A stretch of DNA of 64,000 nt from Marinobacterium iners DSM 11526. Lineage in GTDB: Bacteria > Pseudomonadota > Gammaproteobacteria > Pseudomonadales > Balneatricaceae. A program made the translations under genes and the position numbers. This document shows, piece by piece, positions 1 to 64,000 of the stretch (position 1 is its first letter; every line of letters starts with the position of its first letter). The stretch lies in the NCBI RefSeq assembly GCF_900107855.1, contig NZ_FNRJ01000005.1, positions 124,001 to 188,000 of the forward strand. Reading direction: 5' to 3'. The notes below the pieces were generated by a model. That model was not told the DNA's origin. It was given only the letters and a program-made list of their open reading frames with translations, and ran no database searches.

Positions 1-4
1 AGAA

Positions 5-1108
5 ATGAAAAAGTTACTTCAAGAAACACTTGAAGTCATCGATGGTTGGGAAGTGATTGATGTTGATAGACGATTTATTGCCAGTCTAGATAATCTGGAA
101 AGGAGAAAGCCCGACTTGCATGCTAAATTTAAAGGCCAAGATGTTGTTTTCGAGATACAGATAAGAAGCGAAGATCCGACCGTTATAGTAAAACGTAAAG
201 CCTTTTACAAAAAACAAGGAATGAAGCTGGTTTGGTTAAGTTCTGAAAGCTCGGAGTTAGTTTCTGAAACATACAAAACCAATGCATTGGAAATGAAGCA
301 AGTCCAAAAAGACATTGCCTTTGCAAATAGAGGAAATATTTTTTTCTTTAATGGTAGGCTCTCCAAGATCTCTAAAACCTATAATGTTCTTAAATTGATG
401 GCAAAGTACATAGACTCAACCATCATTGATGGGTTAATTAAATGTAGATGGAATGATAAGATTATCTCATTTGAAGACGTTAATTTTAAAGATGGCGCTG
501 CATTCTATTATGACTTCATATCTGCTGATGATGGTAATAGACAGGAGCTGGAGTTACAGGGAAAAAGATTTGTGGCTGAGAATATATCTTCATGGCAATG
601 TAGAACGTGGGAAGATTTCTTGGTTAATGTTAAAAAAGGATGGCCTTTTGTAGAAATCACTCGCAATAGTGAATGGCTGTATCAAGTATACAAGGAAGAC
701 TACAATGATAGAGTCCTCAGGTTAAAGAAAACAATCATCAAAATTTTATTAGACAAAAAGAACGATATAAGACGATGGAATCGTTGTGCAAGGCAGTTAG
801 GTAATAACGATTTTGGCATTTCACCCAATGTACAGTTAAATGTTATTGCAAGCTTGCTAGTCATATCTGGATACCCAGTCATGAAAAACACTGGACCAGT
901 AAGAGCTGCACATAACTTCTATGATCATCCCTCTTTTCATTCATACTTTAATTTGTTTTTGTTAATTTTAAATAACAGCCCATATAAAGAGATGATCATA
1001 AATGATGATACAATGTCTGACAGACTAAGAAAAGACTTTTCACATATTGAGCAAAAAACAGACTTTCATGAATTTATGAGCTGGTTTTTGTCTGAGCCAA
1101 AATTATGA
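5..1108 (+). CDS. DUF6035-like/CoiA-like putative nuclease, probably 5'-truncated by the window edge
   Basis: A 367-residue protein from the first visible ATG; the frame is open to the window edge, so the true start is probably upstream. Residues about 35-75 contain a PD...(E)IQIR core followed by an R...Y..QG..LVWL stretch. That is the arrangement of the restriction-like fold in CoiA-type and DUF6035 proteins. These families often have an N-terminal cysteine-rich segment, which would lie off the window if present. The gene is AT-rich compared with the repA/traI genes downstream, which suggests separate acquisition. Substrate and role are unknown; a defence or DNA-processing role is only an inference. 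Confidence 0.5.
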   Translation: MKKLLQETLEVIDGWEVIDVDRRFIASLDNLERRKPDLHAKFKGQDVVFEIQIRSEDPTVIVKRKAFYKKQGMKLVWLSSESSELVSETYKTNALEMKQVQKDIAFANRGNIFFFNGRLSKISKTYNVLKLMAKYIDSTIIDGLIKCRWNDKIISFEDVNFKDGAAFYYDFISADDGNRQELELQGKRFVAENISSWQCRTWEDFLVNVKKGWPFVEITRNSEWLYQVYKEDYNDRVLRLKKTIIKILLDKKNDIRRWNRCARQLGNNDFGISPNVQLNVIASLLVISGYPVMKNTGPVRAAHNFYDHPSFHSYFNLFLLILNNSPYKEMIINDDTMSDRLRKDFSHIEQKTDFHEFMSWFLSEPKL

Positions 1109-1278
1109 TGAAGGGAGATGCTTTTGGGATCTCAGCGGCCCTTTAGATAAATCAGTCTTTGAGCTAGAGATTTAACAATTAGACCACGACAAAATATCCA
1201 CGGTATAACCCTCCTCGAAATACACTTAACCCTGCCTGTCATCTCCAACAGACTATGATGTTTATATTCTGGTGGTGC

Positions 1279-1295
1279 ATTTTAGCCGCTAAAAT
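1279..1295. promoter_or_regulatory. KorB operator-like palindrome 1
   Basis: The sequence ATTTTAGCCGCTAAAAT is a 17-bp inverted repeat around one base. It contains the exact 13-bp IncP KorB operator TTTAGCSGCTAAA at 1281-1293. It lies about 350 bp upstream of the rep operon. No korB gene is present in the window. Confidence 0.75.
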
Positions 1296-1428
1296 TATGT
1301 CGGCTGTTTTTTGAGCAAGTTCCTGCCGACAAAGCATGCAGCTTGGCGTGCCAAACCTTACTTTGTTGTGCCAGTCAGTACAATCTTTGTTTATTTTTAG
1401 CATGTTCATTCTTATTGTTTTTGAGAGA

Positions 1429-1443
1429 TTTTAGCGGCTAAAA
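1429..1443. promoter_or_regulatory. KorB operator-like palindrome 2
   Basis: TTTTAGCGGCTAAAA again contains the exact KorB consensus (1430-1442), with the central base in the opposite sense to the first site. The two sites are 149 bp apart. Confidence 0.75.
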
Positions 1444-1493
1444 ATAATGTGCCGCTTTATTCTTTAGTGCTCGCGTTTGTTTTTATTTGGAAA

Positions 1494-1505
1494 GTTTAGC
1501 TTAAC
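1494..1505. promoter_or_regulatory. possible degenerate KorA operator
   Basis: GTTTAGCTTAAC differs at one position from the IncP KorA operator GTTTAGCTAAAC. Its position between the KorB boxes and the rep operon fits the RK2 trfA promoter layout, but one mismatch breaks the palindrome. Low confidence. Confidence 0.35.
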
Positions 1506-1642
1506 TTTTTATGCCTTTTTATTTTTTGTTTTTCGATATATCGGAATTAATTTTAAAGGTGAAAAATTAATTTTGTTTTTTATTTAAAAAATTATTTTTG
1601 TTGTTAGTATTAAAGTATCTTCTGGTCTTGGGAGGCAATTAA

Positions 1643-1888
1643 ATGCAAGCAATGGCACATAAAACACTTATTAATAGAAAAGTACTTCTGGAAATGATCC
1701 CGCTTTCAGCACGGACAATCTACAACATGGAGCAGCGCGGTGAATTTCCACGCCGTATTGCACTAACCAGCAGAAATGTTGCCTGGGACCTGGCAGAGGT
1801 TGAGAAGTGGATTGAAGAGCGGAAGTCATCTGGCCTTCAGGCTATGCGGCCTGGTTATTTCATGGGAGGCCAACGCTGTGGCTCTTGA
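1643..1888 (+). CDS. AlpA-like small helix-turn-helix regulator, first gene of the rep operon
   Basis: An 81-residue protein. Residues about 13-60 read as an AlpA/MerR-like winged HTH: LLEMIPLSARTIYNME followed by GEFPRRI and NVAWDLAEVEKWIEER, the usual pattern of phage AlpA-type activators and plasmid copy regulators. The ATG has GGAGG seven bases upstream. The end overlaps the GTG start of repA, implying translational coupling. In RSF1010 the equivalent position is held by the small repressor RepF, which is unrelated in sequence as far as I can see. The likely role is control of the repA-repC operon (inference). Confidence 0.7.
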   Translation: MQAMAHKTLINRKVLLEMIPLSARTIYNMEQRGEFPRRIALTSRNVAWDLAEVEKWIEERKSSGLQAMRPGYFMGGQRCGS

Positions 1889-2729
1889 TCTCATGTCTGC
1901 ATTTACCGAAACGCCGCTGCCTATTGATTACGTATTGCCTAATATGGCTGCGGGAACCGTAGGGGCCATTGTTTCACCTGGTGGAGCAGGCAAGTCCATG
2001 CTGGCTCTTCAATTGGCGGCACAGATAGCTGGAGGGCCTGACTTGCTGGGCATTGGTGAGCTAGTCACCGGCTCTGTGGCCTATCTACCTGCCGAAGACC
2101 CGACAGCGGCTATCCATCACCGATTGCACGTTCTGGGAGCACACCTCTCGCCCATACAACAACAAGCAGTAGCCCATGGTTTGCTTATTGAGCCACTGAT
2201 TGGCAGGTGCCCCGACATTATGTCTTCAGCGTGGTTTGACGGACTCAGGAAGGTTGCAGAGGGTAGACGCTTGCTGATTCTGGATACACTGCGGCGCTTT
2301 CACATCGAAGAAGAGAACGCCAGCGGGCCTATGGCGCAGGTAATAGGTCGAATGGAGGCCATTGCCGCTGAAACGGGCTGCTCCATCGTGTTTCTGCATC
2401 ACTCCAGCAAGGGAGCGGCCATGATGGGGAATGGCGACCAACAGCAAGCCAGCAGGGGCTCGTCAGTGTTAGTCGATAATATCCGTTGGCAAGCCTATCT
2501 TGCCGGCATGACAGCCGGAGAAGCCGAAGAATGGGGCGTGGATGCTAACCAGCGGAGGTACTTTGTCCGTTTTGGTGTGAGTAAAGCGAATTACGGTGAG
2601 CCATTCTCGGAACGCTGGTTTAGACGGCATGAAGGTGGTGTGCTCAAACCCGCCATTCTGGAGCGCCAAAAGCGGCAGCAGTTTGTGAAGCCGAAAGCAG
2701 TGGTAGGGCTTGGTGATGACAATTGGTAA
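1878..2729 (+). CDS. repA: RSF1010-type RepA replicative helicase
   Basis: A hexameric RecA-fold DNA helicase of IncQ replicons that opens the plasmid origin. The stretch from DYVLPNM through the Walker A SPGGAGKS (about residues 33-40), AGGPDLL, YLPAEDP, Walker B LLILDTLRRFH, FLHHSSKGAAM and SSVLVDNIRWQ follows RSF1010 RepA almost segment for segment. The GTG at 1878 was chosen because GGGAGG (1864-1869) lies 8 bases upstream and the resulting 283 residues match the roughly 279 of RSF1010 RepA; an ATG at 1893 is the alternative. It overlaps the upstream HTH gene by 11 bases and the downstream initiator by 14 bases. Confidence 0.93.
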   Translation: MALDLMSAFTETPLPIDYVLPNMAAGTVGAIVSPGGAGKSMLALQLAAQIAGGPDLLGIGELVTGSVAYLPAEDPTAAIHHRLHVLGAHLSPIQQQAVAHGLLIEPLIGRCPDIMSSAWFDGLRKVAEGRRLLILDTLRRFHIEEENASGPMAQVIGRMEAIAAETGCSIVFLHHSSKGAAMMGNGDQQQASRGSSVLVDNIRWQAYLAGMTAGEAEEWGVDANQRRYFVRFGVSKANYGEPFSERWFRRHEGGVLKPAILERQKRQQFVKPKAVVGLGDDNW

Positions 2730-3471
2730 CAAGGTCACTCCCACCAGCACTGCATTACAGGCGCGTGTGATGATCTATCAGCCCACTCAGCGTCCCCGAG
2801 AACGCAAGGGACAATGGATGGACACCTGCTTTGGTCGCTGTCGAGTCACCGGCAGGCTCGGACAGCGCCATGCCGACCTTGTGGAATCCATGCTGTACGT
2901 TGCCGAGCGGAAGCGGGATGTGTCGGATGGCGGAGTGGAGCTTCTGGTAGACCCTGCGAAGCTTCGTCGGACAATGTCCGATCATCAATACAGCCTTACC
3001 CAGATTGAGAAGCTGTTGGCTGAACTGCGGGCGGCGACCATCAATATAGAGACGCCGCAGTTTGATTTTCCCATTATCGGTGGCCTGATCGATCATGTCA
3101 TACCCTCGCCAATGACTCGCCTGGATCCCCTGACGCGGGGGGAACGTAATTTGTGGCGTGTTCGGCTGGGAGTGGCTCTGGTTATGTTGCTAGAGCATGA
3201 CTTATCTCTTCACTATCAGCCAGCACCTATCACCAGGCTTAAGCATGGGATCAGTCAAGCAGTCGCTCGCCATGTGCTGACCCATAAGCATGCCCCAGCC
3301 GGAGGCTGGCATATGGATACCCTGATCCGTGCCGTGTGCGGTGATGATGTCGCTGGCCAGGCCATGCGTGATGGGCGCAGACGGCTGAGACTCGATGCTA
3401 CTGGGCTGGCCACATTGGGGATAGAAATCACTGATGAAAACAGAGTAACGCGTGGCACAGCCGCCCGATAG
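2716..3471 (+). CDS. RepC-like plasmid replication initiator
   Basis: A 251-residue protein directly downstream of, and overlapping, repA, in the position of RSF1010 repC. Weak similarity to winged-helix Rep initiators is visible (LTRGERNLWRVRLGVALVMLL, LHYQPAPITRLKHGISQAVARHVLTH, then a C-terminal RAVCG...RRRLRLDA stretch). The ATG at 2716 was chosen because AGGG lies about 7 bases upstream; in-frame TTG and GTG codons lie just before it. The final codons, including the stop, form the first of four 21-bp iterons, so this protein probably binds the DNA repeats that encode its own C-terminus. Assignment rests on context more than on sequence. Confidence 0.65.
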   Translation: MTIGNKVTPTSTALQARVMIYQPTQRPRERKGQWMDTCFGRCRVTGRLGQRHADLVESMLYVAERKRDVSDGGVELLVDPAKLRRTMSDHQYSLTQIEKLLAELRAATINIETPQFDFPIIGGLIDHVIPSPMTRLDPLTRGERNLWRVRLGVALVMLLEHDLSLHYQPAPITRLKHGISQAVARHVLTHKHAPAGGWHMDTLIRAVCGDDVAGQAMRDGRRRLRLDATGLATLGIEITDENRVTRGTAAR

Positions 3472-3534
3472 CGTGGTACAGCCGCCCGAGGGCGTGGCAC
3501 AACCGCCCGAAAGCGTGGCACACCCGCCCGATTT
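3451..3534 (+). repeat. four tandem 21-bp iterons (candidate oriV)
   Basis: Four head-to-tail copies start at 3451, 3472, 3493 and 3514 with the shared core CGTGGYACANCCGCCCGA and a variable 3-base tail. The first copy contains the last codons and stop of the initiator gene. A partial fifth copy (CGGCATAACCGCCCG) lies at 3580-3594 within a small GGCGG/CCGCC stem. Direct repeats of about 20-22 bp are the initiator-binding sites of IncQ origins, so this is the best candidate for oriV. Confidence 0.8.
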
Positions 3535-3646
3535 TTTGCCGTTTTAGCAGGATCTTCAAGATCTCTCAGGATATTCAGGCGGCATAACCGCCCGCTTTAT
3601 GCGAGCGTTTACACTTTAAGGAAAAAAGCTCTGCCGAGCTTTATTA

Positions 3647-3663
3647 AACGGCCTGCGGCCGTT
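3647..3663. repeat. short perfect stem-loop in the origin region
   Basis: AACGGCC-TGC-GGCCGTT has perfect 7-bp arms and a 3-base loop. It lies about 110 bp beyond the iterons. IncQ origins carry hairpin single-strand initiation sites near oriV, so such a role is possible, but no primase gene of that type was recognised in the window. Confidence 0.35.
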
Positions 3664-3743
3664 GGTTTAACGCCAGGAGGTAAATGGCCCATACGGCTCA
3701 GTAACTCTTATTCCTTGGCGTTCAACCCGACCGAAGGGAGGAA

Positions 3744-3839
3744 ATGATCAAGACACTTCGGTGTGTTGTTGCGTATGTAGATGCTGAAAGTGTCAATGAA
3801 ACGGGTTTTTACAAACTTTATGCTCATTTAACTTATTAA
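3744..3839 (+). CDS. 31-residue small ORF with strong ribosome-binding site
   Basis: ATG at 3744 is preceded by AAGGGAGGAA and opens a 31-codon frame ending in TAA at 3837-3839, starting MIKTLRCVVAYVDAE. A second tiny frame with GGAGG (MAHTAQ, starting about 3684) lies just upstream. No family was recognised. Either a small protein or a translated leader in the origin region; the main evidence is the ribosome-binding site. Confidence 0.3.
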   Translation: MIKTLRCVVAYVDAESVNETGFYKLYAHLTY

Positions 3840-3886
3840 AACTTAAGGGTTTTGTTTTTCTTCTGCACACGGCATCCCCGTTTTGT

Positions 3887-3934
3887 TGACATTTGAGGGG
3901 CGCAAGCTCCGGACTTTATTGGCATATGAGGAGC
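3887..3934 (+). repeat. RK2-type iteron plus degenerate copy
   Basis: TGACATTTGAGGGGC at 3887-3901 matches the IncP/RK2 oriV iteron (TGACACTTGAGGGGC, with the TTGACATTTGAGGGGC variant also known in RK2). A weaker copy, TGGCATATGAGGAGC, lies at 3920-3934. No trfA was seen, so this is probably a relic of an IncP origin beside the IncQ-like iterons. Confidence 0.6.
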
Positions 3935-4000
3935 GGTGACCTGAGTAAATAAGGATACCGGGTGGAAAGCTGTGTATTCCAGTGTGCAGAACACAATAAC

Positions 4001-4053
4001 AGCGCTACAGGAAAACGCTGTGAGAGCGCTATTTTACCGCTGTTGGAGCGCTA
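4001..4053. repeat. spaced AGCGCTA repeats upstream of oriT
   Basis: AGCGCTA occurs at 4001-4007, 4025-4031 and 4047-4053, spaced 24 and 22 bp, and AGCGCT recurs at 4290-4295 inside oriT. An ACAGCG/CGCTGT inverted repeat spans 4000-4021. About two-turn spacing on one DNA face suggests a protein-binding array, possibly for a relaxosome accessory protein or repressor (inference). Confidence 0.4.
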
Positions 4054-4180
4054 CTGGATCGCTATAAATGCCGAGTTAACTGTGCATTCAGGCTGCTATG
4101 GCAGGAATACACAGCAAAAAACAGATGAAAACAAAGAAAAGCAGAGAAATGCACAGGGCATACACACAAAAACGAATGCT

Positions 4181-4300
4181 GAGGTGCGGGCAGGATGTGT
4201 GAAGTAGTCCCACCATGCAAGCATGGCGGAGCCTCTTCACTGGCCCTTATTCGCACCTGCGGTGCTCAACGTTCATCCTGCCCTGCTATAGCGCTTTGCT
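4181..4300 (-). other. oriT: origin of transfer, IncP/RP4 type
   Basis: Read on the minus strand this segment follows RP4 oriT closely: GTTGAGCACCG.AGGTGCGAATAAGGG, CAGTGAAG, a small hairpin, then CTACTTCAC and the nic core ATCCTG^CCCG. Nicking is predicted on the minus strand between the complements of 4191 and 4190. A 10-bp perfect inverted repeat (GGGCAGGATG at 4188-4197, CATCCTGCCC at 4274-4283) and a CCATGC-AA-GCATGG hairpin (4213-4226) are visible. It lies directly upstream of traJ, as in RP4. Confidence 0.88.
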
Positions 4301-4324
4301 GGCAACTACAAAGAGGACATCAAG

Positions 4325-4699
4325 ATGGAGGCACAGGAAAACAAAACAACCAGGAAGAGCTGTACCCCGATCAAGGTGTATTGCCTGCCGGAAGAAAGAG
4401 CTGTGATTGAGGAAAACGCCAGGAGGGCGGGATTGAGTGCGTCAACCTACCTGCGGGAGGTGGGGCAGGGTTATCAGATACAGGGAGTAACCGATGCCGA
4501 GCAGGTGCGCGAGCTGGTCAGGGTAAATGGTGATTTGGGCCGTCTGGGTGGGCTGTTAAAACTCTGGCTGATGAATGATGCCAAGGTGGCTGCGTTTGGA
4601 CCCAATACGATACTGGCGCTTCTGCAGCGTATCGAAACGAATCAGGAACGAATGAGCCACCTCATGGAGTTCATTCTTCGGCCAAGGGCCGAATCATGA
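4325..4699 (+). CDS. traJ: TraJ oriT-recognition protein (relaxosome)
   Basis: A 124-residue ribbon-helix-helix-type protein matching RP4 TraJ in size and order: PIKVYCLPEER, IEENARRAGLS.STYLREVGQGY, VRELVRVNGDLGRLGGLLKLWL, ILALLQRIE, ending RPRAES. TraJ binds the oriT inverted repeat and loads the TraI relaxase at nic. AGAGGA lies upstream of the ATG. The stop overlaps the traI start (ATGA), so the two are translationally coupled. It sits immediately downstream of the matching oriT. Confidence 0.95.
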   Translation: MEAQENKTTRKSCTPIKVYCLPEERAVIEENARRAGLSASTYLREVGQGYQIQGVTDAEQVRELVRVNGDLGRLGGLLKLWLMNDAKVAAFGPNTILALLQRIETNQERMSHLMEFILRPRAES

Positions 4700-6474
4700 T
4701 TGCCAAACACGTTGCCATGCGCTCACAGGGAAAATCCGACTTTGCCGGGCTGGTGAATTACATCACCGACAAACAGAGCAAGGAGCATCGGCTGGGCCAG
4801 GTGCGGTTGACCAATTGCGAGGCGCAGTCTGTGCGGGATGCCATTAGCGAAGTACTGGCAACCCAGTTTGCCAATACCAGGGCAAAGAGTGACAAGACGT
4901 ATCATCTGATTGTCAGCTTTCGGCCCGGTGAGCAGGTAGATGCCAAAACCCTGGCCGACATTGAAGACCGCATTTGTGAAGGGTTGGGTTTTGGTGAGCA
5001 TCAGCGCATCAGTGCCGTTCACAACGACACTGACAATCTGCATGTTCATATCGCCATCAACAAGATCCATCCCAAGCATAACACCATTTATGAGCCCTAC
5101 TACTCACACCGAGCATTGGCTGAGCTTTGTGGTGCCATGGAGCAGGACTACGGGTTGCAGCAGGATAACCATATGCCGCGCCGGCAGGGTGCCGAGGCCC
5201 GGGCGGCAGACATGGAGCGGCATGCGGGCATTGAAAGCCTGATTGGCTGGATAAAGCGCGAGTGTCTGGACGAGCTGAAAGCGGCGCAGTCCTGGAGCCA
5301 GCTGCACCAGGTGATGAGTGCTAATGGTCTGGAACTTAAAGCACGGAGCAACGGACTGGTTGTGGTTGCCAGCAATGACGTAATGGTAAAAGCCAGCACC
5401 CTGGGGCGGGATTTTTCCAAGCCGAAGCTGGAAGCACGTTTCGGACCGTTTGAGCCAGGGCAAACGCAACAGGCCAGCCCCCGCCGAATGTACCGTAAAG
5501 AGCCGGTGCGGCTGCGGGTAAATACCACCGAACTTTACGCCAAATACAAGGCTGAGCAGGCGACAGCAACGGCTAACAAAACAGCGGCCCTGGAAGCGGC
5601 TCGGCAGCAGAAAGACCGAAGGATTGGGCACGCCAAGGTCAAAGGCAAAGCGAGGCGGGCAGCCATAAAACTGACCGGCAGTAGCAAACTGACCAAGAAG
5701 CTGCTTTATGCACAAGCCAGCAGTGCCTTGAAAGCCGACATTGATGCCATCCAGAAACAGTACCGGGAAGAGCGCACGGCCATTTATGAAGCCAACGCTC
5801 GGCGTACCTGGGCCGACTGGCTCAAGCAGAAGGCCCAACAAGGCGACACCGAGGCGCTGGCTGCGCTGCGGGCCAGAGAGGCTGCTCAGGGCCTTAAGGG
5901 CAACACGCTCAGGGGAGAAGGGCAGACCAAGCCCGGCTATACGCCGGTGATCGACAACATCACCAAGAAAGGCACCATCATTTATCGGGCTGGCTCCAGC
6001 GCTGTACGCGACGACGGCGACCGGTTGCAGGTATCCAGAGAGTCTGGCCAGGCGGCTGTGCAGAGTGCGCTCAGAATGGCGATGGAGCGCTATGGCAACC
6101 GCATTACTGTGAACGGCTCGCCGGAGTTTAAGGCAAGGGTGATCCGTGCGGCTGTGGATGGGCAGTTACCGGTTACGTTTGCAGATCCCGGCCTGGAACA
6201 ACGCCGCCAGTCGTTGGCCAGGGGCCAGAGCAAAACCGATGCCAAAGCTCGAAGCAGACGCGCCGGAGTGCCACCAATCGGCCAGTGTCCGCCATCAATA
6301 CGCCGTAACCAGTTGCAAGCCTTATCTCAGCTTGATGCATTGAGCTTTGAGCAACGCGCAAGCAGAGCGGCCATTCAGCCAAAACCAAGTGAGCAGGAGC
6401 AGCGCAAGGCCAGGCTACGAGCACAAATGGACGCCAAGAAAGCGAAAAGACAAAAGAAGGGGCGGTCACTGTAG
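4696..6474 (+). CDS. traI: TraI relaxase, MOBP/IncP type
   Basis: A DNA relaxase that cuts oriT at nic and stays bound to the 5' end. The N-terminus MIAKHV.MRS..KSDFAGLVNYIT places the catalytic tyrosine at residue 22, as in RP4 TraI. Motif III HNDTDNLHVHIAINKIHP carries the metal-binding histidines. ESLIGWIKRECL, KASTLGRDFSKPKLEARFG, IRRAAIKL-like RRAAIKLTGS and TKKGTIIYRAG...VRDDGDRLQV also follow RP4. Length is 592 residues against about 730 in RP4, with the C-terminal part shorter. It is encoded in one unit with traJ; no traH or traK was recognised. Confidence 0.95.
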   Translation: MIAKHVAMRSQGKSDFAGLVNYITDKQSKEHRLGQVRLTNCEAQSVRDAISEVLATQFANTRAKSDKTYHLIVSFRPGEQVDAKTLADIEDRICEGLGFGEHQRISAVHNDTDNLHVHIAINKIHPKHNTIYEPYYSHRALAELCGAMEQDYGLQQDNHMPRRQGAEARAADMERHAGIESLIGWIKRECLDELKAAQSWSQLHQVMSANGLELKARSNGLVVVASNDVMVKASTLGRDFSKPKLEARFGPFEPGQTQQASPRRMYRKEPVRLRVNTTELYAKYKAEQATATANKTAALEAARQQKDRRIGHAKVKGKARRAAIKLTGSSKLTKKLLYAQASSALKADIDAIQKQYREERTAIYEANARRTWADWLKQKAQQGDTEALAALRAREAAQGLKGNTLRGEGQTKPGYTPVIDNITKKGTIIYRAGSSAVRDDGDRLQVSRESGQAAVQSALRMAMERYGNRITVNGSPEFKARVIRAAVDGQLPVTFADPGLEQRRQSLARGQSKTDAKARSRRAGVPPIGQCPPSIRRNQLQALSQLDALSFEQRASRAAIQPKPSEQEQRKARLRAQMDAKKAKRQKKGRSL

Positions 6475-6727
6475 CACCTTCTTTATTAACCCTCGGGAAG
6501 CCTAACCGTTCCCCAGGACAATGACACCGATGTTCAACAACTATGCGGCCGCGCGTTCTAACGGTGTCGCGCAGGTCGGACGCCGGGATAGTAAGTGACA
6601 AGCTATCTCAGTAGAGGTCCACATTCACCGCTGATTTTCAGCAGGGGTAGCGATCACCATCATTCTGGTAGCTCGCTACAGGTTGGTGGGTGCAACTTGG
6701 TCACGACAACACTAAGAGCACTCAATC
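6475..6727 (+). other. intergenic gap between traI and trbJ
   Basis: This 253-bp segment joins the relaxase unit to the trb fragment. In RK2 these regions are far apart, so this is probably a deletion junction. A 25-codon frame (MTPMFNNYAAARSNGVAQVG...) runs from about 6522 to 6599, but no family was recognised and it is not called as a gene. Confidence 0.4.
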
Positions 6728-7498
6728 ATGCAAAGAGAACCAATTTTAGCGGCTAAAATGGCTGCGCTCGCTTTTTCAGTCGCCCTGATCACTCCTGTGC
6801 CCGTGCAGGCGGGTATTCCCGTAGTGGATAGCACCAACCTGGCGCAGAACACCATGTCGGCGATGGAGGCCGTTGCGCAGACCCTGAAGCAGATTCAGCA
6901 ATACCAGACCCAGCTGCAGCAGTACGAAAACCAGCTGCAAAACACCATGGCTCCGGCTGCTTACATCTGGGATCAGGCTCAAACCACCATCAATGACCTG
7001 GTTCAGGCAACCAATACTCTTCAGCATTACAAAAATCAGCTTGGCAGCCTGGATGCCTATCTGGGCAAGTTTCAGGATGTGGCCTATTACCGGGGATCTC
7101 CTTGTTTTAATGGTTCTGGCGGCTGCACGCAGAGTGAAATGGCGGCAATGGAAGAAAACCGCCGCCTGGCGTCTGAGTCGCAAAAGAAAGCCAACGACGC
7201 ATTGTTCAGAGGGCTGGATCAGCAGCAAGACAACCTGCAGACAGACGCGCGGCAGCTACAGCGTCTGCAATCTGCTGCCCAGGGTGCAGACGGACAGCTG
7301 GCGGCCATCGGCTATGCCAACCAGCTCGCCAGCAACCAGGCCAACCAGCTCCTGCAAATCCGTAGCCTGCTGATTGCTCAGCAGAACGCTGAAGCCACAC
7401 AACGTGCAGCGGAAATGGATGCTCATGCCAGAGGCGAAGCGCGAGAGAAACAGCTTCGAACCTGGAGTTATCAACCCAGCTCAGCAGATCGTTACTAA
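6728..7498 (+). CDS. trbJ: TrbJ conjugal transfer protein (VirB5-like)
   Basis: A periplasmic, minor-pilin-like component of the IncP mating-pair apparatus. The 256 residues start with a signal peptide (hydrophobic core about 10-26, cleavage near VQAG). This is followed by the TrbJ hallmark GIPVVDSTNLAQNTMSAMEAVAQTLKQIQQYQTQLQQYENQL and long glutamine-rich coiled coils. A CFNGSGGC pair of cysteines lies near residue 125. The ATG has only a weak AAGAG upstream. A KorB operator lies inside the signal-peptide codons. The C-terminus RTWSYQPSSADRY is closely matched by the end of TrbK. Confidence 0.92.
   Translation: MQREPILAAKMAALAFSVALITPVPVQAGIPVVDSTNLAQNTMSAMEAVAQTLKQIQQYQTQLQQYENQLQNTMAPAAYIWDQAQTTINDLVQATNTLQHYKNQLGSLDAYLGKFQDVAYYRGSPCFNGSGGCTQSEMAAMEENRRLASESQKKANDALFRGLDQQQDNLQTDARQLQRLQSAAQGADGQLAAIGYANQLASNQANQLLQIRSLLIAQQNAEATQRAAEMDAHARGEAREKQLRTWSYQPSSADRY
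6743..6759. promoter_or_regulatory. KorB operator-like palindrome 3, inside trbJ
   Basis: ATTTTAGCGGCTAAAAT lies 15 bases into trbJ and encodes part of its signal peptide. It contains the exact KorB consensus at 6745-6757 and has the same 17-bp extended palindrome as site 1. Confidence 0.72.
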
Positions 7499-7508
7499 GG
7501 AGGACGCC

Positions 7509-7739
7509 ATGAAAAAAGTCATTCCATTTGTGGCCTTGTTTACCTTGGTAGGGTGCGGGCAGGAAACGGTGCCAGAGCCGAATGCAGCAAGCTGTGCGCC
7601 GGCCGCATTTCAGCAGGCCATCAGCGAGCTGAGAAAAGAGGTGAACCGGAAAGCCTTCACCGAGGCTTGCCGATCCTTCGAAAAAGCTCAGCAGATGCGC
7701 AGCTGGGAGTTCAAACCCAGCTCTCCGGACCGTTACTAA
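7509..7739 (+). CDS. trbK: TrbK-like entry-exclusion lipoprotein
   Basis: A 76-residue lipoprotein: MKKVIPFVALFTLVGC has the lipobox LVGC with cysteine 16 as the lipid anchor. Size and place between trbJ and trbL fit TrbK, which blocks redundant transfer into cells carrying the same plasmid. The ATG is preceded by AAGGAGGA and lies 10 bp after trbJ. The stop overlaps an ATG of the next frame (TAATG). The C-terminal RSWEFKPSSPDRY mirrors the TrbJ C-terminus, which is unusual. Confidence 0.78.
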   Translation: MKKVIPFVALFTLVGCGQETVPEPNAASCAPAAFQQAISELRKEVNRKAFTEACRSFEKAQQMRSWEFKPSSPDRY

Positions 7740-7753
7740 TGGGAAGTTACAGC

Positions 7754-9364
7754 ATGAAACAAATTGTCTTTTATGGCCTGGCCGCTCTTGTTGCATCGGA
7801 TCCCGCAATGGCCCAGGAACTATCCAGCAGCAACATTATGGATGATGTGCTGGATCGCTATCATAGTGCTGTCTCAACCTGGGGGCCGGTCATTGAGGCG
7901 GCGGCGAGCCGTCTCTTTTGGGCCCTGGTGGTGATCTCAATGGTTTGGACCTTCGGCATGATGGCGTTGCGCAAGGCCGACATTGGCGAGTTCTTCGCGG
8001 AGTTGGTGCGCTTTACCATCTTCACCGGGTTCTTCTGGTGGCTGCTCACCAACGCTACACATGGGATGAACATTGCTGGAACCATGGTGGCATCTTTACA
8101 GCAACTTGGTGCCGAAGCCGGAGGCCTGGGAAGCAGCACTCTGGGCCCGTCCAGTATTCTGGATATGGGCTTTGAACTGTATGACCGGACGGTACAGGCC
8201 ACATCGGAGCTGAGCTTGCAACAGTTCGCCACTGCGCTGATGATGGAGCTGATGGCACTGGCGGTATTACTGGTGCTGGCGATTATATCCGTGAACCTGC
8301 TATTGCTGTTGGTCGCCAGTTGGATACTGCTGTACGCGGGTGTGTTCTTCCTGGGCTTTGGTGGCTCTCGTTGGACCTCTGACATGGCGATTAACTACTA
8401 CAAGGCCATTCTCGGTATTGCGGCTCAGCTGATGGCCATGGTGTTGCTTGTTGCCATTGGTAGAGATTTCCTCACTCATTACTACTCACAAATGAACGAA
8501 AACATGGCGTCCCAGGAGCTGGTGATGCTGGTGGTGTCGGTGATCCTGCTGTTCCTGGTGAACAAGGTGCCGCCCATGATCTCCGGCCTGGTATCTGGCG
8601 GCAGCGTCGGTGCAATGGGCATTGGTTCCTTTGGGGCCGGCGCTGCAATGGGGGCAGCCATGACAGCAGCCGGAATCGCCATGACCGGTGCCAAAATGGC
8701 CGGAGGTGCCATGTTGGGCGGTGCCGCTAATGCGGTAGGTGGTGCTAGTGCCATTAAAGCAGCCTTTACCAAGGCACAATCCAATATGTCCGGCGGAGAC
8801 ATGCCGAGCTTTGGCAGCGATAGCTCTGATGATGCTGGCAGTGATAACGCGAACACCGGTAATACTCCATTCTCGCAGGCAGCAGGCTTTACCGGTTCTG
8901 ACCAGCCTGCTGGCTTCAGCTCTGGTGGTGGCTTTGGCCGTGCCGCTTCTTTGGTGGCTGGCACAGCGGGTGAGCTGGCAAAAGGGGCAGGATCAAAGGT
9001 GACCGGAAAGTTCCAAGACAAAGTAAACCAGACTGCCGGCGGACGTTTGGCGACCTTTATCCGCGAAGGCATGGAGCCGAAAGGCGATACCGGTGCCGGA
9101 GCAGACAGCCCTTCACCGTCGTTCGATAGCGATAGCTTGGGCGGTGGCAACGACGGCGGCTGGGTAAACCAAACAGGCGGCTTTGATGCTCTGTCTAGCG
9201 AGGACCAGGACAAGGCCCGCCAATCACACGCTGAGTGGCAAGAGCGAGACCCTGAAAAGCACACCTTCGACGTTGAGGACTACGTTTCGTATGCTCAGGA
9301 ACGCCAGCAGGAGCGTAATGAAGAGGTTTCCGGCTTTGTGAACCGAGGCCAGCAGGCCACGTAA
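7754..9364 (+). CDS. trbL: TrbL inner-membrane conjugation protein (VirB6-like)
   Basis: A polytopic membrane protein, about 536 residues (RP4 TrbL is 528). It has a signal-like N-terminus, about six hydrophobic segments (residues about 50-70, 80-97, 155-205, 215-240, 260-280) and a long Gly/Ala/Ser-rich cytoplasmic tail. The conserved WILLYAGVFFLGFGGSRWTSDMA-type segment is diagnostic of TrbL. The ATG at 7754 was chosen because GGGAAG lies 8 bases upstream; an ATG at 7739 overlapping the trbK stop is possible. The tail contains NTPFSQAAGF and ends GFVNRGQQAT, both echoed in the next small protein. Confidence 0.93.
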   Translation: MKQIVFYGLAALVASDPAMAQELSSSNIMDDVLDRYHSAVSTWGPVIEAAASRLFWALVVISMVWTFGMMALRKADIGEFFAELVRFTIFTGFFWWLLTNATHGMNIAGTMVASLQQLGAEAGGLGSSTLGPSSILDMGFELYDRTVQATSELSLQQFATALMMELMALAVLLVLAIISVNLLLLLVASWILLYAGVFFLGFGGSRWTSDMAINYYKAILGIAAQLMAMVLLVAIGRDFLTHYYSQMNENMASQELVMLVVSVILLFLVNKVPPMISGLVSGGSVGAMGIGSFGAGAAMGAAMTAAGIAMTGAKMAGGAMLGGAANAVGGASAIKAAFTKAQSNMSGGDMPSFGSDSSDDAGSDNANTGNTPFSQAAGFTGSDQPAGFSSGGGFGRAASLVAGTAGELAKGAGSKVTGKFQDKVNQTAGGRLATFIREGMEPKGDTGAGADSPSPSFDSDSLGGGNDGGWVNQTGGFDALSSEDQDKARQSHAEWQERDPEKHTFDVEDYVSYAQERQQERNEEVSGFVNRGQQAT

Positions 9365-9376
9365 GGAGATACCACA

Positions 9377-9637
9377 ATGACACAACGTAATTTCATGGCC
9401 GCTCTGGACATGCCCGATGAAGCCCGAGAAACCCACACAGAGAGCGCTTTTGTGCCGGTTATTGAAACATCGGTCGAAGAAGAGAAAGACACCGAGGCGG
9501 AGATCGCCGCCTTTGTTAACCGTCCTGATCCTACTGGTTGGGTGGAAGCATCAAGTAGCAACCGCATCAGCAATGACGAAGGAGCCGGGAATACCCTGTT
9601 TTCCGAAGCGGCCGGGTTTTCCAATACCGTTCTTTAA
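9377..9637 (+). CDS. small acidic protein sharing TrbL tail motifs
   Basis: An 86-residue acidic protein 12 bp after trbL with AAGGAGAT upstream of its ATG. It contains IAAFVNRPDPTG and ends NTLFSEAAGFSNTVL, resembling FVNR and NTPFSQAAGF in the TrbL tail. It may be a partial duplicate of the trbL 3' end or a coevolved partner. No domain was recognised. It is the last gene before a terminator, so the trb fragment is a complete transcription unit ending here. Confidence 0.6.
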   Translation: MTQRNFMAALDMPDEARETHTESAFVPVIETSVEEEKDTEAEIAAFVNRPDPTGWVEASSSNRISNDEGAGNTLFSEAAGFSNTVL

Positions 9638-9645
9638 AAGCACAT

Positions 9646-9677
9646 GGGCCGGTGATGGGGTACCGGCCCGTATTTTT
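9646..9677 (+). terminator. intrinsic terminator of the trb unit
   Basis: GGGCCGGT (9646-9653) pairs with ACCGGCCC (9662-9669), followed by a T-rich tail at 9670-9677. Confidence 0.85.
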
Positions 9678-9999
9678 AAATATCCATGTGTCAAATGGGT
9701 TCTACATGACAATCTATAGAAAATGATAAAGTATTGTACCCAATGTGATTACCAATATAACTTATTTCTAGACAGAAGTGGGTCAGTGATTCCTCTAAAT
9801 TAGCAGAGAGTGGATTATCTGGTGTATATTAAAATTTCAACAAATTGAATTTAGAAATGACCCTACCTCTACTTGAGCAAGATACAATCACATACTTGTT
9901 AGTTAAATGTGTAGGCCCAACATGAAAACAACTCAATGTTTTTACATGGAATTTAAGTTATAATCCCCACATCTGTTCATTAGCATGAGATGACATTAA
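9678..9999. promoter_or_regulatory. AT-rich upstream region of the large defence-like gene
   Basis: About 320 bp with no recognised gene. A TATAAT box lies at 9959-9964, some 36 bases before the GTG start, but a good -35 at normal spacing is not clear. Base composition drops sharply here relative to the trb genes, marking the backbone/cargo junction. Confidence 0.4.
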
Positions 10000-12900
10000 G
10001 TGGCTAATATAATAATCCTAGTTCATGGCTTAGGTGGAGAAAAGGACGGCACTTGGGGGAAGTTTCCTGAATTACTAGAGGAAGACGAAGAGGTTGCCTA
10101 TCAAGTGTATTCTGTTGGCTATACAACGCCTATGCCAGAACTAAATAGACCTAAAACCTACTTAAAGATCTTAGCGCGAGCGCCCAGCCTATTAAATATC
10201 GCAAGTGGAATACTTACCGATATTGAGACTCATTGTGACTTAGAGAAAGATAATATTATTCTTGCGGGTCATAGTTTAGGAGGAATTGTTCTCAAAAAAA
10301 TCCTTCTTATGTTAAAAAACCGAGGGCAAGCCCACAGTATTAAGAAGGTATGTTTTTTTGATGTTCCACACGAAGGTTCTGGATATGCAAATATTGGAAG
10401 GTATATAGTTTTCAGAAATAGACATTTGAAATCCCTTATAAGTAATTCGGTAGAATTAGATGACCTAAATGAGCAGTGGGTTGGAAGTCGCCTTAATAAT
10501 GAATTAACCATCCAAAGCATTATTGCTGAGAATGATGACATTGTTTCTGCAATGAGCTCTAAAAGCATTTTTAGAGACCATTCTATCAAAACCATTTCGA
10601 ATGCAAATCATAAGACAATAGTGAAGCCTGAAAGTGCTGAGTCGACAGTTTATAAAGTATTTAAAGATTTCATACTTAAAGAAAACACAGTTTCCAAGTA
10701 TAATTGTTCAGCTTCAAGAGATATCCACGATTGGAAAAGTATAGAAGAACGAAATCATGCTTTTAATTATGCGAGTGACTCTCAACGCCAAAAAGACCTT
10801 CAAACTCTATCCTCCGCTTTAAAACAGGAACAAGTTATTATCAGGCTAGTTGGAGCTTCTGGGATGGGTAAAACTCGTATACTTTTAGAAGCTATCAAAG
10901 AAAACGAAGCTCTAACTGATGAACATATCCTTGTCTATAACGCACCAGAATATGAAACAAGAATAAAAGAGTCTGTTCGGGCAATGGTTGAGGAGGGAGC
11001 ACACGGTTTAGTTATAGTGGAGAACTGTCTCACCGAATTACATAACGCTTTGGCTCGAGAGCTCCATAAGACGAAGTGTCCACTAAAAATAGTTACTATA
11101 GGTTACAGTGATGAGCAAGTAGATGACTCAAACTTCATCCAGTTAAAGCCAATGAGTGATGAGGCGATAATTCAGCTACTCTCACCGATCCTTATTAACT
11201 TAAATGAAAATGAAATTAAACGCATAGCTCAGTTTGCTGAAGGTTATCCCTTAATGGCAACTCTAATTGCAGAGCAGTATCAAAAAGAAGGTAAGTTGCT
11301 AGGTTCAATTGAGCAACATTCTATTGTAAAGAAACTAATCAGTAGTGATGGAAATATACAAGATGATGAGAAAGATATATTGACGGCTTGTTCTCTTTTT
11401 GATGTTTTCGGAACCACCGAAGGGTCTGCTGGAGAAGAAGCAAAATATATCGCGGAAAGTGTAGCTGAATCAAACTTAAAAACTTTTGATAAGGTGTTAC
11501 GAGTATTCACAGCTAAACAAATCATTAATAGGGCTGGAAGGTACGCTAGAGTTGTTCCTAAACCTTTAGCCCTTACGTTAGCCTCTGATTGGTGGGAAGA
11601 AGCTTCGCACGAGCGTCAATCAAAACTGGTTGAAACTCTACCGGAATCTTTGTTCCAAAGCTTCTGCACTCAAGCTGTATATCTTGATAACCAGCCTAAC
11701 GTTCAAAAGTTCTCTGACAAATTGTTCGGGCACAACAGTCCTTTTATGAAAGCGGAAGTGTTGCTTACCGAGAGGGGTTCACAACTCTTCCGCAGCTTCG
11801 TAGAGATTAACCCACAGTCGACCTGTAACTCATTGCACTATGTATTGAACCAGTTTAGCCATGACCAGCTTCTATCTGTTGGAGGCAATACCCGACGTAA
11901 CCTGATTTGGGGGTTAGAAAAACTATGCTTCCACTCTCAAGTATTTGAGAAGGCTGCATGGTGTATGCTGTTACTTGCATCAGCTGAAAATGAAAGTTGG
12001 GGTAATAATGCGACCGGAATGTTCGCGCAATTATATAAATTACATCTTTCGGGTACTCAAGCTGAGCCAAAAATCCGTCTAAATGTACTAAGGAAAGCAG
12101 CCGCAGATAGAGATAGAGAATTTGATCTCATCATTGTCAAAGCATTAGAACAGGCTTTAAGGGTTGACGGAGGTACTAGAATGGTTGGTGCAGAGTATCA
12201 AGGTACCAAAGCTCCTTTAAAAGAATGGGCACCTCAGATTTGGCAAGAAATATATGACTACTGGCAGCAAGCAATGGACTTACTATTAGCGCTACTGGAT
12301 AAAGATTCAGATTGTAATGAGCAAGTACGTAAAGTGGTAGGTCGCTCAATAAGGTTGTTTGTTCGCTATCAACGATTAGATATGATGGATGGAGCTATAA
12401 AAACCATTGTCTCTAAATATGGGCCATATTGGCCTGAAGCCTTATCTAGCATTAAGAACACTTTTGAATATGACTCAGACAACTTGACTGAAAAGGCCGT
12501 TGGCACTCTACGAGAATGGTCCAGCTTACTCAATCCTGATGATGCAGAGCTAGTAGATAAATTAAAAATCATTGTTATCAATCCGCCGACTGAACACCAA
12601 ATGAGTGATGATGGTAATTATATAGATATTGCTGAAGAAAACGCTAAAGCTTTAGCAACATCAATTAGTGAAGCCCCTGAAGTTCTAGAACCACATTTAT
12701 TGACTTTACTTCAGGGGGAACAGAGGCAGTCTTCTGCATTTGGTTACCAATTGACTTTAGAAATGAAAGCCCCCCAAGAGTTACTAGACCTAATTTTTAA
12801 GACGATGGCTACTATGGCTGATCCAAATATAAACTTACTTCTCGGTGTATTTAGAGGGGTTAGAGAAAGGTCTGTTGAACTTTGGAACCACAATATCGAA

Positions 12901-13923
12901 CGATTAACTCTTGATAAGGAGCTTGTCCAATATTATCCACATTGCTTACGAACAGGCAGAATAGATAGCATGCATCTAACTACTCTATTAGAGCTAATTT
13001 GCAAGGAGCAATTGCCGCTAAGGAGTGCTGATTTACTTAGTTATGGCAGCGTTACTCGATACATTAGCCCATCGGAAATTGTAGACTTTTGCCTTGCCTT
13101 AGCAGAAATGTCAGCGCAAGCTAAATGGACAGCTTTAAACGTACTTTATATGTACTCCTTTGGTAATAAAGACACTTTCAACGAGCTTAGAGAGCCTTTC
13201 AAGAAGCTTGTTACGGAAGTTCCACTCCATAAAATGCAACAAGACAGCACAATGGATGTTTATCACTGGAAGGATATGACACAAAAGTTGCTAGTAGGCT
13301 ATGATGAAGAGTTAGCTATCTCTCTAACTAAACAACTGATCACAGGCTGCAGCTATGGATATGAACATGGAAATATTTGGAGTAACATCAAACCAATCTT
13401 AAAACTTTTGATGTTGGAGTATGGCTCGATAGTTTGGCCGAAGTTCGCAGACGCTATTGTTAATGCAGAAGGTCTCGAATTATATTGGCTACAACAGCTA
13501 TTAGATCGTGATTCAGGCTTGGTAGATAATTGTCCAAGTGTTTTGTCTGTTCTACCAATAAAAAACATAATTGACTGGTGTAAAGAACACAATCCAGATG
13601 GCCCTATATTTATTAGTCGATGTCTAAATATTTTTGAGGTGGAAGAAGACTCTCGAAAACCATCGGAACTGTTTATCGCAATTATAGAAAATTTTGGCTC
13701 AAATGAATATGTTACGAATGAACTTCACGCCAACTTTGGTAGCCGGGGTTGGATGGGTTCTCTAGTTCCATATTTAGAGGCTGACAAAGAAGCTTTAACT
13801 CCGTTACTAAGGCATGAAAAACCATGCGTATCAAACTGGGTAAATGAATTTATAAAAAAAATTAATGGAATGATTGAAGCGGAATCTCAAAAAGATGAAG
13901 AGAGAAACTTTAGGTCTTATTGA
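10000..13923 (+). CDS. alpha/beta-hydrolase plus STAND NTPase protein, candidate antiphage sensor-effector
   Basis: 1307 residues, three parts. Residues 1-225: alpha/beta hydrolase of the PGAP1/lipase-like type, with ILVHGLGG (6-13), nucleophile Ser92 in GHSLGG (90-95), DVPHEGSG (121-128), a likely acid in ENDDIVSAMSS (about 177-187) and His204 in NANHKTIVKP. Residues about 250-560: STAND-type P-loop NTPase with GASGMGKT (285-292) and a Walker-B-like LVIVENC (337-343). Residues about 600-1307: alpha-helical, probably repeat-forming, as in target-sensing regions. Effector-NTPase-repeat order is that of Avs-type antiphage proteins. The start is GTG. It stands alone in AT-rich cargo. Function is inferred from architecture. 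Confidence 0.75.
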   Translation: MANIIILVHGLGGEKDGTWGKFPELLEEDEEVAYQVYSVGYTTPMPELNRPKTYLKILARAPSLLNIASGILTDIETHCDLEKDNIILAGHSLGGIVLKKILLMLKNRGQAHSIKKVCFFDVPHEGSGYANIGRYIVFRNRHLKSLISNSVELDDLNEQWVGSRLNNELTIQSIIAENDDIVSAMSSKSIFRDHSIKTISNANHKTIVKPESAESTVYKVFKDFILKENTVSKYNCSASRDIHDWKSIEERNHAFNYASDSQRQKDLQTLSSALKQEQVIIRLVGASGMGKTRILLEAIKENEALTDEHILVYNAPEYETRIKESVRAMVEEGAHGLVIVENCLTELHNALARELHKTKCPLKIVTIGYSDEQVDDSNFIQLKPMSDEAIIQLLSPILINLNENEIKRIAQFAEGYPLMATLIAEQYQKEGKLLGSIEQHSIVKKLISSDGNIQDDEKDILTACSLFDVFGTTEGSAGEEAKYIAESVAESNLKTFDKVLRVFTAKQIINRAGRYARVVPKPLALTLASDWWEEASHERQSKLVETLPESLFQSFCTQAVYLDNQPNVQKFSDKLFGHNSPFMKAEVLLTERGSQLFRSFVEINPQSTCNSLHYVLNQFSHDQLLSVGGNTRRNLIWGLEKLCFHSQVFEKAAWCMLLLASAENESWGNNATGMFAQLYKLHLSGTQAEPKIRLNVLRKAAADRDREFDLIIVKALEQALRVDGGTRMVGAEYQGTKAPLKEWAPQIWQEIYDYWQQAMDLLLALLDKDSDCNEQVRKVVGRSIRLFVRYQRLDMMDGAIKTIVSKYGPYWPEALSSIKNTFEYDSDNLTEKAVGTLREWSSLLNPDDAELVDKLKIIVINPPTEHQMSDDGNYIDIAEENAKALATSISEAPEVLEPHLLTLLQGEQRQSSAFGYQLTLEMKAPQELLDLIFKTMATMADPNINLLLGVFRGVRERSVELWNHNIERLTLDKELVQYYPHCLRTGRIDSMHLTTLLELICKEQLPLRSADLLSYGSVTRYISPSEIVDFCLALAEMSAQAKWTALNVLYMYSFGNKDTFNELREPFKKLVTEVPLHKMQQDSTMDVYHWKDMTQKLLVGYDEELAISLTKQLITGCSYGYEHGNIWSNIKPILKLLMLEYGSIVWPKFADAIVNAEGLELYWLQQLLDRDSGLVDNCPSVLSVLPIKNIIDWCKEHNPDGPIFISRCLNIFEVEEDSRKPSELFIAIIENFGSNEYVTNELHANFGSRGWMGSLVPYLEADKEALTPLLRHEKPCVSNWVNEFIKKINGMIEAESQKDEERNFRSY

Positions 13924-13965
13924 TGGGTTCTCTTAATCTGAGGGCTGTTAGCATTTAGGTCAAAC

Positions 13966-13989
13966 ATACCCCGTGTTATCACGGGGTAT
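13966..13989 (+). terminator. hairpin after the STAND gene
   Basis: ATACCCCGTG-TTAT-CACGGGGTAT is a perfect 10-bp-arm stem-loop 43 bp after the stop codon. The following T-run is poor, so termination may be moderate. Between here and 14245 no gene was recognised. Confidence 0.6.
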
Positions 13990-14308
13990 TACTCCGGAAA
14001 TTTCAAAGTTATAACAATTCAATGCTGATTGGTCTACTCGGTTTTTATCTAAGAGCAAAGCGAGATTCCTGTTTCGGGTTATCCCCCTTATTTTCACACT
14101 TACCTATAGATTGGTTTTAGTATGCTCAATTTAAAATCACAGGATGAAAAAATATTTTCTTTAAGTAGGTTTGGGGAAAAGCGAATTATGGTTTTTAGCA
14201 ACAAGCGTCAGTACAACTAACTCTGACTCGATATTGGAGTGTAGGTGGTCTAATGCTCCCGGACACCATTTAAGGTGGTACAGTCACCACCGTAACAAGA
14301 GGTGGTGC

Positions 14309-14617
14309 ATGACCAGAAAACGACGTTCTTTTTCATCCGAGTTCAAACTTGAAGCAGCCAGCCTGGTGCTTGACCAAGGGTACTCCATTGCCGAGGCCGG
14401 CCGTTCGCTGGATGTCGGTGAGACCATCCTCAGACGCTGGGTCCAGCAGCTTCAGCAAGAGCGCGAAGGCACCACGCCAGCCAGCAAGGCCCTGACACCG
14501 GAGCAACAGCGGATACAGGAACTGGAAGCCCGCATCAACCGGCTGGAGCGAGAGAAAGCCATATTAAAAAAGGCCACCACTCTCTTGATGCAGGACGAAC
14601 TCGAACGTACGCGCTGA
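14309..14617 (+). CDS. IS3-family OrfA (HTH part of transposase)
   Basis: 102 residues, with an AAGAGGTGG ribosome-binding site. Residues 1-50 form the IS3 helix-turn-helix (RSFSSEFKLEAASLVLDQGYS...EAGRSLDVGETILRRWV). Residues about 65-95 form the leucine-zipper coiled coil ending LEREKAILKKATTLLM. AAAAAAG at 14566-14572 is the expected -1 frameshift site that would fuse it to OrfB. Confidence 0.9.
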   Translation: MTRKRRSFSSEFKLEAASLVLDQGYSIAEAGRSLDVGETILRRWVQQLQQEREGTTPASKALTPEQQRIQELEARINRLEREKAILKKATTLLMQDELERTR

Positions 14618-15467
14618 TAGACCAGTTGAGAGGGCAGGAATCGGTTGAACTGGTCTGCTGCGTGTTTGATGTCGCTCCATCCAGCTTTTATGACTACCTG
14701 AAGCGCAAACGTACCGTGAATGTTCAGCACATCAGGCAGCGGAGTGAAGTGAACCGTTTGTTTACGGCCAGCCGGTCGTCTGCAGGCAGTCGCACCTTGA
14801 TGCTGATGATGCGAGAGCAAGGACATCAGGTGGGCCGTTACCGGGTGAGAAGCCTGATGAAAGAGCTGGGGCTGATATGCAAACAACCCGGCTCTCATGC
14901 CTATAAAACGGCCACGGTTGAACGACCGGATATCCCCAACCGGCTGAATCGCGAGTTTACACCCGCTGCATCGCATCAATCCTGGTGTTGGGATATAACC
15001 TACATCTGGGCCGGCAACCGCTGGTGTTATCTGGCCGCCGTCGTGGATCTGTACCGTCGTCGGCTGGGCGCTCTCCCATCGTCCGGATGCCGAGCTGGCG
15101 GCCAAGGCGCTGGACATGGCTTATGAGCTGCGGGGACGACCATCAGGACTGTTGTTCCACTCAGACCAGGGCAGCAAATATGCGAGCCGCTTGTTCAGGC
15201 AACGGCTGTGGCGTTACCGCATCACACAGAGCATGAGCCGTCGGGGTAACTGTTGGGAGCGTCAGTGCCCCGATGGAGAGGCTGTTCCGCAGCCTGAAAA
15301 CGGAATGGGTGCCAGCGACCGGTTACCCGTCAATGACGGAAGCCAAAAGAGACATCGGTGATTACCTGATGAACTACTACAACCGGCAGCACCCTCATCA
15401 ATACAATGATGGACTGCCGCCGGCTCAGGCCGAACATCGGTCTGATTTACTGTCCGGGATTAGTTGA
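14566..15467 (+). pseudogene. IS3-family OrfB (DDE transposase), two frameshifts
   Basis: The reading frame continues from the A6G site through the HTH_21 region (VELVCCVFDVAPSSFYDYLKR) to WDITYIWAGNRWCYLAAVVDLY. The frame then shifts near 15053-15061, where several bases are missing before GWALSHRPDAELAAKAL. It continues through FHSDQGSKYAS to RGNCWE and shifts again near 15256-15268 before MERLFRSLKTEWVP...YNDGLPPAQAE. The DDE core is split across three frames, so it is inactive. Confidence 0.88.
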
Positions 15468-15606
15468 CCACTACAAATATCCTATCCAAGATAGTAACTA
15501 AAACAGTTACTTATATCAGGTCTATGATTTGCAATGACGTATAACAATAGATGTCGGTCAGTAAGTGATTGAATGTTATGTAATTGATTGTAAATAAATA
15601 AGAAAA

Positions 15607-15635
15607 TTGAAAAAACCAGGCTTTCTTGTTAGAAT
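15607..15635 (+). promoter_or_regulatory. sigma70-type promoter of the DUF6088-Fic pair
   Basis: TTGAAA (15607-15612), a 17-bp spacer and TAGAAT (15630-15635) give a good housekeeping promoter, placing transcription start about 20 bases before the antitoxin ribosome-binding site GGGGGA. Confidence 0.65.
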
Positions 15636-15664
15636 TGATTGGTGGTTTACTGGGGGATGTTTAT

Positions 15665-16333
15665 ATGAAACTTGAAACTCGTATGCGCCAGTCGATTCAA
15701 CACCGTCATGGAGTTGTCCTATCTCGTTCGGATCTGGCTCCATTGGGAAGCAAGACCCAAGTTACACATGCGTTGAATGTGTTAGTGAAAAATGGTGAAC
15801 TTCTTCGCCTCTCTCTAGGGATTTACGTTAAAGCCAAAAGAGCGGGAAATGATGTAAAAGCTCAGGGTAGTCTTGATGTTATCATTCGTGAAGTAGCCAA
15901 CAAATTAGGCTTCCAGCTTCGCCAAAAAGACTTGTCCTTTGAGAAAGTAAATACCCCACAAGGTGAAATTATTGTTGAAGTTGATGCACCAAGAGTTAAG
16001 CGCAAGCTTATCATCAATGGGAAGACTATTTGCTTTCGTAGTTATAGCCGTAAGTCTGGCACTAAAAAGACAGCATTCAAATTGGCAAAGACCCCTCCTA
16101 CCAAAGGGGTTGCTCGTTATGTAGCTGAGCTTGCTCGATACTATAAAGTATCTTACTGCTACAACGCGATGGATCAGTGGGCTGATGCTGTAACTCGCTT
16201 AGCTGGTGATGAGGTGATACATGATACCGTCGAAGATCTTCTTGTAGCTCTAAAACGAGCAGGGAAAATCACCAAGCAAGAAGTTGCTATGTTGTCAGTC
16301 AATTACCTGCGAGAACAAAAACAAAGTGTTTGA
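15665..16333 (+). CDS. DUF6088/AbiEi-like protein, probable antitoxin
   Basis: 222 residues. The N-terminal 60 residues form the winged helix typical of DUF6088 and AbiEi antitoxins: RHGVVLSRSDLAPLG...VTHALNVLVKNGELLRLSLGIYVKAK. The rest is a basic alpha/beta domain without an obvious catalytic motif. The ATG at 15665 was chosen for GGGGGA 7 bases upstream. The stop overlaps the GTG of the Fic gene, so the products are probably made in fixed ratio. The likely role is to neutralise the Fic partner and autoregulate the operon (inference from family and gene order). Confidence 0.7.
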   Translation: MKLETRMRQSIQHRHGVVLSRSDLAPLGSKTQVTHALNVLVKNGELLRLSLGIYVKAKRAGNDVKAQGSLDVIIREVANKLGFQLRQKDLSFEKVNTPQGEIIVEVDAPRVKRKLIINGKTICFRSYSRKSGTKKTAFKLAKTPPTKGVARYVAELARYYKVSYCYNAMDQWADAVTRLAGDEVIHDTVEDLLVALKRAGKITKQEVAMLSVNYLREQKQSV

Positions 16334-17042
16334 TCCATTTAATGATTTTGAGCAAGTCGGTTATTTACGTAACTATCAAGGTGTAAAAGACCCTGCAATT
16401 GTTCGTCAACTTGAACATACAATGTTTCGTGCTGGTTTGGATGAAGCTTTAGTTTATTTAGCAGGAAGAGCGGACTTACGTTACGAAGATTTCTTGGAAG
16501 TTCACCGGATATTATTCGAAGCATTCTATCCTTGGGCTGGTCAAGATCGTGCAATTACTGCTCCTAATTGTGCGGTATCTAAAGCTGGTACGATGTTTTG
16601 CCATCCTCATCATGCACGATTAGCTATTGAGCAGGGCTTACGTCTCGGACAGAATGCAAAGTCTATGCGTCAGCGTCCTGGTGAGGTTATGGGCTTTTTT
16701 GCCTATGGGCATCCATTTCTTGATGGGAACGGACGTACTATGCTGATTGTTCACAATGAGCTTTGTCATCGAGCTGGCTTTTCGATTGATTGGCATAAAA
16801 CTAATAAATCTGATTATTTAAGAGCTTTAAGCGCTGAAATTGAATCCCCATCAAAAGGGCTTTTGGATAACTACTTATTGCAGTTTATAGGTGGCATTCG
16901 AGTTCGAGAGCTTTGGGGGGAATCTATAAATGGTATTCGTGGTTTAGACGGTCAAAGTATAGAAGATTCTGTAGAAGGAGAGTACACAGACGAAGCAGTT
17001 GCTCAAAAGTATCAATCATTCGAGATGAATAGAGGTCTGTAA
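16326..17042 (+). CDS. Fic-domain protein, probable toxin
   Basis: 238 residues from the GTG at 16326, which overlaps the upstream stop by 8 bases. The Fic catalytic motif HPFLDGNGR is complete at about residues 129-137, including the general-base histidine. The preceding fold (VHRILFEAFYPWAGQDR...HPHHARLAIEQGL) is typical of Fic/DOC enzymes, which transfer AMP or other phosphate groups onto target proteins. No N-terminal inhibitory (S/T)xxxE(G/N) helix is obvious, so inhibition must come from elsewhere, presumably the upstream protein. The target is unknown. Confidence 0.85.
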   Translation: MFDPFNDFEQVGYLRNYQGVKDPAIVRQLEHTMFRAGLDEALVYLAGRADLRYEDFLEVHRILFEAFYPWAGQDRAITAPNCAVSKAGTMFCHPHHARLAIEQGLRLGQNAKSMRQRPGEVMGFFAYGHPFLDGNGRTMLIVHNELCHRAGFSIDWHKTNKSDYLRALSAEIESPSKGLLDNYLLQFIGGIRVRELWGESINGIRGLDGQSIEDSVEGEYTDEAVAQKYQSFEMNRGL

Positions 17043-17150
17043 CAAAACGTTGGGTGTACTGAGTTCAGCTCCGAACTGACAGTCGACAAGGCTTCTTGAT
17101 ATCCGCATTAAGTTTGAGCTAATCTTGGTTTGTATATGATGACAATGACA

Positions 17151-17188
17151 AAGCCCGCGAGGTGTTGGTGCACCGTTTGAGCGGGCTT
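17151..17188 (+). terminator. hairpin terminator after the Fic gene
   Basis: AAGCCCGC (17151-17158) pairs with GCGGGCTT (17181-17188) with a long loop, about 110 bp after the Fic stop. Followed by TAGTTATTTG. Confidence 0.55.
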
Positions 17189-17264
17189 AGTTATTTGTTG
17201 AACCTAACTCTGGTGCTGGCGATATGGTATGACTCCTGCCGAAGCATTTTAGAAGGGGGAAAGC

Positions 17265-17435
17265 ATGCGAAGACTAACCTTCAATGAGCTTGAGCAGATC
17301 CATTTGGATATTATTCAATCCTCTGCCTGGGCAAAAGCTGAGCTAAAACGTCAACTTGGAGCAAAAAAACGGAATAAATCTGAGCATGGTATAGATGATG
17401 GTACCGCAAACCAGTTCAAATCTAACTTGCTGTAA
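17265..17435 (+). CDS. 56-residue small protein
   Basis: ATG at 17265 preceded by AAGGGGGAAA, frame ending TAA at 17433-17435. The product (MRRLTFNELEQIHLDII..., then basic LKRQLGAKKRNK) is predicted helical and basic in the middle. No family was recognised. It is flanked by terminators on both sides (17151-17188 and 17526-17550), so it appears to be its own transcription unit. Confidence 0.55.
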   Translation: MRRLTFNELEQIHLDIIQSSAWAKAELKRQLGAKKRNKSEHGIDDGTANQFKSNLL

Positions 17436-17525
17436 TAAAAGGTGGCTTTCCTCTTATTGATGTTAGAGTGGGAATGATCACACGTTAGGCACTAGCTGGT
17501 ACTAACTGGCATTAAATAAAAATTA

Positions 17526-17550
17526 AGCTCATGTTTTCATGGGCTTTTTT
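17526..17550 (+). terminator. intrinsic terminator
   Basis: AGCTCATG-TTTT-CATGGGCT with one G-T pair, then TTTTTT (to 17550). It ends the 56-residue gene unit just before the integrase relic. Nothing recognisable lies between here and 17649. Confidence 0.8.
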
Positions 17551-17649
17551 GTTTTTGTGTCTGGCAGTGTTTGGCAACTGATGGCAGCGGGAAGCACCGC
17601 TTGAGCGTGGTATCCAAGGAGGTACTATTGAGACATGATGTCATGAGTG

Positions 17650-18258
17650 ATGGCCTATACCATGCTGCGCAACCTCACGCCGAGGGATAAACTCTACAAG
17701 GTGAATGACAGGGATGGCCTCTATGTAGCTGTCACTCCTGCCAGTTCTATCTTATTCCGTTACAACTACTCGATCAATGGCAGGCAAGAGACAATCACCT
17801 TTAGCCGCTATGGCGTTGGGGGTATCACTCTGGCAGAAGCCCGTGAGCGGCTTGGTGAAGCCAAGCGGATGGTCGCCGATGGAAAGTCGCCAGCGAAGGA
17901 GAAGGCCCGAGACAAGGCGCGTGTTAAAGGGGCTGAAACCTTTGGTGCTTGGGCGGAAAAGTGGCTAAGTGGCTACCAGATGGCCGACTCTACCCGTGAT
18001 ATGCGCCGCTCGGTTTATACGAGAGAGCTGGAAACGAAATTCGGCAATCAGAAGCTTGCCAAATTCGGCCCGCACGACCTGAGGCGAACAGCCAGTACCT
18101 TGCTCCATGAAGCCGGTTACAACACCGACTAGATTGAGAAATACCTGGCGCATGAGTAAAAGGGTGTGAGGGCAATCTATAACAAAGCCGAGTATCGCGA
18201 GCAGCGCACAGCCATGTTGCAGGACTGGGCTGACATGATTGATGAATGGACTGCCTAA
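17650..18258 (+). pseudogene. tyrosine recombinase/integrase relic, copy 1
   Basis: P4-type integrase remnant. The N-terminal arm-binding domain (LTPRDKLYKVNDRDGLYVAVTP...ITLAEARERLGEAKRMVADGKSP) and part of the core-binding region are kept. The frame then jumps to the C-terminal catalytic piece GPHDLRRTASTLLHEAGYNTD. A deletion of well over 100 codons removed the first catalytic arginine and lysine. In-frame stops follow at 18130 (TAG) and 18157 (TAA), although the homology continues (IEKYLAHE, YNKAEYREQR, WADMIDEW) to a TAA at 18256. Not functional. Confidence 0.88.
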
Positions 18259-18398
18259 AAGTGGGTGGTCGTCATCTTTTTAAAGGTTAGATGGTTGCTA
18301 ATTATGATATCTTTGATAGCATGATTAGCGTACATTGATGCCAAATTTCCATTCAAGGCCGCCCTCCGGCATCAATCTTTGATCTAGCCTATTATCTT

Positions 18399-18752
18399 CT
18401 AGTTGTACTTCAGATCGTAGGCAAAAATCTCCATTCTCTCAACTTGCCCATTAAGCTCATAGACACGGTCGAATTCATCGTAGCCAATGTCATCAATGAA
18501 CCGAGCACCATTCCTGGACATTTCTTCGGATAGCAAAACCACCTGCTCATCGTATTCGCCATTATAGTAATTCAGAAACTTTTCGCACTGTGGTGTCATT
18601 TCATCGGCATCCACACTATCCTGGCACGCGGTTCCTAGCTCGTGAGCTCTTTCAACGGCCTTCGAGAAATTTGCAAAGTCAAAATCCTGGGCATAGGACA
18701 TCGCTGGAATCATGATGCAGGTAACCACGACCGAAAATTTACGGATTTTCAT
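18399..18752 (-). CDS. small secreted protein of unknown function
   Basis: 117 residues with a clear signal peptide (MKIRKFSVVVTCIMIPAMSYA, cleavage after residue 21) and AGGAGG a few bases before the ATG. The mature 96 residues are acidic, with two cysteines (in ACQDS and PQCEKF) that could form a disulfide. No family was recognised. It lies alone, opposite in strand to the integrase relics on either side, so it may be small cargo captured with them. Confidence 0.6.
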   Translation of the reverse strand: MKIRKFSVVVTCIMIPAMSYAQDFDFANFSKAVERAHELGTACQDSVDADEMTPQCEKFLNYYNGEYDEQVVLLSEEMSRNGARFIDDIGYDEFDRVYELNGQVERMEIFAYDLKYN

Positions 18753-18829
18753 AACAACCTCCTCTTCAACAAATCAGCAAAAGCATGATATCACGCGAAA
18801 ACCGTGAAGCCGACATAGATGCATACCCT

Positions 18830-19130
18830 CCGTTACAACTACTCGATCAATGGCAGGCAAGAGACAATCACCTTTGGCCTATGGCGTTGGGGTATCATTC
18901 TGGCAGAAGCCCGTGAGCGACTTGGTGAAGCCAAGCGGATGGTCGCTGATGGGAAGTCGCCAGCAAGAGAGAAGACCCGCGACAAGGCGCGTGTTAAAGG
19001 AGTAGGCGTCGAAGAAGCCAACAACGCGATTCATTGCGTGGCTCCGGTGGGGGAAGGCAGAGTACGTCGATCAGGCGATGCGCAATATTCTGCCTTACGT
19101 TGGCTGATTGGCGAGGCCAAGTGTTATTAG
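18830..19130 (+). pseudogene. integrase relic, copy 2 (N-terminal fragment)
   Basis: About 171 bp (18830-19000) repeat 17757-17930 of integrase copy 1 with over 90% identity by eye, including RYNYSINGRQETITF and LAEARERLGEAKRMVADGKSP. Small deletions within the repeat cancel in frame. The sequence diverges after GTGTTAAAGG, and no catalytic region was recognised. Confidence 0.8.
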
Positions 19131-19207
19131 TCGTTGCGACGTTTTAGTGAGGCGACAAGGCACCCCAGCCATTTTTTGCTCGGCCGCTCAACCTGATTTC
19201 AAAACCA

Positions 19208-19250
19208 GAAAGCCGCTACCGACGGAACAGAGGTAACGGGCTTTCTTTTA
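19208..19250. terminator. probable bidirectional terminator between integrase relic and chemoreceptor
   Basis: AAAGCC..TACC pairs with GGTA..GGGCTTT across an 11-base loop, with CTTTTATTG after it on the plus strand. It lies just past the end of the minus-strand chemoreceptor gene. Confidence 0.6.
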
Positions 19251-19261
19251 TTGATTGCACG

Positions 19262-21433
19262 TCAGGCTGAAACCTGAAATCGCGACATTAGTCCTGTGAG
19301 ATTACTCGCTTGCTCTGTCATCTGCGAAGCCGCTTCCGAGCACTCCTCGGCACCTAAACTGTTACGCTGCGTTACCTCATCTATCTGGGTGAGTCCGATG
19401 CTGACCTGTTCAATCGCCTGTGCCTGTTCCTGAGAGGCAGAGGCGATCTCGGCCACCAGGGATGAGACTTCCACTGCCCCCGCGACGATCTCAGCCAGCG
19501 CTCCGGACGTACTGTCGGTCAATTCCATGCCACGCAACGTGCGTTCGTTGGAAGCCTTAATCAGGGCAGCAGTTCGCCCTGCTGCTTCTGCGCTGCGGGC
19601 TGCCAGGTTGCGTACTTCATCGGCGACCACCGAGAAACCGCGACCGTATTCACCCGCCCGCGCAGCCTCTATTGCCGCATTGAGCGCCAACAGGTTGGTC
19701 TGCTCGGCGATCTCCTCAATCGTCTTGATGATATTGGTGATGTCCTGTCCTGAGCACTCGATTTCCTGCATCGCCCCATTAAGCACCTGCATCAGCTCGT
19801 TGCCTTTCTGAGCCATGGTTTCGGAACTTGCCGACAGCTGGCTGGCCCTTTCCGCATTTTGCGAGCTCTGTGTGATTTGAGCCGCCATCTCGGTGACGGC
19901 GGCAGAGATCTGCGTCGTCGAAGAAGCCGATGCCGACACCCCTTCAGACATGTTATAAGCCAAACCCGATACCCGGGTTGCGTTCTCATTAATCCGCTGC
20001 GATGACACCTTAACCTCTGACACCAGCTCGTTAAGATTCTGCACCATTCTCTGCAGAGCACTGCCCAGTTGGTCTTTATTAGAGGCCAGTTCCACAGTGA
20101 GATTCAGGTCGCCATTGGAGATCCGCTCCGCCACACCGACCTGTTTCTCCAAGCTGTCCGCCATGCGGTCCAACGCACCTGAAAGCTGTCCAACCTCATC
20201 ATCCGCCTTGTGTCCCATACGCTGCGACAAGTCACCCGCACCGATGGTTCGCGCCAGCACGACAGCCTTACGAATCGGCGCAGCCAACGAGCGGGCGGCA
20301 AACCAGAGCACCGCAATCGCGATCAGCGACACGATAACACCGACGACGGACTGCATCAGCATGCTACTGCGACCCTGGGCCGTCATGTCGGTTTCCAATT
20401 GCCGGGCAGACGCCAGTACCACTGACTCATCGATCTTGAGCATTACCGACCAGGAGCGGCCGGTCCGCCCCATTTGGATAGGCGAAAGAACAGTAATAAC
20501 ACCCGACTCCCGGTCATGGTCGACCCAATTACTACCCTCTTTGATTTTTGCCAAGCCACCCTGCCAGTTATCGGTCATCACTGTTCTGAAATGCCCGCCG
20601 ATCAAAGAGGGATCCTCACTTTCGGCGATCAGTAAGCCCTGATCGGTGATTATTGCCACTTCTCCCTGGCCCTCAAACAGTGCTTGGTCAACCTGCTGTG
20701 CGATCTCCTGGACAAAATTCAGGTCATAATCTGTACCCACCACGCCAAGAAATTCACCGTTGACCATGATCGGCACCGACATGGTGGCCAACCACACCTG
20801 CTTGCCCTGCACGACATAGGGCAGTGGGCCGATTATGCTCTCGCGGCCGGTTGATTTGGGGCCTTGGTACCAGCCGCCCTTAGCGACTCCGTTAGGATGT
20901 TTTTCAGACGAGTCATACTCAACCAGCGCCTGTACATTGATATCGCTCTCTCGGGTGCGCGTCCAGTAAGGTGTAAAACGGCCAGTAGAGATGTTGGTAC
21001 CTGCACCGAGGGACCGGGAAAATGCATCCTCACCGTCGAGTGCATCCGGCTCCCAGCAGGCGTAAGTGCCATTAAATTCAGGATTATTCTTTAACACCCG
21101 AAGCAGTATGCTGTTGACCTGCTGACGCCCCAGATTCAGTCCCTCATCGCCATCGTTGCGCGCTTCAAGTGCCACGATAAAGGTGTCTGCCATGGTGCGG
21201 GCGGTATCCAGCGCAAGATCGAACTTCTCCTGCACCTCGCCGGCGTAATGTCCGCCCAGATTCTGAAGATTTTCCAGCGTGGTCGAGGTGGTTTGAGCGC
21301 TAACCCGTTCAAACACCAACTGCTGAGTGGAAGAGAAGCTGTACATACTGTACGCAACCAACAGCGCAGCCGTCAGTAGCAGGCAAACCGCCCCGATAAG
21401 GGCTATCTTCAACTGAATCGATTTGATTTTCAT
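19262..21433 (-). CDS. methyl-accepting chemotaxis protein with dCache sensor
   Basis: 723 residues from the ATG at 21433, chosen because it starts directly before the first membrane segment (residues about 8-30). A periplasmic dCache-type domain follows ([14 protein letters not shown]...GRFTPYWTR...GGWYQGP...[19 protein letters not shown]). Next come a second membrane segment (about 375-397), HAMP, and the signalling domain with the conserved tip [22 protein letters not shown] and [13 protein letters not shown]. It ends LMSRFQVSA. It signals through CheW/CheA to the flagellar motor. The ligand cannot be read from the sequence. It appears monocistronic and is not obviously part of the mobile element. 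Confidence 0.93.
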
Positions 21434-21744
21434 AGGCCAGGGCTCAATGGAATATAAAGGAAAGTGAAGAGAACGAGCCGGCGGCCCCCACTGCATCCTT
21501 ACCCGGGCGTTTAATTTCTTTGGGCCGTCACGCGACTTGCGGTTCTATCCCTGGACTTGCGGTCTGTCTCTGAAAGGTGTCAATTACCATCATTCTACTT
21601 CACCTTCTGAACATCCCCCTCTGTACTAAAGAACTAAACAGCTCGTCCTTTAGTCGCCCAGCCACACGCGAGCGAGCTCGCATGAATATCGTTCAATGGA
21701 GTAGAGAGTCTCGATGGGAGCAGAAAAACCTGCTCCACTGTGCT

Positions 21745-21923
21745 TCCTGGAAAGGTCTGGATACCGTTGAATACGCCGCGCTGGAGTGGTTCAACAATCA
21801 CCGATTACTGGAATCCATTGGCAACGTTCCCCAGCAAGGCGAGAAATGGCGTACTATCGCCAACTGGAGGAGCGGCCCGACTCAAGCAAAATGGTCTCCG
21901 GTAAAGCCTGGGCGATTCATTAG
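21745..21923 (+). pseudogene. 3' remnant of an IS3-family orfB
   Basis: The codons read WKGLDTVEYAALEWFNNHRLLESIGNVP and then, after a one-frame shift near 21835, REMAYYRQLEERPDSSKMVSG... to TAG at 21921-21923. This is the C-terminal end of an IS3-type transposase. The upstream part of the IS is gone. The surrounding 21434-22108 region contains no intact gene. Confidence 0.75.
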
Positions 21924-22108
21924 GGAAGCTGCGAATAAGTCCGCCGCATGGGATAATTCCTGCTGCATACGATTGAGGTCGCACCGATTACGGGTAGAGT
22001 CGGCGTGTGTAGTATCGTTGGATCAGCTGCACGGAAAGGAACTCTGTCCATGAAGCACTTCATCCGCATTTCTTTTCACGCGGTCCACAATGTCGGATGC
22101 TCAGTCAG

Positions 22109-23017
22109 TTAGGTGTCTTCCTTTTTGCATACACTCAAATGAGCGAGCGCCAACTGCAGGTGTTCCAGAAACGCCTTCACTTTGCTCTGTGGGTACTTTC
22201 TTCCGGAATAAAGCGCATATAGCACTAAATCCTCTGGTTCGCGGTTACAGTCAATTTTAACAAGGGATCCGTTGTCGATGTCTGATTGACAGGCATGAAG
22301 GGGTAAAATGGCGAAGCCAAGCCCTTTCAGTGCAGCGGCCTTGGCCATTTGGCCACTGTTCACCTTGTAGTTGGATCTAATTTGGACGGTTTGGTTCTGT
22401 TTAAACCGCCAAGGCGTTCCTTGGAGTACCGACATACTGGTAATGCAGGGGGCTTTGGTCAGTTCATCCAGCGATTGTGGCGATGGATGATGTTTCAGAA
22501 GTTCTGGTGCAGCCACCACACAGCTCGGCCATCGCAGGATTTCTTTGGCGACCCAGCTAGAATCTTCCAGTGGGCCACGTCCAAAACGTAATACCAAATC
22601 GAATCCTTCCAGTAGTCCGTCTGTTGGGTCCAGTTGGGTGTCACAACTGAGCTGTATTTGAGGATGTCGAATGCAAAAGTCCGCGAGAATATCAGCCATG
22701 AATGGGAGATCTGGTGTAATGATCTTCAAGTGTCCGGATAGGGAATCTCCAAATAGGGATACCTCTTCCAAGGTATGATCCATGGCTTGAGTGAGCGGTG
22801 TAATGGATCGATACAGCTGCTTACCGGCTGCTGTTGGAGTCATCCTACGCGTTGTACGTTCCAGCAGCCGCACATTAAGTTGTCGTTCTAGCAAAGCGAC
22901 GTGCCGACTGACATTGGATGTTGGCAGCTGTAGTTGCTCAGCTGCGATCTTAAAACTCAGCCTTTCATAGACAGCCTGGAAGCACAGCAACCACTGAATT
23001 TCGACTTTCTCTATCAT
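22109..23017 (-). CDS. LysR-family transcriptional regulator
   Basis: 302 residues. The N-terminal winged HTH (LLCFQAVYERLSFKIAAEQLQLPTSNVSRHVALLERQLNVRLLERTTRRMTPTAAG) is followed by a type-2 periplasmic-fold effector domain (about 90-295). It is divergent from the flavin monooxygenase gene across a 105-bp gap containing a long imperfect palindrome. The likely role is control of that gene in response to its aromatic or heterocyclic substrate (inference). The pair lies between two IS3-type remnants. Confidence 0.9.
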   Translation of the reverse strand: MIEKVEIQWLLCFQAVYERLSFKIAAEQLQLPTSNVSRHVALLERQLNVRLLERTTRRMTPTAAGKQLYRSITPLTQAMDHTLEEVSLFGDSLSGHLKIITPDLPFMADILADFCIRHPQIQLSCDTQLDPTDGLLEGFDLVLRFGRGPLEDSSWVAKEILRWPSCVVAAPELLKHHPSPQSLDELTKAPCITSMSVLQGTPWRFKQNQTVQIRSNYKVNSGQMAKAAALKGLGFAILPLHACQSDIDNGSLVKIDCNREPEDLVLYALYSGRKYPQSKVKAFLEHLQLALAHLSVCKKEDT

Positions 23018-23024
23018 TGGTTAT

Positions 23025-23077
23025 CCCAAAATATGAGATTAATAAAACGATAAAATCATATTTATCATAAATTTGGG
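23025..23077. promoter_or_regulatory. long imperfect palindrome in the lysR/monooxygenase gap
   Basis: CCCAAAATATGA (23025-23036) and TCATAAATTTGGG (23065-23077) form an interrupted inverted repeat in an AT-rich spacer between the divergent genes. A likely LysR binding site and promoter pair. Confidence 0.5.
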
Positions 23078-23122
23078 TTTCATTACAGTCACTATCAAGT
23101 TGCATAAATCAGGAGAGAGTCG

Positions 23123-24235
23123 ATGAGCAGAACTAATAAAATTGCCATAGTAGGTGCCGGTGTTGCCGGGATAGCACTGGCAATACTCGCCACGAAACGG
23201 GGCTGTCAGGTCAGCCTATTTGAGCGTGGCAGTACTGTCTCATCCATGGGTGCTGGTGTTACGCTATGGCCCAATGCCATGTTTGTCATGCAGCAGATGG
23301 GGCTGGGCAAGGAGGTCAAGCGTATGGGAGGCGCGCCAGGCACGATGCGTCAATTTGACCGGCATGGGGTCCTGCAAACTGAGTTCGATATCATGGCAGT
23401 AAACTCGCTCTGCGGCTTTCCCAGTGTGACGGTATTGCGGCGTGAGCTGATGAGTCTACTGGCCGGTGCGCTCGATGACCTAGGGGTGAAGATCAAGTTT
23501 GACTGCTCAATCACAGCAGCGGATGTGACGAAGTTAAGCCAGGAGTTTGACCTGGTAGTCGGGGCCGATGGGCGGATGAAGTCGGTCGTGCGCCAGACAT
23601 TGTATGCGGAGAAAGTGACTCCTCGTTATCACGGATTTGTCAATGTCGTAGGAGTGAGCAGGCAGCGCGAGGGTGCTTTGGATAACTCTATTCATGACTT
23701 CCGCGGTCTAGGTGAGCGTTTTGGAATTGTCCCGGTGAATGATGGGTGGTGCTATTGGGCGGGAGCCTGGAACGCCGCTGTCGACAGGGAGCGGTCCGGG
23801 GCCCATTGGTACGAAGAGTTGAATCAGCGTTTTCGGGACTGGCCCGATCCAGTGCAAAATGTGTTGCAGTCCTGCGATAGAGCATCGGTTAATCACATTT
23901 TTGTTCATGACATTGATCCTCTTCCCTATTGGCATCAAGACAATGTCATAATTATCGGGGACGCGGCCCATGCTCCCTTGCCGACCTCTGGTCAGGGGGC
24001 ATGTCAGGCGCTGGAAGATGCATGGCACCTTGCCCGCTTACTGATGGAGACCGATGAGCTGGAAGTCGCTTTGCAAGGCTTCTATCAACAGAGGAATGTT
24101 AAGACTTCTGCAGCCCAATTGGTTGGAAGACAGGTAGCTAAGAAGATATTTTCTGAACAACCTGAGCCGCTGCTGCCGGCATCCCATATTTCTGCTACTG
24201 AACTCAGCCAGTTCTGGATGCAAGGTTTAAAGTAG
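23123..24235 (+). CDS. class A FAD-dependent monooxygenase
   Basis: 370 residues in the salicylate-hydroxylase/HpxO-like group of flavoprotein aromatic hydroxylases. Motifs: FAD-binding GAGVAG near residue 11 with the ribose-binding FERG; the DG motif VVGADGRMKSVVR (about 148-160); and the GD motif IIIGDAAHAPLPTSGQGACQALEDAWHLA (about 275-303). It hydroxylates an aromatic ring using NAD(P)H and O2; the substrate is not identifiable. AGGAGAG precedes the ATG. The stop lies 3 bp before an IS3-type terminal repeat. Divergent from its probable LysR regulator. Confidence 0.88.
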   Translation: MSRTNKIAIVGAGVAGIALAILATKRGCQVSLFERGSTVSSMGAGVTLWPNAMFVMQQMGLGKEVKRMGGAPGTMRQFDRHGVLQTEFDIMAVNSLCGFPSVTVLRRELMSLLAGALDDLGVKIKFDCSITAADVTKLSQEFDLVVGADGRMKSVVRQTLYAEKVTPRYHGFVNVVGVSRQREGALDNSIHDFRGLGERFGIVPVNDGWCYWAGAWNAAVDRERSGAHWYEELNQRFRDWPDPVQNVLQSCDRASVNHIFVHDIDPLPYWHQDNVIIIGDAAHAPLPTSGQGACQALEDAWHLARLLMETDELEVALQGFYQQRNVKTSAAQLVGRQVAKKIFSEQPEPLLPASHISATELSQFWMQGLK

Positions 24236-24238
24236 TTG

Positions 24239-24369
24239 TGACCTGCTCCCCACTTTCTAATCCATGAAGCTCTTAGTAATGTTTATCACAGAGAAAGAAG
24301 ATGAACATGAAGAAGCGATTCACTGAAGAACAGATCATCCAGATCCTGAAAGAAGCGGAAGCAGGTGTG
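24239..24369 (+). pseudogene. 5' remnant of an IS3-family element (left end plus start of orfA)
   Basis: TGACCTGCTCCCC at 24239-24251 looks like an IS3-type left terminal repeat. The ATG at 24301 starts MNMKKRFTEEQIIQILKEAEAGV, the typical IS3 OrfA N-terminus, and similarity fades after that. With the orfB 3' remnant at 21745-21923 it brackets the lysR/monooxygenase pair. Confidence 0.7.
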
Positions 24370-24409
24370 CCATCTATGTTTGTGCCAGCAATGGTGAGAA
24401 TACTGGAGA

Positions 24410-24874
24410 TCATGAGCCGTTCGTTTGTCCAAGGGTGATAGCGGCTGCTTGACGGGCGACCTTGGCGACATCGAGACTCAGGGCAAGGCCGGTATCGGTC
24501 AGTTCGTCGAGGCTAAACCACTTCGCATCAAGCGCATCGTCTCCAGCTACGGGCTCTCCGGCAATCCATTCACAAAGAACCGCAATCAGCACGAAGTGCT
24601 GATGTATCCGGCCGCTTTCGTCCTGGTCGAAGGCGTCCACAGCCGTGAATACCTGACGTGCACGACCTTGCACCCCGGTTTCCTCCAATAGTTCTCTGAC
24701 GGCGGCAAGTTCAATCGATTCGCCAGCCTCTATTTTTCCTCCGGGGAAGCCCCAGCGGCCTGCGTCCGGCGGGTTGGCCCGGCGTACCAAGAGTATCTTT
24801 TCTTTGTGATAGACGGCGGCAATCGTAGCGGCGATTGGTCGAATGGTGGGGGTGTTCTCTGTCGTTGATAACAT
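24410..24874 (-). CDS. Nudix hydrolase
   Basis: 154 residues from the ATG at 24874, preferred because GAGG lies about 6 bases upstream; an upstream in-frame ATG would add 36 residues without similarity. The Nudix box GGKIEAGESIELAAVRELLEETGV is complete (GX5EX7REUXEEXGU). RANPPDAGRWGFPGG before it is typical of ADP-ribose pyrophosphatase-like or MutT-like members. It cleaves a nucleoside diphosphate linked to another moiety; the substrate is uncertain. The 3' end abuts IS debris. Confidence 0.88.
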   Translation of the reverse strand: MLSTTENTPTIRPIAATIAAVYHKEKILLVRRANPPDAGRWGFPGGKIEAGESIELAAVRELLEETGVQGRARQVFTAVDAFDQDESGRIHQHFVLIAVLCEWIAGEPVAGDDALDAKWFSLDELTDTGLALSLDVAKVARQAAAITLGQTNGS

Positions 24875-25060
24875 GTCAGCCTCGTTTGCGAGGCCAGCGA
24901 AGGTATGAGGCGTCAAAACCTGTCCCTTCGCCGGCATGATCCGATTCAGGCTCAAAGGGTCACTGTGCTGCAGCATCGCCAACAGTATTTCAGCCCCTTG
25001 GTGGGTGACCCCTCGGTAATGAGAAGCATATCAGGCATTTTCGAATGGCGCAGTACCAGG

Positions 25061-25957
25061 TTAGTAGGTCTGTCTTATTCCACCTGGAGCGACCTGATTG
25101 ATCGTTTCGTGGTACAGAATTTCGCATAGATCTTGCGCTGCCGGGCTAGCATTCGAAGCACAGAGCAGCTTAAGGGCAGTAGGTGGGAGTTCGGGCAGAT
25201 CAAATTTTTCGCCAATACACCTGATGTCTTTAGGCATGCCATGCTGGGTCCGCACTGCAAGACCGAGATTCGAACGAAGCGCGGCCCAGATGCCCGGAAG
25301 ACTTGGTGTTGTTACTGCTGCTTTCCAGCGCTTACCCGCCTGATCGAGTGCGGCTAGAGCAGATTGTCGGAAGAGGCAGGGATGGTCGAATAGCACCAAT
25401 GGTACCCGGTCATCGAGGGAATCATTCATAAAGCGCTCATGTGCCAACCATTGCATGGGAAGCTCACAAACGAGATCACCGTCACTGTTACCAGCGGAGC
25501 TTGCTGGGAAAAAGGCAATGGCACCATCCAGGCGGCCAGCCCGAACCTTTTCCGCAAGTACGTGATTTGGGCCAGCTTGAACCTCGACGTGTACTCCCGC
25601 GTGTTTGCGGGAGTATGCAGACAAGGCTGCAGGCATCACGTCCTCAAAGAAATCCTGTGGCAGGCCAAGCCTAACGGTGGCAGAAGTCGCCGTCGCGCCG
25701 AGTGCGAGTGCGGCTTCATCGTTGAGAGCGATAATTCGGCGGGCATACGCCACCAATACCTCTCCAGCTTCGGTTGGGACCAGATTTCTGCCCTTGCGGA
25801 TGAATAGCTGTGTGCCAGCCTGCTGTTCCAGTTTTTTGAGTTGCATGCTGACTGCCGACTGTGAGCGCCCCAGTTGCATGGCTGCTCTTGCAAAGCTGTG
25901 CAGGTCAGTTCCGGCCACAATCGCACGTAGTGCATCAATGTCGAAAGCAATATTCAC
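25061..25957 (-). CDS. LysR-family transcriptional regulator
   Basis: 298 residues. Winged HTH at 5-65 (ALRAIVAGTDLHSFARAAMQLGRSQSAVSMQLKKLEQQAGTQLFIRKGRNLVPTEAG), then an effector-binding domain. Members with this N-terminus often control amino-acid exporters. Divergent from the MFS and LysE-type exporter genes across a 146-bp AT-rich gap, so it probably regulates them. Separated from the Nudix gene by 186 bp with nothing recognised. Confidence 0.9.
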   Translation of the reverse strand: MNIAFDIDALRAIVAGTDLHSFARAAMQLGRSQSAVSMQLKKLEQQAGTQLFIRKGRNLVPTEAGEVLVAYARRIIALNDEAALALGATATSATVRLGLPQDFFEDVMPAALSAYSRKHAGVHVEVQAGPNHVLAEKVRAGRLDGAIAFFPASSAGNSDGDLVCELPMQWLAHERFMNDSLDDRVPLVLFDHPCLFRQSALAALDQAGKRWKAAVTTPSLPGIWAALRSNLGLAVRTQHGMPKDIRCIGEKFDLPELPPTALKLLCASNASPAAQDLCEILYHETINQVAPGGIRQTY

Positions 25958-26103
25958 TTCAAAAATCCAAAACTATTATTTAAAATATATTCGATATTAA
26001 AAAGCATATCTCGGTGCTAGCATCGGCGTCAATCAGGAGTGACAGGCAGCTGAGTTGCCAATCAATTTTCCTCAAAGACTTAAGGTGCAAGAGTGAGATA
26101 GCC

Positions 26104-27360
26104 ATGATGCTTCATAGAAAAGCCTCCAAAGGCTCGAATCCGGAGATGATGCCAATCGTATTTGCTGGTGGCTTTGTATTGGCCTTGGCCTTTGGGGTAC
26201 GTGCGATCTTTGGTGGTGTTATCGAGCCGCTGTCCGACGAGCTGTTCGGTGGCAGAATCGAGGTGTTTTCGCTTTCAATCGCTATTCAGAATCTGGTGTG
26301 GGGGCTTGCACAGCCGGGCTTCGGAATGATCGCCGACAAGTTTGGTGATCGTCGTGCATTGTGGCTGGGCTTCGGTTTCTATGTGGTGGGAATGGTGGTT
26401 TGCGCCTTGGGTACGACACCCTTGGCTCAGCATCTTGGTGCCGGTGTGCTTGTCGGTATGGGGATATCCGGGACGGCATTCGGCGTCGTCCTGGCCGTGA
26501 TTGGACGAGCCGCGCCCGAAGCCAGGCGCAGCCACTATCTTGGTATCACATCGGCCATTGGCTCCGCTGGACAAGTCATCCTGCCATTGCTGGCTTCGTG
26601 GTTGACGGAGTGGCTTGATTGGCGGCTTATGGTTGTTGTGATAACCGGAGCGCTTCTGCCTATGGCTCTGTGTATCCCTCTTCTGCGAGTGAACGAAGCA
26701 CCATTGTCCGGTCGCGCTGAGTATGCTCCGGTCACTCAAACGGTTAGAAGTGCCTTTGGCCACACGAGCTATCTGTTGCTCAATATGGGTTTTTTCGTAT
26801 GTGGGTTTCATCTCGCATTTATAACTGCTCATCTGCCCAATTACGTACAGCATTTCTGTGTCTCCTCGGCCTCTCAAGATGAATTGCGTGCTCTAGGGCT
26901 ACAGGCACTGGCGTTGGCCGGTTTCGCAAACATATTCGGTACGCTGCTCGCCTCGCGCCTCGGCATGTTTTTTCCAAAACCCTACGTGCTTGCGGCAATC
27001 TATGCCCTTAGAGCAGTGGTCATCATCATTTTTATCTCTCAGCCAGTCACCCCGACCTCGGTGATGATCTTCGCCTTGGTCATGGGTGGGCTATGGCTTT
27101 CCACCGTCCCATTGACCAGCGCGCTGGTTCTGACCATGTTTGGCCCCCGTATAATGGGTACTCTGTTTGGTTTTGTATTCCTGAGTCATCAGCTTGGGGG
27201 CTTTGCTGGGGTTTGGCTCGGCGGTGTTTTGTTTGATCGTTACGCCAGCTACGATCAGGTTTGGTATCTTTCCATCGCCCTGGGCGTGTTGTCGGCAATT
27301 GCTCACCTGCTGGTGCATGAGCGTCCGGCTCCCCGAGTAGGTTTGGCGTATGACGGATAA
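26104..27360 (+). CDS. MFS transporter
   Basis: 418 residues with twelve predicted membrane segments. The cytoplasmic loop GMIADKFGDRRAL between TM2 and TM3 carries the MFS signature. The start is ATG 26104 (a second ATG follows at 26107); sequence upstream in the same frame does not look like protein. It overlaps the LysE-family gene by 11 bases, forming a two-gene export operon under the divergent LysR. The substrate is unknown. Confidence 0.85.
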   Translation: MMLHRKASKGSNPEMMPIVFAGGFVLALAFGVRAIFGGVIEPLSDELFGGRIEVFSLSIAIQNLVWGLAQPGFGMIADKFGDRRALWLGFGFYVVGMVVCALGTTPLAQHLGAGVLVGMGISGTAFGVVLAVIGRAAPEARRSHYLGITSAIGSAGQVILPLLASWLTEWLDWRLMVVVITGALLPMALCIPLLRVNEAPLSGRAEYAPVTQTVRSAFGHTSYLLLNMGFFVCGFHLAFITAHLPNYVQHFCVSSASQDELRALGLQALALAGFANIFGTLLASRLGMFFPKPYVLAAIYALRAVVIIIFISQPVTPTSVMIFALVMGGLWLSTVPLTSALVLTMFGPRIMGTLFGFVFLSHQLGGFAGVWLGGVLFDRYASYDQVWYLSIALGVLSAIAHLLVHERPAPRVGLAYDG

Positions 27361-27958
27361 TCTCATTTTCATGTGGCTGGCGGCTTTTCCCCTGATGGGA
27401 AGTCCTGGGCCGGCGACACTGAGCCTTGCCGGTCTTGGTTCCGCTTTTGGATTCCGGACCGGTCTGCGTTATATGCTCGGCATCATTCTGGGAACAATCG
27501 TTGTGCTACTAATGGTCGCAACAGGTGTTACTACGCTGGTGCTTGCTCAGCCAACCTTGCTTTTTATACTGTCCAGTATCGCAGGCCTGTATATACTTTA
27601 TCTTGCTGTAAAAATCGCAACGGCACCTGTAGGAAAAGTTACAGCTCCAACAGAAAGTGCGCCGAATTTTCTTCCAGGATTCAGCCTCGCAGTGGCAAAT
27701 CCAAAGGCTTTTGCAGCAATTGGCGCGGTTTATTCGAGTCATAGTATTGTGGTTGATAACGTGATCGTCGACATGGTCTGCAAGCTGTTGGCACTAACCG
27801 TGGTTATACTCATTTTTAGTGTCGTCTGGCTTGCTTTTGGCGCTGCTTTTTCGAAGTACCTGAGGAACCCTGTCATCGGGCGTATGACAAACATTGTCTT
27901 TGCTGTCATGCTGGTTTTGTCGGTGGGTTCATTGTGGTTGCTACCAAAGGGGAACTAA
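27350..27958 (+). CDS. LysE/RhtB-family exporter
   Basis: 202 residues, six predicted membrane segments. PGPATLSLAGLGSAFGFRTGLRYMLGIILG near the N-terminus is the LysE/RhtB signature, and GFSLAVANPKAFAAIGAVY matches the conserved third-segment NPKA motif. This family exports amino acids or related small metabolites. It overlaps the MFS gene, so the two are coexpressed. Confidence 0.88.
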   Translation: MTDNLIFMWLAAFPLMGSPGPATLSLAGLGSAFGFRTGLRYMLGIILGTIVVLLMVATGVTTLVLAQPTLLFILSSIAGLYILYLAVKIATAPVGKVTAPTESAPNFLPGFSLAVANPKAFAAIGAVYSSHSIVVDNVIVDMVCKLLALTVVILIFSVVWLAFGAAFSKYLRNPVIGRMTNIVFAVMLVLSVGSLWLLPKGN

Positions 27959-28232
27959 TGTTGCTGCGTATACCGAGAATCTGCTAAGTAGGCTGCCCAG
28001 CTCTACAGCTGCATGAAGGTACATTTGAGGCAGGCGTTGCCAACTTGCTGTACAGCAAGCCAAATTATTTCGTTTTAAATAATTTTCTTACATTATGGTT
28101 CTGAGCATGGGGTTTGTCATGAGAAGGGGGGCATGACGCTTAACTTATTGATAACAAAATTTCTTTTCACAATCGAGAGAGAGTGACAGACACTATTCGA
28201 CAAGGTCGGTAATGCAGTTCTTTTTGCACTCT
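27959..28232. other. gap between convergent exporter and sensor-kinase genes
   Basis: 274 bp with no gene recognised. It contains a perfect 16-bp palindrome CTTGCTGTACAGCAAG at 28044-28059, which could be a weak hairpin for either flanking transcript. Confidence 0.4.
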
Positions 28233-29543
28233 CTATTCTGCAGAAGGTGGTTCAGGAAACTGTAACTCTGCTTTTACTCCGTGATTCAGCCATTCCAAAG
28301 ACAATTGCCAGCCAAGCCGATTACAGATTTTTTGCACAAGCATCAGTCCCAGCCCAAAACTGCTGTCACTGTCTTCGGCCAGGTATTCGCTCTTGTTACG
28401 AATGACGATGCTCTGGTTCGTCACTGTAAGCGTGATTGTGCCCTGTTCTGTAAACTGATAGGCGTTGCGTAGAATATTGGCCAATACGATACGCAATGGA
28501 ACCAGTGGCAGGGTTTGCACCGATCTCTCTTCTGGATAGTCCCGCTGCAGCTGTACCTCTTTGCCCTGAAGCAGATAGGCCAGTTCTTCACTGATGTCGT
28601 CCAGTAACCTTGCAGGATCAACAGACGATATGGATGGCGGGGTGTCGTTTTCCCGGCTTAACCAGAGCAGGGTTCCTGTTAGCTGCTGCATGTTTTGGCT
28701 GGCTCGGTTTATCCGTTCCATCGGACGCTCGAACATTGTTGGTATACCCACTCGTTGAAGTAATTCCAGGTTCGTCCGGATGATAGCGATTGGCGTGCGT
28801 AATTCATGACTGGCGTGACGGAGGAATTGATGCTCCCGCTCCAGAAGCCTTGCGATCCGATCAAAGGCGCTTCTTAGTTGCTCTGCAATGCTGTTGAGTT
28901 CGTGGAAGTGGAAGTTCGGCACCGACTGCTGGATATTTTCAAGAGAAAGGCTGTACGCCCAGTCTGCCAGTTTCTGAGTGTAGTGGTTGATCCGGCGATT
29001 ATAGAGCCAGATAGCCAGCAGCATGATCAGTAGATAGCTCCCGGCCAGGTAGAATTTCAGCTGCCAGGTCTGATCTAAATCCGCCTGTTCCTCTTTGGTC
29101 AGCAGGTTGCTCTGGTAGTCGGAAATAACAAACAAGCGCCGCTGATCAGGCAGCAGGTGCAGGTAGACGATCAGGTAGCGGGAGTCCTGCCAGTTTTCCT
29201 CACCATGGGGTTCCCAGAGATATTCGCTGAATTGCCCGGGCTGCAAGGTATCCGGATCGATCAGTTGGCGATAAAACTCTGGTGCGTTATCCAGATTATC
29301 CAGAAAGGAGCGGATCGATGATGAGTTCGATAGTGGTGTCTCAGGATTCTGTTGATATTTGGCCTCGAAGGACCGGGCTTCCATCAGCAGGGCGCCACCG
29401 ACCGCTTCATCCAGTCCTTTGATAAAGAACAATTCCAGCGCAAAAGCGAAGGCCAGCGCTGTTATCAGCGCCAGACCCGATACGTAGATGGCCAGCTCCC
29501 GACGCATGGTGCGGGGTTGCTGCTTACTGTTCAGGGGATTCAT
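28233..29543 (-). CDS. two-component sensor histidine kinase of the efflux locus
   Basis: 436 residues from the ATG at 29543, which overlaps the response-regulator 3' end by 20 bases. Two membrane segments (about residues 18-40 and 168-187) bracket a periplasmic sensor of about 130 residues. A HAMP-like linker, the H-box FLRHASHELRTPIAIIRTN and the ATPase domain (NILRNAYQF N-box; FGLGLMLVQKI G-box) follow. It phosphorylates the adjacent regulator. It is encoded at the end of the RND operon, so it presumably senses envelope stress or a pump substrate. Confidence 0.92.
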   Translation of the reverse strand: MNPLNSKQQPRTMRRELAIYVSGLALITALAFAFALELFFIKGLDEAVGGALLMEARSFEAKYQQNPETPLSNSSSIRSFLDNLDNAPEFYRQLIDPDTLQPGQFSEYLWEPHGEENWQDSRYLIVYLHLLPDQRRLFVISDYQSNLLTKEEQADLDQTWQLKFYLAGSYLLIMLLAIWLYNRRINHYTQKLADWAYSLSLENIQQSVPNFHFHELNSIAEQLRSAFDRIARLLEREHQFLRHASHELRTPIAIIRTNLELLQRVGIPTMFERPMERINRASQNMQQLTGTLLWLSRENDTPPSISSVDPARLLDDISEELAYLLQGKEVQLQRDYPEERSVQTLPLVPLRIVLANILRNAYQFTEQGTITLTVTNQSIVIRNKSEYLAEDSDSSFGLGLMLVQKICNRLGWQLSLEWLNHGVKAELQFPEPPSAE

Positions 29544-30216
29544 CACGGATCGCAAATCCCTGTCCTTTAATGGTGTGTATCAGGGCCTTATCGAATGGCT
29601 TATCCACTTGCTGCCTCAGGTGGTACATATGTACTTTCAGGCTGTTGCTGTCGGGTGGTTCATCCGGCCACAGGGCCTGTTCCAGTTGGCTTCGGCTCAC
29701 GACCGCCGGGCTTGCCCGCAGCAGCGTTTCCAGAAGCACCAGGCCGGAAGGTTTCAGTTTAAGCAGGGTGCCAGCACGGCTGGCGTTGCGGTTATCCAGC
29801 TCCAACGTAAGGTCGGCCAGACACAGTTTGCGCACCTGGCTGCTGCGCCTTTTGGCCAGCGCCCGAACCCGCATGATCAGCTCTTCCATTGCGAAAGGCT
29901 TCACCAGGTAGTCGTCAGTGCCGGCACGAAAACCGGCTACTTTATCGCTCAGGGTATCCCGGGCGGTGAGCATCAGTACGGGGGTGTCTGTTCCCTGTTG
30001 TCTGAGTTTTTCACACAGACGCAGGCCGTCAATCTGTGGCAGCATAAGATCCAGCAGCAGTACGTCATAACGGTTAGAGGTTACGAGTTGCAGTCCCGCC
30101 TGACCGTTGTAGGCATGATCGACACAGATCTTTTCCAGCGCCAGGTAGTCGGCCACCGACGCGGCCAGATCACGGTCATCTTCTACCAGTAATACCTGCA
30201 CAACCTGATCGCTCAT
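29524..30216 (-). CDS. OmpR/PhoB-family response regulator
   Basis: 230 residues from the ATG at 30216, which overlaps the RND stop (ATGA). Receiver domain: LLVEDDRDLA, phospho-acceptor aspartate in LLLDLMLPQIDG, LTAR and the switch lysine in DYLVKPF. C-terminal winged helix: LKPSGLVLLETLLRASPAVVSRSQLEQALWPDE...LKVHMYHLRQQVDKPF.KALIHTIKGQGFAI. It likely controls the same operon. Confidence 0.93.
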   Translation of the reverse strand: MSDQVVQVLLVEDDRDLAASVADYLALEKICVDHAYNGQAGLQLVTSNRYDVLLLDLMLPQIDGLRLCEKLRQQGTDTPVLMLTARDTLSDKVAGFRAGTDDYLVKPFAMEELIMRVRALAKRRSSQVRKLCLADLTLELDNRNASRAGTLLKLKPSGLVLLETLLRASPAVVSRSQLEQALWPDEPPDSNSLKVHMYHLRQQVDKPFDKALIHTIKGQGFAIRDESPEQ

Positions 30217-33200
30217 GACATGGTTTCCATCGTCGTTTTTGATGTGGTGCTGTGTTGGCGGCGCTTCTTCCGCCATTGACGAATATTCAGATCCTCACTG
30301 ATCATCACCAGTACGGGAATCAGGATTAGGGTAATCAGAGTGGCAAACAGTATCCCGTAACCCATTGCGACAGCTGCAGGAATCAGGAACTGGGCGTTCT
30401 CAGCGGTTTCCCATATCAGCGGTACCAGACCAGCGTAAGTCGTTATTGAGGTCAGTACGATAGCCCGCATTCTGCTGCAGCCAGCTTCCACCATGGCCAG
30501 CCTGGGTGGCTTTCCCTGAAGTCGGTTCTCATTGTAGCGGCTGATCAACAGGAGGCTATCGTTAACCACGACTCCGGACAATGCCAGGATGCCAAACAGC
30601 GACAACAGGCTCAGCGGAATATCGTGCAACCAGTGCCCCAGCAGGGCACCGATCACACCAAAGGGGATCGCACTCATAATCATCAGCGGTTGCAGGTATG
30701 ACTTCAGCGGGATCGCAAGCAACGCGTAGATCGCAATCAGTGCAACCAGAAAAGCGCCTTTCAGCGAGTTGGTAGTTTCTGCTTCTTCCTGCGCTTCGCC
30801 GCCAAACCGAATGGTCAGGCCTGGATAATCCCGTTGCAGTTGGGTCAGCAATTGAGCGTCGATACTGGCGATTATTTCCGCTGGGGCGGCAATCGCTTTA
30901 TTCACATTGGCGGTGACCACTGCCACCCGGCTTCGGTCAGTTCGCTTGATCTCATCGGCGACATACCGGGTAGATATATCCGCAACTGTGCTCAGCGCGA
31001 CCGTCCGGCCGTCCGGGGTGCGAATACGAGCCCGCTGCAGATCATCCAGTTGTTGGCGTTGATCCTGTGGATAATGCACTTTGACCTTCACCTCGTCCCG
31101 GCCACGCTGTATGCGCTGCACCTCATACCCCTGATAGGCTTGTTGGATCTGGCGTGCCAACAGGGCGGTGGTGAGTCCCATCGCCTCACCGGCCGGCCGT
31201 AGTTGGAGGTCGATCTGGGCCTGGCCGGTTTTCATGCTGTTTTCGATACCGGAAACACCGCTGTAGAGTGCCAGCGCTTCCTGTACTTTTGTGGCGGCCT
31301 GTTGCAGCGTTTGCGGTGACTCCGCAGCCAGTTCAATACTGATATCAGTAGCACCTTCCCAGGTGGTGACAAATTTCAGCTTGCGCACGGCCTCCAATGG
31401 CCCGACCTCCTGTTGCCATAAATCAGCAATCTCCTGAGTGCCGAACGGACGCTGATCGCGGGGTGACAGTCCGGCAATGACAGACGCACTGCTATCACCG
31501 GACAGTGTCATCAGATGGGGGATGGGAGGCTGAGACAGCTGGTACTCATCCTGCAGGCGCTGATTAAGGCGGGCGGCGGTCTGTTCAATCTCGACCGCCT
31601 GTTGCTGAACCAGGCCGTAGCCTGCCTGCGGGTCCAGCTCCAGTTGCACTTCGATAAAGTCGCTGGGAATGTCAGGGAAAAAAACTGCGCGTATCTGGCC
31701 GGAAGGCACCATTCCACCGACAATAATGAACAGACTGATTGCCAGCATAAGCGCGACATAGCGGAAATTCAGAGCCTGATGAACAAACGGTCGATAGATC
31801 TTGCGGGTGAAGTAAGTCAGACCGTGACTGGCCTGAGTTTGTAGCCATTGCCAGCCGCGGCTGACGGGATTGCGGGCAGGGCTGTTGTCCATTTTCAGGT
31901 GGGCCAGGTGGGCGGGCAGGATAAATTTGGATTCCACCAGCGAGAAGATCAGGCAGAAAGCGGCCGCGTAGGCAAAGAAGCTGAAGATTTTACCCAGTTC
32001 TCCTTCAACCAGAACCAGCGCCAGAAAGGCGACGATGGTGGTTAACACCCCGAACACTGTCGGCACCGTGACTCGCTGGGCTCCCCTGATCGTCGAGTTG
32101 AGGCTTGCACCGTAGCGCTGACGCTCGCTGTAGATGCTTTCGCCCACCACGACGGCATCATCGACGACGATGCCCAGGGCGATAATAAAGCCGAAGGTGG
32201 TCAGTTCATTGAGGGTCATGTTGAATAGTCGGGCATCCATCAGCAGCATCGCGCCGGCGAAAATGACCGGCAGACCAGCCCCGACCCAGAACGCAACCCG
32301 GATATTCATGAACAAAGCTAACAGCAGCATGACCAGGGCGATACCCATTACACTGTTTTTCAGCAGCAGGTTAAGGCGAGCACCAATATACAAGCTCTGA
32401 TCGTTCCAGATCGTGGTGGTAACGCCTTGCGGCAGACTGTCACTGAAACGGTCGACTTCCATCCGGACCGCTTCGCTGATGGCCATGATGTTTGAGCTGG
32501 AGTACATCTTGATGTCGAGCCAGATCGCCCGCTCACCGTTGAACCGGGACAGCGCTCCGGATGGTTCATAGCTGTCCCGGACTGTTGCGACATCGCTGAG
32601 CGTCAGGCGCTGACCGTCGCCGGTCTGACGGATCACAATCGCTTCAAAGTCGCGCAGCCGGTAACGTTGCTGATCGGCTTTGATAATGATTGAGCCTTCC
32701 CGACTGAAGAGTTCACCTCCGGCCACGGTGAGGGATGAGGCGGCGACCTTTTCGGCAATATCGCTGATGGTCAGGTTCAGTGCCTGGAGCCGGTGCTCAT
32801 CAACCTCGATGCTGATCTCCGGTGTTTCCCGACCATTGGTGTTCACTCGTTCGATTGCCGGATTGCTCAGCAACCGGGTGCGTAACTGACGGGCGGTTTC
32901 TTGCAGCACATCCTGAGGAACATCGCCGGCCAAATGTACCGATACCGCATCTTCAAGATAGGTGTCTTTGGTGATGACCGGGCGTTCGGCTTCGGCGGGC
33001 AGAGTCGCGATGCCGTCGATCCGGTTCTTGATGTCCCGGTACAGCGTATCCAGATCGTACCCGCTGCTGCGCTCGACCGTGATATTACTGCCCTCTGTGT
33101 TGGAGATACTGCTGATCTTTTTAATACCCTGAATGCCTTGCAGGGCCTCTTCTATTTTGAGGGTAATGCCTTCTTCTGCGGAATGGGAAGAGCCACTGTC

Positions 33201-33371
33201 GTAGCTGACAAAGATACTCACACTGTTCGGTGGAATCGGCGGAAACGCTTCGACCCGCAGATTAAAAGCGCTGATGCCGCCAGCCACTAGAATCAGTAGC
33301 ATCAGCAGATTGGCCGCGACCGGATTGGCGGCGAACCAGGCTACCCAGCCTTTCTGGCCCAGATCATTCAT
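30213..33371 (-). CDS. RND-family efflux pump inner-membrane subunit
   Basis: 1052 residues from the ATG at 33371; the longer upstream frame has no membrane-protein character and lies inside the adaptor gene. It has the AcrB/HAE-type layout: TM1 near the N-terminus (NPVAANLLMLLILVAGG), two periplasmic loops, and the proton-relay aspartates in FGFIIALGIVVDDAVVVGE. It forms a trimer driving proton-coupled export through the envelope. It overlaps the adaptor gene by 8 bases and the regulator gene by 4, so the operon is tightly coupled. The substrate range cannot be read. Confidence 0.93.
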   Translation of the reverse strand: MNDLGQKGWVAWFAANPVAANLLMLLILVAGGISAFNLRVEAFPPIPPNSVSIFVSYDSGSSHSAEEGITLKIEEALQGIQGIKKISSISNTEGSNITVERSSGYDLDTLYRDIKNRIDGIATLPAEAERPVITKDTYLEDAVSVHLAGDVPQDVLQETARQLRTRLLSNPAIERVNTNGRETPEISIEVDEHRLQALNLTISDIAEKVAASSLTVAGGELFSREGSIIIKADQQRYRLRDFEAIVIRQTGDGQRLTLSDVATVRDSYEPSGALSRFNGERAIWLDIKMYSSSNIMAISEAVRMEVDRFSDSLPQGVTTTIWNDQSLYIGARLNLLLKNSVMGIALVMLLLALFMNIRVAFWVGAGLPVIFAGAMLLMDARLFNMTLNELTTFGFIIALGIVVDDAVVVGESIYSERQRYGASLNSTIRGAQRVTVPTVFGVLTTIVAFLALVLVEGELGKIFSFFAYAAAFCLIFSLVESKFILPAHLAHLKMDNSPARNPVSRGWQWLQTQASHGLTYFTRKIYRPFVHQALNFRYVALMLAISLFIIVGGMVPSGQIRAVFFPDIPSDFIEVQLELDPQAGYGLVQQQAVEIEQTAARLNQRLQDEYQLSQPPIPHLMTLSGDSSASVIAGLSPRDQRPFGTQEIADLWQQEVGPLEAVRKLKFVTTWEGATDISIELAAESPQTLQQAATKVQEALALYSGVSGIENSMKTGQAQIDLQLRPAGEAMGLTTALLARQIQQAYQGYEVQRIQRGRDEVKVKVHYPQDQRQQLDDLQRARIRTPDGRTVALSTVADISTRYVADEIKRTDRSRVAVVTANVNKAIAAPAEIIASIDAQLLTQLQRDYPGLTIRFGGEAQEEAETTNSLKGAFLVALIAIYALLAIPLKSYLQPLMIMSAIPFGVIGALLGHWLHDIPLSLLSLFGILALSGVVVNDSLLLISRYNENRLQGKPPRLAMVEAGCSRMRAIVLTSITTYAGLVPLIWETAENAQFLIPAAVAMGYGILFATLITLILIPVLVMISEDLNIRQWRKKRRQHSTTSKTTMETMS

Positions 33372-34521
33372 TGGGTGTTTCCTCAGACAGGTCAGGCTGA
33401 ACCGCCATTCCCGGCATATAGCTGGCCAGTGGTTTGGCAACCAGTGCGATTTCTGCCGGCAGTGAAGTTGCCGGAATGTAGTGCAGTCCCTGAGCGCTGA
33501 ACAGCGGTGTCGCCGCATGCCTTTGCAGCCGGTTTTCGGTCACGGTCCAGATATAGCCATCAGCCGTGAGCGCGGTGGCCGGAATCGCAAACAGATGGCT
33601 GCGCAGTTGTCCTTTCAAACTCACTTCCACGAAACTGCCGCTGAGCAGGGGAGGCGATTGTTTCAGAGGGTCTGCGACGCTGACAGTCAAACTGCGCTGT
33701 CGAGTTTCAGGGTTAATTGCGGCCGATAGCTGGCTGACCTGTCCTTGCCACCGATGTGTTGGCTGGTCCGGGTCACGTAGCTGTACCGCAACCTGTTGAA
33801 GGTTTTCAGGAAGTTGTTGCCACTGCTGGCTGGACAGTGTCAGCTCCAGTTCTACACGTTGGGTTCCTCGAAGGGTTGCTACGGTCGCACCGGACTCGAT
33901 GTAACTTCCCAGGGTTGCGGAACGGTTTATGACAACCGCATCAAAGGGCGCTCTCAGCGTGGTTTCTTCCAGATCCCGTTGTGCACGCTGAAGCGTCTTT
34001 CTGGCAGCAACGACCCGCGCCTCCGCCAGCTTTAGTTGCGGTTTCCTCAGCACCAGATCGCTGGGGGCCTCCTGAATCCCTGAGCGTTGCCAGTCCCGCT
34101 CCGCTTGCTTCTGCTGACGACGTTCCTGAATCAGCGTTAACTCGGCATCGGCCAGCGTTTGGCGGGCATTGGCCACCACTTCCTCATAACTGGTGGTATC
34201 CAGCCTCAGTAGTGCTTCGCCCTGTTTCACTGGATGGCCATTATGGAACGCGTCCGAGCGCCAAGTGACCCGACCGGAAACAAGACTGCCCAGCTGAACT
34301 TCATCGGTGGCACGGGCCTCGGCATAACCTTCAATGCGGCTCTGATACGTGCCGCTCTGTAGTGAGAGCACGGTGACCCGGGGCAGTATTGCCGGTGCTT
34401 CATATTGCTCCGGTTGCGGCTGGTTGCTGATGGCAACGTTGGTATAAACCAGCGCCAACGGGATCGCACACAGTGCCAGACCGGTAAGCGTGAAAGGGAG
34501 CCAACGACGTCTTGGTTGCAT
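33364..34521 (-). CDS. RND periplasmic adaptor (membrane fusion protein)
   Basis: 385 residues of the HlyD/AcrA type. An N-terminal membrane anchor (about 8-28) is followed by a split lipoyl domain (GSLVSGRVTWR..FHNGHPVKQGEALLRLD and ETTLRAPFDAVVINRSATLGSYIESGATVATL). A coiled-coil hairpin lies between (about 115-185), then beta-barrel and membrane-proximal domains. It links the inner-membrane pump to the outer-membrane channel. It lies 16 bp after the channel gene. Confidence 0.92.
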   Translation of the reverse strand: MQPRRRWLPFTLTGLALCAIPLALVYTNVAISNQPQPEQYEAPAILPRVTVLSLQSGTYQSRIEGYAEARATDEVQLGSLVSGRVTWRSDAFHNGHPVKQGEALLRLDTTSYEEVVANARQTLADAELTLIQERRQQKQAERDWQRSGIQEAPSDLVLRKPQLKLAEARVVAARKTLQRAQRDLEETTLRAPFDAVVINRSATLGSYIESGATVATLRGTQRVELELTLSSQQWQQLPENLQQVAVQLRDPDQPTHRWQGQVSQLSAAINPETRQRSLTVSVADPLKQSPPLLSGSFVEVSLKGQLRSHLFAIPATALTADGYIWTVTENRLQRHAATPLFSAQGLHYIPATSLPAEIALVAKPLASYMPGMAVQPDLSEETPNE

Positions 34522-34537
34522 GATGTTCTCTTGTGAT

Positions 34538-35899
34538 TCAGATGTTCATCCCCAGCGCCAGGCCGAGGGTGATGCGGTTAGACAGGCGGTTCTGGCGAAC
34601 CTGGAGAAGCTGTATGCGAGCCTCAAAAGCAGTCTGCTCGGCACTGATTAGATTCAGGATGTCGCCTACGCCATCGCGGTACAGCGAACGGTAGTGATCG
34701 AGACTGGTTTGCGAATGTTGCAGGGCTTGTGCAAGGGCTTTTTCCTGTTGGGCCAGGGTCGCTTCCAGGTCGAGTCCGTTATCCACTTCGTTTACCGCAT
34801 CCAGCAGCGTTTGCTGATAGTTGAGGTAGCTGAGTTCGGCATCCAGCTGGGCAATGTCTGCCTGGGCTTTCAGGCGTCCGGAATTGAACAGCGGTGCCGT
34901 CAACTGCCCGAGGAGACTCCACAGCGGCGACCCTTTGAGAAGTTGATCCAGGTCTTGTCCGGTATTGGAGAGGGTGGCCTGCAATGAGAACCCGGGAAGC
35001 AGCTGCTTGTAAGCTTTGGCGGCACTGTGATCAGCGGCCTGAATTCTCAGATAGGCGGCTTGCAGGTCGGGGCGACGAGCCAGAACGGTACCTGGAAGTG
35101 ATATCGGCGGTGTGGTGATATCCGGTGTCACCGTGATCTCTGGCGGTTCACTGTTATTGCTGACGCCGCGCAGCAGATTTAACTGCCTCAAGGCCACTCG
35201 TTGATGGTTCTGACGCTCAATAAGGCTGGCCTGAACGCGAGCCGTTGCAGCCTTTGCCGTCGCCAGATCCGCCAGGTTACCCAGCCCGCTCTGATAGCGG
35301 TCCAGTATCACAGCGCGGTTGTTTTCAGAACTTTTCAGCCATTGCTGCTCAGTTTTGATGATCTGCTGGCGCAGACTGATATCCAGCCAGCTTTGAACCG
35401 TGCGGGCCGCCAGAGAATGGCGTGCAGCGTCATAGTCGAGTTTCTGTGCTGCCGCAGTTTGCTGGGCTGCGGCCTGACCATCAGCCAAGCGGCCCCAGAC
35501 ATCCAGTTCCCAGTTCAGGGTCAGGGCCAGTGTTTGTTGATTACTGATTGTTTTTTCCTTTGACCGCTGGCTGGTCAACGAACCCGTCAGTTCCGGTTGA
35601 CGGGCTGCACGTTCAGGAGCGATCAACAGTTGTTGCTGTCGTAAACGCAGGGCGGTGTGTTGCAAATCCAGGTTATTGTTAAGGGTTTCATCGACAAGCT
35701 GTTTCAACTGCGGTTGCCGGAACAGATCAAGTAACCCGGCATCCTGGGGCAGCATGGATAGATCTAGGGTTTCTGCGGGTACCGCCCAGTCTGCGGGCAT
35801 GGCCAGACTTTCTGCCCTGCCAGCCTGAGGGTCACTCAGGGTGCTGCAACCACCGAGTAACGCCAGTGACAAACTTAAAGTTAACGCGTCTGGTTTCAC
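34538..35899 (-). CDS. NodT-type outer-membrane efflux lipoprotein (TolC-like)
   Basis: 453 residues. Signal peptide with lipobox LGGC (cysteine about residue 18), then two OEP repeats rich in coiled coil. NNNLDLQHTALRLRQQQL, NWELDVWGRL and VLARRPDLQAAYLRIQAADHSAAKAYKQLLPGFSL are typical of the NodT family. It forms the trimeric exit duct for the pump and is the first gene of the five-gene minus-strand operon. The 173 bp upstream (35900-36072) contains no gene and presumably holds the operon promoter. Confidence 0.93.
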   Translation of the reverse strand: MKPDALTLSLSLALLGGCSTLSDPQAGRAESLAMPADWAVPAETLDLSMLPQDAGLLDLFRQPQLKQLVDETLNNNLDLQHTALRLRQQQLLIAPERAARQPELTGSLTSQRSKEKTISNQQTLALTLNWELDVWGRLADGQAAAQQTAAAQKLDYDAARHSLAARTVQSWLDISLRQQIIKTEQQWLKSSENNRAVILDRYQSGLGNLADLATAKAATARVQASLIERQNHQRVALRQLNLLRGVSNNSEPPEITVTPDITTPPISLPGTVLARRPDLQAAYLRIQAADHSAAKAYKQLLPGFSLQATLSNTGQDLDQLLKGSPLWSLLGQLTAPLFNSGRLKAQADIAQLDAELSYLNYQQTLLDAVNEVDNGLDLEATLAQQEKALAQALQHSQTSLDHYRSLYRDGVGDILNLISAEQTAFEARIQLLQVRQNRLSNRITLGLALGMNI

Positions 35900-36072
35900 G
35901 TCCGCCAGTTCCTATTCGGGAGCCAATATCACAATAGTTTTAAACGGACAGTGGTTAATGGAGGGTTAAATGAAGGAATAGATAATGAGTAATTTCGCAG
36001 CTTCAAGGAGCCGGGGGCAGCTCATTATCTTGGGATGGCGTTGGCCGTTATCAAAAATGACAATTGACCTGA

Positions 36073-36606
36073 TCACGTCAGGCGCGTTAATACTGCATCT
36101 ACATCATCAAGAAAGCTTGTCCAATCACCATCTTCGTCAATACCATTGATGCGCAAGAGGAATAACCCCTCAACGGCCAGAAAGGCAACGCGGGCTGCTT
36201 GGGCGTTTGAAGATGCGCCTGTCATACGGTTAAAAATTCCCCGGTACCAGTCGCGTGTTTCCTTTAAGTTTTCAGGGTTTTCCAGATAACTGACCATCAG
36301 GCCTGCAATCTTGGCATCCATAGCCTTTTGTGCGGTTCTCATTGCCTCAATGTAACTTCGAACAAAGCCGAGCGGATCATTTGTCGGTGTTTCGTCCAGC
36401 ATCGCATCGAACCGACTTGTCCAGCGGTCAACTAAGCTGCCTACCAACTCATCTCTGCTGGAGAACGAGTACTGTACGCCTCCCTTGGAAATGCCTGCAG
36501 CCTTTGCCAAAGCACCAATGGTCAGCGCTGAACCACCTTGTTCGCGTACAAGTGCTTCGGCCACACCCAGTAACCTGTCACGGGTAATAGTTGGTTTTCT
36601 GCCCAT
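36073..36606 (-). CDS. TetR-family transcriptional regulator
   Basis: 177 residues. The N-terminal HTH (RDRLLGVAEALVREQGGSALTIGALAKAAGISKGGVQYSFSSRDELVGSLVDRW) is classic TetR. The C-terminal ligand domain resembles the TetR_C_37-type repressors found with SmvA/QacA-like pumps. Divergent from the DHA2 MFS gene across 85 bp containing a short palindrome. Likely represses that transporter until a substrate binds. Confidence 0.92.
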   Translation of the reverse strand: MGRKPTITRDRLLGVAEALVREQGGSALTIGALAKAAGISKGGVQYSFSSRDELVGSLVDRWTSRFDAMLDETPTNDPLGFVRSYIEAMRTAQKAMDAKIAGLMVSYLENPENLKETRDWYRGIFNRMTGASSNAQAARVAFLAVEGLFLLRINGIDEDGDWTSFLDDVDAVLTRLT

Positions 36607-36640
36607 TGTTTTTCTTTTTTACCCCCACTATTATCTTTTT

Positions 36641-36656
36641 AAATACGATTGTATTT
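36641..36656. promoter_or_regulatory. palindrome between tetR and MFS genes
   Basis: AAATAC-GATT-GTATTT is a perfect 6-bp-arm inverted repeat in the divergent promoter region, a plausible TetR operator. Confidence 0.5.
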
Positions 36657-36691
36657 ATATTTTAAATGACGCGCAAATCAGGGGTGAACCT

Positions 36692-38203
36692 GTGTCTTAC
36701 TACTTTCTAAACCCCAAGCGCTGGCTGATTCTGATAGCAGTAATGCTGGCATTCCTGCCGGTTGTTCTCGATATGACCATTCTGCATGTTGCGGTCCCCA
36801 CGTTAACCCAGGCGTTGGGAGCAACAAATAACCAAGTGCTGTGGGTCATCGATATTTATCCGCTGTTGATGGCCGGCTTGCTGGTGCCTATGGGTACTCT
36901 GGCCGACAGGGTAGGTAACCGACTCATCTTACTGATCGGCTTGGTGATCTTCGGGGCTGCCTCAGCCGCGACGGCCTTTGCGCCTACTGCACAGATGCTG
37001 ATTGGTGCGCGTGTTATGCTGGCGTTGGGGGGATCAATGATCATGCCATGCGTGCTGGGCATTATCCGCCGTACCTTTGAGGACGATAAGGAGCGAGGAC
37101 TGGCGCTCGGATTATGGGGTACGGTGGGGGCTGCCGGTGCGGCGGTTGGCCCGCTGATAGGTGGTGCGCTGCTGGAACATTTCTGGTGGGGCTCGGTGTT
37201 CTTGATCAACGTGCCTCTGATGCTCGTTGTAGCTCCGGCCTGCTGGCTACTGCTGCCGCGTCAGGAGCAGACCGTACCCGGTCATTGGCCGATTGGTCAG
37301 GCTTTGCTGCTGGTCATGGGTATGATTGCGGTGGTGTATGCGGCCAAGACGGGTTTTGGTGGCAAGCAACCCCTTGCAGTGGTGTTGCTGACGTTGGCTT
37401 TCGGATTGGCAATGCTGGTGCTGTTTGCTCGTAAGCAGTTCCGCGCTGCTGCGCCGATGCTGGATCTTTCCTTATTGGCACACCCTGCCATCGTCGCTGG
37501 CATCATCATGGCGGTGGTCGCCAGCGGCGCATTGGCCGGGGTCGAACTGACTCTGGCGCAGGAGCTGCAATACGTCCTGGACAAAACACCGCTTCAGGCC
37601 GGGATATTCCTGATTCCCATCATGGCTGCGGCAGCAGTGGGCGGTCCGGTTGCGGGCTGGCTATCTGCCCGGTATGGACTGCGGCCAGTGGCCAGCCTGT
37701 CGATGGTCGTCGCAGCGCTGTCGCTGGGCTGGCTTGCCGTGCAGGATTTTCATGCTCCGGGAGTGATTGTACCGCTACTGCTGGCACTGCTGGGTTTAGC
37801 GCTGAGTATCGGCCTGACTGCGTCGTCCATCGCTATTATGGGCTCAGTCGATGCAAGTAAGGGCGGTGCTGCAGGTTCGCTGGAAGCGACCGGGTATGAA
37901 CTGGGCACTGGTCTCGGCATCACTCTATTTGGTGTGTTTATGTCGGTTATTTTCAGGCGTAACCTCACGACCCCTGCTGGGTTATCCCCTGATCTCGCAG
38001 ATCAGGCTGCGGTTTCGATGGGCGATACGTATCTGGTCGCGCGGCAGCTTTCCGACGATCAGGCCGCCGCATTGGTTGCTGCGGGCAAGGCGGCTTTTTC
38101 GACCACACACTCAGTGCTGCTGCTGACGTCTGCCGCATTGATCGGGGGGCTGGCGGTGTTGGTGTTTTTCCTGCTGACTGACATGCGCAAAGACTCTGCC
38201 TGA
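36692..38203 (+). CDS. DHA2-family MFS multidrug transporter (SmvA/QacA-like)
   Basis: 503 residues from a GTG preceded by AGGGGTG. About fourteen predicted membrane segments fit the DHA2 family. Motifs: LDMTILHVAVPTL in TM1 (motif D1), GTLADRVGNR (motif A) and GTVGAAGAAVGPLIGGALLEHFWWGSVFLINVP (motif C, antiporter). These pumps export cationic biocides and dyes. The divergent TetR is its probable repressor. Confidence 0.9.
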   Translation: MSYYFLNPKRWLILIAVMLAFLPVVLDMTILHVAVPTLTQALGATNNQVLWVIDIYPLLMAGLLVPMGTLADRVGNRLILLIGLVIFGAASAATAFAPTAQMLIGARVMLALGGSMIMPCVLGIIRRTFEDDKERGLALGLWGTVGAAGAAVGPLIGGALLEHFWWGSVFLINVPLMLVVAPACWLLLPRQEQTVPGHWPIGQALLLVMGMIAVVYAAKTGFGGKQPLAVVLLTLAFGLAMLVLFARKQFRAAAPMLDLSLLAHPAIVAGIIMAVVASGALAGVELTLAQELQYVLDKTPLQAGIFLIPIMAAAAVGGPVAGWLSARYGLRPVASLSMVVAALSLGWLAVQDFHAPGVIVPLLLALLGLALSIGLTASSIAIMGSVDASKGGAAGSLEATGYELGTGLGITLFGVFMSVIFRRNLTTPAGLSPDLADQAAVSMGDTYLVARQLSDDQAAALVAAGKAAFSTTHSVLLLTSAALIGGLAVLVFFLLTDMRKDSA

Positions 38204-38272
38204 GATTAGCGCGTGCCGACATCGCGACTGAATGCAGCGTGTATCGCTTGCTGAGCAGAAGACGTGTGAGGG

Positions 38273-40537
38273 TTAGTTTTTTAAATATCCCGCTAGAAAC
38301 GGGCCTGTCACGGAGGTTGGTTCTGTCTGCAGACCAGCGGGTGCCCCCTGATAAATGATGTCGCCGCCATATTTTCCTGCACCGGGCCCCATTTCAATAA
38401 CATGGTCAGCCGCTGCGATCATATCCAGATTATGCTCGACGATGATAAGCGTTATGCCCTGCTCGGTGAGGCTGCCGAACAGCTGTATCAGGTGTTCTGT
38501 ATCCTGCATATGAAGACCGGATGTGGGTTCATCAAATACGTATATCCGGCCACTGAGCCCCAGTTCTTTTGCCAGCTTCAACCGTTGCCGCTCGCCACCT
38601 GACAGGGTTGAAAGTCTTTGACCTATCTGCAGGTATCCCAGCCCGACCTGCTGCATTCGTGCCATCTTATCCCTGATCTCAGGTTTGTCATCAAACAGTT
38701 GCAGAACATCGGGCGCACGCAGGCGCATAATCTCATCGATGGCATGCCCTTTGACCCGGATAGCACGGGCCTCAGCGCTATAACCCGAGCCGTCGCAAAC
38801 CTCGCAGACCGATTCTACGGTATCAAGAAAGGCCAGATCGGTGCGGACCACACCACGACCTTTACAGATTGGACATGCCCCGGCACCGTTGTTGCTAAAC
38901 AGGCCAGCAGGTTTGCCGCTCTGGCGGGCGAAGACGCGGCGAATATCGCTCAGTGCACCCAGATAGCTGGCGGGTGTCGAGCGGGATGAGCCGCGCAGCT
39001 CCGTCTGGTCGATCACAACCACATCGGGGCGAAGTGCTGGTAAGATCCGGTTCGTGAGGGTCGATTTGCCAGAACCCGCAACGCCCGCGACAACCGTCAT
39101 GACGCCAAGCGGGATGTCGGTCGACAGATCCTGTACGTTAAACAGAGATTGGTGGCTGATGTTAATCCAGCCTGATGGGGTACGGGGCGTCGTATTGATT
39201 CTATGCTGTTTGCGCAAGCTCTGTCCTGTTGCCGTTTCTGCTTCTCGCAGTTCTGCCACCGTGCCCTGGCAGACCACTTCTCCGCCTGACTGGCCAGCCT
39301 GTGGCCCCATATCGATCACCTGATCTGCGATGCTGATCAGATCAGGGTCATGCTCAACCATCAGGACGCTGTTGCCTTTATCCCGCAAGCGTATCAGCAG
39401 CTCCCCGAGGTGCCTAACGTCGCGTGCATGCAGGCCGATACTGGGCTCATCGAAAATATAAGCGATATCGCTAAGACTGCTGCCAAGGTGGCGGATCATC
39501 TTGATTCTCTGCGATTCGCCCCCCGATAATCCTGCTGTGCCCCGGTCCAGACTAAGATAATTGAGGCCTATGTCGATCATGCTTTCCAGTTTTTCTGTCA
39601 TCGATGACAGGACCGGCTGCATCTCCGGTTCGTCGATGCTACGTAAAAATACCAGCAGGTCGCTTGCTTCCATGGCGGAGCAGTCGGCGATGTTGTGCCC
39701 TGCGATCCGACAGCTAAGCGCTGCCGGATTAAGGCGGCCGCCGTTGCAGGCGGGGCAGGAGCCGCTTTTCGTCACCCGCGACAGTGCCTCGCGTTCGATA
39801 TCCGAAAGCTCGCTCTCTTCGCGCTCCAAAAATGAACGGCGCAGGCGAGGCAGCACACCTTCATAAGTCGTTGTCTTCGGCCAGCCCGGTCTGGGTGCCG
39901 TGACGGGCGTACCTTCTTCAACGGTCAGGCGTTGCCATTCACCGTCGCTATAACACTCAAGTGGTTTTGTGGTATCAAAGAAGCCTGATAAGGCATAGCG
40001 TTTCCAGCGCCATGAAGAGGGCTCGAATCCGGGGAAGCGGATGGCGCCATCCTCGAGTGAGCGCGTGCGATCAAACAAGGCATTTTCGTCTATCGTTCGA
40101 ACCGTTCCCAACCCCTGACACTGTGGGCACATGCCATGGGGGTTATTGAACGAAAATAAGCTGGATTCGCCGATAGTTGGCTTTCCTATGCGAGAGAAGA
40201 GCAGGCGTAGCAGCGCATAGATCTCGGTCACTGTACCCACGGTAGAACGCGCATTGCCCCTCAGCTTGCGTTGATCAATGACAATTGATGCCGGTAAATT
40301 TTCCAGACGATCGGCATCAGGCTGACCGAAATGCGGCAGTCGGTGACGAATGAAGGTTGAATAGGTTTCAGCCAGTTGCCGTTGGGATTCTGCGGCGATG
40401 GTATCGAACAACAGTGATGACTTACCCGAGCCGGATACTCCGGTAAAAGCGATGACCTGATATTTGGGGATATCAAGGGTCACATTTTTCAGATTGTTGG
40501 TTCTGGCCCGAATAATCCGCATGGGCAGATCAGTCAT
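38273..40537 (-). CDS. UvrA-like excinuclease ABC subunit (short, UvrA2-type)
   Basis: 754 residues, about 190 shorter than UvrA. Two ABC modules: Walker A TGVSGSGKSSL (about 33-43) and AGVAGSGKSTL, signatures LSGGESQRIKM and LSGGERQRLKL, and Walker B YIFDEPSIGLH and YVFDEPTSGLH. Zinc-type CX2C pairs CPQCQG, CPACNGG, CPICKG and CEVCDG are present. The UvrB-binding region is missing, as in UvrA2/DrrC-like proteins linked to resistance to DNA-binding drugs. The start overlaps the marR stop by 8 bases. The role in drug resistance is inferred from family and operon. Confidence 0.9.
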   Translation of the reverse strand: MTDLPMRIIRARTNNLKNVTLDIPKYQVIAFTGVSGSGKSSLLFDTIAAESQRQLAETYSTFIRHRLPHFGQPDADRLENLPASIVIDQRKLRGNARSTVGTVTEIYALLRLLFSRIGKPTIGESSLFSFNNPHGMCPQCQGLGTVRTIDENALFDRTRSLEDGAIRFPGFEPSSWRWKRYALSGFFDTTKPLECYSDGEWQRLTVEEGTPVTAPRPGWPKTTTYEGVLPRLRRSFLEREESELSDIEREALSRVTKSGSCPACNGGRLNPAALSCRIAGHNIADCSAMEASDLLVFLRSIDEPEMQPVLSSMTEKLESMIDIGLNYLSLDRGTAGLSGGESQRIKMIRHLGSSLSDIAYIFDEPSIGLHARDVRHLGELLIRLRDKGNSVLMVEHDPDLISIADQVIDMGPQAGQSGGEVVCQGTVAELREAETATGQSLRKQHRINTTPRTPSGWINISHQSLFNVQDLSTDIPLGVMTVVAGVAGSGKSTLTNRILPALRPDVVVIDQTELRGSSRSTPASYLGALSDIRRVFARQSGKPAGLFSNNGAGACPICKGRGVVRTDLAFLDTVESVCEVCDGSGYSAEARAIRVKGHAIDEIMRLRAPDVLQLFDDKPEIRDKMARMQQVGLGYLQIGQRLSTLSGGERQRLKLAKELGLSGRIYVFDEPTSGLHMQDTEHLIQLFGSLTEQGITLIIVEHNLDMIAAADHVIEMGPGAGKYGGDIIYQGAPAGLQTEPTSVTGPFLAGYLKN

Positions 40538-40973
40538 GATCGATGCCCTCCCGCTGTAATCCCCTGACGGCTTTATGACAGAGTTCCGCGAAGATGGCCT
40601 GCTCGCCTGCTGTCATCACCGATGCGACCCGCTGTGCTGCACCGTGCCGTTGTCTGGTTGCCCGTTCCAGAAAGGCGTTTCCCTGGTTACTGAGTTGTGT
40701 CGCCTGAGCCCGACGATCACTAGCGTCTGACTTTTGTTCTATCAGCTGCAGGTCTTTGAGCACGCGCAGGGCTTTTGACAGTTGAGTTCGGGAGATACCA
40801 AGCCGCTGGCTAATAATTGATGGGCGCAGAGCCCCGTTAATACGCAATATTTCCAGAACATCATACTGTGCCCATGTTATGGCTTCCGGGGTAAAACGGT
40901 TGCGACGAGCGACCAGTTCACATTGCAGAAGTGAGAGGGCCGCTTCCAGTTCTGAGGTTTCCTGAGTTGTCAT
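40530..40973 (-). CDS. MarR-family transcriptional regulator
   Basis: 147 residues. Winged HTH at about 30-105 (WAQYDVLEILRINGALRPSIISQRLGISRTQLSKALRVLKDLQLIEQKSDASDRRAQATQLSNQG). It is the first gene of an operon with the UvrA-like protein and probably autorepresses it. Palindromic DNA lies just upstream. Confidence 0.9.
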   Translation of the reverse strand: MTTQETSELEAALSLLQCELVARRNRFTPEAITWAQYDVLEILRINGALRPSIISQRLGISRTQLSKALRVLKDLQLIEQKSDASDRRAQATQLSNQGNAFLERATRQRHGAAQRVASVMTAGEQAIFAELCHKAVRGLQREGIDHD

Positions 40974-41012
40974 TTTTTAATTCAATATTTCTAGTTCATT
41001 GTGGTTTCTTTT

Positions 41013-41073
41013 TGGAAACTATATTTGAGATTTTATTACAAATAAAGTGATTTTATGAACTGTATAGTTTCCA
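41013..41073. promoter_or_regulatory. inverted repeat upstream of marR, in a 408-bp gene-free stretch
   Basis: TGGAAACTATA (41013-41023) and TATAGTTTCCA (41063-41073) form perfect 11-bp arms 39 bp apart, and GTTTC-GGAAAC forms a smaller nested palindrome at 41004-41019. A likely MarR operator. The rest of 40974-41381 shows no recognisable gene. Confidence 0.5.
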
Positions 41074-41360
41074 TAAAGGCTTTATTGCGTTGGAGTTCGG
41101 GTCCCAATTGAGACATGGAATATTTGAAAGGCCCTGCTGTCTCAGCAGATGGGCTGAAGGAGTGCCGGTTCGATTTACTCTGTCGTTACTGACTAGATGG
41201 TTAACAAAATCAATAAACGCAGAGTCAAGGCTGGTCAGCCTTCAGCGGCAAATGTTTATGCAATCTGCTGCTGATGGTGGCAGTGTACGAACCTTTATTC
41301 TGCGGTTAATGAGCCGTTTATTTGCACGTTTCTTATCGTAGATTTTGTGTCTCGCTGTGA

Positions 41361-43388
<2,028 letters not shown>

Positions 43389-43496
43389 AGGCTCGGCTAT
43401 TCTGTATCTCGGTCGCCCGATCGGGTAAAATCAGCTTTCATTCTTTCGCTCTCCCATGCCTGGTCTGCAGGTAGAATCAAGAGGCTCGATATCAAC

Positions 43497-46400
43497 ATGC
43501 TCGTACTGCGTGGAGCTCCCGCTCTTTCGTCTTTTCGTCATGCCAAACTGCTTTCCTCGATCCGGTCGCAGGTTTCGTCCGTTACAGGTCTATACGCAGA
43601 ATACACTCATTTTGCAGATCTGCAGCGTGATCTGGAGGAACAGGAGTCTCAGGTTCTAGATCGTATCCTGCGTTATGGTCCCAAGGCCAGTGCGGAAGAA
43701 CCGGTCGGAGAACTCTTCCTGGTTGTTCCGCGTCCCGGCACTATCTCGCCCTGGTCCAGCAAGGCCACGGATATTGCCCGTAATTGTGGTCTGAATGCAA
43801 TCGAGCGCCTTGAGCGCGGCGTCGCCTACCATGTGCGCAGCGAACAGCCGTTGACTGCTGAGCAGCGCGGTCACATCGCCGAGCTGCTGCATGATCGCAT
43901 GGTCGAAGCGGTGATGACTGACCTGGATCAGGCGCAGTCCCTGTTCCGCCACGAACAGCCACGAACCATGACTCAGGTCGACATTCTCGGCGGTGGTCGT
44001 GATGCCCTGGCCAAAGCGAACGTAGAGCTGGGTCTGGCGCTGGCAGACGATGAGATCGATTATCTGGTTGAAAGCTTTAACGGTCTGGGGCGCAACCCCA
44101 ACGATGTAGAGCTGATGATGTTCGCCCAGGCGAACTCCGAGCACTGCCGTCACAAAATCTTCAATGCCAGCTGGGATATTGATGGCGTGCGTCAGGAGCA
44201 TTCCCTGTTCGCCATGATCCGCAACACCTATAACCTGGGTGGCGAAAACGTCCTGTCTGCCTACAAGGATAACGCGTCCGTAATCGTGGGCAGCAAGGCG
44301 GGTCGTTTCTTCCCGCATCCGGCCACCGGCCAGTATGGCTACAACCCGGAAGCGATCCATATTCTGATGAAGGTGGAAACCCACAACCACCCGACCGCCA
44401 TCGCGCCGTTTTCCGGTGCCGCGACCGGCTCTGGCGGTGAGATTCGTGATGAAGGTGCTACCGGCCGTGGCTCCAAGCCGAAGGCGGGCCTGACCGGTTT
44501 CACGGTATCCGATCTGAACATCCCAGGCTTCGAGCAGCCCTGGGAATCCGGCTATGGCAAGCCGGAGCGCATCGCGTCTGCGCTGGATATCATGATCGAA
44601 GGCCCCATCGGCGGTGCCGCGTTCAACAACGAATTCGGTCGTCCCAACCTGACCGGTTACTTCCGTACCTTCGAACAGCAGGTGCCGGGTGCCAACGGTG
44701 ATGAAGTGCGCGGCTACCACAAGCCGATCATGATCGCCGGTGGTCTGGGTAACATCCGTGAAGACCATGTGGAGAAGGGCGAAATCACCGTTGGTGCCAA
44801 GCTGATCTGCCTGGGTGGCCCGGCGATGCTGATCGGCCTCGGTGGCGGTGCGGCATCTTCCATGTCCTCCGGCAGTTCCTCTGCCGATCTGGATTTCGCC
44901 TCCGTGCAACGCGGCAACCCGGAGATCGAGCGTCGCTGTCAGGAAGTAATCGATCGCTGCTGGCAGTTGGGTGACGACAACCCGATCGCCTTTATCCATG
45001 ACGTGGGTGCCGGTGGTCTGTCCAATGCCTTCCCCGAGCTGGTGAAGGATGGTGGCCGTGGCGGCAACTTTGAACTGCGCAACGTCAACAATGACGAACC
45101 GGGCATGTCGCCGCTGGAGATCTGGTGTAACGAAGCTCAGGAGCGTTATGTTCTGGCCGTTAAGCCTGAAGATCTGGCCCGCTTTGAGGCGATCTGCGAG
45201 CGAGAGCGCTGCCCGTTTGCGGTGGTCGGTGAAGCGACAGAAGAGCATCACCTGACCCTGGGTGATACCCACTTCGACAATAAGCCGGTCGACCTGCCGA
45301 TGAGCGTACTGTTCGGCAAGCCGCCGAAGATGCACCGCTCAATCGAGCGCAAGGCCTACGAAGTACCCGAGTTCGATACCCGTAAGATCGAGCTGGCCGA
45401 TGCGGTTGAGCGTGTGCTTAAGCTGCCGGCAGTTGCTTCGAAAAGCTTCCTGATTACCATCGGTGACCGCTCCATCACCGGCACCGTTGCACGTGATCAG
45501 ATGGTCGGACCCTGGCAGGTGCCGGTAGCAGATTGTGCCGTGACCACCGCGTCCTACGACACCTATGCCGGTGAAGCCATGGCGATGGGCGAGCGTACCC
45601 CGCTGGCGCTGATCGACTCGCCAGCCTCTGGCCGCATGGCGGTCGGTGAGACCATCACCAACCTGGCCGCGGCTCGTATCGGTCAGCTGTCCGACGTCAA
45701 ACTGTCCGCCAACTGGATGTGTGCCGCCGGTCACCCGGGTGAAGACGAAAAACTGTACGACACCGTCAAGGCGGTAGGCATGGAGCTGTGTCCGGAGCTG
45801 GGCATCACCATTCCGGTGGGCAAGGACTCCATGTCCATGCGTACCGTTTGGAATGACAACGGCGAGCAGAAGAGCGTGACTGCACCGATGTCGCTGATCA
45901 TCTCCGGCTTTGCACCGGTGCTGGATGCGCGCAAGACACTGACGCCGCAGCTGCGCACCGACAAGGGTGAAACCGACCTGATCCTGCTGGATCTGGGCAA
46001 TAGTCAGAACCGCATGGGTCTGTCGGCACTGGCGCAGGTCTACAACGAAGTCGGTAACAGTGTGCCCGATGTGGATGACGCCGAGCTGCTGGCCAACTTC
46101 TTCACCGCCATTCAGGAGCTTAACGAGCAGGGCCTGCTGCTGGCCTACCACGATCGCGCCGATGGCGGTCTGCTGGCCACTGTTGCCGAGATGGGCTTTG
46201 CCGGTCGTACCGGTGTGGATCTGAACCTGGATCTGCTGGCCGAAGACACCTCCGAGCTGGCCGCCGCCCTGTTCAACGAAGAGCTGGGTGCGGTAATTCA
46301 GATCCGTCGCGACGATATGGAAACCGTGCTGAACGAACTGAACGCGGCAGGCCTGGGTGATGTGGCCAAGGTGATCGGTACGCTGAATCCGGATCTGCAG

Positions 46401-47399
46401 CTGAACTGCTTCTTCGATGACGAAGAGGTCTACAGTGCCGATCTGATTCAGCTGCAACGCTGGTGGAGCGAAACCTCCTTCCGTATTCAGGCGCTGCGTG
46501 ACAACTCCGAATGTGCACAGCAGGAGTTTGATCGTCTGCTGGATCGTGAAGATCCGGGCCTGAATGTAAGCCTGAGCTTTGACCAGAACGAAGACGTGGC
46601 GGCCGATCTGATCGCCTCCGGGGTGCGTCCGAAGGTTGCGATCCTGCGTGAGCAGGGCGTCAACGGTCAGGTCGAGATGGCGGCAGCCTTTGACCGTGCC
46701 GGCTTCGATGCCATCGATGTGCACATGAGCGATATTCTGTCCGGCCGCATTACGCTGGATCAGTTCCGTGGTCTGGTCGCCTGTGGCGGCTTCTCCTACG
46801 GTGACGTTCTGGGTGCAGGTGAGGGCTGGGCCAAGTCCATTCTGTTCAACCCGGTGGCACGTGAGCAGTTCACCGCCTTCTTCGAGCGTGAAGATACCTT
46901 TGCGCTGGGCGTGTGCAATGGCTGTCAGATGCTGTCCAACCTGCATGAACTGATTCCGGGTGCCGATCTCTGGCCGCATTTCGTGCGTAACCAGTCGGAG
47001 CAGTTCGAAGCCCGTGTAGCGATGGTGGAAGTACAGGACAGCCCGTCCATCTTCCTGCAGGGCATGGCCGGCTCCCGCATGCCGATCGCGATTGCTCACG
47101 GTGAAGGTCGTGCCGAGTTTGAAGACGATGCGCAGCTGCGCATGCTGAATGAATCCGGTACAGTCTCTCTGCGCTTTGTGGATAACCGTGGTGATGCCAC
47201 CACTGTGTACCCGGCTAACCCGAACGGTTCGCCTCTGGGTATCACCGGTCTGACTACGCCGGATGGCCGCGTCACCATCATGATGCCGCACCCTGAGCGT
47301 GTCTTCCGTGGTGTGCAGAACTCCTGGGCGCCGGATGACTGGTCCGAGGATGGTGCCTGGATGCGCATGTTCCGCAATGCGCGTGTCTGGGTCGGTTGA
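43497..47399 (+). CDS. purL: phosphoribosylformylglycinamidine synthase
   Basis: 1300 residues, the full-length large form that makes FGAM from FGAR, ATP and glutamine in purine synthesis. Visible parts are [14 protein letters not shown], the PurM-like ATP domains ([40 protein letters not shown]) and the C-terminal class I glutamine amidotransferase, with nucleophile cysteine in [11 protein letters not shown] and the His-Glu pair in [11 protein letters not shown]. Two terminators follow. Long antisense open frames over this gene are a codon-bias artefact. Confidence 0.98.
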
Positions 47400-47421
47400 T
47401 CGGGTAATGGCTTGAATTTAG

Positions 47422-47449
47422 AAACGGCAGCTTCGGCTGCCGTTTTTGT
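47422..47449 (+). terminator. intrinsic terminator of purL
   Basis: AAACGGCAGC-TTCG-GCTGCCGTTT followed by TTTG; UUCG tetraloop stem. Confidence 0.9.
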
Positions 47450-47484
47450 TGGTGTTGGATAAACGCTGGCAGATAGCATCCAAC

Positions 47485-47513
47485 AAAAAAGCCGGCACAA
47501 AGGCCGGCTTTTT
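47485..47513. terminator. bidirectional terminator between purL and the OmpA-like gene
   Basis: AAAAAAGCCGGC and GCCGGCTTTTT flank a 6-base loop; A- and T-runs on the two sides allow termination in both directions. Confidence 0.88.
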
Positions 47514-47531
47514 ATTAGAGCAGAAGGGTTC

Positions 47532-48128
47532 TTATTGCTGAGCGCGCTTCTGACCCATGATTTCAACGTCTACACGACGATCCGGACGCAGGCATGCGAT
47601 CAGTTCTGCGCCACGACCGGTGCAGTTTGCAACCGGAGCGGACTCGCCCATGTACCCGATAGTCATTTTGCTGGAGTCAACACCGGCCTGACCCAGTTTG
47701 GCGGCAACGGCTTCAGCACGACGCTTGGACAGCTGTTCGTTATAGGCAGCTGAACCGATGAAGTCAGCGTAACCTACCAGTTTCACGCTCTGGAGGCTGG
47801 CCAGTGAACCGATGTAGTTAACGATGTTGCTTACATCACCAACCTGAGTGCTGTCGAAGTCGAAGTACAGAGCGAACTTCTTCTCAACATCAGCCATGGT
47901 GGCAACCGGAGCGGCTTCAGGGGCAGCCGGCTCAGCTTTGGCAACAGCGCCATCACAGCCTTCTACTGCCTGATCCTGAGTCCAGAAACCGGTGTGCCAG
48001 CATTCGCCGAAGCTGGTGCGCCAGATGGTATCATCAGAGTTTACGGCATAACCCGGAACCTGAGCCTGTACCGCAGCTGAGGTACCCAGTGCCATCGCCA
48101 GTCCAGCAGCAATTGCAATTTTCTTCAT
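47532..48128 (-). CDS. OmpA-family outer-membrane/peptidoglycan-binding protein
   Basis: 198 residues. Of three consecutive ATGs the third (48128) has the best spacing (7 bases) to AAGGA. Signal peptide cleaved near AAVQAQ. The C-terminal OmpA-like domain (YFDFDSTQVGD...VKLVGYADFIGSAAYNEQLSKRRAEAVAAKLGQAGV...RPDRRVDVEI) binds peptidoglycan. The short N-terminal part carries CWHTGFW...EGCDG, seen in small OmpA-like lipid-free proteins of Oceanospirillales. It probably anchors the outer membrane to the wall. Confidence 0.9.
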   Translation of the reverse strand: MKKIAIAAGLAMALGTSAAVQAQVPGYAVNSDDTIWRTSFGECWHTGFWTQDQAVEGCDGAVAKAEPAAPEAAPVATMADVEKKFALYFDFDSTQVGDVSNIVNYIGSLASLQSVKLVGYADFIGSAAYNEQLSKRRAEAVAAKLGQAGVDSSKMTIGYMGESAPVANCTGRGAELIACLRPDRRVDVEIMGQKRAQQ

Positions 48129-48282
48129 CATCATATCCTTGTGTGCCAGGTGGATGTTTTTTAATTGTGTACAAGTATAGAACATTCAATCAGGTTTTTC
48201 CTTAACGGCACCCATACAGGCAACTTGAGTCCGTTAAGCAGCCGTAACCTGAATCCGGTATGCAGCTAACAACTATATTAGC

Positions 48283-48582
48283 TTAGGGTAGAACTTTTTT
48301 ATATGGTTTTACAGTCACCTTTTGATAGACGCCTGCCTTGCAGTAAGGGTCGTCATCGGCCCACTGGCGGGCGGCTTCAAGCGATGCAAATTCTGCAATG
48401 ACGAGGCTTCCAGTGAATCCGGCAGGCCCTGGGTCTTGACTGTCAATGGCGGGGTGGGGGCCTGCAGCCAGCAGACGCCCTTCACCTTTGAGTTGTTCCA
48501 GCCGTGCAAGGTGCTCAGGCCGTGCGGCCATGCGGGCTTCAAGTGAATTTTCAATATCTTCTGCAATGATAGCGTAATACAT
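48283..48582 (-). CDS. yciI: YciI-family protein
   Basis: 99 residues, a complete YciI fold of the dimeric alpha/beta barrel type. [34 protein letters not shown] and [22 protein letters not shown] include the conserved His and Asp of the putative active site. The biochemical role of the family is not settled. Its start overlaps the yciB stop (ATGA-type junction), and the two are one unit, as in many gammaproteobacteria. Confidence 0.93.
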
Positions 48583-49136
48583 CAGCTTTCTCCGCTGTTC
48601 TCTTCCTGTTCGGGCATGTGCCTGGATATATAAATGCCCTGGCTAATGACAAAAACGAGGGTACAACCGAGCATGCCGAACAGCTTAAAATTGACCCAGG
48701 CTTCCTCGCTCAGGGTGTAGACCACCGCCAGGTTGGCTATTCCCATAATAATGAAGAAGCCTATCCAGCCAATATTAAGATTGCTCCAGACTTTGGATGG
48801 CAGTTCGATGCTACTCTCCATCAGGCGCTGTACGATGGGTTTCTTGCCGATAAACTGACTTAGCAGGAAGGCTGCTGCAAAAAGCCAGTTAACAACAGTA
48901 GGCTTCCATTGAATGAATGCCTTGTTGTCCAGCAACACAGTGGCGCCGCCGAGAATCACAACCAGACCAAGGGTGACCAGTTGCATTTTCTCGATCCGAT
49001 GAGTCTTGAGCCAGGTGTATGCCATCTGGGCCAGCGTGGCCGGAATTAGCACAGCGGTGGCCAAAATGATGTCACCACTGAATTTATATACCGCAAAGAA
49101 TATAATGACAGGAAGAAAGTCGAGTAATAGTTTCAT
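48582..49136 (-). CDS. yciB: inner membrane protein YciB (septation protein A family)
   Basis: 184 residues with about five membrane segments. [18 protein letters not shown] at the N-terminus and the [33 protein letters not shown] stretch are diagnostic. It is involved in envelope integrity and cell division. It is divergent from rnm across 56 bp and overlaps yciI. Confidence 0.94.
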
Positions 49137-49192
49137 CGGGCCGCTAATATGGTTGGTGAAAGGTTCATTTCAACAGAGGTAAACAGCTTATC

Positions 49193-50056
49193 GTGACTGA
49201 GTCCACAAAAGTGGCACGCCTGCCAGGGTTTGACCTCCACATGCATAGTACCGCATCTGATGGCGCACTGTCCCCGTCAGAGCTGGTTGCAAGGGCGGTG
49301 GATGCAGCGGTCGAGTATATGGCATTGACTGACCACGATACGCTGGCAGGGCTTGCGGAGGCGCAGCAGGCGGCCAACGATGCCGGCTTGACGTTGATAC
49401 CTGGTGTGGAACTTACCTGCCTGTGGAATCGACGTGTGCTGCATCTGCTGGGCTTGGGGATTGATCCTGACTACCCGGGTTGGAAAGACTATGAAGCCCG
49501 GCTGGCAGAGTTGCGTGTTACCAGAGCTGATAAAATCGCACGCAAGCTGGTTGCTCGTGGTGTGCCGGATAACATTATTGAACTTGCCAGAGCACAGGCA
49601 GGGGATGGTCAAATCGGCAGGCCTCATTTTGCGCGTGCATTGCTGGCGGCAGGCGTTGTAAGCAGTGAAAATGAGGCGTTTGATCGTTACCTTGGGCAGG
49701 GCAAGCCCGGTGATGTGAAGGCGGAATGGCCGGATATCGTTGAGTCGATTGATATTATCCGCAAAAGCGGCGGCTTTTCCATTCTGGCCCATCCAACAAA
49801 GTACAGTTTAACCTTTTCAAGGCTGAGGTTGCTGATTGCTGAGCTTGCCAAGTCTGGAATTGATGGTATTGAGATTGGTTGTCCCAATGTTAGCCGAGAC
49901 CAGGTAGGTCTGTTGTTGAGAATAGCGGATACACTTGACCTTAAAATTTCGTCCGGCAGTGATTTTCACAATCCGGACATGACCTGGACGCGACTTGGCC
50001 GTTTCCCTGCCGTCGAAAGCGACAGGCATCTTATTTATGACTTTATCAGGCGCTGA
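49193..50056 (+). CDS. rnm: PHP-domain 5'-3' exoribonuclease (RNase AM)
   Basis: 287 residues with a GTG start. The PHP metal-binding motifs are visible: DLHMHSTASDG (about 11-21), LTDHDT, PGVELTC, AHPTKY and SGSDFHNPD. The E. coli homologue (YciV/TrpH) trims 5' ends of rRNAs and cleaves oligonucleotides and 3',5'-bisphosphonucleotides. It is followed 35 bp later by yciO, the standard order. Confidence 0.92.
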   Translation: MTESTKVARLPGFDLHMHSTASDGALSPSELVARAVDAAVEYMALTDHDTLAGLAEAQQAANDAGLTLIPGVELTCLWNRRVLHLLGLGIDPDYPGWKDYEARLAELRVTRADKIARKLVARGVPDNIIELARAQAGDGQIGRPHFARALLAAGVVSSENEAFDRYLGQGKPGDVKAEWPDIVESIDIIRKSGGFSILAHPTKYSLTFSRLRLLIAELAKSGIDGIEIGCPNVSRDQVGLLLRIADTLDLKISSGSDFHNPDMTWTRLGRFPAVESDRHLIYDFIRR

Positions 50057-50091
50057 AGCAGTTCAGTGCTGATTCGACAGGAGGCTTGAAA

Positions 50092-50712
50092 ATGAGCCAG
50101 TTTTTTCAGATACACCCGGAAAACCCCCAGGCACGCCTGATTCAACAGGCGGTAGAGATTATTCGTTCAGGCGGGGTTGTCATCTACCCCACTGATTGTG
50201 CCTATGCGCTGGGTTGCCATTTGGGAGATAAAAAGGCGGTTGATCGTATCAAGCGTATTCGGCAGTTGGATGATAAGCATAATTTTACCCTGGTATGCGA
50301 CGATCTTTCCTCTATAGGTACCTATGCCAAAGTGGATAATCAGACCTTTCGTCTCTTGAAGGCGCATACCCCTGGGGCGTATACATTTATCCTGCCTGCC
50401 ACTACAGAAGTGCCACGCAGGTTGCTGCATCCGAAGCGTCGCACGATCGGTATTCGTGTACCGAATAATCCGATCGTTGCAGCGCTCTTATCCCAGCTTG
50501 GCGAGCCCATTATGAGTACCTCCCTGATTATGCCGGGTGAGGAGTTGCCAATGACGGATCCATACGAAATGCGAGACCTGCTTCAAAATCAGGTTGATCT
50601 GATCATTGATGGTGGATATTGCGGTATGGAAGCAACCAGTGTGATTAATATGGTCGATGAAGTGCCGGTTGTCGTGCGTGAAGGGGCTGCTGATACTTCA
50701 CATTTTAAATAG
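50092..50712 (+). CDS. yciO: YciO, Sua5/YrdC-family protein
   Basis: 206 residues from the ATG at 50092 (ACAGGAGG upstream). The YrdC-like fold is shown by SGGVVIYPTDCAYALGCHLGDKKAVDRIKRIRQLDDKHNFTLVCDD and GAYTFILPATTEVPRRLLHPKRRTIGIRVPN. The family binds nucleotide and RNA, and TsaC/Sua5 members make threonylcarbamoyl-AMP. YciO itself lacks strong evidence for that role. Confidence 0.93.
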   Translation: MSQFFQIHPENPQARLIQQAVEIIRSGGVVIYPTDCAYALGCHLGDKKAVDRIKRIRQLDDKHNFTLVCDDLSSIGTYAKVDNQTFRLLKAHTPGAYTFILPATTEVPRRLLHPKRRTIGIRVPNNPIVAALLSQLGEPIMSTSLIMPGEELPMTDPYEMRDLLQNQVDLIIDGGYCGMEATSVINMVDEVPVVVREGAADTSHFK

Positions 50713-50799
50713 GATTTTTTGCTGTCAGTATTGAAAAAAAAAGTTTTGTAGCGATAATTAAGCACATTCACCTGTTCAATTAATTTATGGCGGCAAAAT

Positions 50800-51198
50800 A
50801 TGACTGATTTTAACAAGATTCTGACTCGCAAAAATTCTCTGCGTAAGCACTGCCAGGAGATGACACTGGCCGAAATCGACAAGGTTATTACTGACCTCAA
50901 CGATATTCGTTTGGAGCTTGAAGAGGCTAAGCTGCGTGAAGAGCAGGAGCAGCAGGCCAAAAAGCATCAGGTAGAAGAAATCCAGCGTTTGATGCGCGAA
51001 GCCGGTATTGGGCTGGAAGAGCTGAAGCAGAATGTTGAGCCGGTTGCACGTAAAAAAGCGGTCAAGGCCAAATACGTTATTAAGGATAGCGAAGGTAATG
51101 AGCACGCTTGGTCTGGTCGTGGCCGTACACCGGTTGCCTTCCGTGAATATATGGACGCGAATAATCTGACCAAGGAGCAGTTGCCCACCGTTGATTGA
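50800..51198 (+). CDS. H-NS-family nucleoid-associated protein
   Basis: 132 residues. The N-terminal helical oligomerisation region (about 1-70, coiled coil rich in E/K/Q) is followed by a linker and the H-NS DNA-binding domain YVIKDSEGNEHAWSGRGRTPVAFREYM, with the AT-hook-like SGRGRTP loop. H-NS proteins silence AT-rich, often foreign, DNA. It is a stand-alone gene ended by a strong terminator. It occupies the yciO-rluB interval, where scpA/scpB often lie. Confidence 0.92.
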   Translation: MTDFNKILTRKNSLRKHCQEMTLAEIDKVITDLNDIRLELEEAKLREEQEQQAKKHQVEEIQRLMREAGIGLEELKQNVEPVARKKAVKAKYVIKDSEGNEHAWSGRGRTPVAFREYMDANNLTKEQLPTVD

Positions 51199-51221
51199 TC
51201 GGGCATCATGCATGTGGCGAT

Positions 51222-51254
51222 AGCCTCTTCGGGGAAACCCGAAGAGGCTTTTTT
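51222..51254 (+). terminator. intrinsic terminator of the H-NS gene
   Basis: AGCCTCTTCGGG pairs with CCCGAAGAGGCT across a short GAAA-type loop, then a T6 run. Confidence 0.92.
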
Positions 51255-51315
51255 GGTTTTTCGCCGATTTATATCAACAGGGCAGTCGTCAGGTGCCCCG
51301 AAAAGAGACGTCAAA

Positions 51316-52242
51316 ATGTCAGATGAAAAATTGCAAAAGGTTTTGGCGCGCTCCGGTTTTGGCTCACGTCGTGAGATGGAGCGTTGGATAGAAGAAGGTC
51401 GTATTGTCCTGAATGATCAGCCAGCCAAGCTGGGCGACAGGGTCAGCGCTGCTGACAAAATCGTTCTGGATGGCAAGCCGGTCACGCTGACCTTTGCCTC
51501 GATGGCAGAGCGTCGTGTTCTGATTTACAACAAGCCGCTGGGTGAAGTGTGTACGCGGCATGACCCTGAAGGGCGGACGACGGTTTTCGATAATCTGCCT
51601 CCCCTCAAACAGGGGCGTTGGGTTGCCATTGGCAGACTCGATATCAATACCACGGGGCTGCTGATTTTTACCACTGACGGCGAGTTGGCCAACCGTATGA
51701 TGCATCCCTCCATGCAGATCGACCGCGAGTATGCGGTCAGGGTGCTTGGGAATGTGGACGATGACATGCTGGAGCGATTGAAGCAGGGTGTTTTGCTGGA
51801 TGACGGCATGGCCAAATTCACTGATGTGCGTTACTTCGACGGTGAAGGCGCCAATAAGTGGTATCACTGTGTTGTGATGGAAGGGCGTAACCGTGAAGTG
51901 CGTCGTTTGTGGGAATCGCAGGGGCTGCAGGTTAACCGGCTCAAGCGGGTGCGCTTTGGTCCTGTATTCCTGCCCAGCGATATCAAGGTAGGCACCTGGC
52001 GTGAACTGCCGCCCAAAGAGGTTGAGTTGCTGGCGCGTGAGCTGGAGCTGGATACCGCTCGTACCCATCGCCCGACACCAAATGAGGCAGAAAAGGAGCA
52101 GCGCCTGTACAAGCGCCAGAAAGTGCGTCAGGCAGTCATCAAAGGGCAGCCTGCTGCGGTGGAAGAGAAGCGTCGCAGTGGCAAAACCAAGGCCCGCTCG
52201 GTGGGTAAGCGAAACACCGGTAATCGCGGGCGTCGGGTCTGA
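51316..52242 (+). CDS. rluB: 23S rRNA pseudouridine(2605) synthase
   Basis: 308 residues from the ATG at 51316. The N-terminal S4 domain (EKLQKVLARSGFGSRREMERWIEEGRIVLN) is followed by the RsuA-type catalytic domain with the catalytic aspartate in IGRLDINTTGLLIFTTDGELANRMMHPS. A basic C-terminal tail (about 270-308) is usual for RluB. It isomerises U2605 in 23S rRNA. The downstream gene yciK is convergent with a 9-bp gap. Confidence 0.94.
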   Translation: MSDEKLQKVLARSGFGSRREMERWIEEGRIVLNDQPAKLGDRVSAADKIVLDGKPVTLTFASMAERRVLIYNKPLGEVCTRHDPEGRTTVFDNLPPLKQGRWVAIGRLDINTTGLLIFTTDGELANRMMHPSMQIDREYAVRVLGNVDDDMLERLKQGVLLDDGMAKFTDVRYFDGEGANKWYHCVVMEGRNREVRRLWESQGLQVNRLKRVRFGPVFLPSDIKVGTWRELPPKEVELLARELELDTARTHRPTPNEAEKEQRLYKRQKVRQAVIKGQPAAVEEKRRSGKTKARSVGKRNTGNRGRRV

Positions 52243-52251
52243 GTTCTGGGG

Positions 52252-53007
52252 TCAGGCGGATTCCTGACCCTGAGCGTCCATGGAGCGGCCATTGACCCCT
52301 TTGCTGTCCGGCCCCATCAGGTAAAGGTACAGCGGCATGATTTCAGCCGGGGTGGGGTTGGTTTCGGGTGGCTCGGCGGGGTAGGCGTAGCTGCGCATCT
52401 GGGTGCGGGTCGCGCCCGGATTGATGGCGTTGATCCGAATGGCCGGGTCGTTATCCAGCTCGTCTGCCAGTACCTGCATCATCCCTTCGGTCGCAAACTT
52501 TGACACCGCATAGGCCCCCCAGTAGGCGCGGCCTGTGCGCCCTACGCCTGACGATGTAAAGATCACGGATGCATCGCTGGACTTGTGCAGCAATGGTAAA
52601 AGCGCCTGAGTCAGCAGGAAGGGGGCGTGTACATTAACGCGCATGACCTTTTCCCAGGTAACCGGATCATAGTTTTCGATCGGGGTGCGCATGCCGAGAA
52701 TGCCGGCATTGTGCAGTACCCCGTCCAGGTGGCCGAACTCATCATACAGCTGGTTGCTCAGCTCGATATAATCATGCTCGACCGCAGTGTCCAGATTCAT
52801 GGGTACGATGGCGGGCTGGGGCAGACCGGCGCTCTCGATTTCGTCATACAGTGATTCAAGCTTTTCCAGGGTGCGGCCAAGCAGTACCACGGTGGCGCCG
52901 TGTCTGGCGTAGTGCCAGGCAGCGGCACGGCCAATCCCATCGCCGGCGCCGGTAACCAGAATGATCCGGTCCTTGAGCAGCTCGGCCGGTGCATCGTAGT
53001 GAAACAT
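52252..53007 (-). CDS. yciK: YciK short-chain dehydrogenase/reductase
   Basis: 251 residues, SDR family. Rossmann TGAGDGIGRAAA (about 20-31), NAG motif LHNAGILG, catalytic serine in FTSSGVGRTG and YxxxK in YAVSKFA. The cellular substrate is not established. It ends the ubiG-mupP-yciK minus-strand cluster, as in Pseudomonas. Confidence 0.93.
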   Translation of the reverse strand: MFHYDAPAELLKDRIILVTGAGDGIGRAAAWHYARHGATVVLLGRTLEKLESLYDEIESAGLPQPAIVPMNLDTAVEHDYIELSNQLYDEFGHLDGVLHNAGILGMRTPIENYDPVTWEKVMRVNVHAPFLLTQALLPLLHKSSDASVIFTSSGVGRTGRAYWGAYAVSKFATEGMMQVLADELDNDPAIRINAINPGATRTQMRSYAYPAEPPETNPTPAEIMPLYLYLMGPDSKGVNGRSMDAQGQESA

Positions 53008-53017
53008 CCTTAGCTCC

Positions 53018-53722
53018 TTAAACTCCCGGTTTTTCCGGGAGTATGTTTTCAGCCTGTAACAATAATGAGTTTAGCAGCGGCTGCAGCTCTGATGGCTGAT
53101 GTGAAATATAGTGACTGTTCCAGTCTTCGGCCTGTTCTCCGGCGTTTAGGTAGCCCCAGGCTGCTGCGACGGTGATCATGCCTGCGGCGTGACCTGCTTC
53201 GATGTCCCGTATGTGATCACCCACGTAGATGCACCTGGCCGGGTCGACCTCCAGCTGTTGGCAGGCCAGCCAGAGGCCTTCTGGGTTGGGTTTGCTGGCG
53301 TTGACATCTTCCGGGCAGACAAGGCTGGCACAGCGTTCGGTCAGGTTGAGGCTGTCAAGCAAGGTGAGGGTGAAACGCTGTGGTTTGTTGGTGACGATGC
53401 CCCAGCGAATCCCTCTTTCTTCCAGCCAGCTCAGCAGAGGCTCTATCTCGTCAAACAGCCTGCTGTCTTGGCAGGTATCAGTGCCATAGTAATCGAGCAG
53501 TTGCTGGTGCAGCGCAGGAAAAGCATCCGCGTCCTGCTCCAGCTTGAACGCATGCATCACCATGGCACGGGCGCCGTTGGAAACCTGGGTACGCAACTCA
53601 CTGAATTCAATTGGCTCGCGCCCGGCTTCGTTTAGCATGCGGTTGATAATGCGGTGGAAGTCGCGAGCGCTGTCGAGCAGGGTGCCGTCCAGGTCAAACA
53701 GCACGGCATCAATGGTTGCCAT
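53018..53722 (-). CDS. mupP: N-acetylmuramic acid 6-phosphate phosphatase / Gph-like HAD phosphatase
   Basis: 234 residues. HAD motifs: nucleophile DLDGTLLDSARD (about 9-20), IVTNKP (motif II) and VGDHIRDIEAGHAAGM (motif IV). In Pseudomonas the gene at this position is MupP, acting in the MurU peptidoglycan recycling path; the family is hard to separate from phosphoglycolate phosphatase by sequence alone. The start overlaps the ubiG stop (TAATG), so they are coupled. Confidence 0.85.
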   Translation of the reverse strand: MATIDAVLFDLDGTLLDSARDFHRIINRMLNEAGREPIEFSELRTQVSNGARAMVMHAFKLEQDADAFPALHQQLLDYYGTDTCQDSRLFDEIEPLLSWLEERGIRWGIVTNKPQRFTLTLLDSLNLTERCASLVCPEDVNASKPNPEGLWLACQQLEVDPARCIYVGDHIRDIEAGHAAGMITVAAAWGYLNAGEQAEDWNSHYISHQPSELQPLLNSLLLQAENILPEKPGV

Positions 53723-54441
53723 TATTCCAGGCTCCGACTGCAGGCCAGCATGTAGTTGACGCCAACATCGTTCGGGTCAAGGCGGTACACCTTGGTCAAT
53801 GGGTTGTAAACCAGACCGCTCATTTCCCCCACATTAAGACTGGCGCCTCGTACCCAGCCACCCAGCTCGGCCGGGCGAATGAATTTGTTGAAGTCATGGG
53901 TGCCATCAGGGACCAGTTTAAGCATGCGCTCGGCACCCAGAATGGCAAACAGGTAGCTTTTGGGGTTGCGGTTCAGAGTGGAGAAGAACACCTGCCCACC
54001 GGGTTTGACCAGGCGGGCGCAGGCGCGTACCACAGACTCGGGGTCAGGGACGTGTTCCAGCATTTCCATGCAGGTGACCAGGTCAAAGCCGCCGGGCATC
54101 TCATCGGCCAGGTCCTCTACCGTGATGCGACGGTAGCTGACGCGGGCACCGCTCTCCAATCCATGCAGTTTGGCAACCTTGAGCGGGGCCTCGCCCATGT
54201 CGATACCGGTGACCTCGGCGCCACGGTGTGCCATTGCCTCGGACAGTATGCCGCCGCCACAACCTACATCCAGAACGGTCTTGCCAGCCAGGGAGCCGAT
54301 TCGATCGATAAAGTCCACCCGCAGAGGGTTGATGTCGTGCAGAGGCTTAAACTCGCTGTTGCGATCCCACCAACGGCTGGCCAGCTCCTCGAATTTGGCA
54401 ATCTCGGCCGGATCAATATTCGGCGTACGCTCGTCACTCAT
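53722..54441 (-). CDS. ubiG: ubiquinone biosynthesis O-methyltransferase
   Basis: 239 residues, class I SAM methyltransferase doing both O-methylations of ubiquinone synthesis. SAM-binding [28 protein letters not shown] and the UbiG-specific [23 protein letters not shown] and [18 protein letters not shown] are visible. It heads the ubiG-mupP-yciK operon. It is divergent from the HDOD gene. Confidence 0.96.
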
Positions 54442-54553
54442 CAGTTTTGCCCTTGCGTCCAGAATCAGATATGCCGCATTCTAGCACTATGGTTTGAGGG
54501 TCGGAAATTCACCTCTTTCAATACATCAGGGAATACACGCCGGGAGTAAAAGG

Positions 54554-55921
54554 ATGATCGGTTTCTGGAAACGCAATGATACGGGTGCGGAAGACAAGCC
54601 TCGGGCGTCAGGGGTGCGGAAACAACCGCCGCTGCTGACGGGGCGGGCGCAACTCTCCGAGACTGCCGTGGTAGAGCTGCTCAATCGGGCGAGTGTTGTT
54701 CGTTTTGCTGCCGGTGATGACCTGCTGGCAGTGCAGTCGGAGCTGGCCAGTAGTTATATTTTGCTTCAGTCGGGTACTGTTCGCGTGGCGCCTGCCGCAA
54801 CCGAAGAGGCGATCAGTCTGGAAGTGACTACGGCACTGAACCTTATAGGTGCTGAAGGATCAGGCCTGCCTCGCTTCAGCGTGCAGGCCCAGAGTGATGG
54901 GCAGTTGTTGCTGTTGAGTGATGCTGCGTTCAGTCAGCTGCAGGAATCCACTCAGTTGGTGCTGTTGCAAATGGCACAGCACTCGGCCGCAGAGCGATTT
55001 CTGCAGTTGCTGGATCATTATCGTCGGGCGCAGCAGCGTTATGAACGGCTGTCTTCGGTGCTGTTTACTTCCGCCGCCGATGCGGCTGAAGCCTTTGCAG
55101 GTTCAGAGCCGGTACAACAAATCATTGCCCGTATACCGAGATTGCCGGTTTCCAGTGTGGAGCTGCTTAATCGGCTGCTCGATGAAAAAACAACACACTC
55201 CCAGATTGCAGAGCTGGTGCGTCAGGATCCCTCCCTCACGGCGACCCTGCTGAAAGCGATCAATTCATCACGCTATAATTTTGACCAGAAAATTACCGAT
55301 CTGAGCCATGCGGTGAGTCTGCTGGGCTTTGAAGGTGTGTATCAGATCATCATGGCCGAAAGCATGCGCAAAAGCCTGCCGGATACGGACCGTTTTCGTG
55401 TCAGCTATCATCGTGCGCTCTTGCTCTCCTATCTTGTGTTTGCCCTTGCGCAGGCCAGTGGTCGAGCGCGGCCCGCCGAAATGGCCACCATCGCGCTGCT
55501 GCATGACGTGGGCCGTATCGTAATCGAACTGTTGCAGCGCCAAAACCCGGCCTTCAAAGCGATGATTGGTCAGATACATCCCGGTGTGGTGGGGGCTGAG
55601 CTGCTTAAGGCCTGGCAGCTGCCTGAGCCGGTCTGGAGCAGTATCGCCTTGCAGCACTACCCTGATTTTGTTCAGCCGCGCCGACTGCCAGCCGAGATGC
55701 AGGATCGGGTTGCGTTGTTACACCTTTCAGCCTGGTTGCTGGACTGGCGAGAGCAGGGGGGGAGTGTCGATGAGCCCCTGTTTTTGCAGGAGTATCTGGC
55801 GCACGTGGGCTGGGAGGGGGCTACGGCAGAGCAGGTCTGGGAGCGTAAGGTCAAGCCTTTGCTTCGTCAGCGCCGAAGTGCCCTGCCCAAGGCGCTGCAG
55901 CAGATGCTTGATGATGCTTGA
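54554..55921 (+). CDS. HDOD-domain protein with N-terminal cyclic-nucleotide-binding-like fold
   Basis: 455 residues from the ATG at 54554 (AAAGG upstream). Residues about 40-165 look like a cNMP-binding jelly roll (ASVVRFAAGDDLLAVQSELASSYILLQSGTVRV). Residues about 195-400 form an HDOD domain (RLPVSSVELLNRLLDEKTTHSQIAELVRQDPSLTATLLKAINSS, ISHAVSLLGFEGV-like, LLHDVGRIV). HDOD proteins lack the metal site of true HD phosphodiesterases and act in signalling. Ligand and partner are unknown. It lies between ubiG and gyrA, where Pseudomonas has mtnA. Confidence 0.82.
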   Translation: MIGFWKRNDTGAEDKPRASGVRKQPPLLTGRAQLSETAVVELLNRASVVRFAAGDDLLAVQSELASSYILLQSGTVRVAPAATEEAISLEVTTALNLIGAEGSGLPRFSVQAQSDGQLLLLSDAAFSQLQESTQLVLLQMAQHSAAERFLQLLDHYRRAQQRYERLSSVLFTSAADAAEAFAGSEPVQQIIARIPRLPVSSVELLNRLLDEKTTHSQIAELVRQDPSLTATLLKAINSSRYNFDQKITDLSHAVSLLGFEGVYQIIMAESMRKSLPDTDRFRVSYHRALLLSYLVFALAQASGRARPAEMATIALLHDVGRIVIELLQRQNPAFKAMIGQIHPGVVGAELLKAWQLPEPVWSSIALQHYPDFVQPRRLPAEMQDRVALLHLSAWLLDWREQGGSVDEPLFLQEYLAHVGWEGATAEQVWERKVKPLLRQRRSALPKALQQMLDDA

Positions 55922-55966
55922 TCCCTGTCAGGGAGTCGGCCGGTTAGCGTGAAATCCGCTCAGCTG

Positions 55967-55975
55967 TGGTATACT
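55967..55975 (+). promoter_or_regulatory. extended -10 promoter of gyrA
   Basis: TGGTATACT fits the extended -10 pattern TGnTATACT about 64 bp before gyrA; the -35 is weak. Confidence 0.5.
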
Positions 55976-56038
55976 CCCGCGGTTTGAAAGCGCGCCATCA
56001 GGGTGTGCCCAGGTACCGGATCAAGGAAAGCTGAGCGA

Positions 56039-58672
56039 ATGGGTGATTTAGCCAAAGAAGTTCTGCCAGTCAACATCGAAGATGAGCTGAAACAGTCCTA
56101 TCTCGATTATGCCATGAGCGTCATCGTCGGGCGTGCTCTGCCGGATGTGCGTGACGGCCTTAAACCGGTTCATCGGCGTGTACTCTTCGCCATGAACGAA
56201 CTGAACAATGACTGGAACAAGCCTTACAAAAAGTCTGCCCGTGTGGTGGGTGATGTAATCGGTAAGTACCACCCTCATGGTGACAGTGCGGTATACGACA
56301 CTATCGTGCGTATGGCGCAGAACTTCTCCATGCGTTACATGCTGGTAGATGGTCAGGGCAACTTTGGTTCAGTCGATGGCGACTCGGCTGCGGCCATGCG
56401 TTATACCGAAATCCGAATGGCCAAGATCTCCCACGAGCTGTTGGCCGATCTGGAAAAGGAAACCGTTGATTTCGTCGACAATTATGACGGTACGGAGCGT
56501 ATCCCGGCCGTGCTGCCGACGCGGGTTCCCAATTTGCTGGTGAACGGCTCGTCCGGTATTGCTGTGGGTATGGCGACCAATATCCCGCCGCATAACCTGG
56601 GCGAAATCGTCAAGGGCTGCCTGGAGTTGATCAATAACCCGGATATCAGTATCGATGAGCTGATGGAGTTCATTCCGGGGCCTGATTTCCCCACCGGTGG
56701 CATTATCAATGGTCGAGCCGGCATCCTGCAGGCCTATCGTACCGGTCGTGGCCGCATCTATGTGCGTGCGCGCCACCATATCGAAGACCATCCCAAAAAT
56801 GGCCGGCCGATGCTGGTGATCACCGAGATCCCGTATCAGCTGAACAAGGCGCGTCTGATCGAGAAGATTGCCGAGCTGGTCAAAGAGAAGAAAATAGAGG
56901 GAATCAGCGAACTGCGTGACGAATCCGACAAGGATGGCATGCGCATCGTGATCGAGCTTCGCCGTGGCGAAGTGCCCGAAGTGATCATCAACAACCTGTT
57001 TGCCCAGACCCAGCTGCAAAGCGTATTCGGGATCAACATGGTGGCGCTGGTTGATGGTCAGCCGAAGATTCTGGATCTTAAAACAATTCTTCAATGCTTC
57101 GTGCGCCACCGCCGTGAAGTGGTGACCCGCCGTACCATCTTTGAACTGCGCAAGGCACGCGAGCGTGGGCATGTACTGGAAGGCCTGGCGATTGCGCTGG
57201 CCAATATCGATCCGGTCATCGAACTGATCAAGCAGTCTCCTTCGCCTGCCGAAGCGAAAGAACGTCTGATCGCAACCGCTTGGGTGCCGGGTAATGTGAC
57301 CGACATGCTGGAACGTGCAGGTGAAACCGCTTGCCGGCCTGAAGATCTGGAGCCCCAGTATGGCATGCTCGACGGTCGTTATTACCTGTCACCGGTTCAG
57401 GCCCAGGCAATCCTCGACCTGCGTTTGCACCGCCTGACCGGCCTTGAGCACGAGAAGCTGATCGCTGAATACCGTGAGCTGCTGGATAAGATCGCCGAGT
57501 TGCTGCATATCCTGGGCTCTTATGAGCGCCTGATGGAAGTGATCCGCGAAGAGCTGGAAACGCTGGTGGCAGAGTATGCCGATGAGCGCCGTACCGAGAT
57601 TCAGGCCTCCATGCAGGATCTGACCGTGGCGGATCTGATCACCGAAGAGGATATGGTGGTGACGATCTCTCATGCCGGCTACGCCAAAACTCAGCCTCTG
57701 ACCGATTATCAGGCTCAGCGCCGTGGTGGCAAGGGCAAATCAGCGACGGCAATGAAAGATGAAGACTTCATTGAGCACCTGCTGATTGCCAATACCCATG
57801 ACACCATTCTCTGTTTCACCAACATGGGCAAGGTGTACTGGCTTAAGGTTTACGAAATTCCTCCGGCCAGTCGTGCCTCCCGTGGTCGTCCGGTGGTCAA
57901 CATTCTGCCACTGGCCGAAAACGAGTGGATCAGCACCATTCTGCCTGTGCAGGCGTTTGATCCTGACCGATTCATTTTCATGGCAACTGCCAACGGTACC
58001 GTGAAAAAGACACCGCTGGATGCCTTCTCGCGTCCGCGCAGTACCGGTTTGATTGCACTGGATATTGTGGAAGGTGACCGCCTGATCGGCGCATCCCTGA
58101 CCAGTGGTCAGGATGATGTCATGCTGGTGACCAGTGCCGGCAAGGCGATCCGTTTCAACGAGAATGATGTTCGCGCCATGGGCCGCACGGCACGCGGTGT
58201 TCGCGGTGTGCGCATGGATGACGATGTACAGGTCATCGCCCTGATGGTGCCGCAGGCAGGAGGCGAAGTGCTGACCGCCTCCGAGCACGGCTACGGCAAG
58301 AAGACCCGTGTGGACGAGTTCCCGCTGCGCGGTCGTGGTGGTCAGGGTGTGATCGCCATGCAGTGTACCGAGCGAAATGGCCAGCTGGCCGGTGCGGTAC
58401 AGGTGTTCGAAGGCGACGATGTGATGCTGATCAGCAACCGCGGTACCCTGGTACGGACGCGCAGCAGTGAAATCTCAAGTCTGGGCCGCAACACCCAGGG
58501 CGTGATGCTGATCCGCCTGGCTGAAGAAGAGGCGCTGGTGGGGATTGCGCGTATTGAAGAGCCTGACGAAGAGGATCTTGAAACGGCAGAAGACAGTGCC
58601 GAAGTACGCACCGAGGTGCCGGAAGAGGCTGCCGATGATGCTCAGGCTGATGATACTGGCAGTGATGCCTGA
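56039..58672 (+). CDS. gyrA: DNA gyrase subunit A
   Basis: 877 residues from the ATG at 56039. Catalytic tyrosine 122 in [10 protein letters not shown] cleaves DNA. The quinolone-resistance region [17 protein letters not shown] keeps Ser83 and Asp87, the drug-sensitive residues. The C-terminal beta-pinwheel contains the GyrA box [10 protein letters not shown]. An acidic tail ([17 protein letters not shown]...) ends the protein. With GyrB it introduces negative supercoils. Confidence 0.98.
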
Positions 58673-58704
58673 TTCCCTTTATCTAACTGGAATTCAAAAC
58701 TGAA

Positions 58705-59787
58705 ATGACACGTAAATACAATTTCAGTGCAGGGCCTGGGGCCCTGCCGGAAGAGGTTCTGCAACAGGCACAGGCTGAGCTGCTGGACTGGCACGGTCAG
58801 GGGCTCTCCATTATGGAGATGAGCCATCGCAGTGACGAGTATGTTGGCGTTGCGGCCCAGGCCGAGCAGGATCTGCGAGACCTGATGGGCATCCCGGTCA
58901 ACTACAAGGTGCTGTTCCTGCAGGGTGGTGCAACGGCCCAGTTTGCCATGGTGCCGATGAACCTGCTGCGTGGTGCGAGCTGCGCGGACTATATCGACAC
59001 CGGCATCTGGTCCGGCAAGGCGGTCAAGGAAGCCCGGCGCTATGCACAGATAAATGTGGCTGCCAGCACCGCAGGCAATAACTACACCTCGGTGCCGGCG
59101 CAGTCAGAACTGCAGCTGACGCCTGGGGCGGCCTATCTGCATTACACCACCAACGAAACCATTGGTGGTGTCGAGTTTGACTACATTCCCGATAGCGGCG
59201 ATGTGCCACTGGTGGCCGATATGTCTTCCGATATTCTGTCTGTCCCTGTGGATGTCAGCCGCTTTGGCCTGATCTACGCCGGCGCACAGAAGAATATTGG
59301 TCCTGCTGGTCTGACGGTAGTGATCGTGCGTGAAGATTTGATCGGCCAGACGCTGGCGGGTACGCCAAGCATGTACGACTACAAGATCCACGCTGACGCC
59401 GACTCCATGAACAACACGCCACCGACCTTTGGCTGGTATCTGGCCGGGCTGGTGTTCCAGTGGCTCAAACGCCAGGGTGGTGTAGAGGCGATGGCCGAAC
59501 TGAACCGCCGCAAGGCCGCTAAGCTCTATGCGGCCATTGATGCCAGCGATTTCTACGGCAATCCGGTGGCGATCAACAACCGCTCCATCATGAATGTGCC
59601 GTTTACGCTGGCCGATGCCACTTTGGAAAAACGTTTCCTTGAACTGGCAGAAGCAGAAGGAATGCTCAATCTTCAGGGGCATCGCTCTGTTGGTGGCATG
59701 CGGGCGAGCATCTATAACGCGGTACCAGAAGCGGCGGTGGATGCGTTGATCGACTTCATGCAGCGGTTCGAAAAAGAGCAGGCCTGA
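58705..59787 (+). CDS. serC: phosphoserine aminotransferase
   Basis: 360 residues, PLP enzyme of serine and pyridoxal phosphate synthesis. NFSAGPGALPEEVL at the start, FLQGGATAQFAMVPMNLL, and the PLP lysine in IYAGAQKNIGPAG are intact. 32 bp after gyrA and 2 bp before pheA, the standard gyrA-serC-pheA-hisC order. Confidence 0.97.
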   Translation: MTRKYNFSAGPGALPEEVLQQAQAELLDWHGQGLSIMEMSHRSDEYVGVAAQAEQDLRDLMGIPVNYKVLFLQGGATAQFAMVPMNLLRGASCADYIDTGIWSGKAVKEARRYAQINVAASTAGNNYTSVPAQSELQLTPGAAYLHYTTNETIGGVEFDYIPDSGDVPLVADMSSDILSVPVDVSRFGLIYAGAQKNIGPAGLTVVIVREDLIGQTLAGTPSMYDYKIHADADSMNNTPPTFGWYLAGLVFQWLKRQGGVEAMAELNRRKAAKLYAAIDASDFYGNPVAINNRSIMNVPFTLADATLEKRFLELAEAEGMLNLQGHRSVGGMRASIYNAVPEAAVDALIDFMQRFEKEQA

Positions 59788-59789
59788 GT

Positions 59790-60680
59790 ATGAAGGCGAC
59801 TGACAAGGGTGCGGCAGATGCGCAGGAAGCGAAACTGCGGGTGTTGCGTGATCGCATCGATACGGTGGATCGTCAGATCCACCAGCTGCTGAATGATCGC
59901 GCTCGGCTGGCACAGGGCGTGGCTGAAGTGAAGGAGCGCTACCGCGAAGGGGGCGAGACACCGGTATTTTACCGACCTGAACGTGAAGCGCAGGTGTTGA
60001 GAGCCGTAATGGCCCGCAACGAGGGGCCGTTGCCCGATCAGGCCGTTGCACGCCTGTTTCGCGAGATCATGTCGGTCTGCCTTGCGCTTGAGCAGCCGAT
60101 GCGTGCGGTGTTCCTCGGTCCTGAAGGCACCTTTACGCAGCAGGCAGCGCAGAAGCATTTCGGGCAGGCTGTTCGTTGTCAGGCGTTGCCAAGCCTGGAG
60201 CAGGTGTTCAGTGAAGTGGAGCAGGGCAGTGCTCACTATGCAGTTGTCCCCATCGAGAGTGAGGATGCCGGTTTGATCCGGCATACGCTGGATCTGTTTC
60301 GCCGCTTCGGCCTGTATATATGCGGTGAAGTGGAGCTGGCTCCCGAAGCGGCAGCGCAGGCAACTGATCGTTGCCCTCGTTTTCTGGTCGTTGGTCGTGA
60401 AGCGGTTGGTCCCAGCGGTGATGACAAAACCTCACTGTTGCTTATCTGCCGTGATGAGCCTGGCGTGCTGCATGATCTTTTGTCGCCTTTTCACCGACGC
60501 AATATCAGTCTGACGCGTCTGGAAACACGCAGCAGCGGTGAGCACGACTGGAAAATGCTGTTCTATATTGATTTCGAAGGTCATCGTGAAGATCCCGCAG
60601 TTATCGAATTGCTGACGGAACTGGGTGGTCTCGATATCGAGGTAAAATTTCTCGGATCCTACCCGAAAGCGGTGCTCTGA
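59790..60680 (+). CDS. pheA: PheA-like protein: chorismate mutase plus ACT, with deleted prephenate dehydratase core
   Basis: 296 residues against about 365 for the family. The chorismate mutase domain (LRVLRDRIDTVDRQIHQLLNDRARLAQGVAEVK, FYRPEREAQVLRAV, FREIMSVCLALEQP) and the C-terminal ACT domain (DDKTSLLLICRDEPGVLHDLLSPF, NISLTRLETRSS, the phenylalanine-binding region) are present. The dehydratase domain starts normally (FLGPEGTFTQQAAQKHFG). However, VPIEN(S/T) reads VPIESEDAGLI, about 75 residues between VICGEVEL and the STRF(L) motif are missing, and that motif reads RCPRFLVVG, without the catalytic threonine. Dehydratase activity is probably lost. It lies between serC and hisC. Confidence 0.85.
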   Translation: MKATDKGAADAQEAKLRVLRDRIDTVDRQIHQLLNDRARLAQGVAEVKERYREGGETPVFYRPEREAQVLRAVMARNEGPLPDQAVARLFREIMSVCLALEQPMRAVFLGPEGTFTQQAAQKHFGQAVRCQALPSLEQVFSEVEQGSAHYAVVPIESEDAGLIRHTLDLFRRFGLYICGEVELAPEAAAQATDRCPRFLVVGREAVGPSGDDKTSLLLICRDEPGVLHDLLSPFHRRNISLTRLETRSSGEHDWKMLFYIDFEGHREDPAVIELLTELGGLDIEVKFLGSYPKAVL

Positions 60681-60707
60681 GTTCATACAGTATAAGGATG
60701 CCAAGGG

Positions 60708-61811
60708 ATGTCATGTGATTTTATGGCACTGGCGACACCTGGAGTACAGGGGTTGCACCCCTACGAAGCAGGCAAGCCGGTTGAGGAGCTGGAGCGTGAG
60801 CTGGGGATACACGATATCATCAAGCTTGCCAGCAATGAGAATCCGCTGGGACCCAGTGCGTATGCGATTGAAGCTGTACAGAAAGCATTGGCCGAAGCTA
60901 CCCGTTACCCAGACAGTAATGGCTTTCGTCTCAAGGAAGCGCTGCATCAATATTATGGATTGATGCCAGAACAGCTGACGCTGGGTAACGGCTCCAACGA
61001 CGTGCTTGAGCTGATCGCGCGTGCCTTTCTTCAACCCGGAGATGAAGTTATCTTCTCCGAATACGCCTTTGCGGTGTACCACATTGTGACTCAGGCCTGT
61101 AGTGCCAAAGCGGTCATCACGCCTGCTCGTGATTATGGTCACAATCTTCAGGCGATGGCTGAAGCCATTACAGAAAATACCCGCCTGATCTTCATTGCCA
61201 ACCCGAATAACCCAACCGGCACCGCCTTGATGCGTGACGAGCTGACAGCATTTCTGGCAGCGGTGCCGGAGCATGTCATTGTCGTGCTGGATGAAGCCTA
61301 TACGGAATATGTTGAGGCTGGAGACTTTCCGGATGGGCTGGAGTTACTGCCTCAGTTCCCGAATCTGGTGGTAACCCGCACATTTTCCAAGGCCTGGGGG
61401 CTTGCCGGCCTGCGCGTCGGTTTTGCTGCCGCCAGTACAGTGATTACCGATCTGCTTAACCGTGTACGGCAACCGTTCAATGTATCCCATCTCGCGCTTG
61501 CGGCTGCTGAGGCTGTTCTGGATGACGGTGATTACCTGGCTCGCAGTGTCGAGCTTAATCGCAGGGGAATGGCTCAGCTCGAGCAGGGGCTGAAACAGCT
61601 TGGAGTCGGTTATATCCCCTCATTCGGGAACTTCATCACTGTCGATATGGCACGCCCGGCCCAGCCCCTGTTTCAGGCACTGCTGCATGAAGGCGTGATC
61701 GTGCGGCCATTGGGCGGATACCGGATGCCTCAGCATCTGCGTATCAGTATCGGTCTGACAAATGAAAATGACCGGTTCCTGCGGGCACTCAAACAGGTGC
61801 TGGCGTGCTGA
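60708..61811 (+). CDS. hisC: histidinol-phosphate/aromatic aminotransferase
   Basis: 367 residues, HisC type (hisC2-like in this position). SNENPLGPSAYAIEAV, LIFIANPNNPTGTAL, the PLP lysine in VTRTFSKAWGLAGLRVGF, and RPLGGYRMPQHLRISIG are all present. In this aromatic operon the copy is expected to transaminate aromatic precursors as well as histidinol phosphate. The stop overlaps the GTG start of tyrA-aroA. Confidence 0.92.
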   Translation: MSCDFMALATPGVQGLHPYEAGKPVEELERELGIHDIIKLASNENPLGPSAYAIEAVQKALAEATRYPDSNGFRLKEALHQYYGLMPEQLTLGNGSNDVLELIARAFLQPGDEVIFSEYAFAVYHIVTQACSAKAVITPARDYGHNLQAMAEAITENTRLIFIANPNNPTGTALMRDELTAFLAAVPEHVIVVLDEAYTEYVEAGDFPDGLELLPQFPNLVVTRTFSKAWGLAGLRVGFAAASTVITDLLNRVRQPFNVSHLALAAAEAVLDDGDYLARSVELNRRGMAQLEQGLKQLGVGYIPSFGNFITVDMARPAQPLFQALLHEGVIVRPLGGYRMPQHLRISIGLTNENDRFLRALKQVLAC

Positions 61812-64000
61812 ACTACTCGGGTAAGTCGCAATACCAGCTCGACAGAGTGCTGATCATTGGCTTGGGGCTGATAGGTGGCTCTTTTGCCAAGGCACTGAAG
61901 ATTCGTTCCTGTGTTCGTGAAATCGTGGGTGCCGATCGCAGTGAGGAGGAGTGCCGGCTGGGTCTCGAGCTGGGTGTGATTGATCGTGTTGCCACTGACC
62001 TTGAAGCGGAAGTGTCAGCGGTTGATCTGATCGTCCTGGCCGTTCCGGTCAAGGCGATGGAAAGTGTGCTTGAACAGATTCGTCCCTGGCTGCGTTTGCG
62101 CACACTGGTGACGGATGTCGGCAGCACCAAGGGAAGCCTGGTAGCAGCCGCACGTCGTCTGTTCGGGCAATTGCCACCGACCTTTATTCCTGGGCACCCC
62201 ATTGCCGGTGCCGAGAAAAGCGGTGTGCGTGCTGCCGATGCTGACCTGTTCGAGCGACATAAGGTGATTCTAACACCGCTGCCCGAGACCGATCCAAATG
62301 CCACGCTTGAGTTGGCACGCCTGTGGCAGGCGGTAGGTGCCGAAGTGTTGCAGATGGAAGTTGAGCGGCATGATGAAGTGCTGGCCGCAACAAGCCACTT
62401 GCCGCACCTGCTGGCATTTTCGTTGGTCGATACATTGGCGCGTGAAGAGGAAAATCTGGATATTTTCCGTTATGCCGCAGGCGGCTTTCGTGACTTCACG
62501 CGCATTGCTGCCAGCGACCCAACCATGTGGCATGACATCTGTGTTGCCAATCGAAGTGCGGTGCTGGCGCAGATTGATCGTTATACCACCGGTCTGACTC
62601 GTCTGCGCAGTGCCATTGACACTGGCGATAGCCAGACGATGCTGGGAATCTTCACGCGAGCCAAGGCGGCTCGAGATCACTTTACCCGATTACTGACAGG
62701 GTCAGCCTATTCATCGAATGATCATGCGGCTGGAGTAAGCTTGCGTGTCAGCAGTGATGCTGCACCAGTAGGTGAACTGGTATTGCCGGGCGATAAGTCG
62801 GTTTCACACAGGGCGATTATTCTTGCGGCCATAGCCGATGGCGTAACGGATATCAGTGGTTTTCTCGAAAGTGAAGACAGCCTGGCGACGTTGCAGGCAA
62901 TGCGTGATATGGGCGTAGTCATTGAAGGTCCGCATCAGGGCAGGGTCAGAATCTACGGAGTTGGCCTGCATGGGCTTAAACCGCCACCTGGGCCGCTCTA
63001 CCTGGGTCACTCGGCTACCTCGATGCGTCTTTTGGCGGGTGTGCTGGTCGCTCAGCCGTTCGATACCGAGCTGTTCGGTGACGAGTCCCTGAGTCAACGC
63101 AATATGTCACGTGTGGCGGAGCCGCTGCGCCTGATGGGGGCGGATATTGAAACCGGTATTGGCGGCTGCCCGCCACTGAAAATAAAAGGGGGGCGCAGGT
63201 TGCGGGGTGTTCGCTATACCCTGCCGATGCCCAGTGCTCAGGTTAAATCAGCGCTGCTGCTGGCAGGGTTGTGGGCGGAAGGTGAAACCCGAGTGGTTGA
63301 GCCGGTGGCGACACGTGATCACACCGAACGGATGCTGTCAGCGCTTGGAGTTGATATGAGCAGTGACGCCGGGGAGGTCTGCCTTAAACCTGCTCAATCG
63401 CTGCGAGCTGCACCTATCGAAGTTCCGCGCGACCTGTCCTGGGCGACACTGTTCATGCTGGTAGCCAGTCTCAGCCCTGGGGCTGACCTGCTGCTCAAAG
63501 GGGTGGGTATTAATCCCAGTCGAGCGGGTGCGCTGCGCGTGCTTGAGCGCATGGGGGCTGTCATTACACTGTCTGAGCAGCACCTCCAGGCAGGGGAACC
63601 GGTAGCCGATATTCATGTCAAGGCGGGGCGGCCACTGTCTGCAGTGACAGTGGATCTGTCAGATCTTGCCACGGCCAGCGACGAGGTACCTCTGTTGTTG
63701 GTGGCTGCAGCCTGTGCAGTGGGACACAGCCGATTTACCGGGCTGGATGGGTTGCGTCGCAAGGAGGAAGATCCGGTGGCGCAAACAGCGCAGCTGTTAC
63801 AGCAATTGGGTGTGCGGCTAGAGCTGGATAATGACCGAATCGAAGTAACCGGTGGGTGCATCGAGGGTGGTGAGATCATGTTGAATGGGCAGATCCGAGT
63901 TGCCATGGCGGCGCTGGCGGCTGGGCTCTGCGGCGAAAATACACTCAAAATTGGCGGAGGCGGCTGTTTGTTGGCAGCATGCCCCGATCTGATCGAGTTG
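61805..64000 (+). CDS. tyrA-aroA: bifunctional prephenate dehydrogenase / EPSP synthase-like fusion (3' end beyond window)
   Basis: 732 codons visible, from a GTG overlapping the hisC stop and open to the window end. Residues about 15-290: intact TyrA (IIGLGLIGGSF, TDVGSTKG, GHPIAGAEKSG, HDEVLAATSHLPHLLAF, FRDFTRIAASDPTMW). Residues about 313-732: AroA-like domain with LPGDKSVSHRA (327-337), TRDHTERML and SAQVKSALLLAG. Several substrate-binding positions differ from known enzymes: LGHSAT (400-405) for LGNSGT or GNAGT, LRRKEEDP (650-657) for LRVKESDR, NGQIRVAMA (694-702) for GDHRIAMA, and no clear SFPGF near the end. The fusion is normal in Pseudomonas; the substitutions are not. Confidence 0.93.
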   Translation, partial: MLNYSGKSQYQLDRVLIIGLGLIGGSFAKALKIRSCVREIVGADRSEEECRLGLELGVIDRVATDLEAEVSAVDLIVLAVPVKAMESVLEQIRPWLRLRTLVTDVGSTKGSLVAAARRLFGQLPPTFIPGHPIAGAEKSGVRAADADLFERHKVILTPLPETDPNATLELARLWQAVGAEVLQMEVERHDEVLAATSHLPHLLAFSLVDTLAREEENLDIFRYAAGGFRDFTRIAASDPTMWHDICVANRSAVLAQIDRYTTGLTRLRSAIDTGDSQTMLGIFTRAKAARDHFTRLLTGSAYSSNDHAAGVSLRVSSDAAPVGELVLPGDKSVSHRAIILAAIADGVTDISGFLESEDSLATLQAMRDMGVVIEGPHQGRVRIYGVGLHGLKPPPGPLYLGHSATSMRLLAGVLVAQPFDTELFGDESLSQRNMSRVAEPLRLMGADIETGIGGCPPLKIKGGRRLRGVRYTLPMPSAQVKSALLLAGLWAEGETRVVEPVATRDHTERMLSALGVDMSSDAGEVCLKPAQSLRAAPIEVPRDLSWATLFMLVASLSPGADLLLKGVGINPSRAGALRVLERMGAVITLSEQHLQAGEPVADIHVKAGRPLSAVTVDLSDLATASDEVPLLLVAAACAVGHSRFTGLDGLRRKEEDPVAQTAQLLQQLGVRLELDNDRIEVTGGCIEGGEIMLNGQIRVAMAALAAGLCGENTLKIGGGGCLLAACPDLIEL

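Follow-up and report, generated by a model that had tools for sequence, protein, structure and literature searches.

This study examined a pheA gene of Marinobacterium iners whose product lacks much of its prephenate dehydratase (PDT) domain. The gene lies in a 64,000-nucleotide stretch of DNA that was analysed as a whole (the window); its reading frame is open, and its start is located two bases past the stop of the upstream gene (Table 1). The original prediction, made from the DNA letters, proposed that the chorismate mutase (CM) and ACT domains were intact and that approximately 75 residues of the dehydratase domain were missing at about residue 183. Pfam searches revealed the full CM_2 profile (positions 1-80 of 80, 80.8 bits) and an ACT match of 50.2 bits against a cut-off of 27, and the ACT domain was also recognised and well modelled in a predicted structure. 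The claim of intactness held for CM and, with a caveat, for ACT: the ACT motifs GALV and ESRP read GVLH and ETRS, although the same positions vary in some full-length relatives too. The PDT match comprised only profile positions 2-78 of 181, the first 43%. In a 42-row alignment in which 16 rows were full-length relatives, the distance from the end of the GEVEL motif (residue 183) to the T278 position was 12 residues in the window protein versus 89-92 in the relatives. This net loss of 77-80 residues corresponds to the second PDT lobe and bears out the predicted deletion.

We further analyzed the catalytic motifs by using E. coli numbering. N160, Q215, and T278 are catalytic positions according to E. 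coli mutagenesis. Q215 lies inside the deleted part. The VPIEN motif, which had been thought to be replaced, was only partly changed and reads VPIES, with the substitution N160S and with E159 retained. The (S/T)TRF motif reads CPRF, exactly as first described, and the catalytic threonine itself is now proline (T278P). In the available text of PMC8192741, the E. coli mutagenesis is cited and E159 is named, and the corresponding text of PMC10845154 describes the TRF triad as critical for substrate binding and catalysis. The trimmed protein scored 99.3 bits with TIGR01807 (cut-off 69.55) and 109.1 bits with the P-protein model NF007910 (cut-off 577). Of the P-protein features, the complete AroQ CM domain and the C-terminal ACT domain were present, whereas a complete two-lobed PDT domain with its catalytic residues was absent.

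Table 1. Features of the trimmed pheA locus and of a second region of the window (window positions).
Feature	Position	Strand	Basis or remark
Core-deleted pheA (aroQ - PDT lobe 1 - ACT), 296 aa	59790..60680	+	ORF and Pfam; kept in 8/8 genus genomes
Chorismate mutase (AroQ/CM_2) domain, residues 19-102; sole CM_2 match in genome	59844..60095	+	Pfam
PDT lobe 1 remnant, residues 107-183; VPIES motif (N160S) at residues 153-157	60108..60338	+	Pfam, alignment, model
Junction, approximately residues 186-192, in place of second PDT lobe	60345..60365	+	Low model confidence, relaxed constraint
CPRF, residues 195-198, remnant of (S/T)TRF motif, T278P	60372..60383	+	Alignment
ACT domain, residues 214-279	60429..60626	+	Pfam, model
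Class V aminotransferase, upstream neighbour	58705..59787	+	Domain match
Class I/II aminotransferase, downstream neighbour	60708..61811	+	Domain match
Prephenate dehydrogenase - EPSP synthase fusion (tyrA-aroA type), runs off window	61805..64000	+	Domain matches
traJ-II RNA	4188-4292		Part of apparent mobile element
Relaxase with TraI_middle	4696-6474		Part of apparent mobile element
TrbL	7553-9364		Part of apparent mobile element
1307-aa ORF, no Pfam match	10000-13923		Part of apparent mobile element
Fic-domain protein	16284-17042		Part of apparent mobile element

One CM_2 match per genome was found in all eight genomes of the genus, and a family search for CM_1 returned no match in the window's own genome. 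The trimmed PheA was the only CM that the CM_2 and CM_1 searches found in this genome, and its CM activity should therefore be needed for both tyrosine and phenylalanine. The equivalents of R11, R28, and K39 of the E. coli enzyme were retained in the CM domain, and R37, K48, R65, E66, C97, and E101 did not vary in any of the 30 aligned sequences, most of them full-length and including Pseudomonas and the window protein itself. Which E. coli CM residues count as catalytic is our own assumption, and the correspondence of R51/E52 between E. coli CM and the window protein was assigned by hand. Judged by its sequence, the product of the trimmed gene looks like a chorismate mutase in working order.

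Phenylalanine had been expected to come from another dehydratase or from uptake, and the first of these was supported by a second, full-length PDT of the stand-alone type in the window's own genome (G000:C19; PRK11899, 400.2 bits against a cut-off of 359). All 26 family genomes with a trimmed form contained such a second PDT, matched at E 1e-52 or better and located outside the trimmed gene. The equivalents of E159, N160, Q215, T278, R279, and F280 were intact in the second PDT of each of them (8 of the genus and 18 others), and the E232 position is D in all eight genus genomes. Two or more PDT matches, counted by eye from match rows, were present in 113 of 116 family genomes and in 12 of 12 family members of the order sample, compared with 25 of 281 genomes outside the family, where six genomes had none. 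Because two PDTs are usual in the family and uncommon outside it, it is plausible that the second PDT was present before the lobe was lost and allowed this loss. The suggestion that the second PDT is insensitive to phenylalanine, drawn from its ACT motifs AALY and ESYM, was dropped: according to its entry title, the similar Brucella PDT 6vh5 was solved with Phe, and GqqA also has ESYM yet binds Phe in the account available from PMC8192741.

We consider it probable that a former AroQ-PheA-ACT P-protein has become a CM carrying a lobe 1-ACT module, perhaps regulated by phenylalanine, and that the dehydratase half was shed once it was redundant. The stand-alone PDT would have come first and made the dehydratase core dispensable. 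The second lobe of the periplasmic-binding-protein-like PDT domain would then have been lost, and with it the cleft in which prephenate is presumed to be dehydrated, leaving a trimmed protein that is presumably without dehydratase activity. The authors of the GqqA study suggested, in the text available from PMC8192741, that the active site lies in the cleft between the two PDT subdomains; with one subdomain missing, an active site of this kind cannot form. The CM domain would remain active, and its prephenate would supply both tyrosine synthesis, via the dehydrogenase encoded nearby, and phenylalanine synthesis, via the stand-alone PDT. Lobe 1 and ACT may persist as a dimeric, folded unit that probably still binds Phe and modulates CM. 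The findings support the original reading of a CM kept by selection with dehydration carried out elsewhere, its Phe sensing being putative.

The selection acting on the remnant was determined in the window's genus (g1) and in other genera of the family (g7, g8, and g12), G043 and G044 being trimmed members of g7; all pN/pS values are rough because synonymous sites are near saturation. For CM, lobe 1, junction, and ACT, pN/pS was 0.12, 0.15, 0.44, and 0.21 in g1 (28 pairs), 0.19, 0.24, 0.63, and 0.31 in g12 (45 pairs), and 0.32, 0.64, 1.40, and 0.61 in g8 (15 pairs). G044 compared with full-length g7 copies yielded 0.10 for lobe 1 and 0.21 for ACT, values that include the constraint on the full-length copies themselves. 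These results support purifying selection on both parts of the tail (lobe 1 and ACT) in g1, in g12, and, to the extent that a single sequence can tell, in G044; in g1 they agree with the earlier argument that the open frame reflects selection rather than simple decay. The constraint on the tail could reflect folding or dimerisation, not Phe sensing. Median rates relative to gyrA for ACT, lobe 1, and CM were 2.75, 2.40, and 1.68 in g1 and 2.22, 2.21, and 2.17 in full-length g7 copies; other full-length copies exhibited 2.08 for ACT and 1.41 for lobe 1. In g1, ACT and lobe 1 thus evolved somewhat faster than in full-length copies and CM no faster than in g7, so that a partial relaxation is possible.

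Erosion of the trimmed PheA was evident in the g8 genomes and in G043, where its C-terminal half, including ACT, was decaying and mainly the CM domain was left. This decay indicates that the lobe 1-ACT tail is not always needed. The rates relative to gyrA reached 8.2 for lobe 1 and 9.5 for ACT in g8; when G043 was compared with full-length g7 copies, they were 7.8 and 8.2, respectively. The ACT rate of g12 was also raised (4.0). Plain decay under way, in which only CM matters and lobe 1 and ACT are passengers slowly being lost, would account for these eroded tails and high rates, g8 having already reached that state. We nevertheless regard it as unlikely, since the tail is clearly constrained in g1 and g12, and low pN/pS was also obtained for G044, with the full-length copies' constraint included. 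Moreover, lobe 1 and ACT align end to end in all eight g1 genomes, and their fold was predicted with high confidence.

The AlphaFold2 model of the window protein, built with 30 sequences, had a mean pLDDT of 87.7 and a pTM of 0.83, and only two segments fell below a pLDDT of 50, namely the former catalytic loop (157-162) and the junction (186-193). The best Foldseek match was 7alz_A, with 194 resolved residues; to judge by chain length, 7alz would be the SeGqqA crystal that lacks the same lobe. In the SeGqqA crystals, residues 86-170 were gone through proteolysis, and the remainder superposed on intact GqqA at 0.76 A with L-Phe still bound, as the available text of PMC8192741 reports. Sequence mapping placed GqqA V85 and H171 at P185 and D193 of the window protein; evolution has thus excised the lobe that proteolysis removed from SeGqqA. 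When the model was compared by using VIA-align, the top eight entries had Z values of 18.7-21.3 over 183-192 aligned residues, and all later rows had 7.2 or less. The eight were PDTs, GqqA, and 3luy, which is titled "putative chorismate mutase" in its entry but called a PDT in PMC8192741. In the S. mutans PDT entry 4lub, whose sequence has 276 residues, the matching chains had 188-190 of them resolved, suggesting that this crystal is also without a middle part. Residual chemistry in lobe 1, such as weak dehydratase activity or the binding of another ligand, would fit the continued conservation of lobe 1 and the retention of E159, but we consider it highly improbable, given that Q215 is gone, T278 is proline, and the former catalytic loop was modelled at low confidence.

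The trimmed protein was found in all eight g1 genomes, two of them single-contig assemblies; the other seven proteins were 79-98% identical to the window protein, and the junction was 12 residues long throughout. An assembly or sequencing error that removed 77-80 codons in frame, which the original prediction had itself named as a threat to its reading, has a negligible probability and is excluded by the recurrence of the same deletion and junction in these eight genomes. Within the family, 116 genomes were searched, and the trimmed form was identified in 26 of the 115 with a match (g1, 8/8; g12, 10/11; g8, 6/6; g7, 2/8). A gene was counted as trimmed when its match was a single contiguous trimmed one or was even shorter, its state being judged from matches and frames; G091 and G093, whose matches were weak or fragmentary, and G017, whose match contains a stop, were left unjudged, and the gene of G051 reaches a contig end. 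Junction lengths were 12-13 residues in g12, 8 in G044, 14 in G043, and 2-3 in g8.

We then compared these states with a gyrA+serC+hisC tree of 42 selected genomes (every member of g1, g7, g8, and g12 plus 9 others), in which full-length and trimmed copies stood side by side within g7 and g12. A single ancestral deletion, under which the 26 trimmed forms would make up one clade, was rejected by the AU test (p 3.7e-42). G043+G044 as one clade and g1+g8+trimmed g12 as one clade were also rejected (AU p 0.005 each), these being weaker tests because both groups were chosen with the tree already in view. When only losses are counted, the lobe must have been lost at least four times in the family; a common loss in g1 and g8 (support 66) was neither demonstrated nor rejected, and the count is therefore at least four, not five. 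With regain allowed, parsimony required four changes when the species tree was used and three with the PheA tree, in which G043 groups with part of g8 on long branches flagged as unreliable by the program. The PheA of G077, a g12 genome, is full-length and sister to the trimmed g12 forms and already carries N160S; it looks like a possible inactive intermediate ahead of lobe excision.

More tentatively, and with somewhat less than even confidence, we propose that a domain once catalytic serves, after lobe loss, solely as a regulatory coupler, a stable Phe-sensing lobe 1-ACT module controlling only CM, and that such a conversion has started on at least four occasions within a single bacterial family, the excisions falling at or close to a common structural boundary. 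The genomes provide a natural series of full-length proteins, a full-length protein with N160S (G077), proteins with the lobe excised and the tail conserved (g1, g12, and G044), and proteins with an eroding tail (g8 and G043). This series makes it testable how a bifunctional enzyme sheds a redundant activity and whether a dead catalytic lobe can persist as an allosteric part. The findings also carry a warning for annotation, as genes labelled "pheA" in this family frequently do not encode a prephenate dehydratase. Low-scoring members of the order (family f44 and others) did not have the same deletion, all 10 that were checked having a PDT match that spans positions 10-178 of 181 or more. Among the matches listed from 390 order genomes, the trimmed architecture was not found outside the family.

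The bifunctional AroQ-PheA-ACT P-protein (E. coli PheA and the PheA of the Pseudomonas supraoperon) shares the neighbourhood, CM, lobe 1, and ACT with the window protein and is homologous to it throughout, whereas the window protein has the second PDT lobe deleted, N160S, no Q215, and T278P. SeGqqA, a PDT of Komagataeibacter europaeus, resembles it in that the corresponding subdomain was absent and the remaining fold and L-Phe binding were kept (PMC8192741, available text); however, SeGqqA is a stand-alone PDT with no CM domain and was cut by proteolysis in crystallisation, a change not encoded by its gene. In an enteric lineage, the dehydratase part was likewise lost, and event 16 in Table 6 of PMC1173090 reads "pheA domain of aroQ-pheA becomes a pseudogene"; that event concerns a pseudogene, and the available part of this source does not describe a conserved trimmed protein across genera. 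PRK06034, a CM-related NCBIfam model named "hypothetical protein", matched residues 14-160 of the window protein (CM and most of lobe 1) at 62.5 bits. This score is far under the cut-off of 311, so the window protein is not a member; the cut-off was exceeded in 1 of 14 control genomes. A search of the open-licence PMC literature found no report of a conserved trimmed AroQ-PheA form. The product of this pheA gene is a shortened version of a known enzyme, and its conserved form across genera is apparently undescribed in that literature.

From the known gene order, we take the upstream class V aminotransferase to be serC and the downstream class I/II aminotransferase to be hisC. The order gyrA, serC, aroQ-pheA, hisC, tyrA-aroA is known for Pseudomonas and other upper gamma-proteobacteria, according to the available text of PMC1173090. 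Elsewhere in the window, positions 4188-17042 contain an apparent integrated conjugative or mobilisable element.
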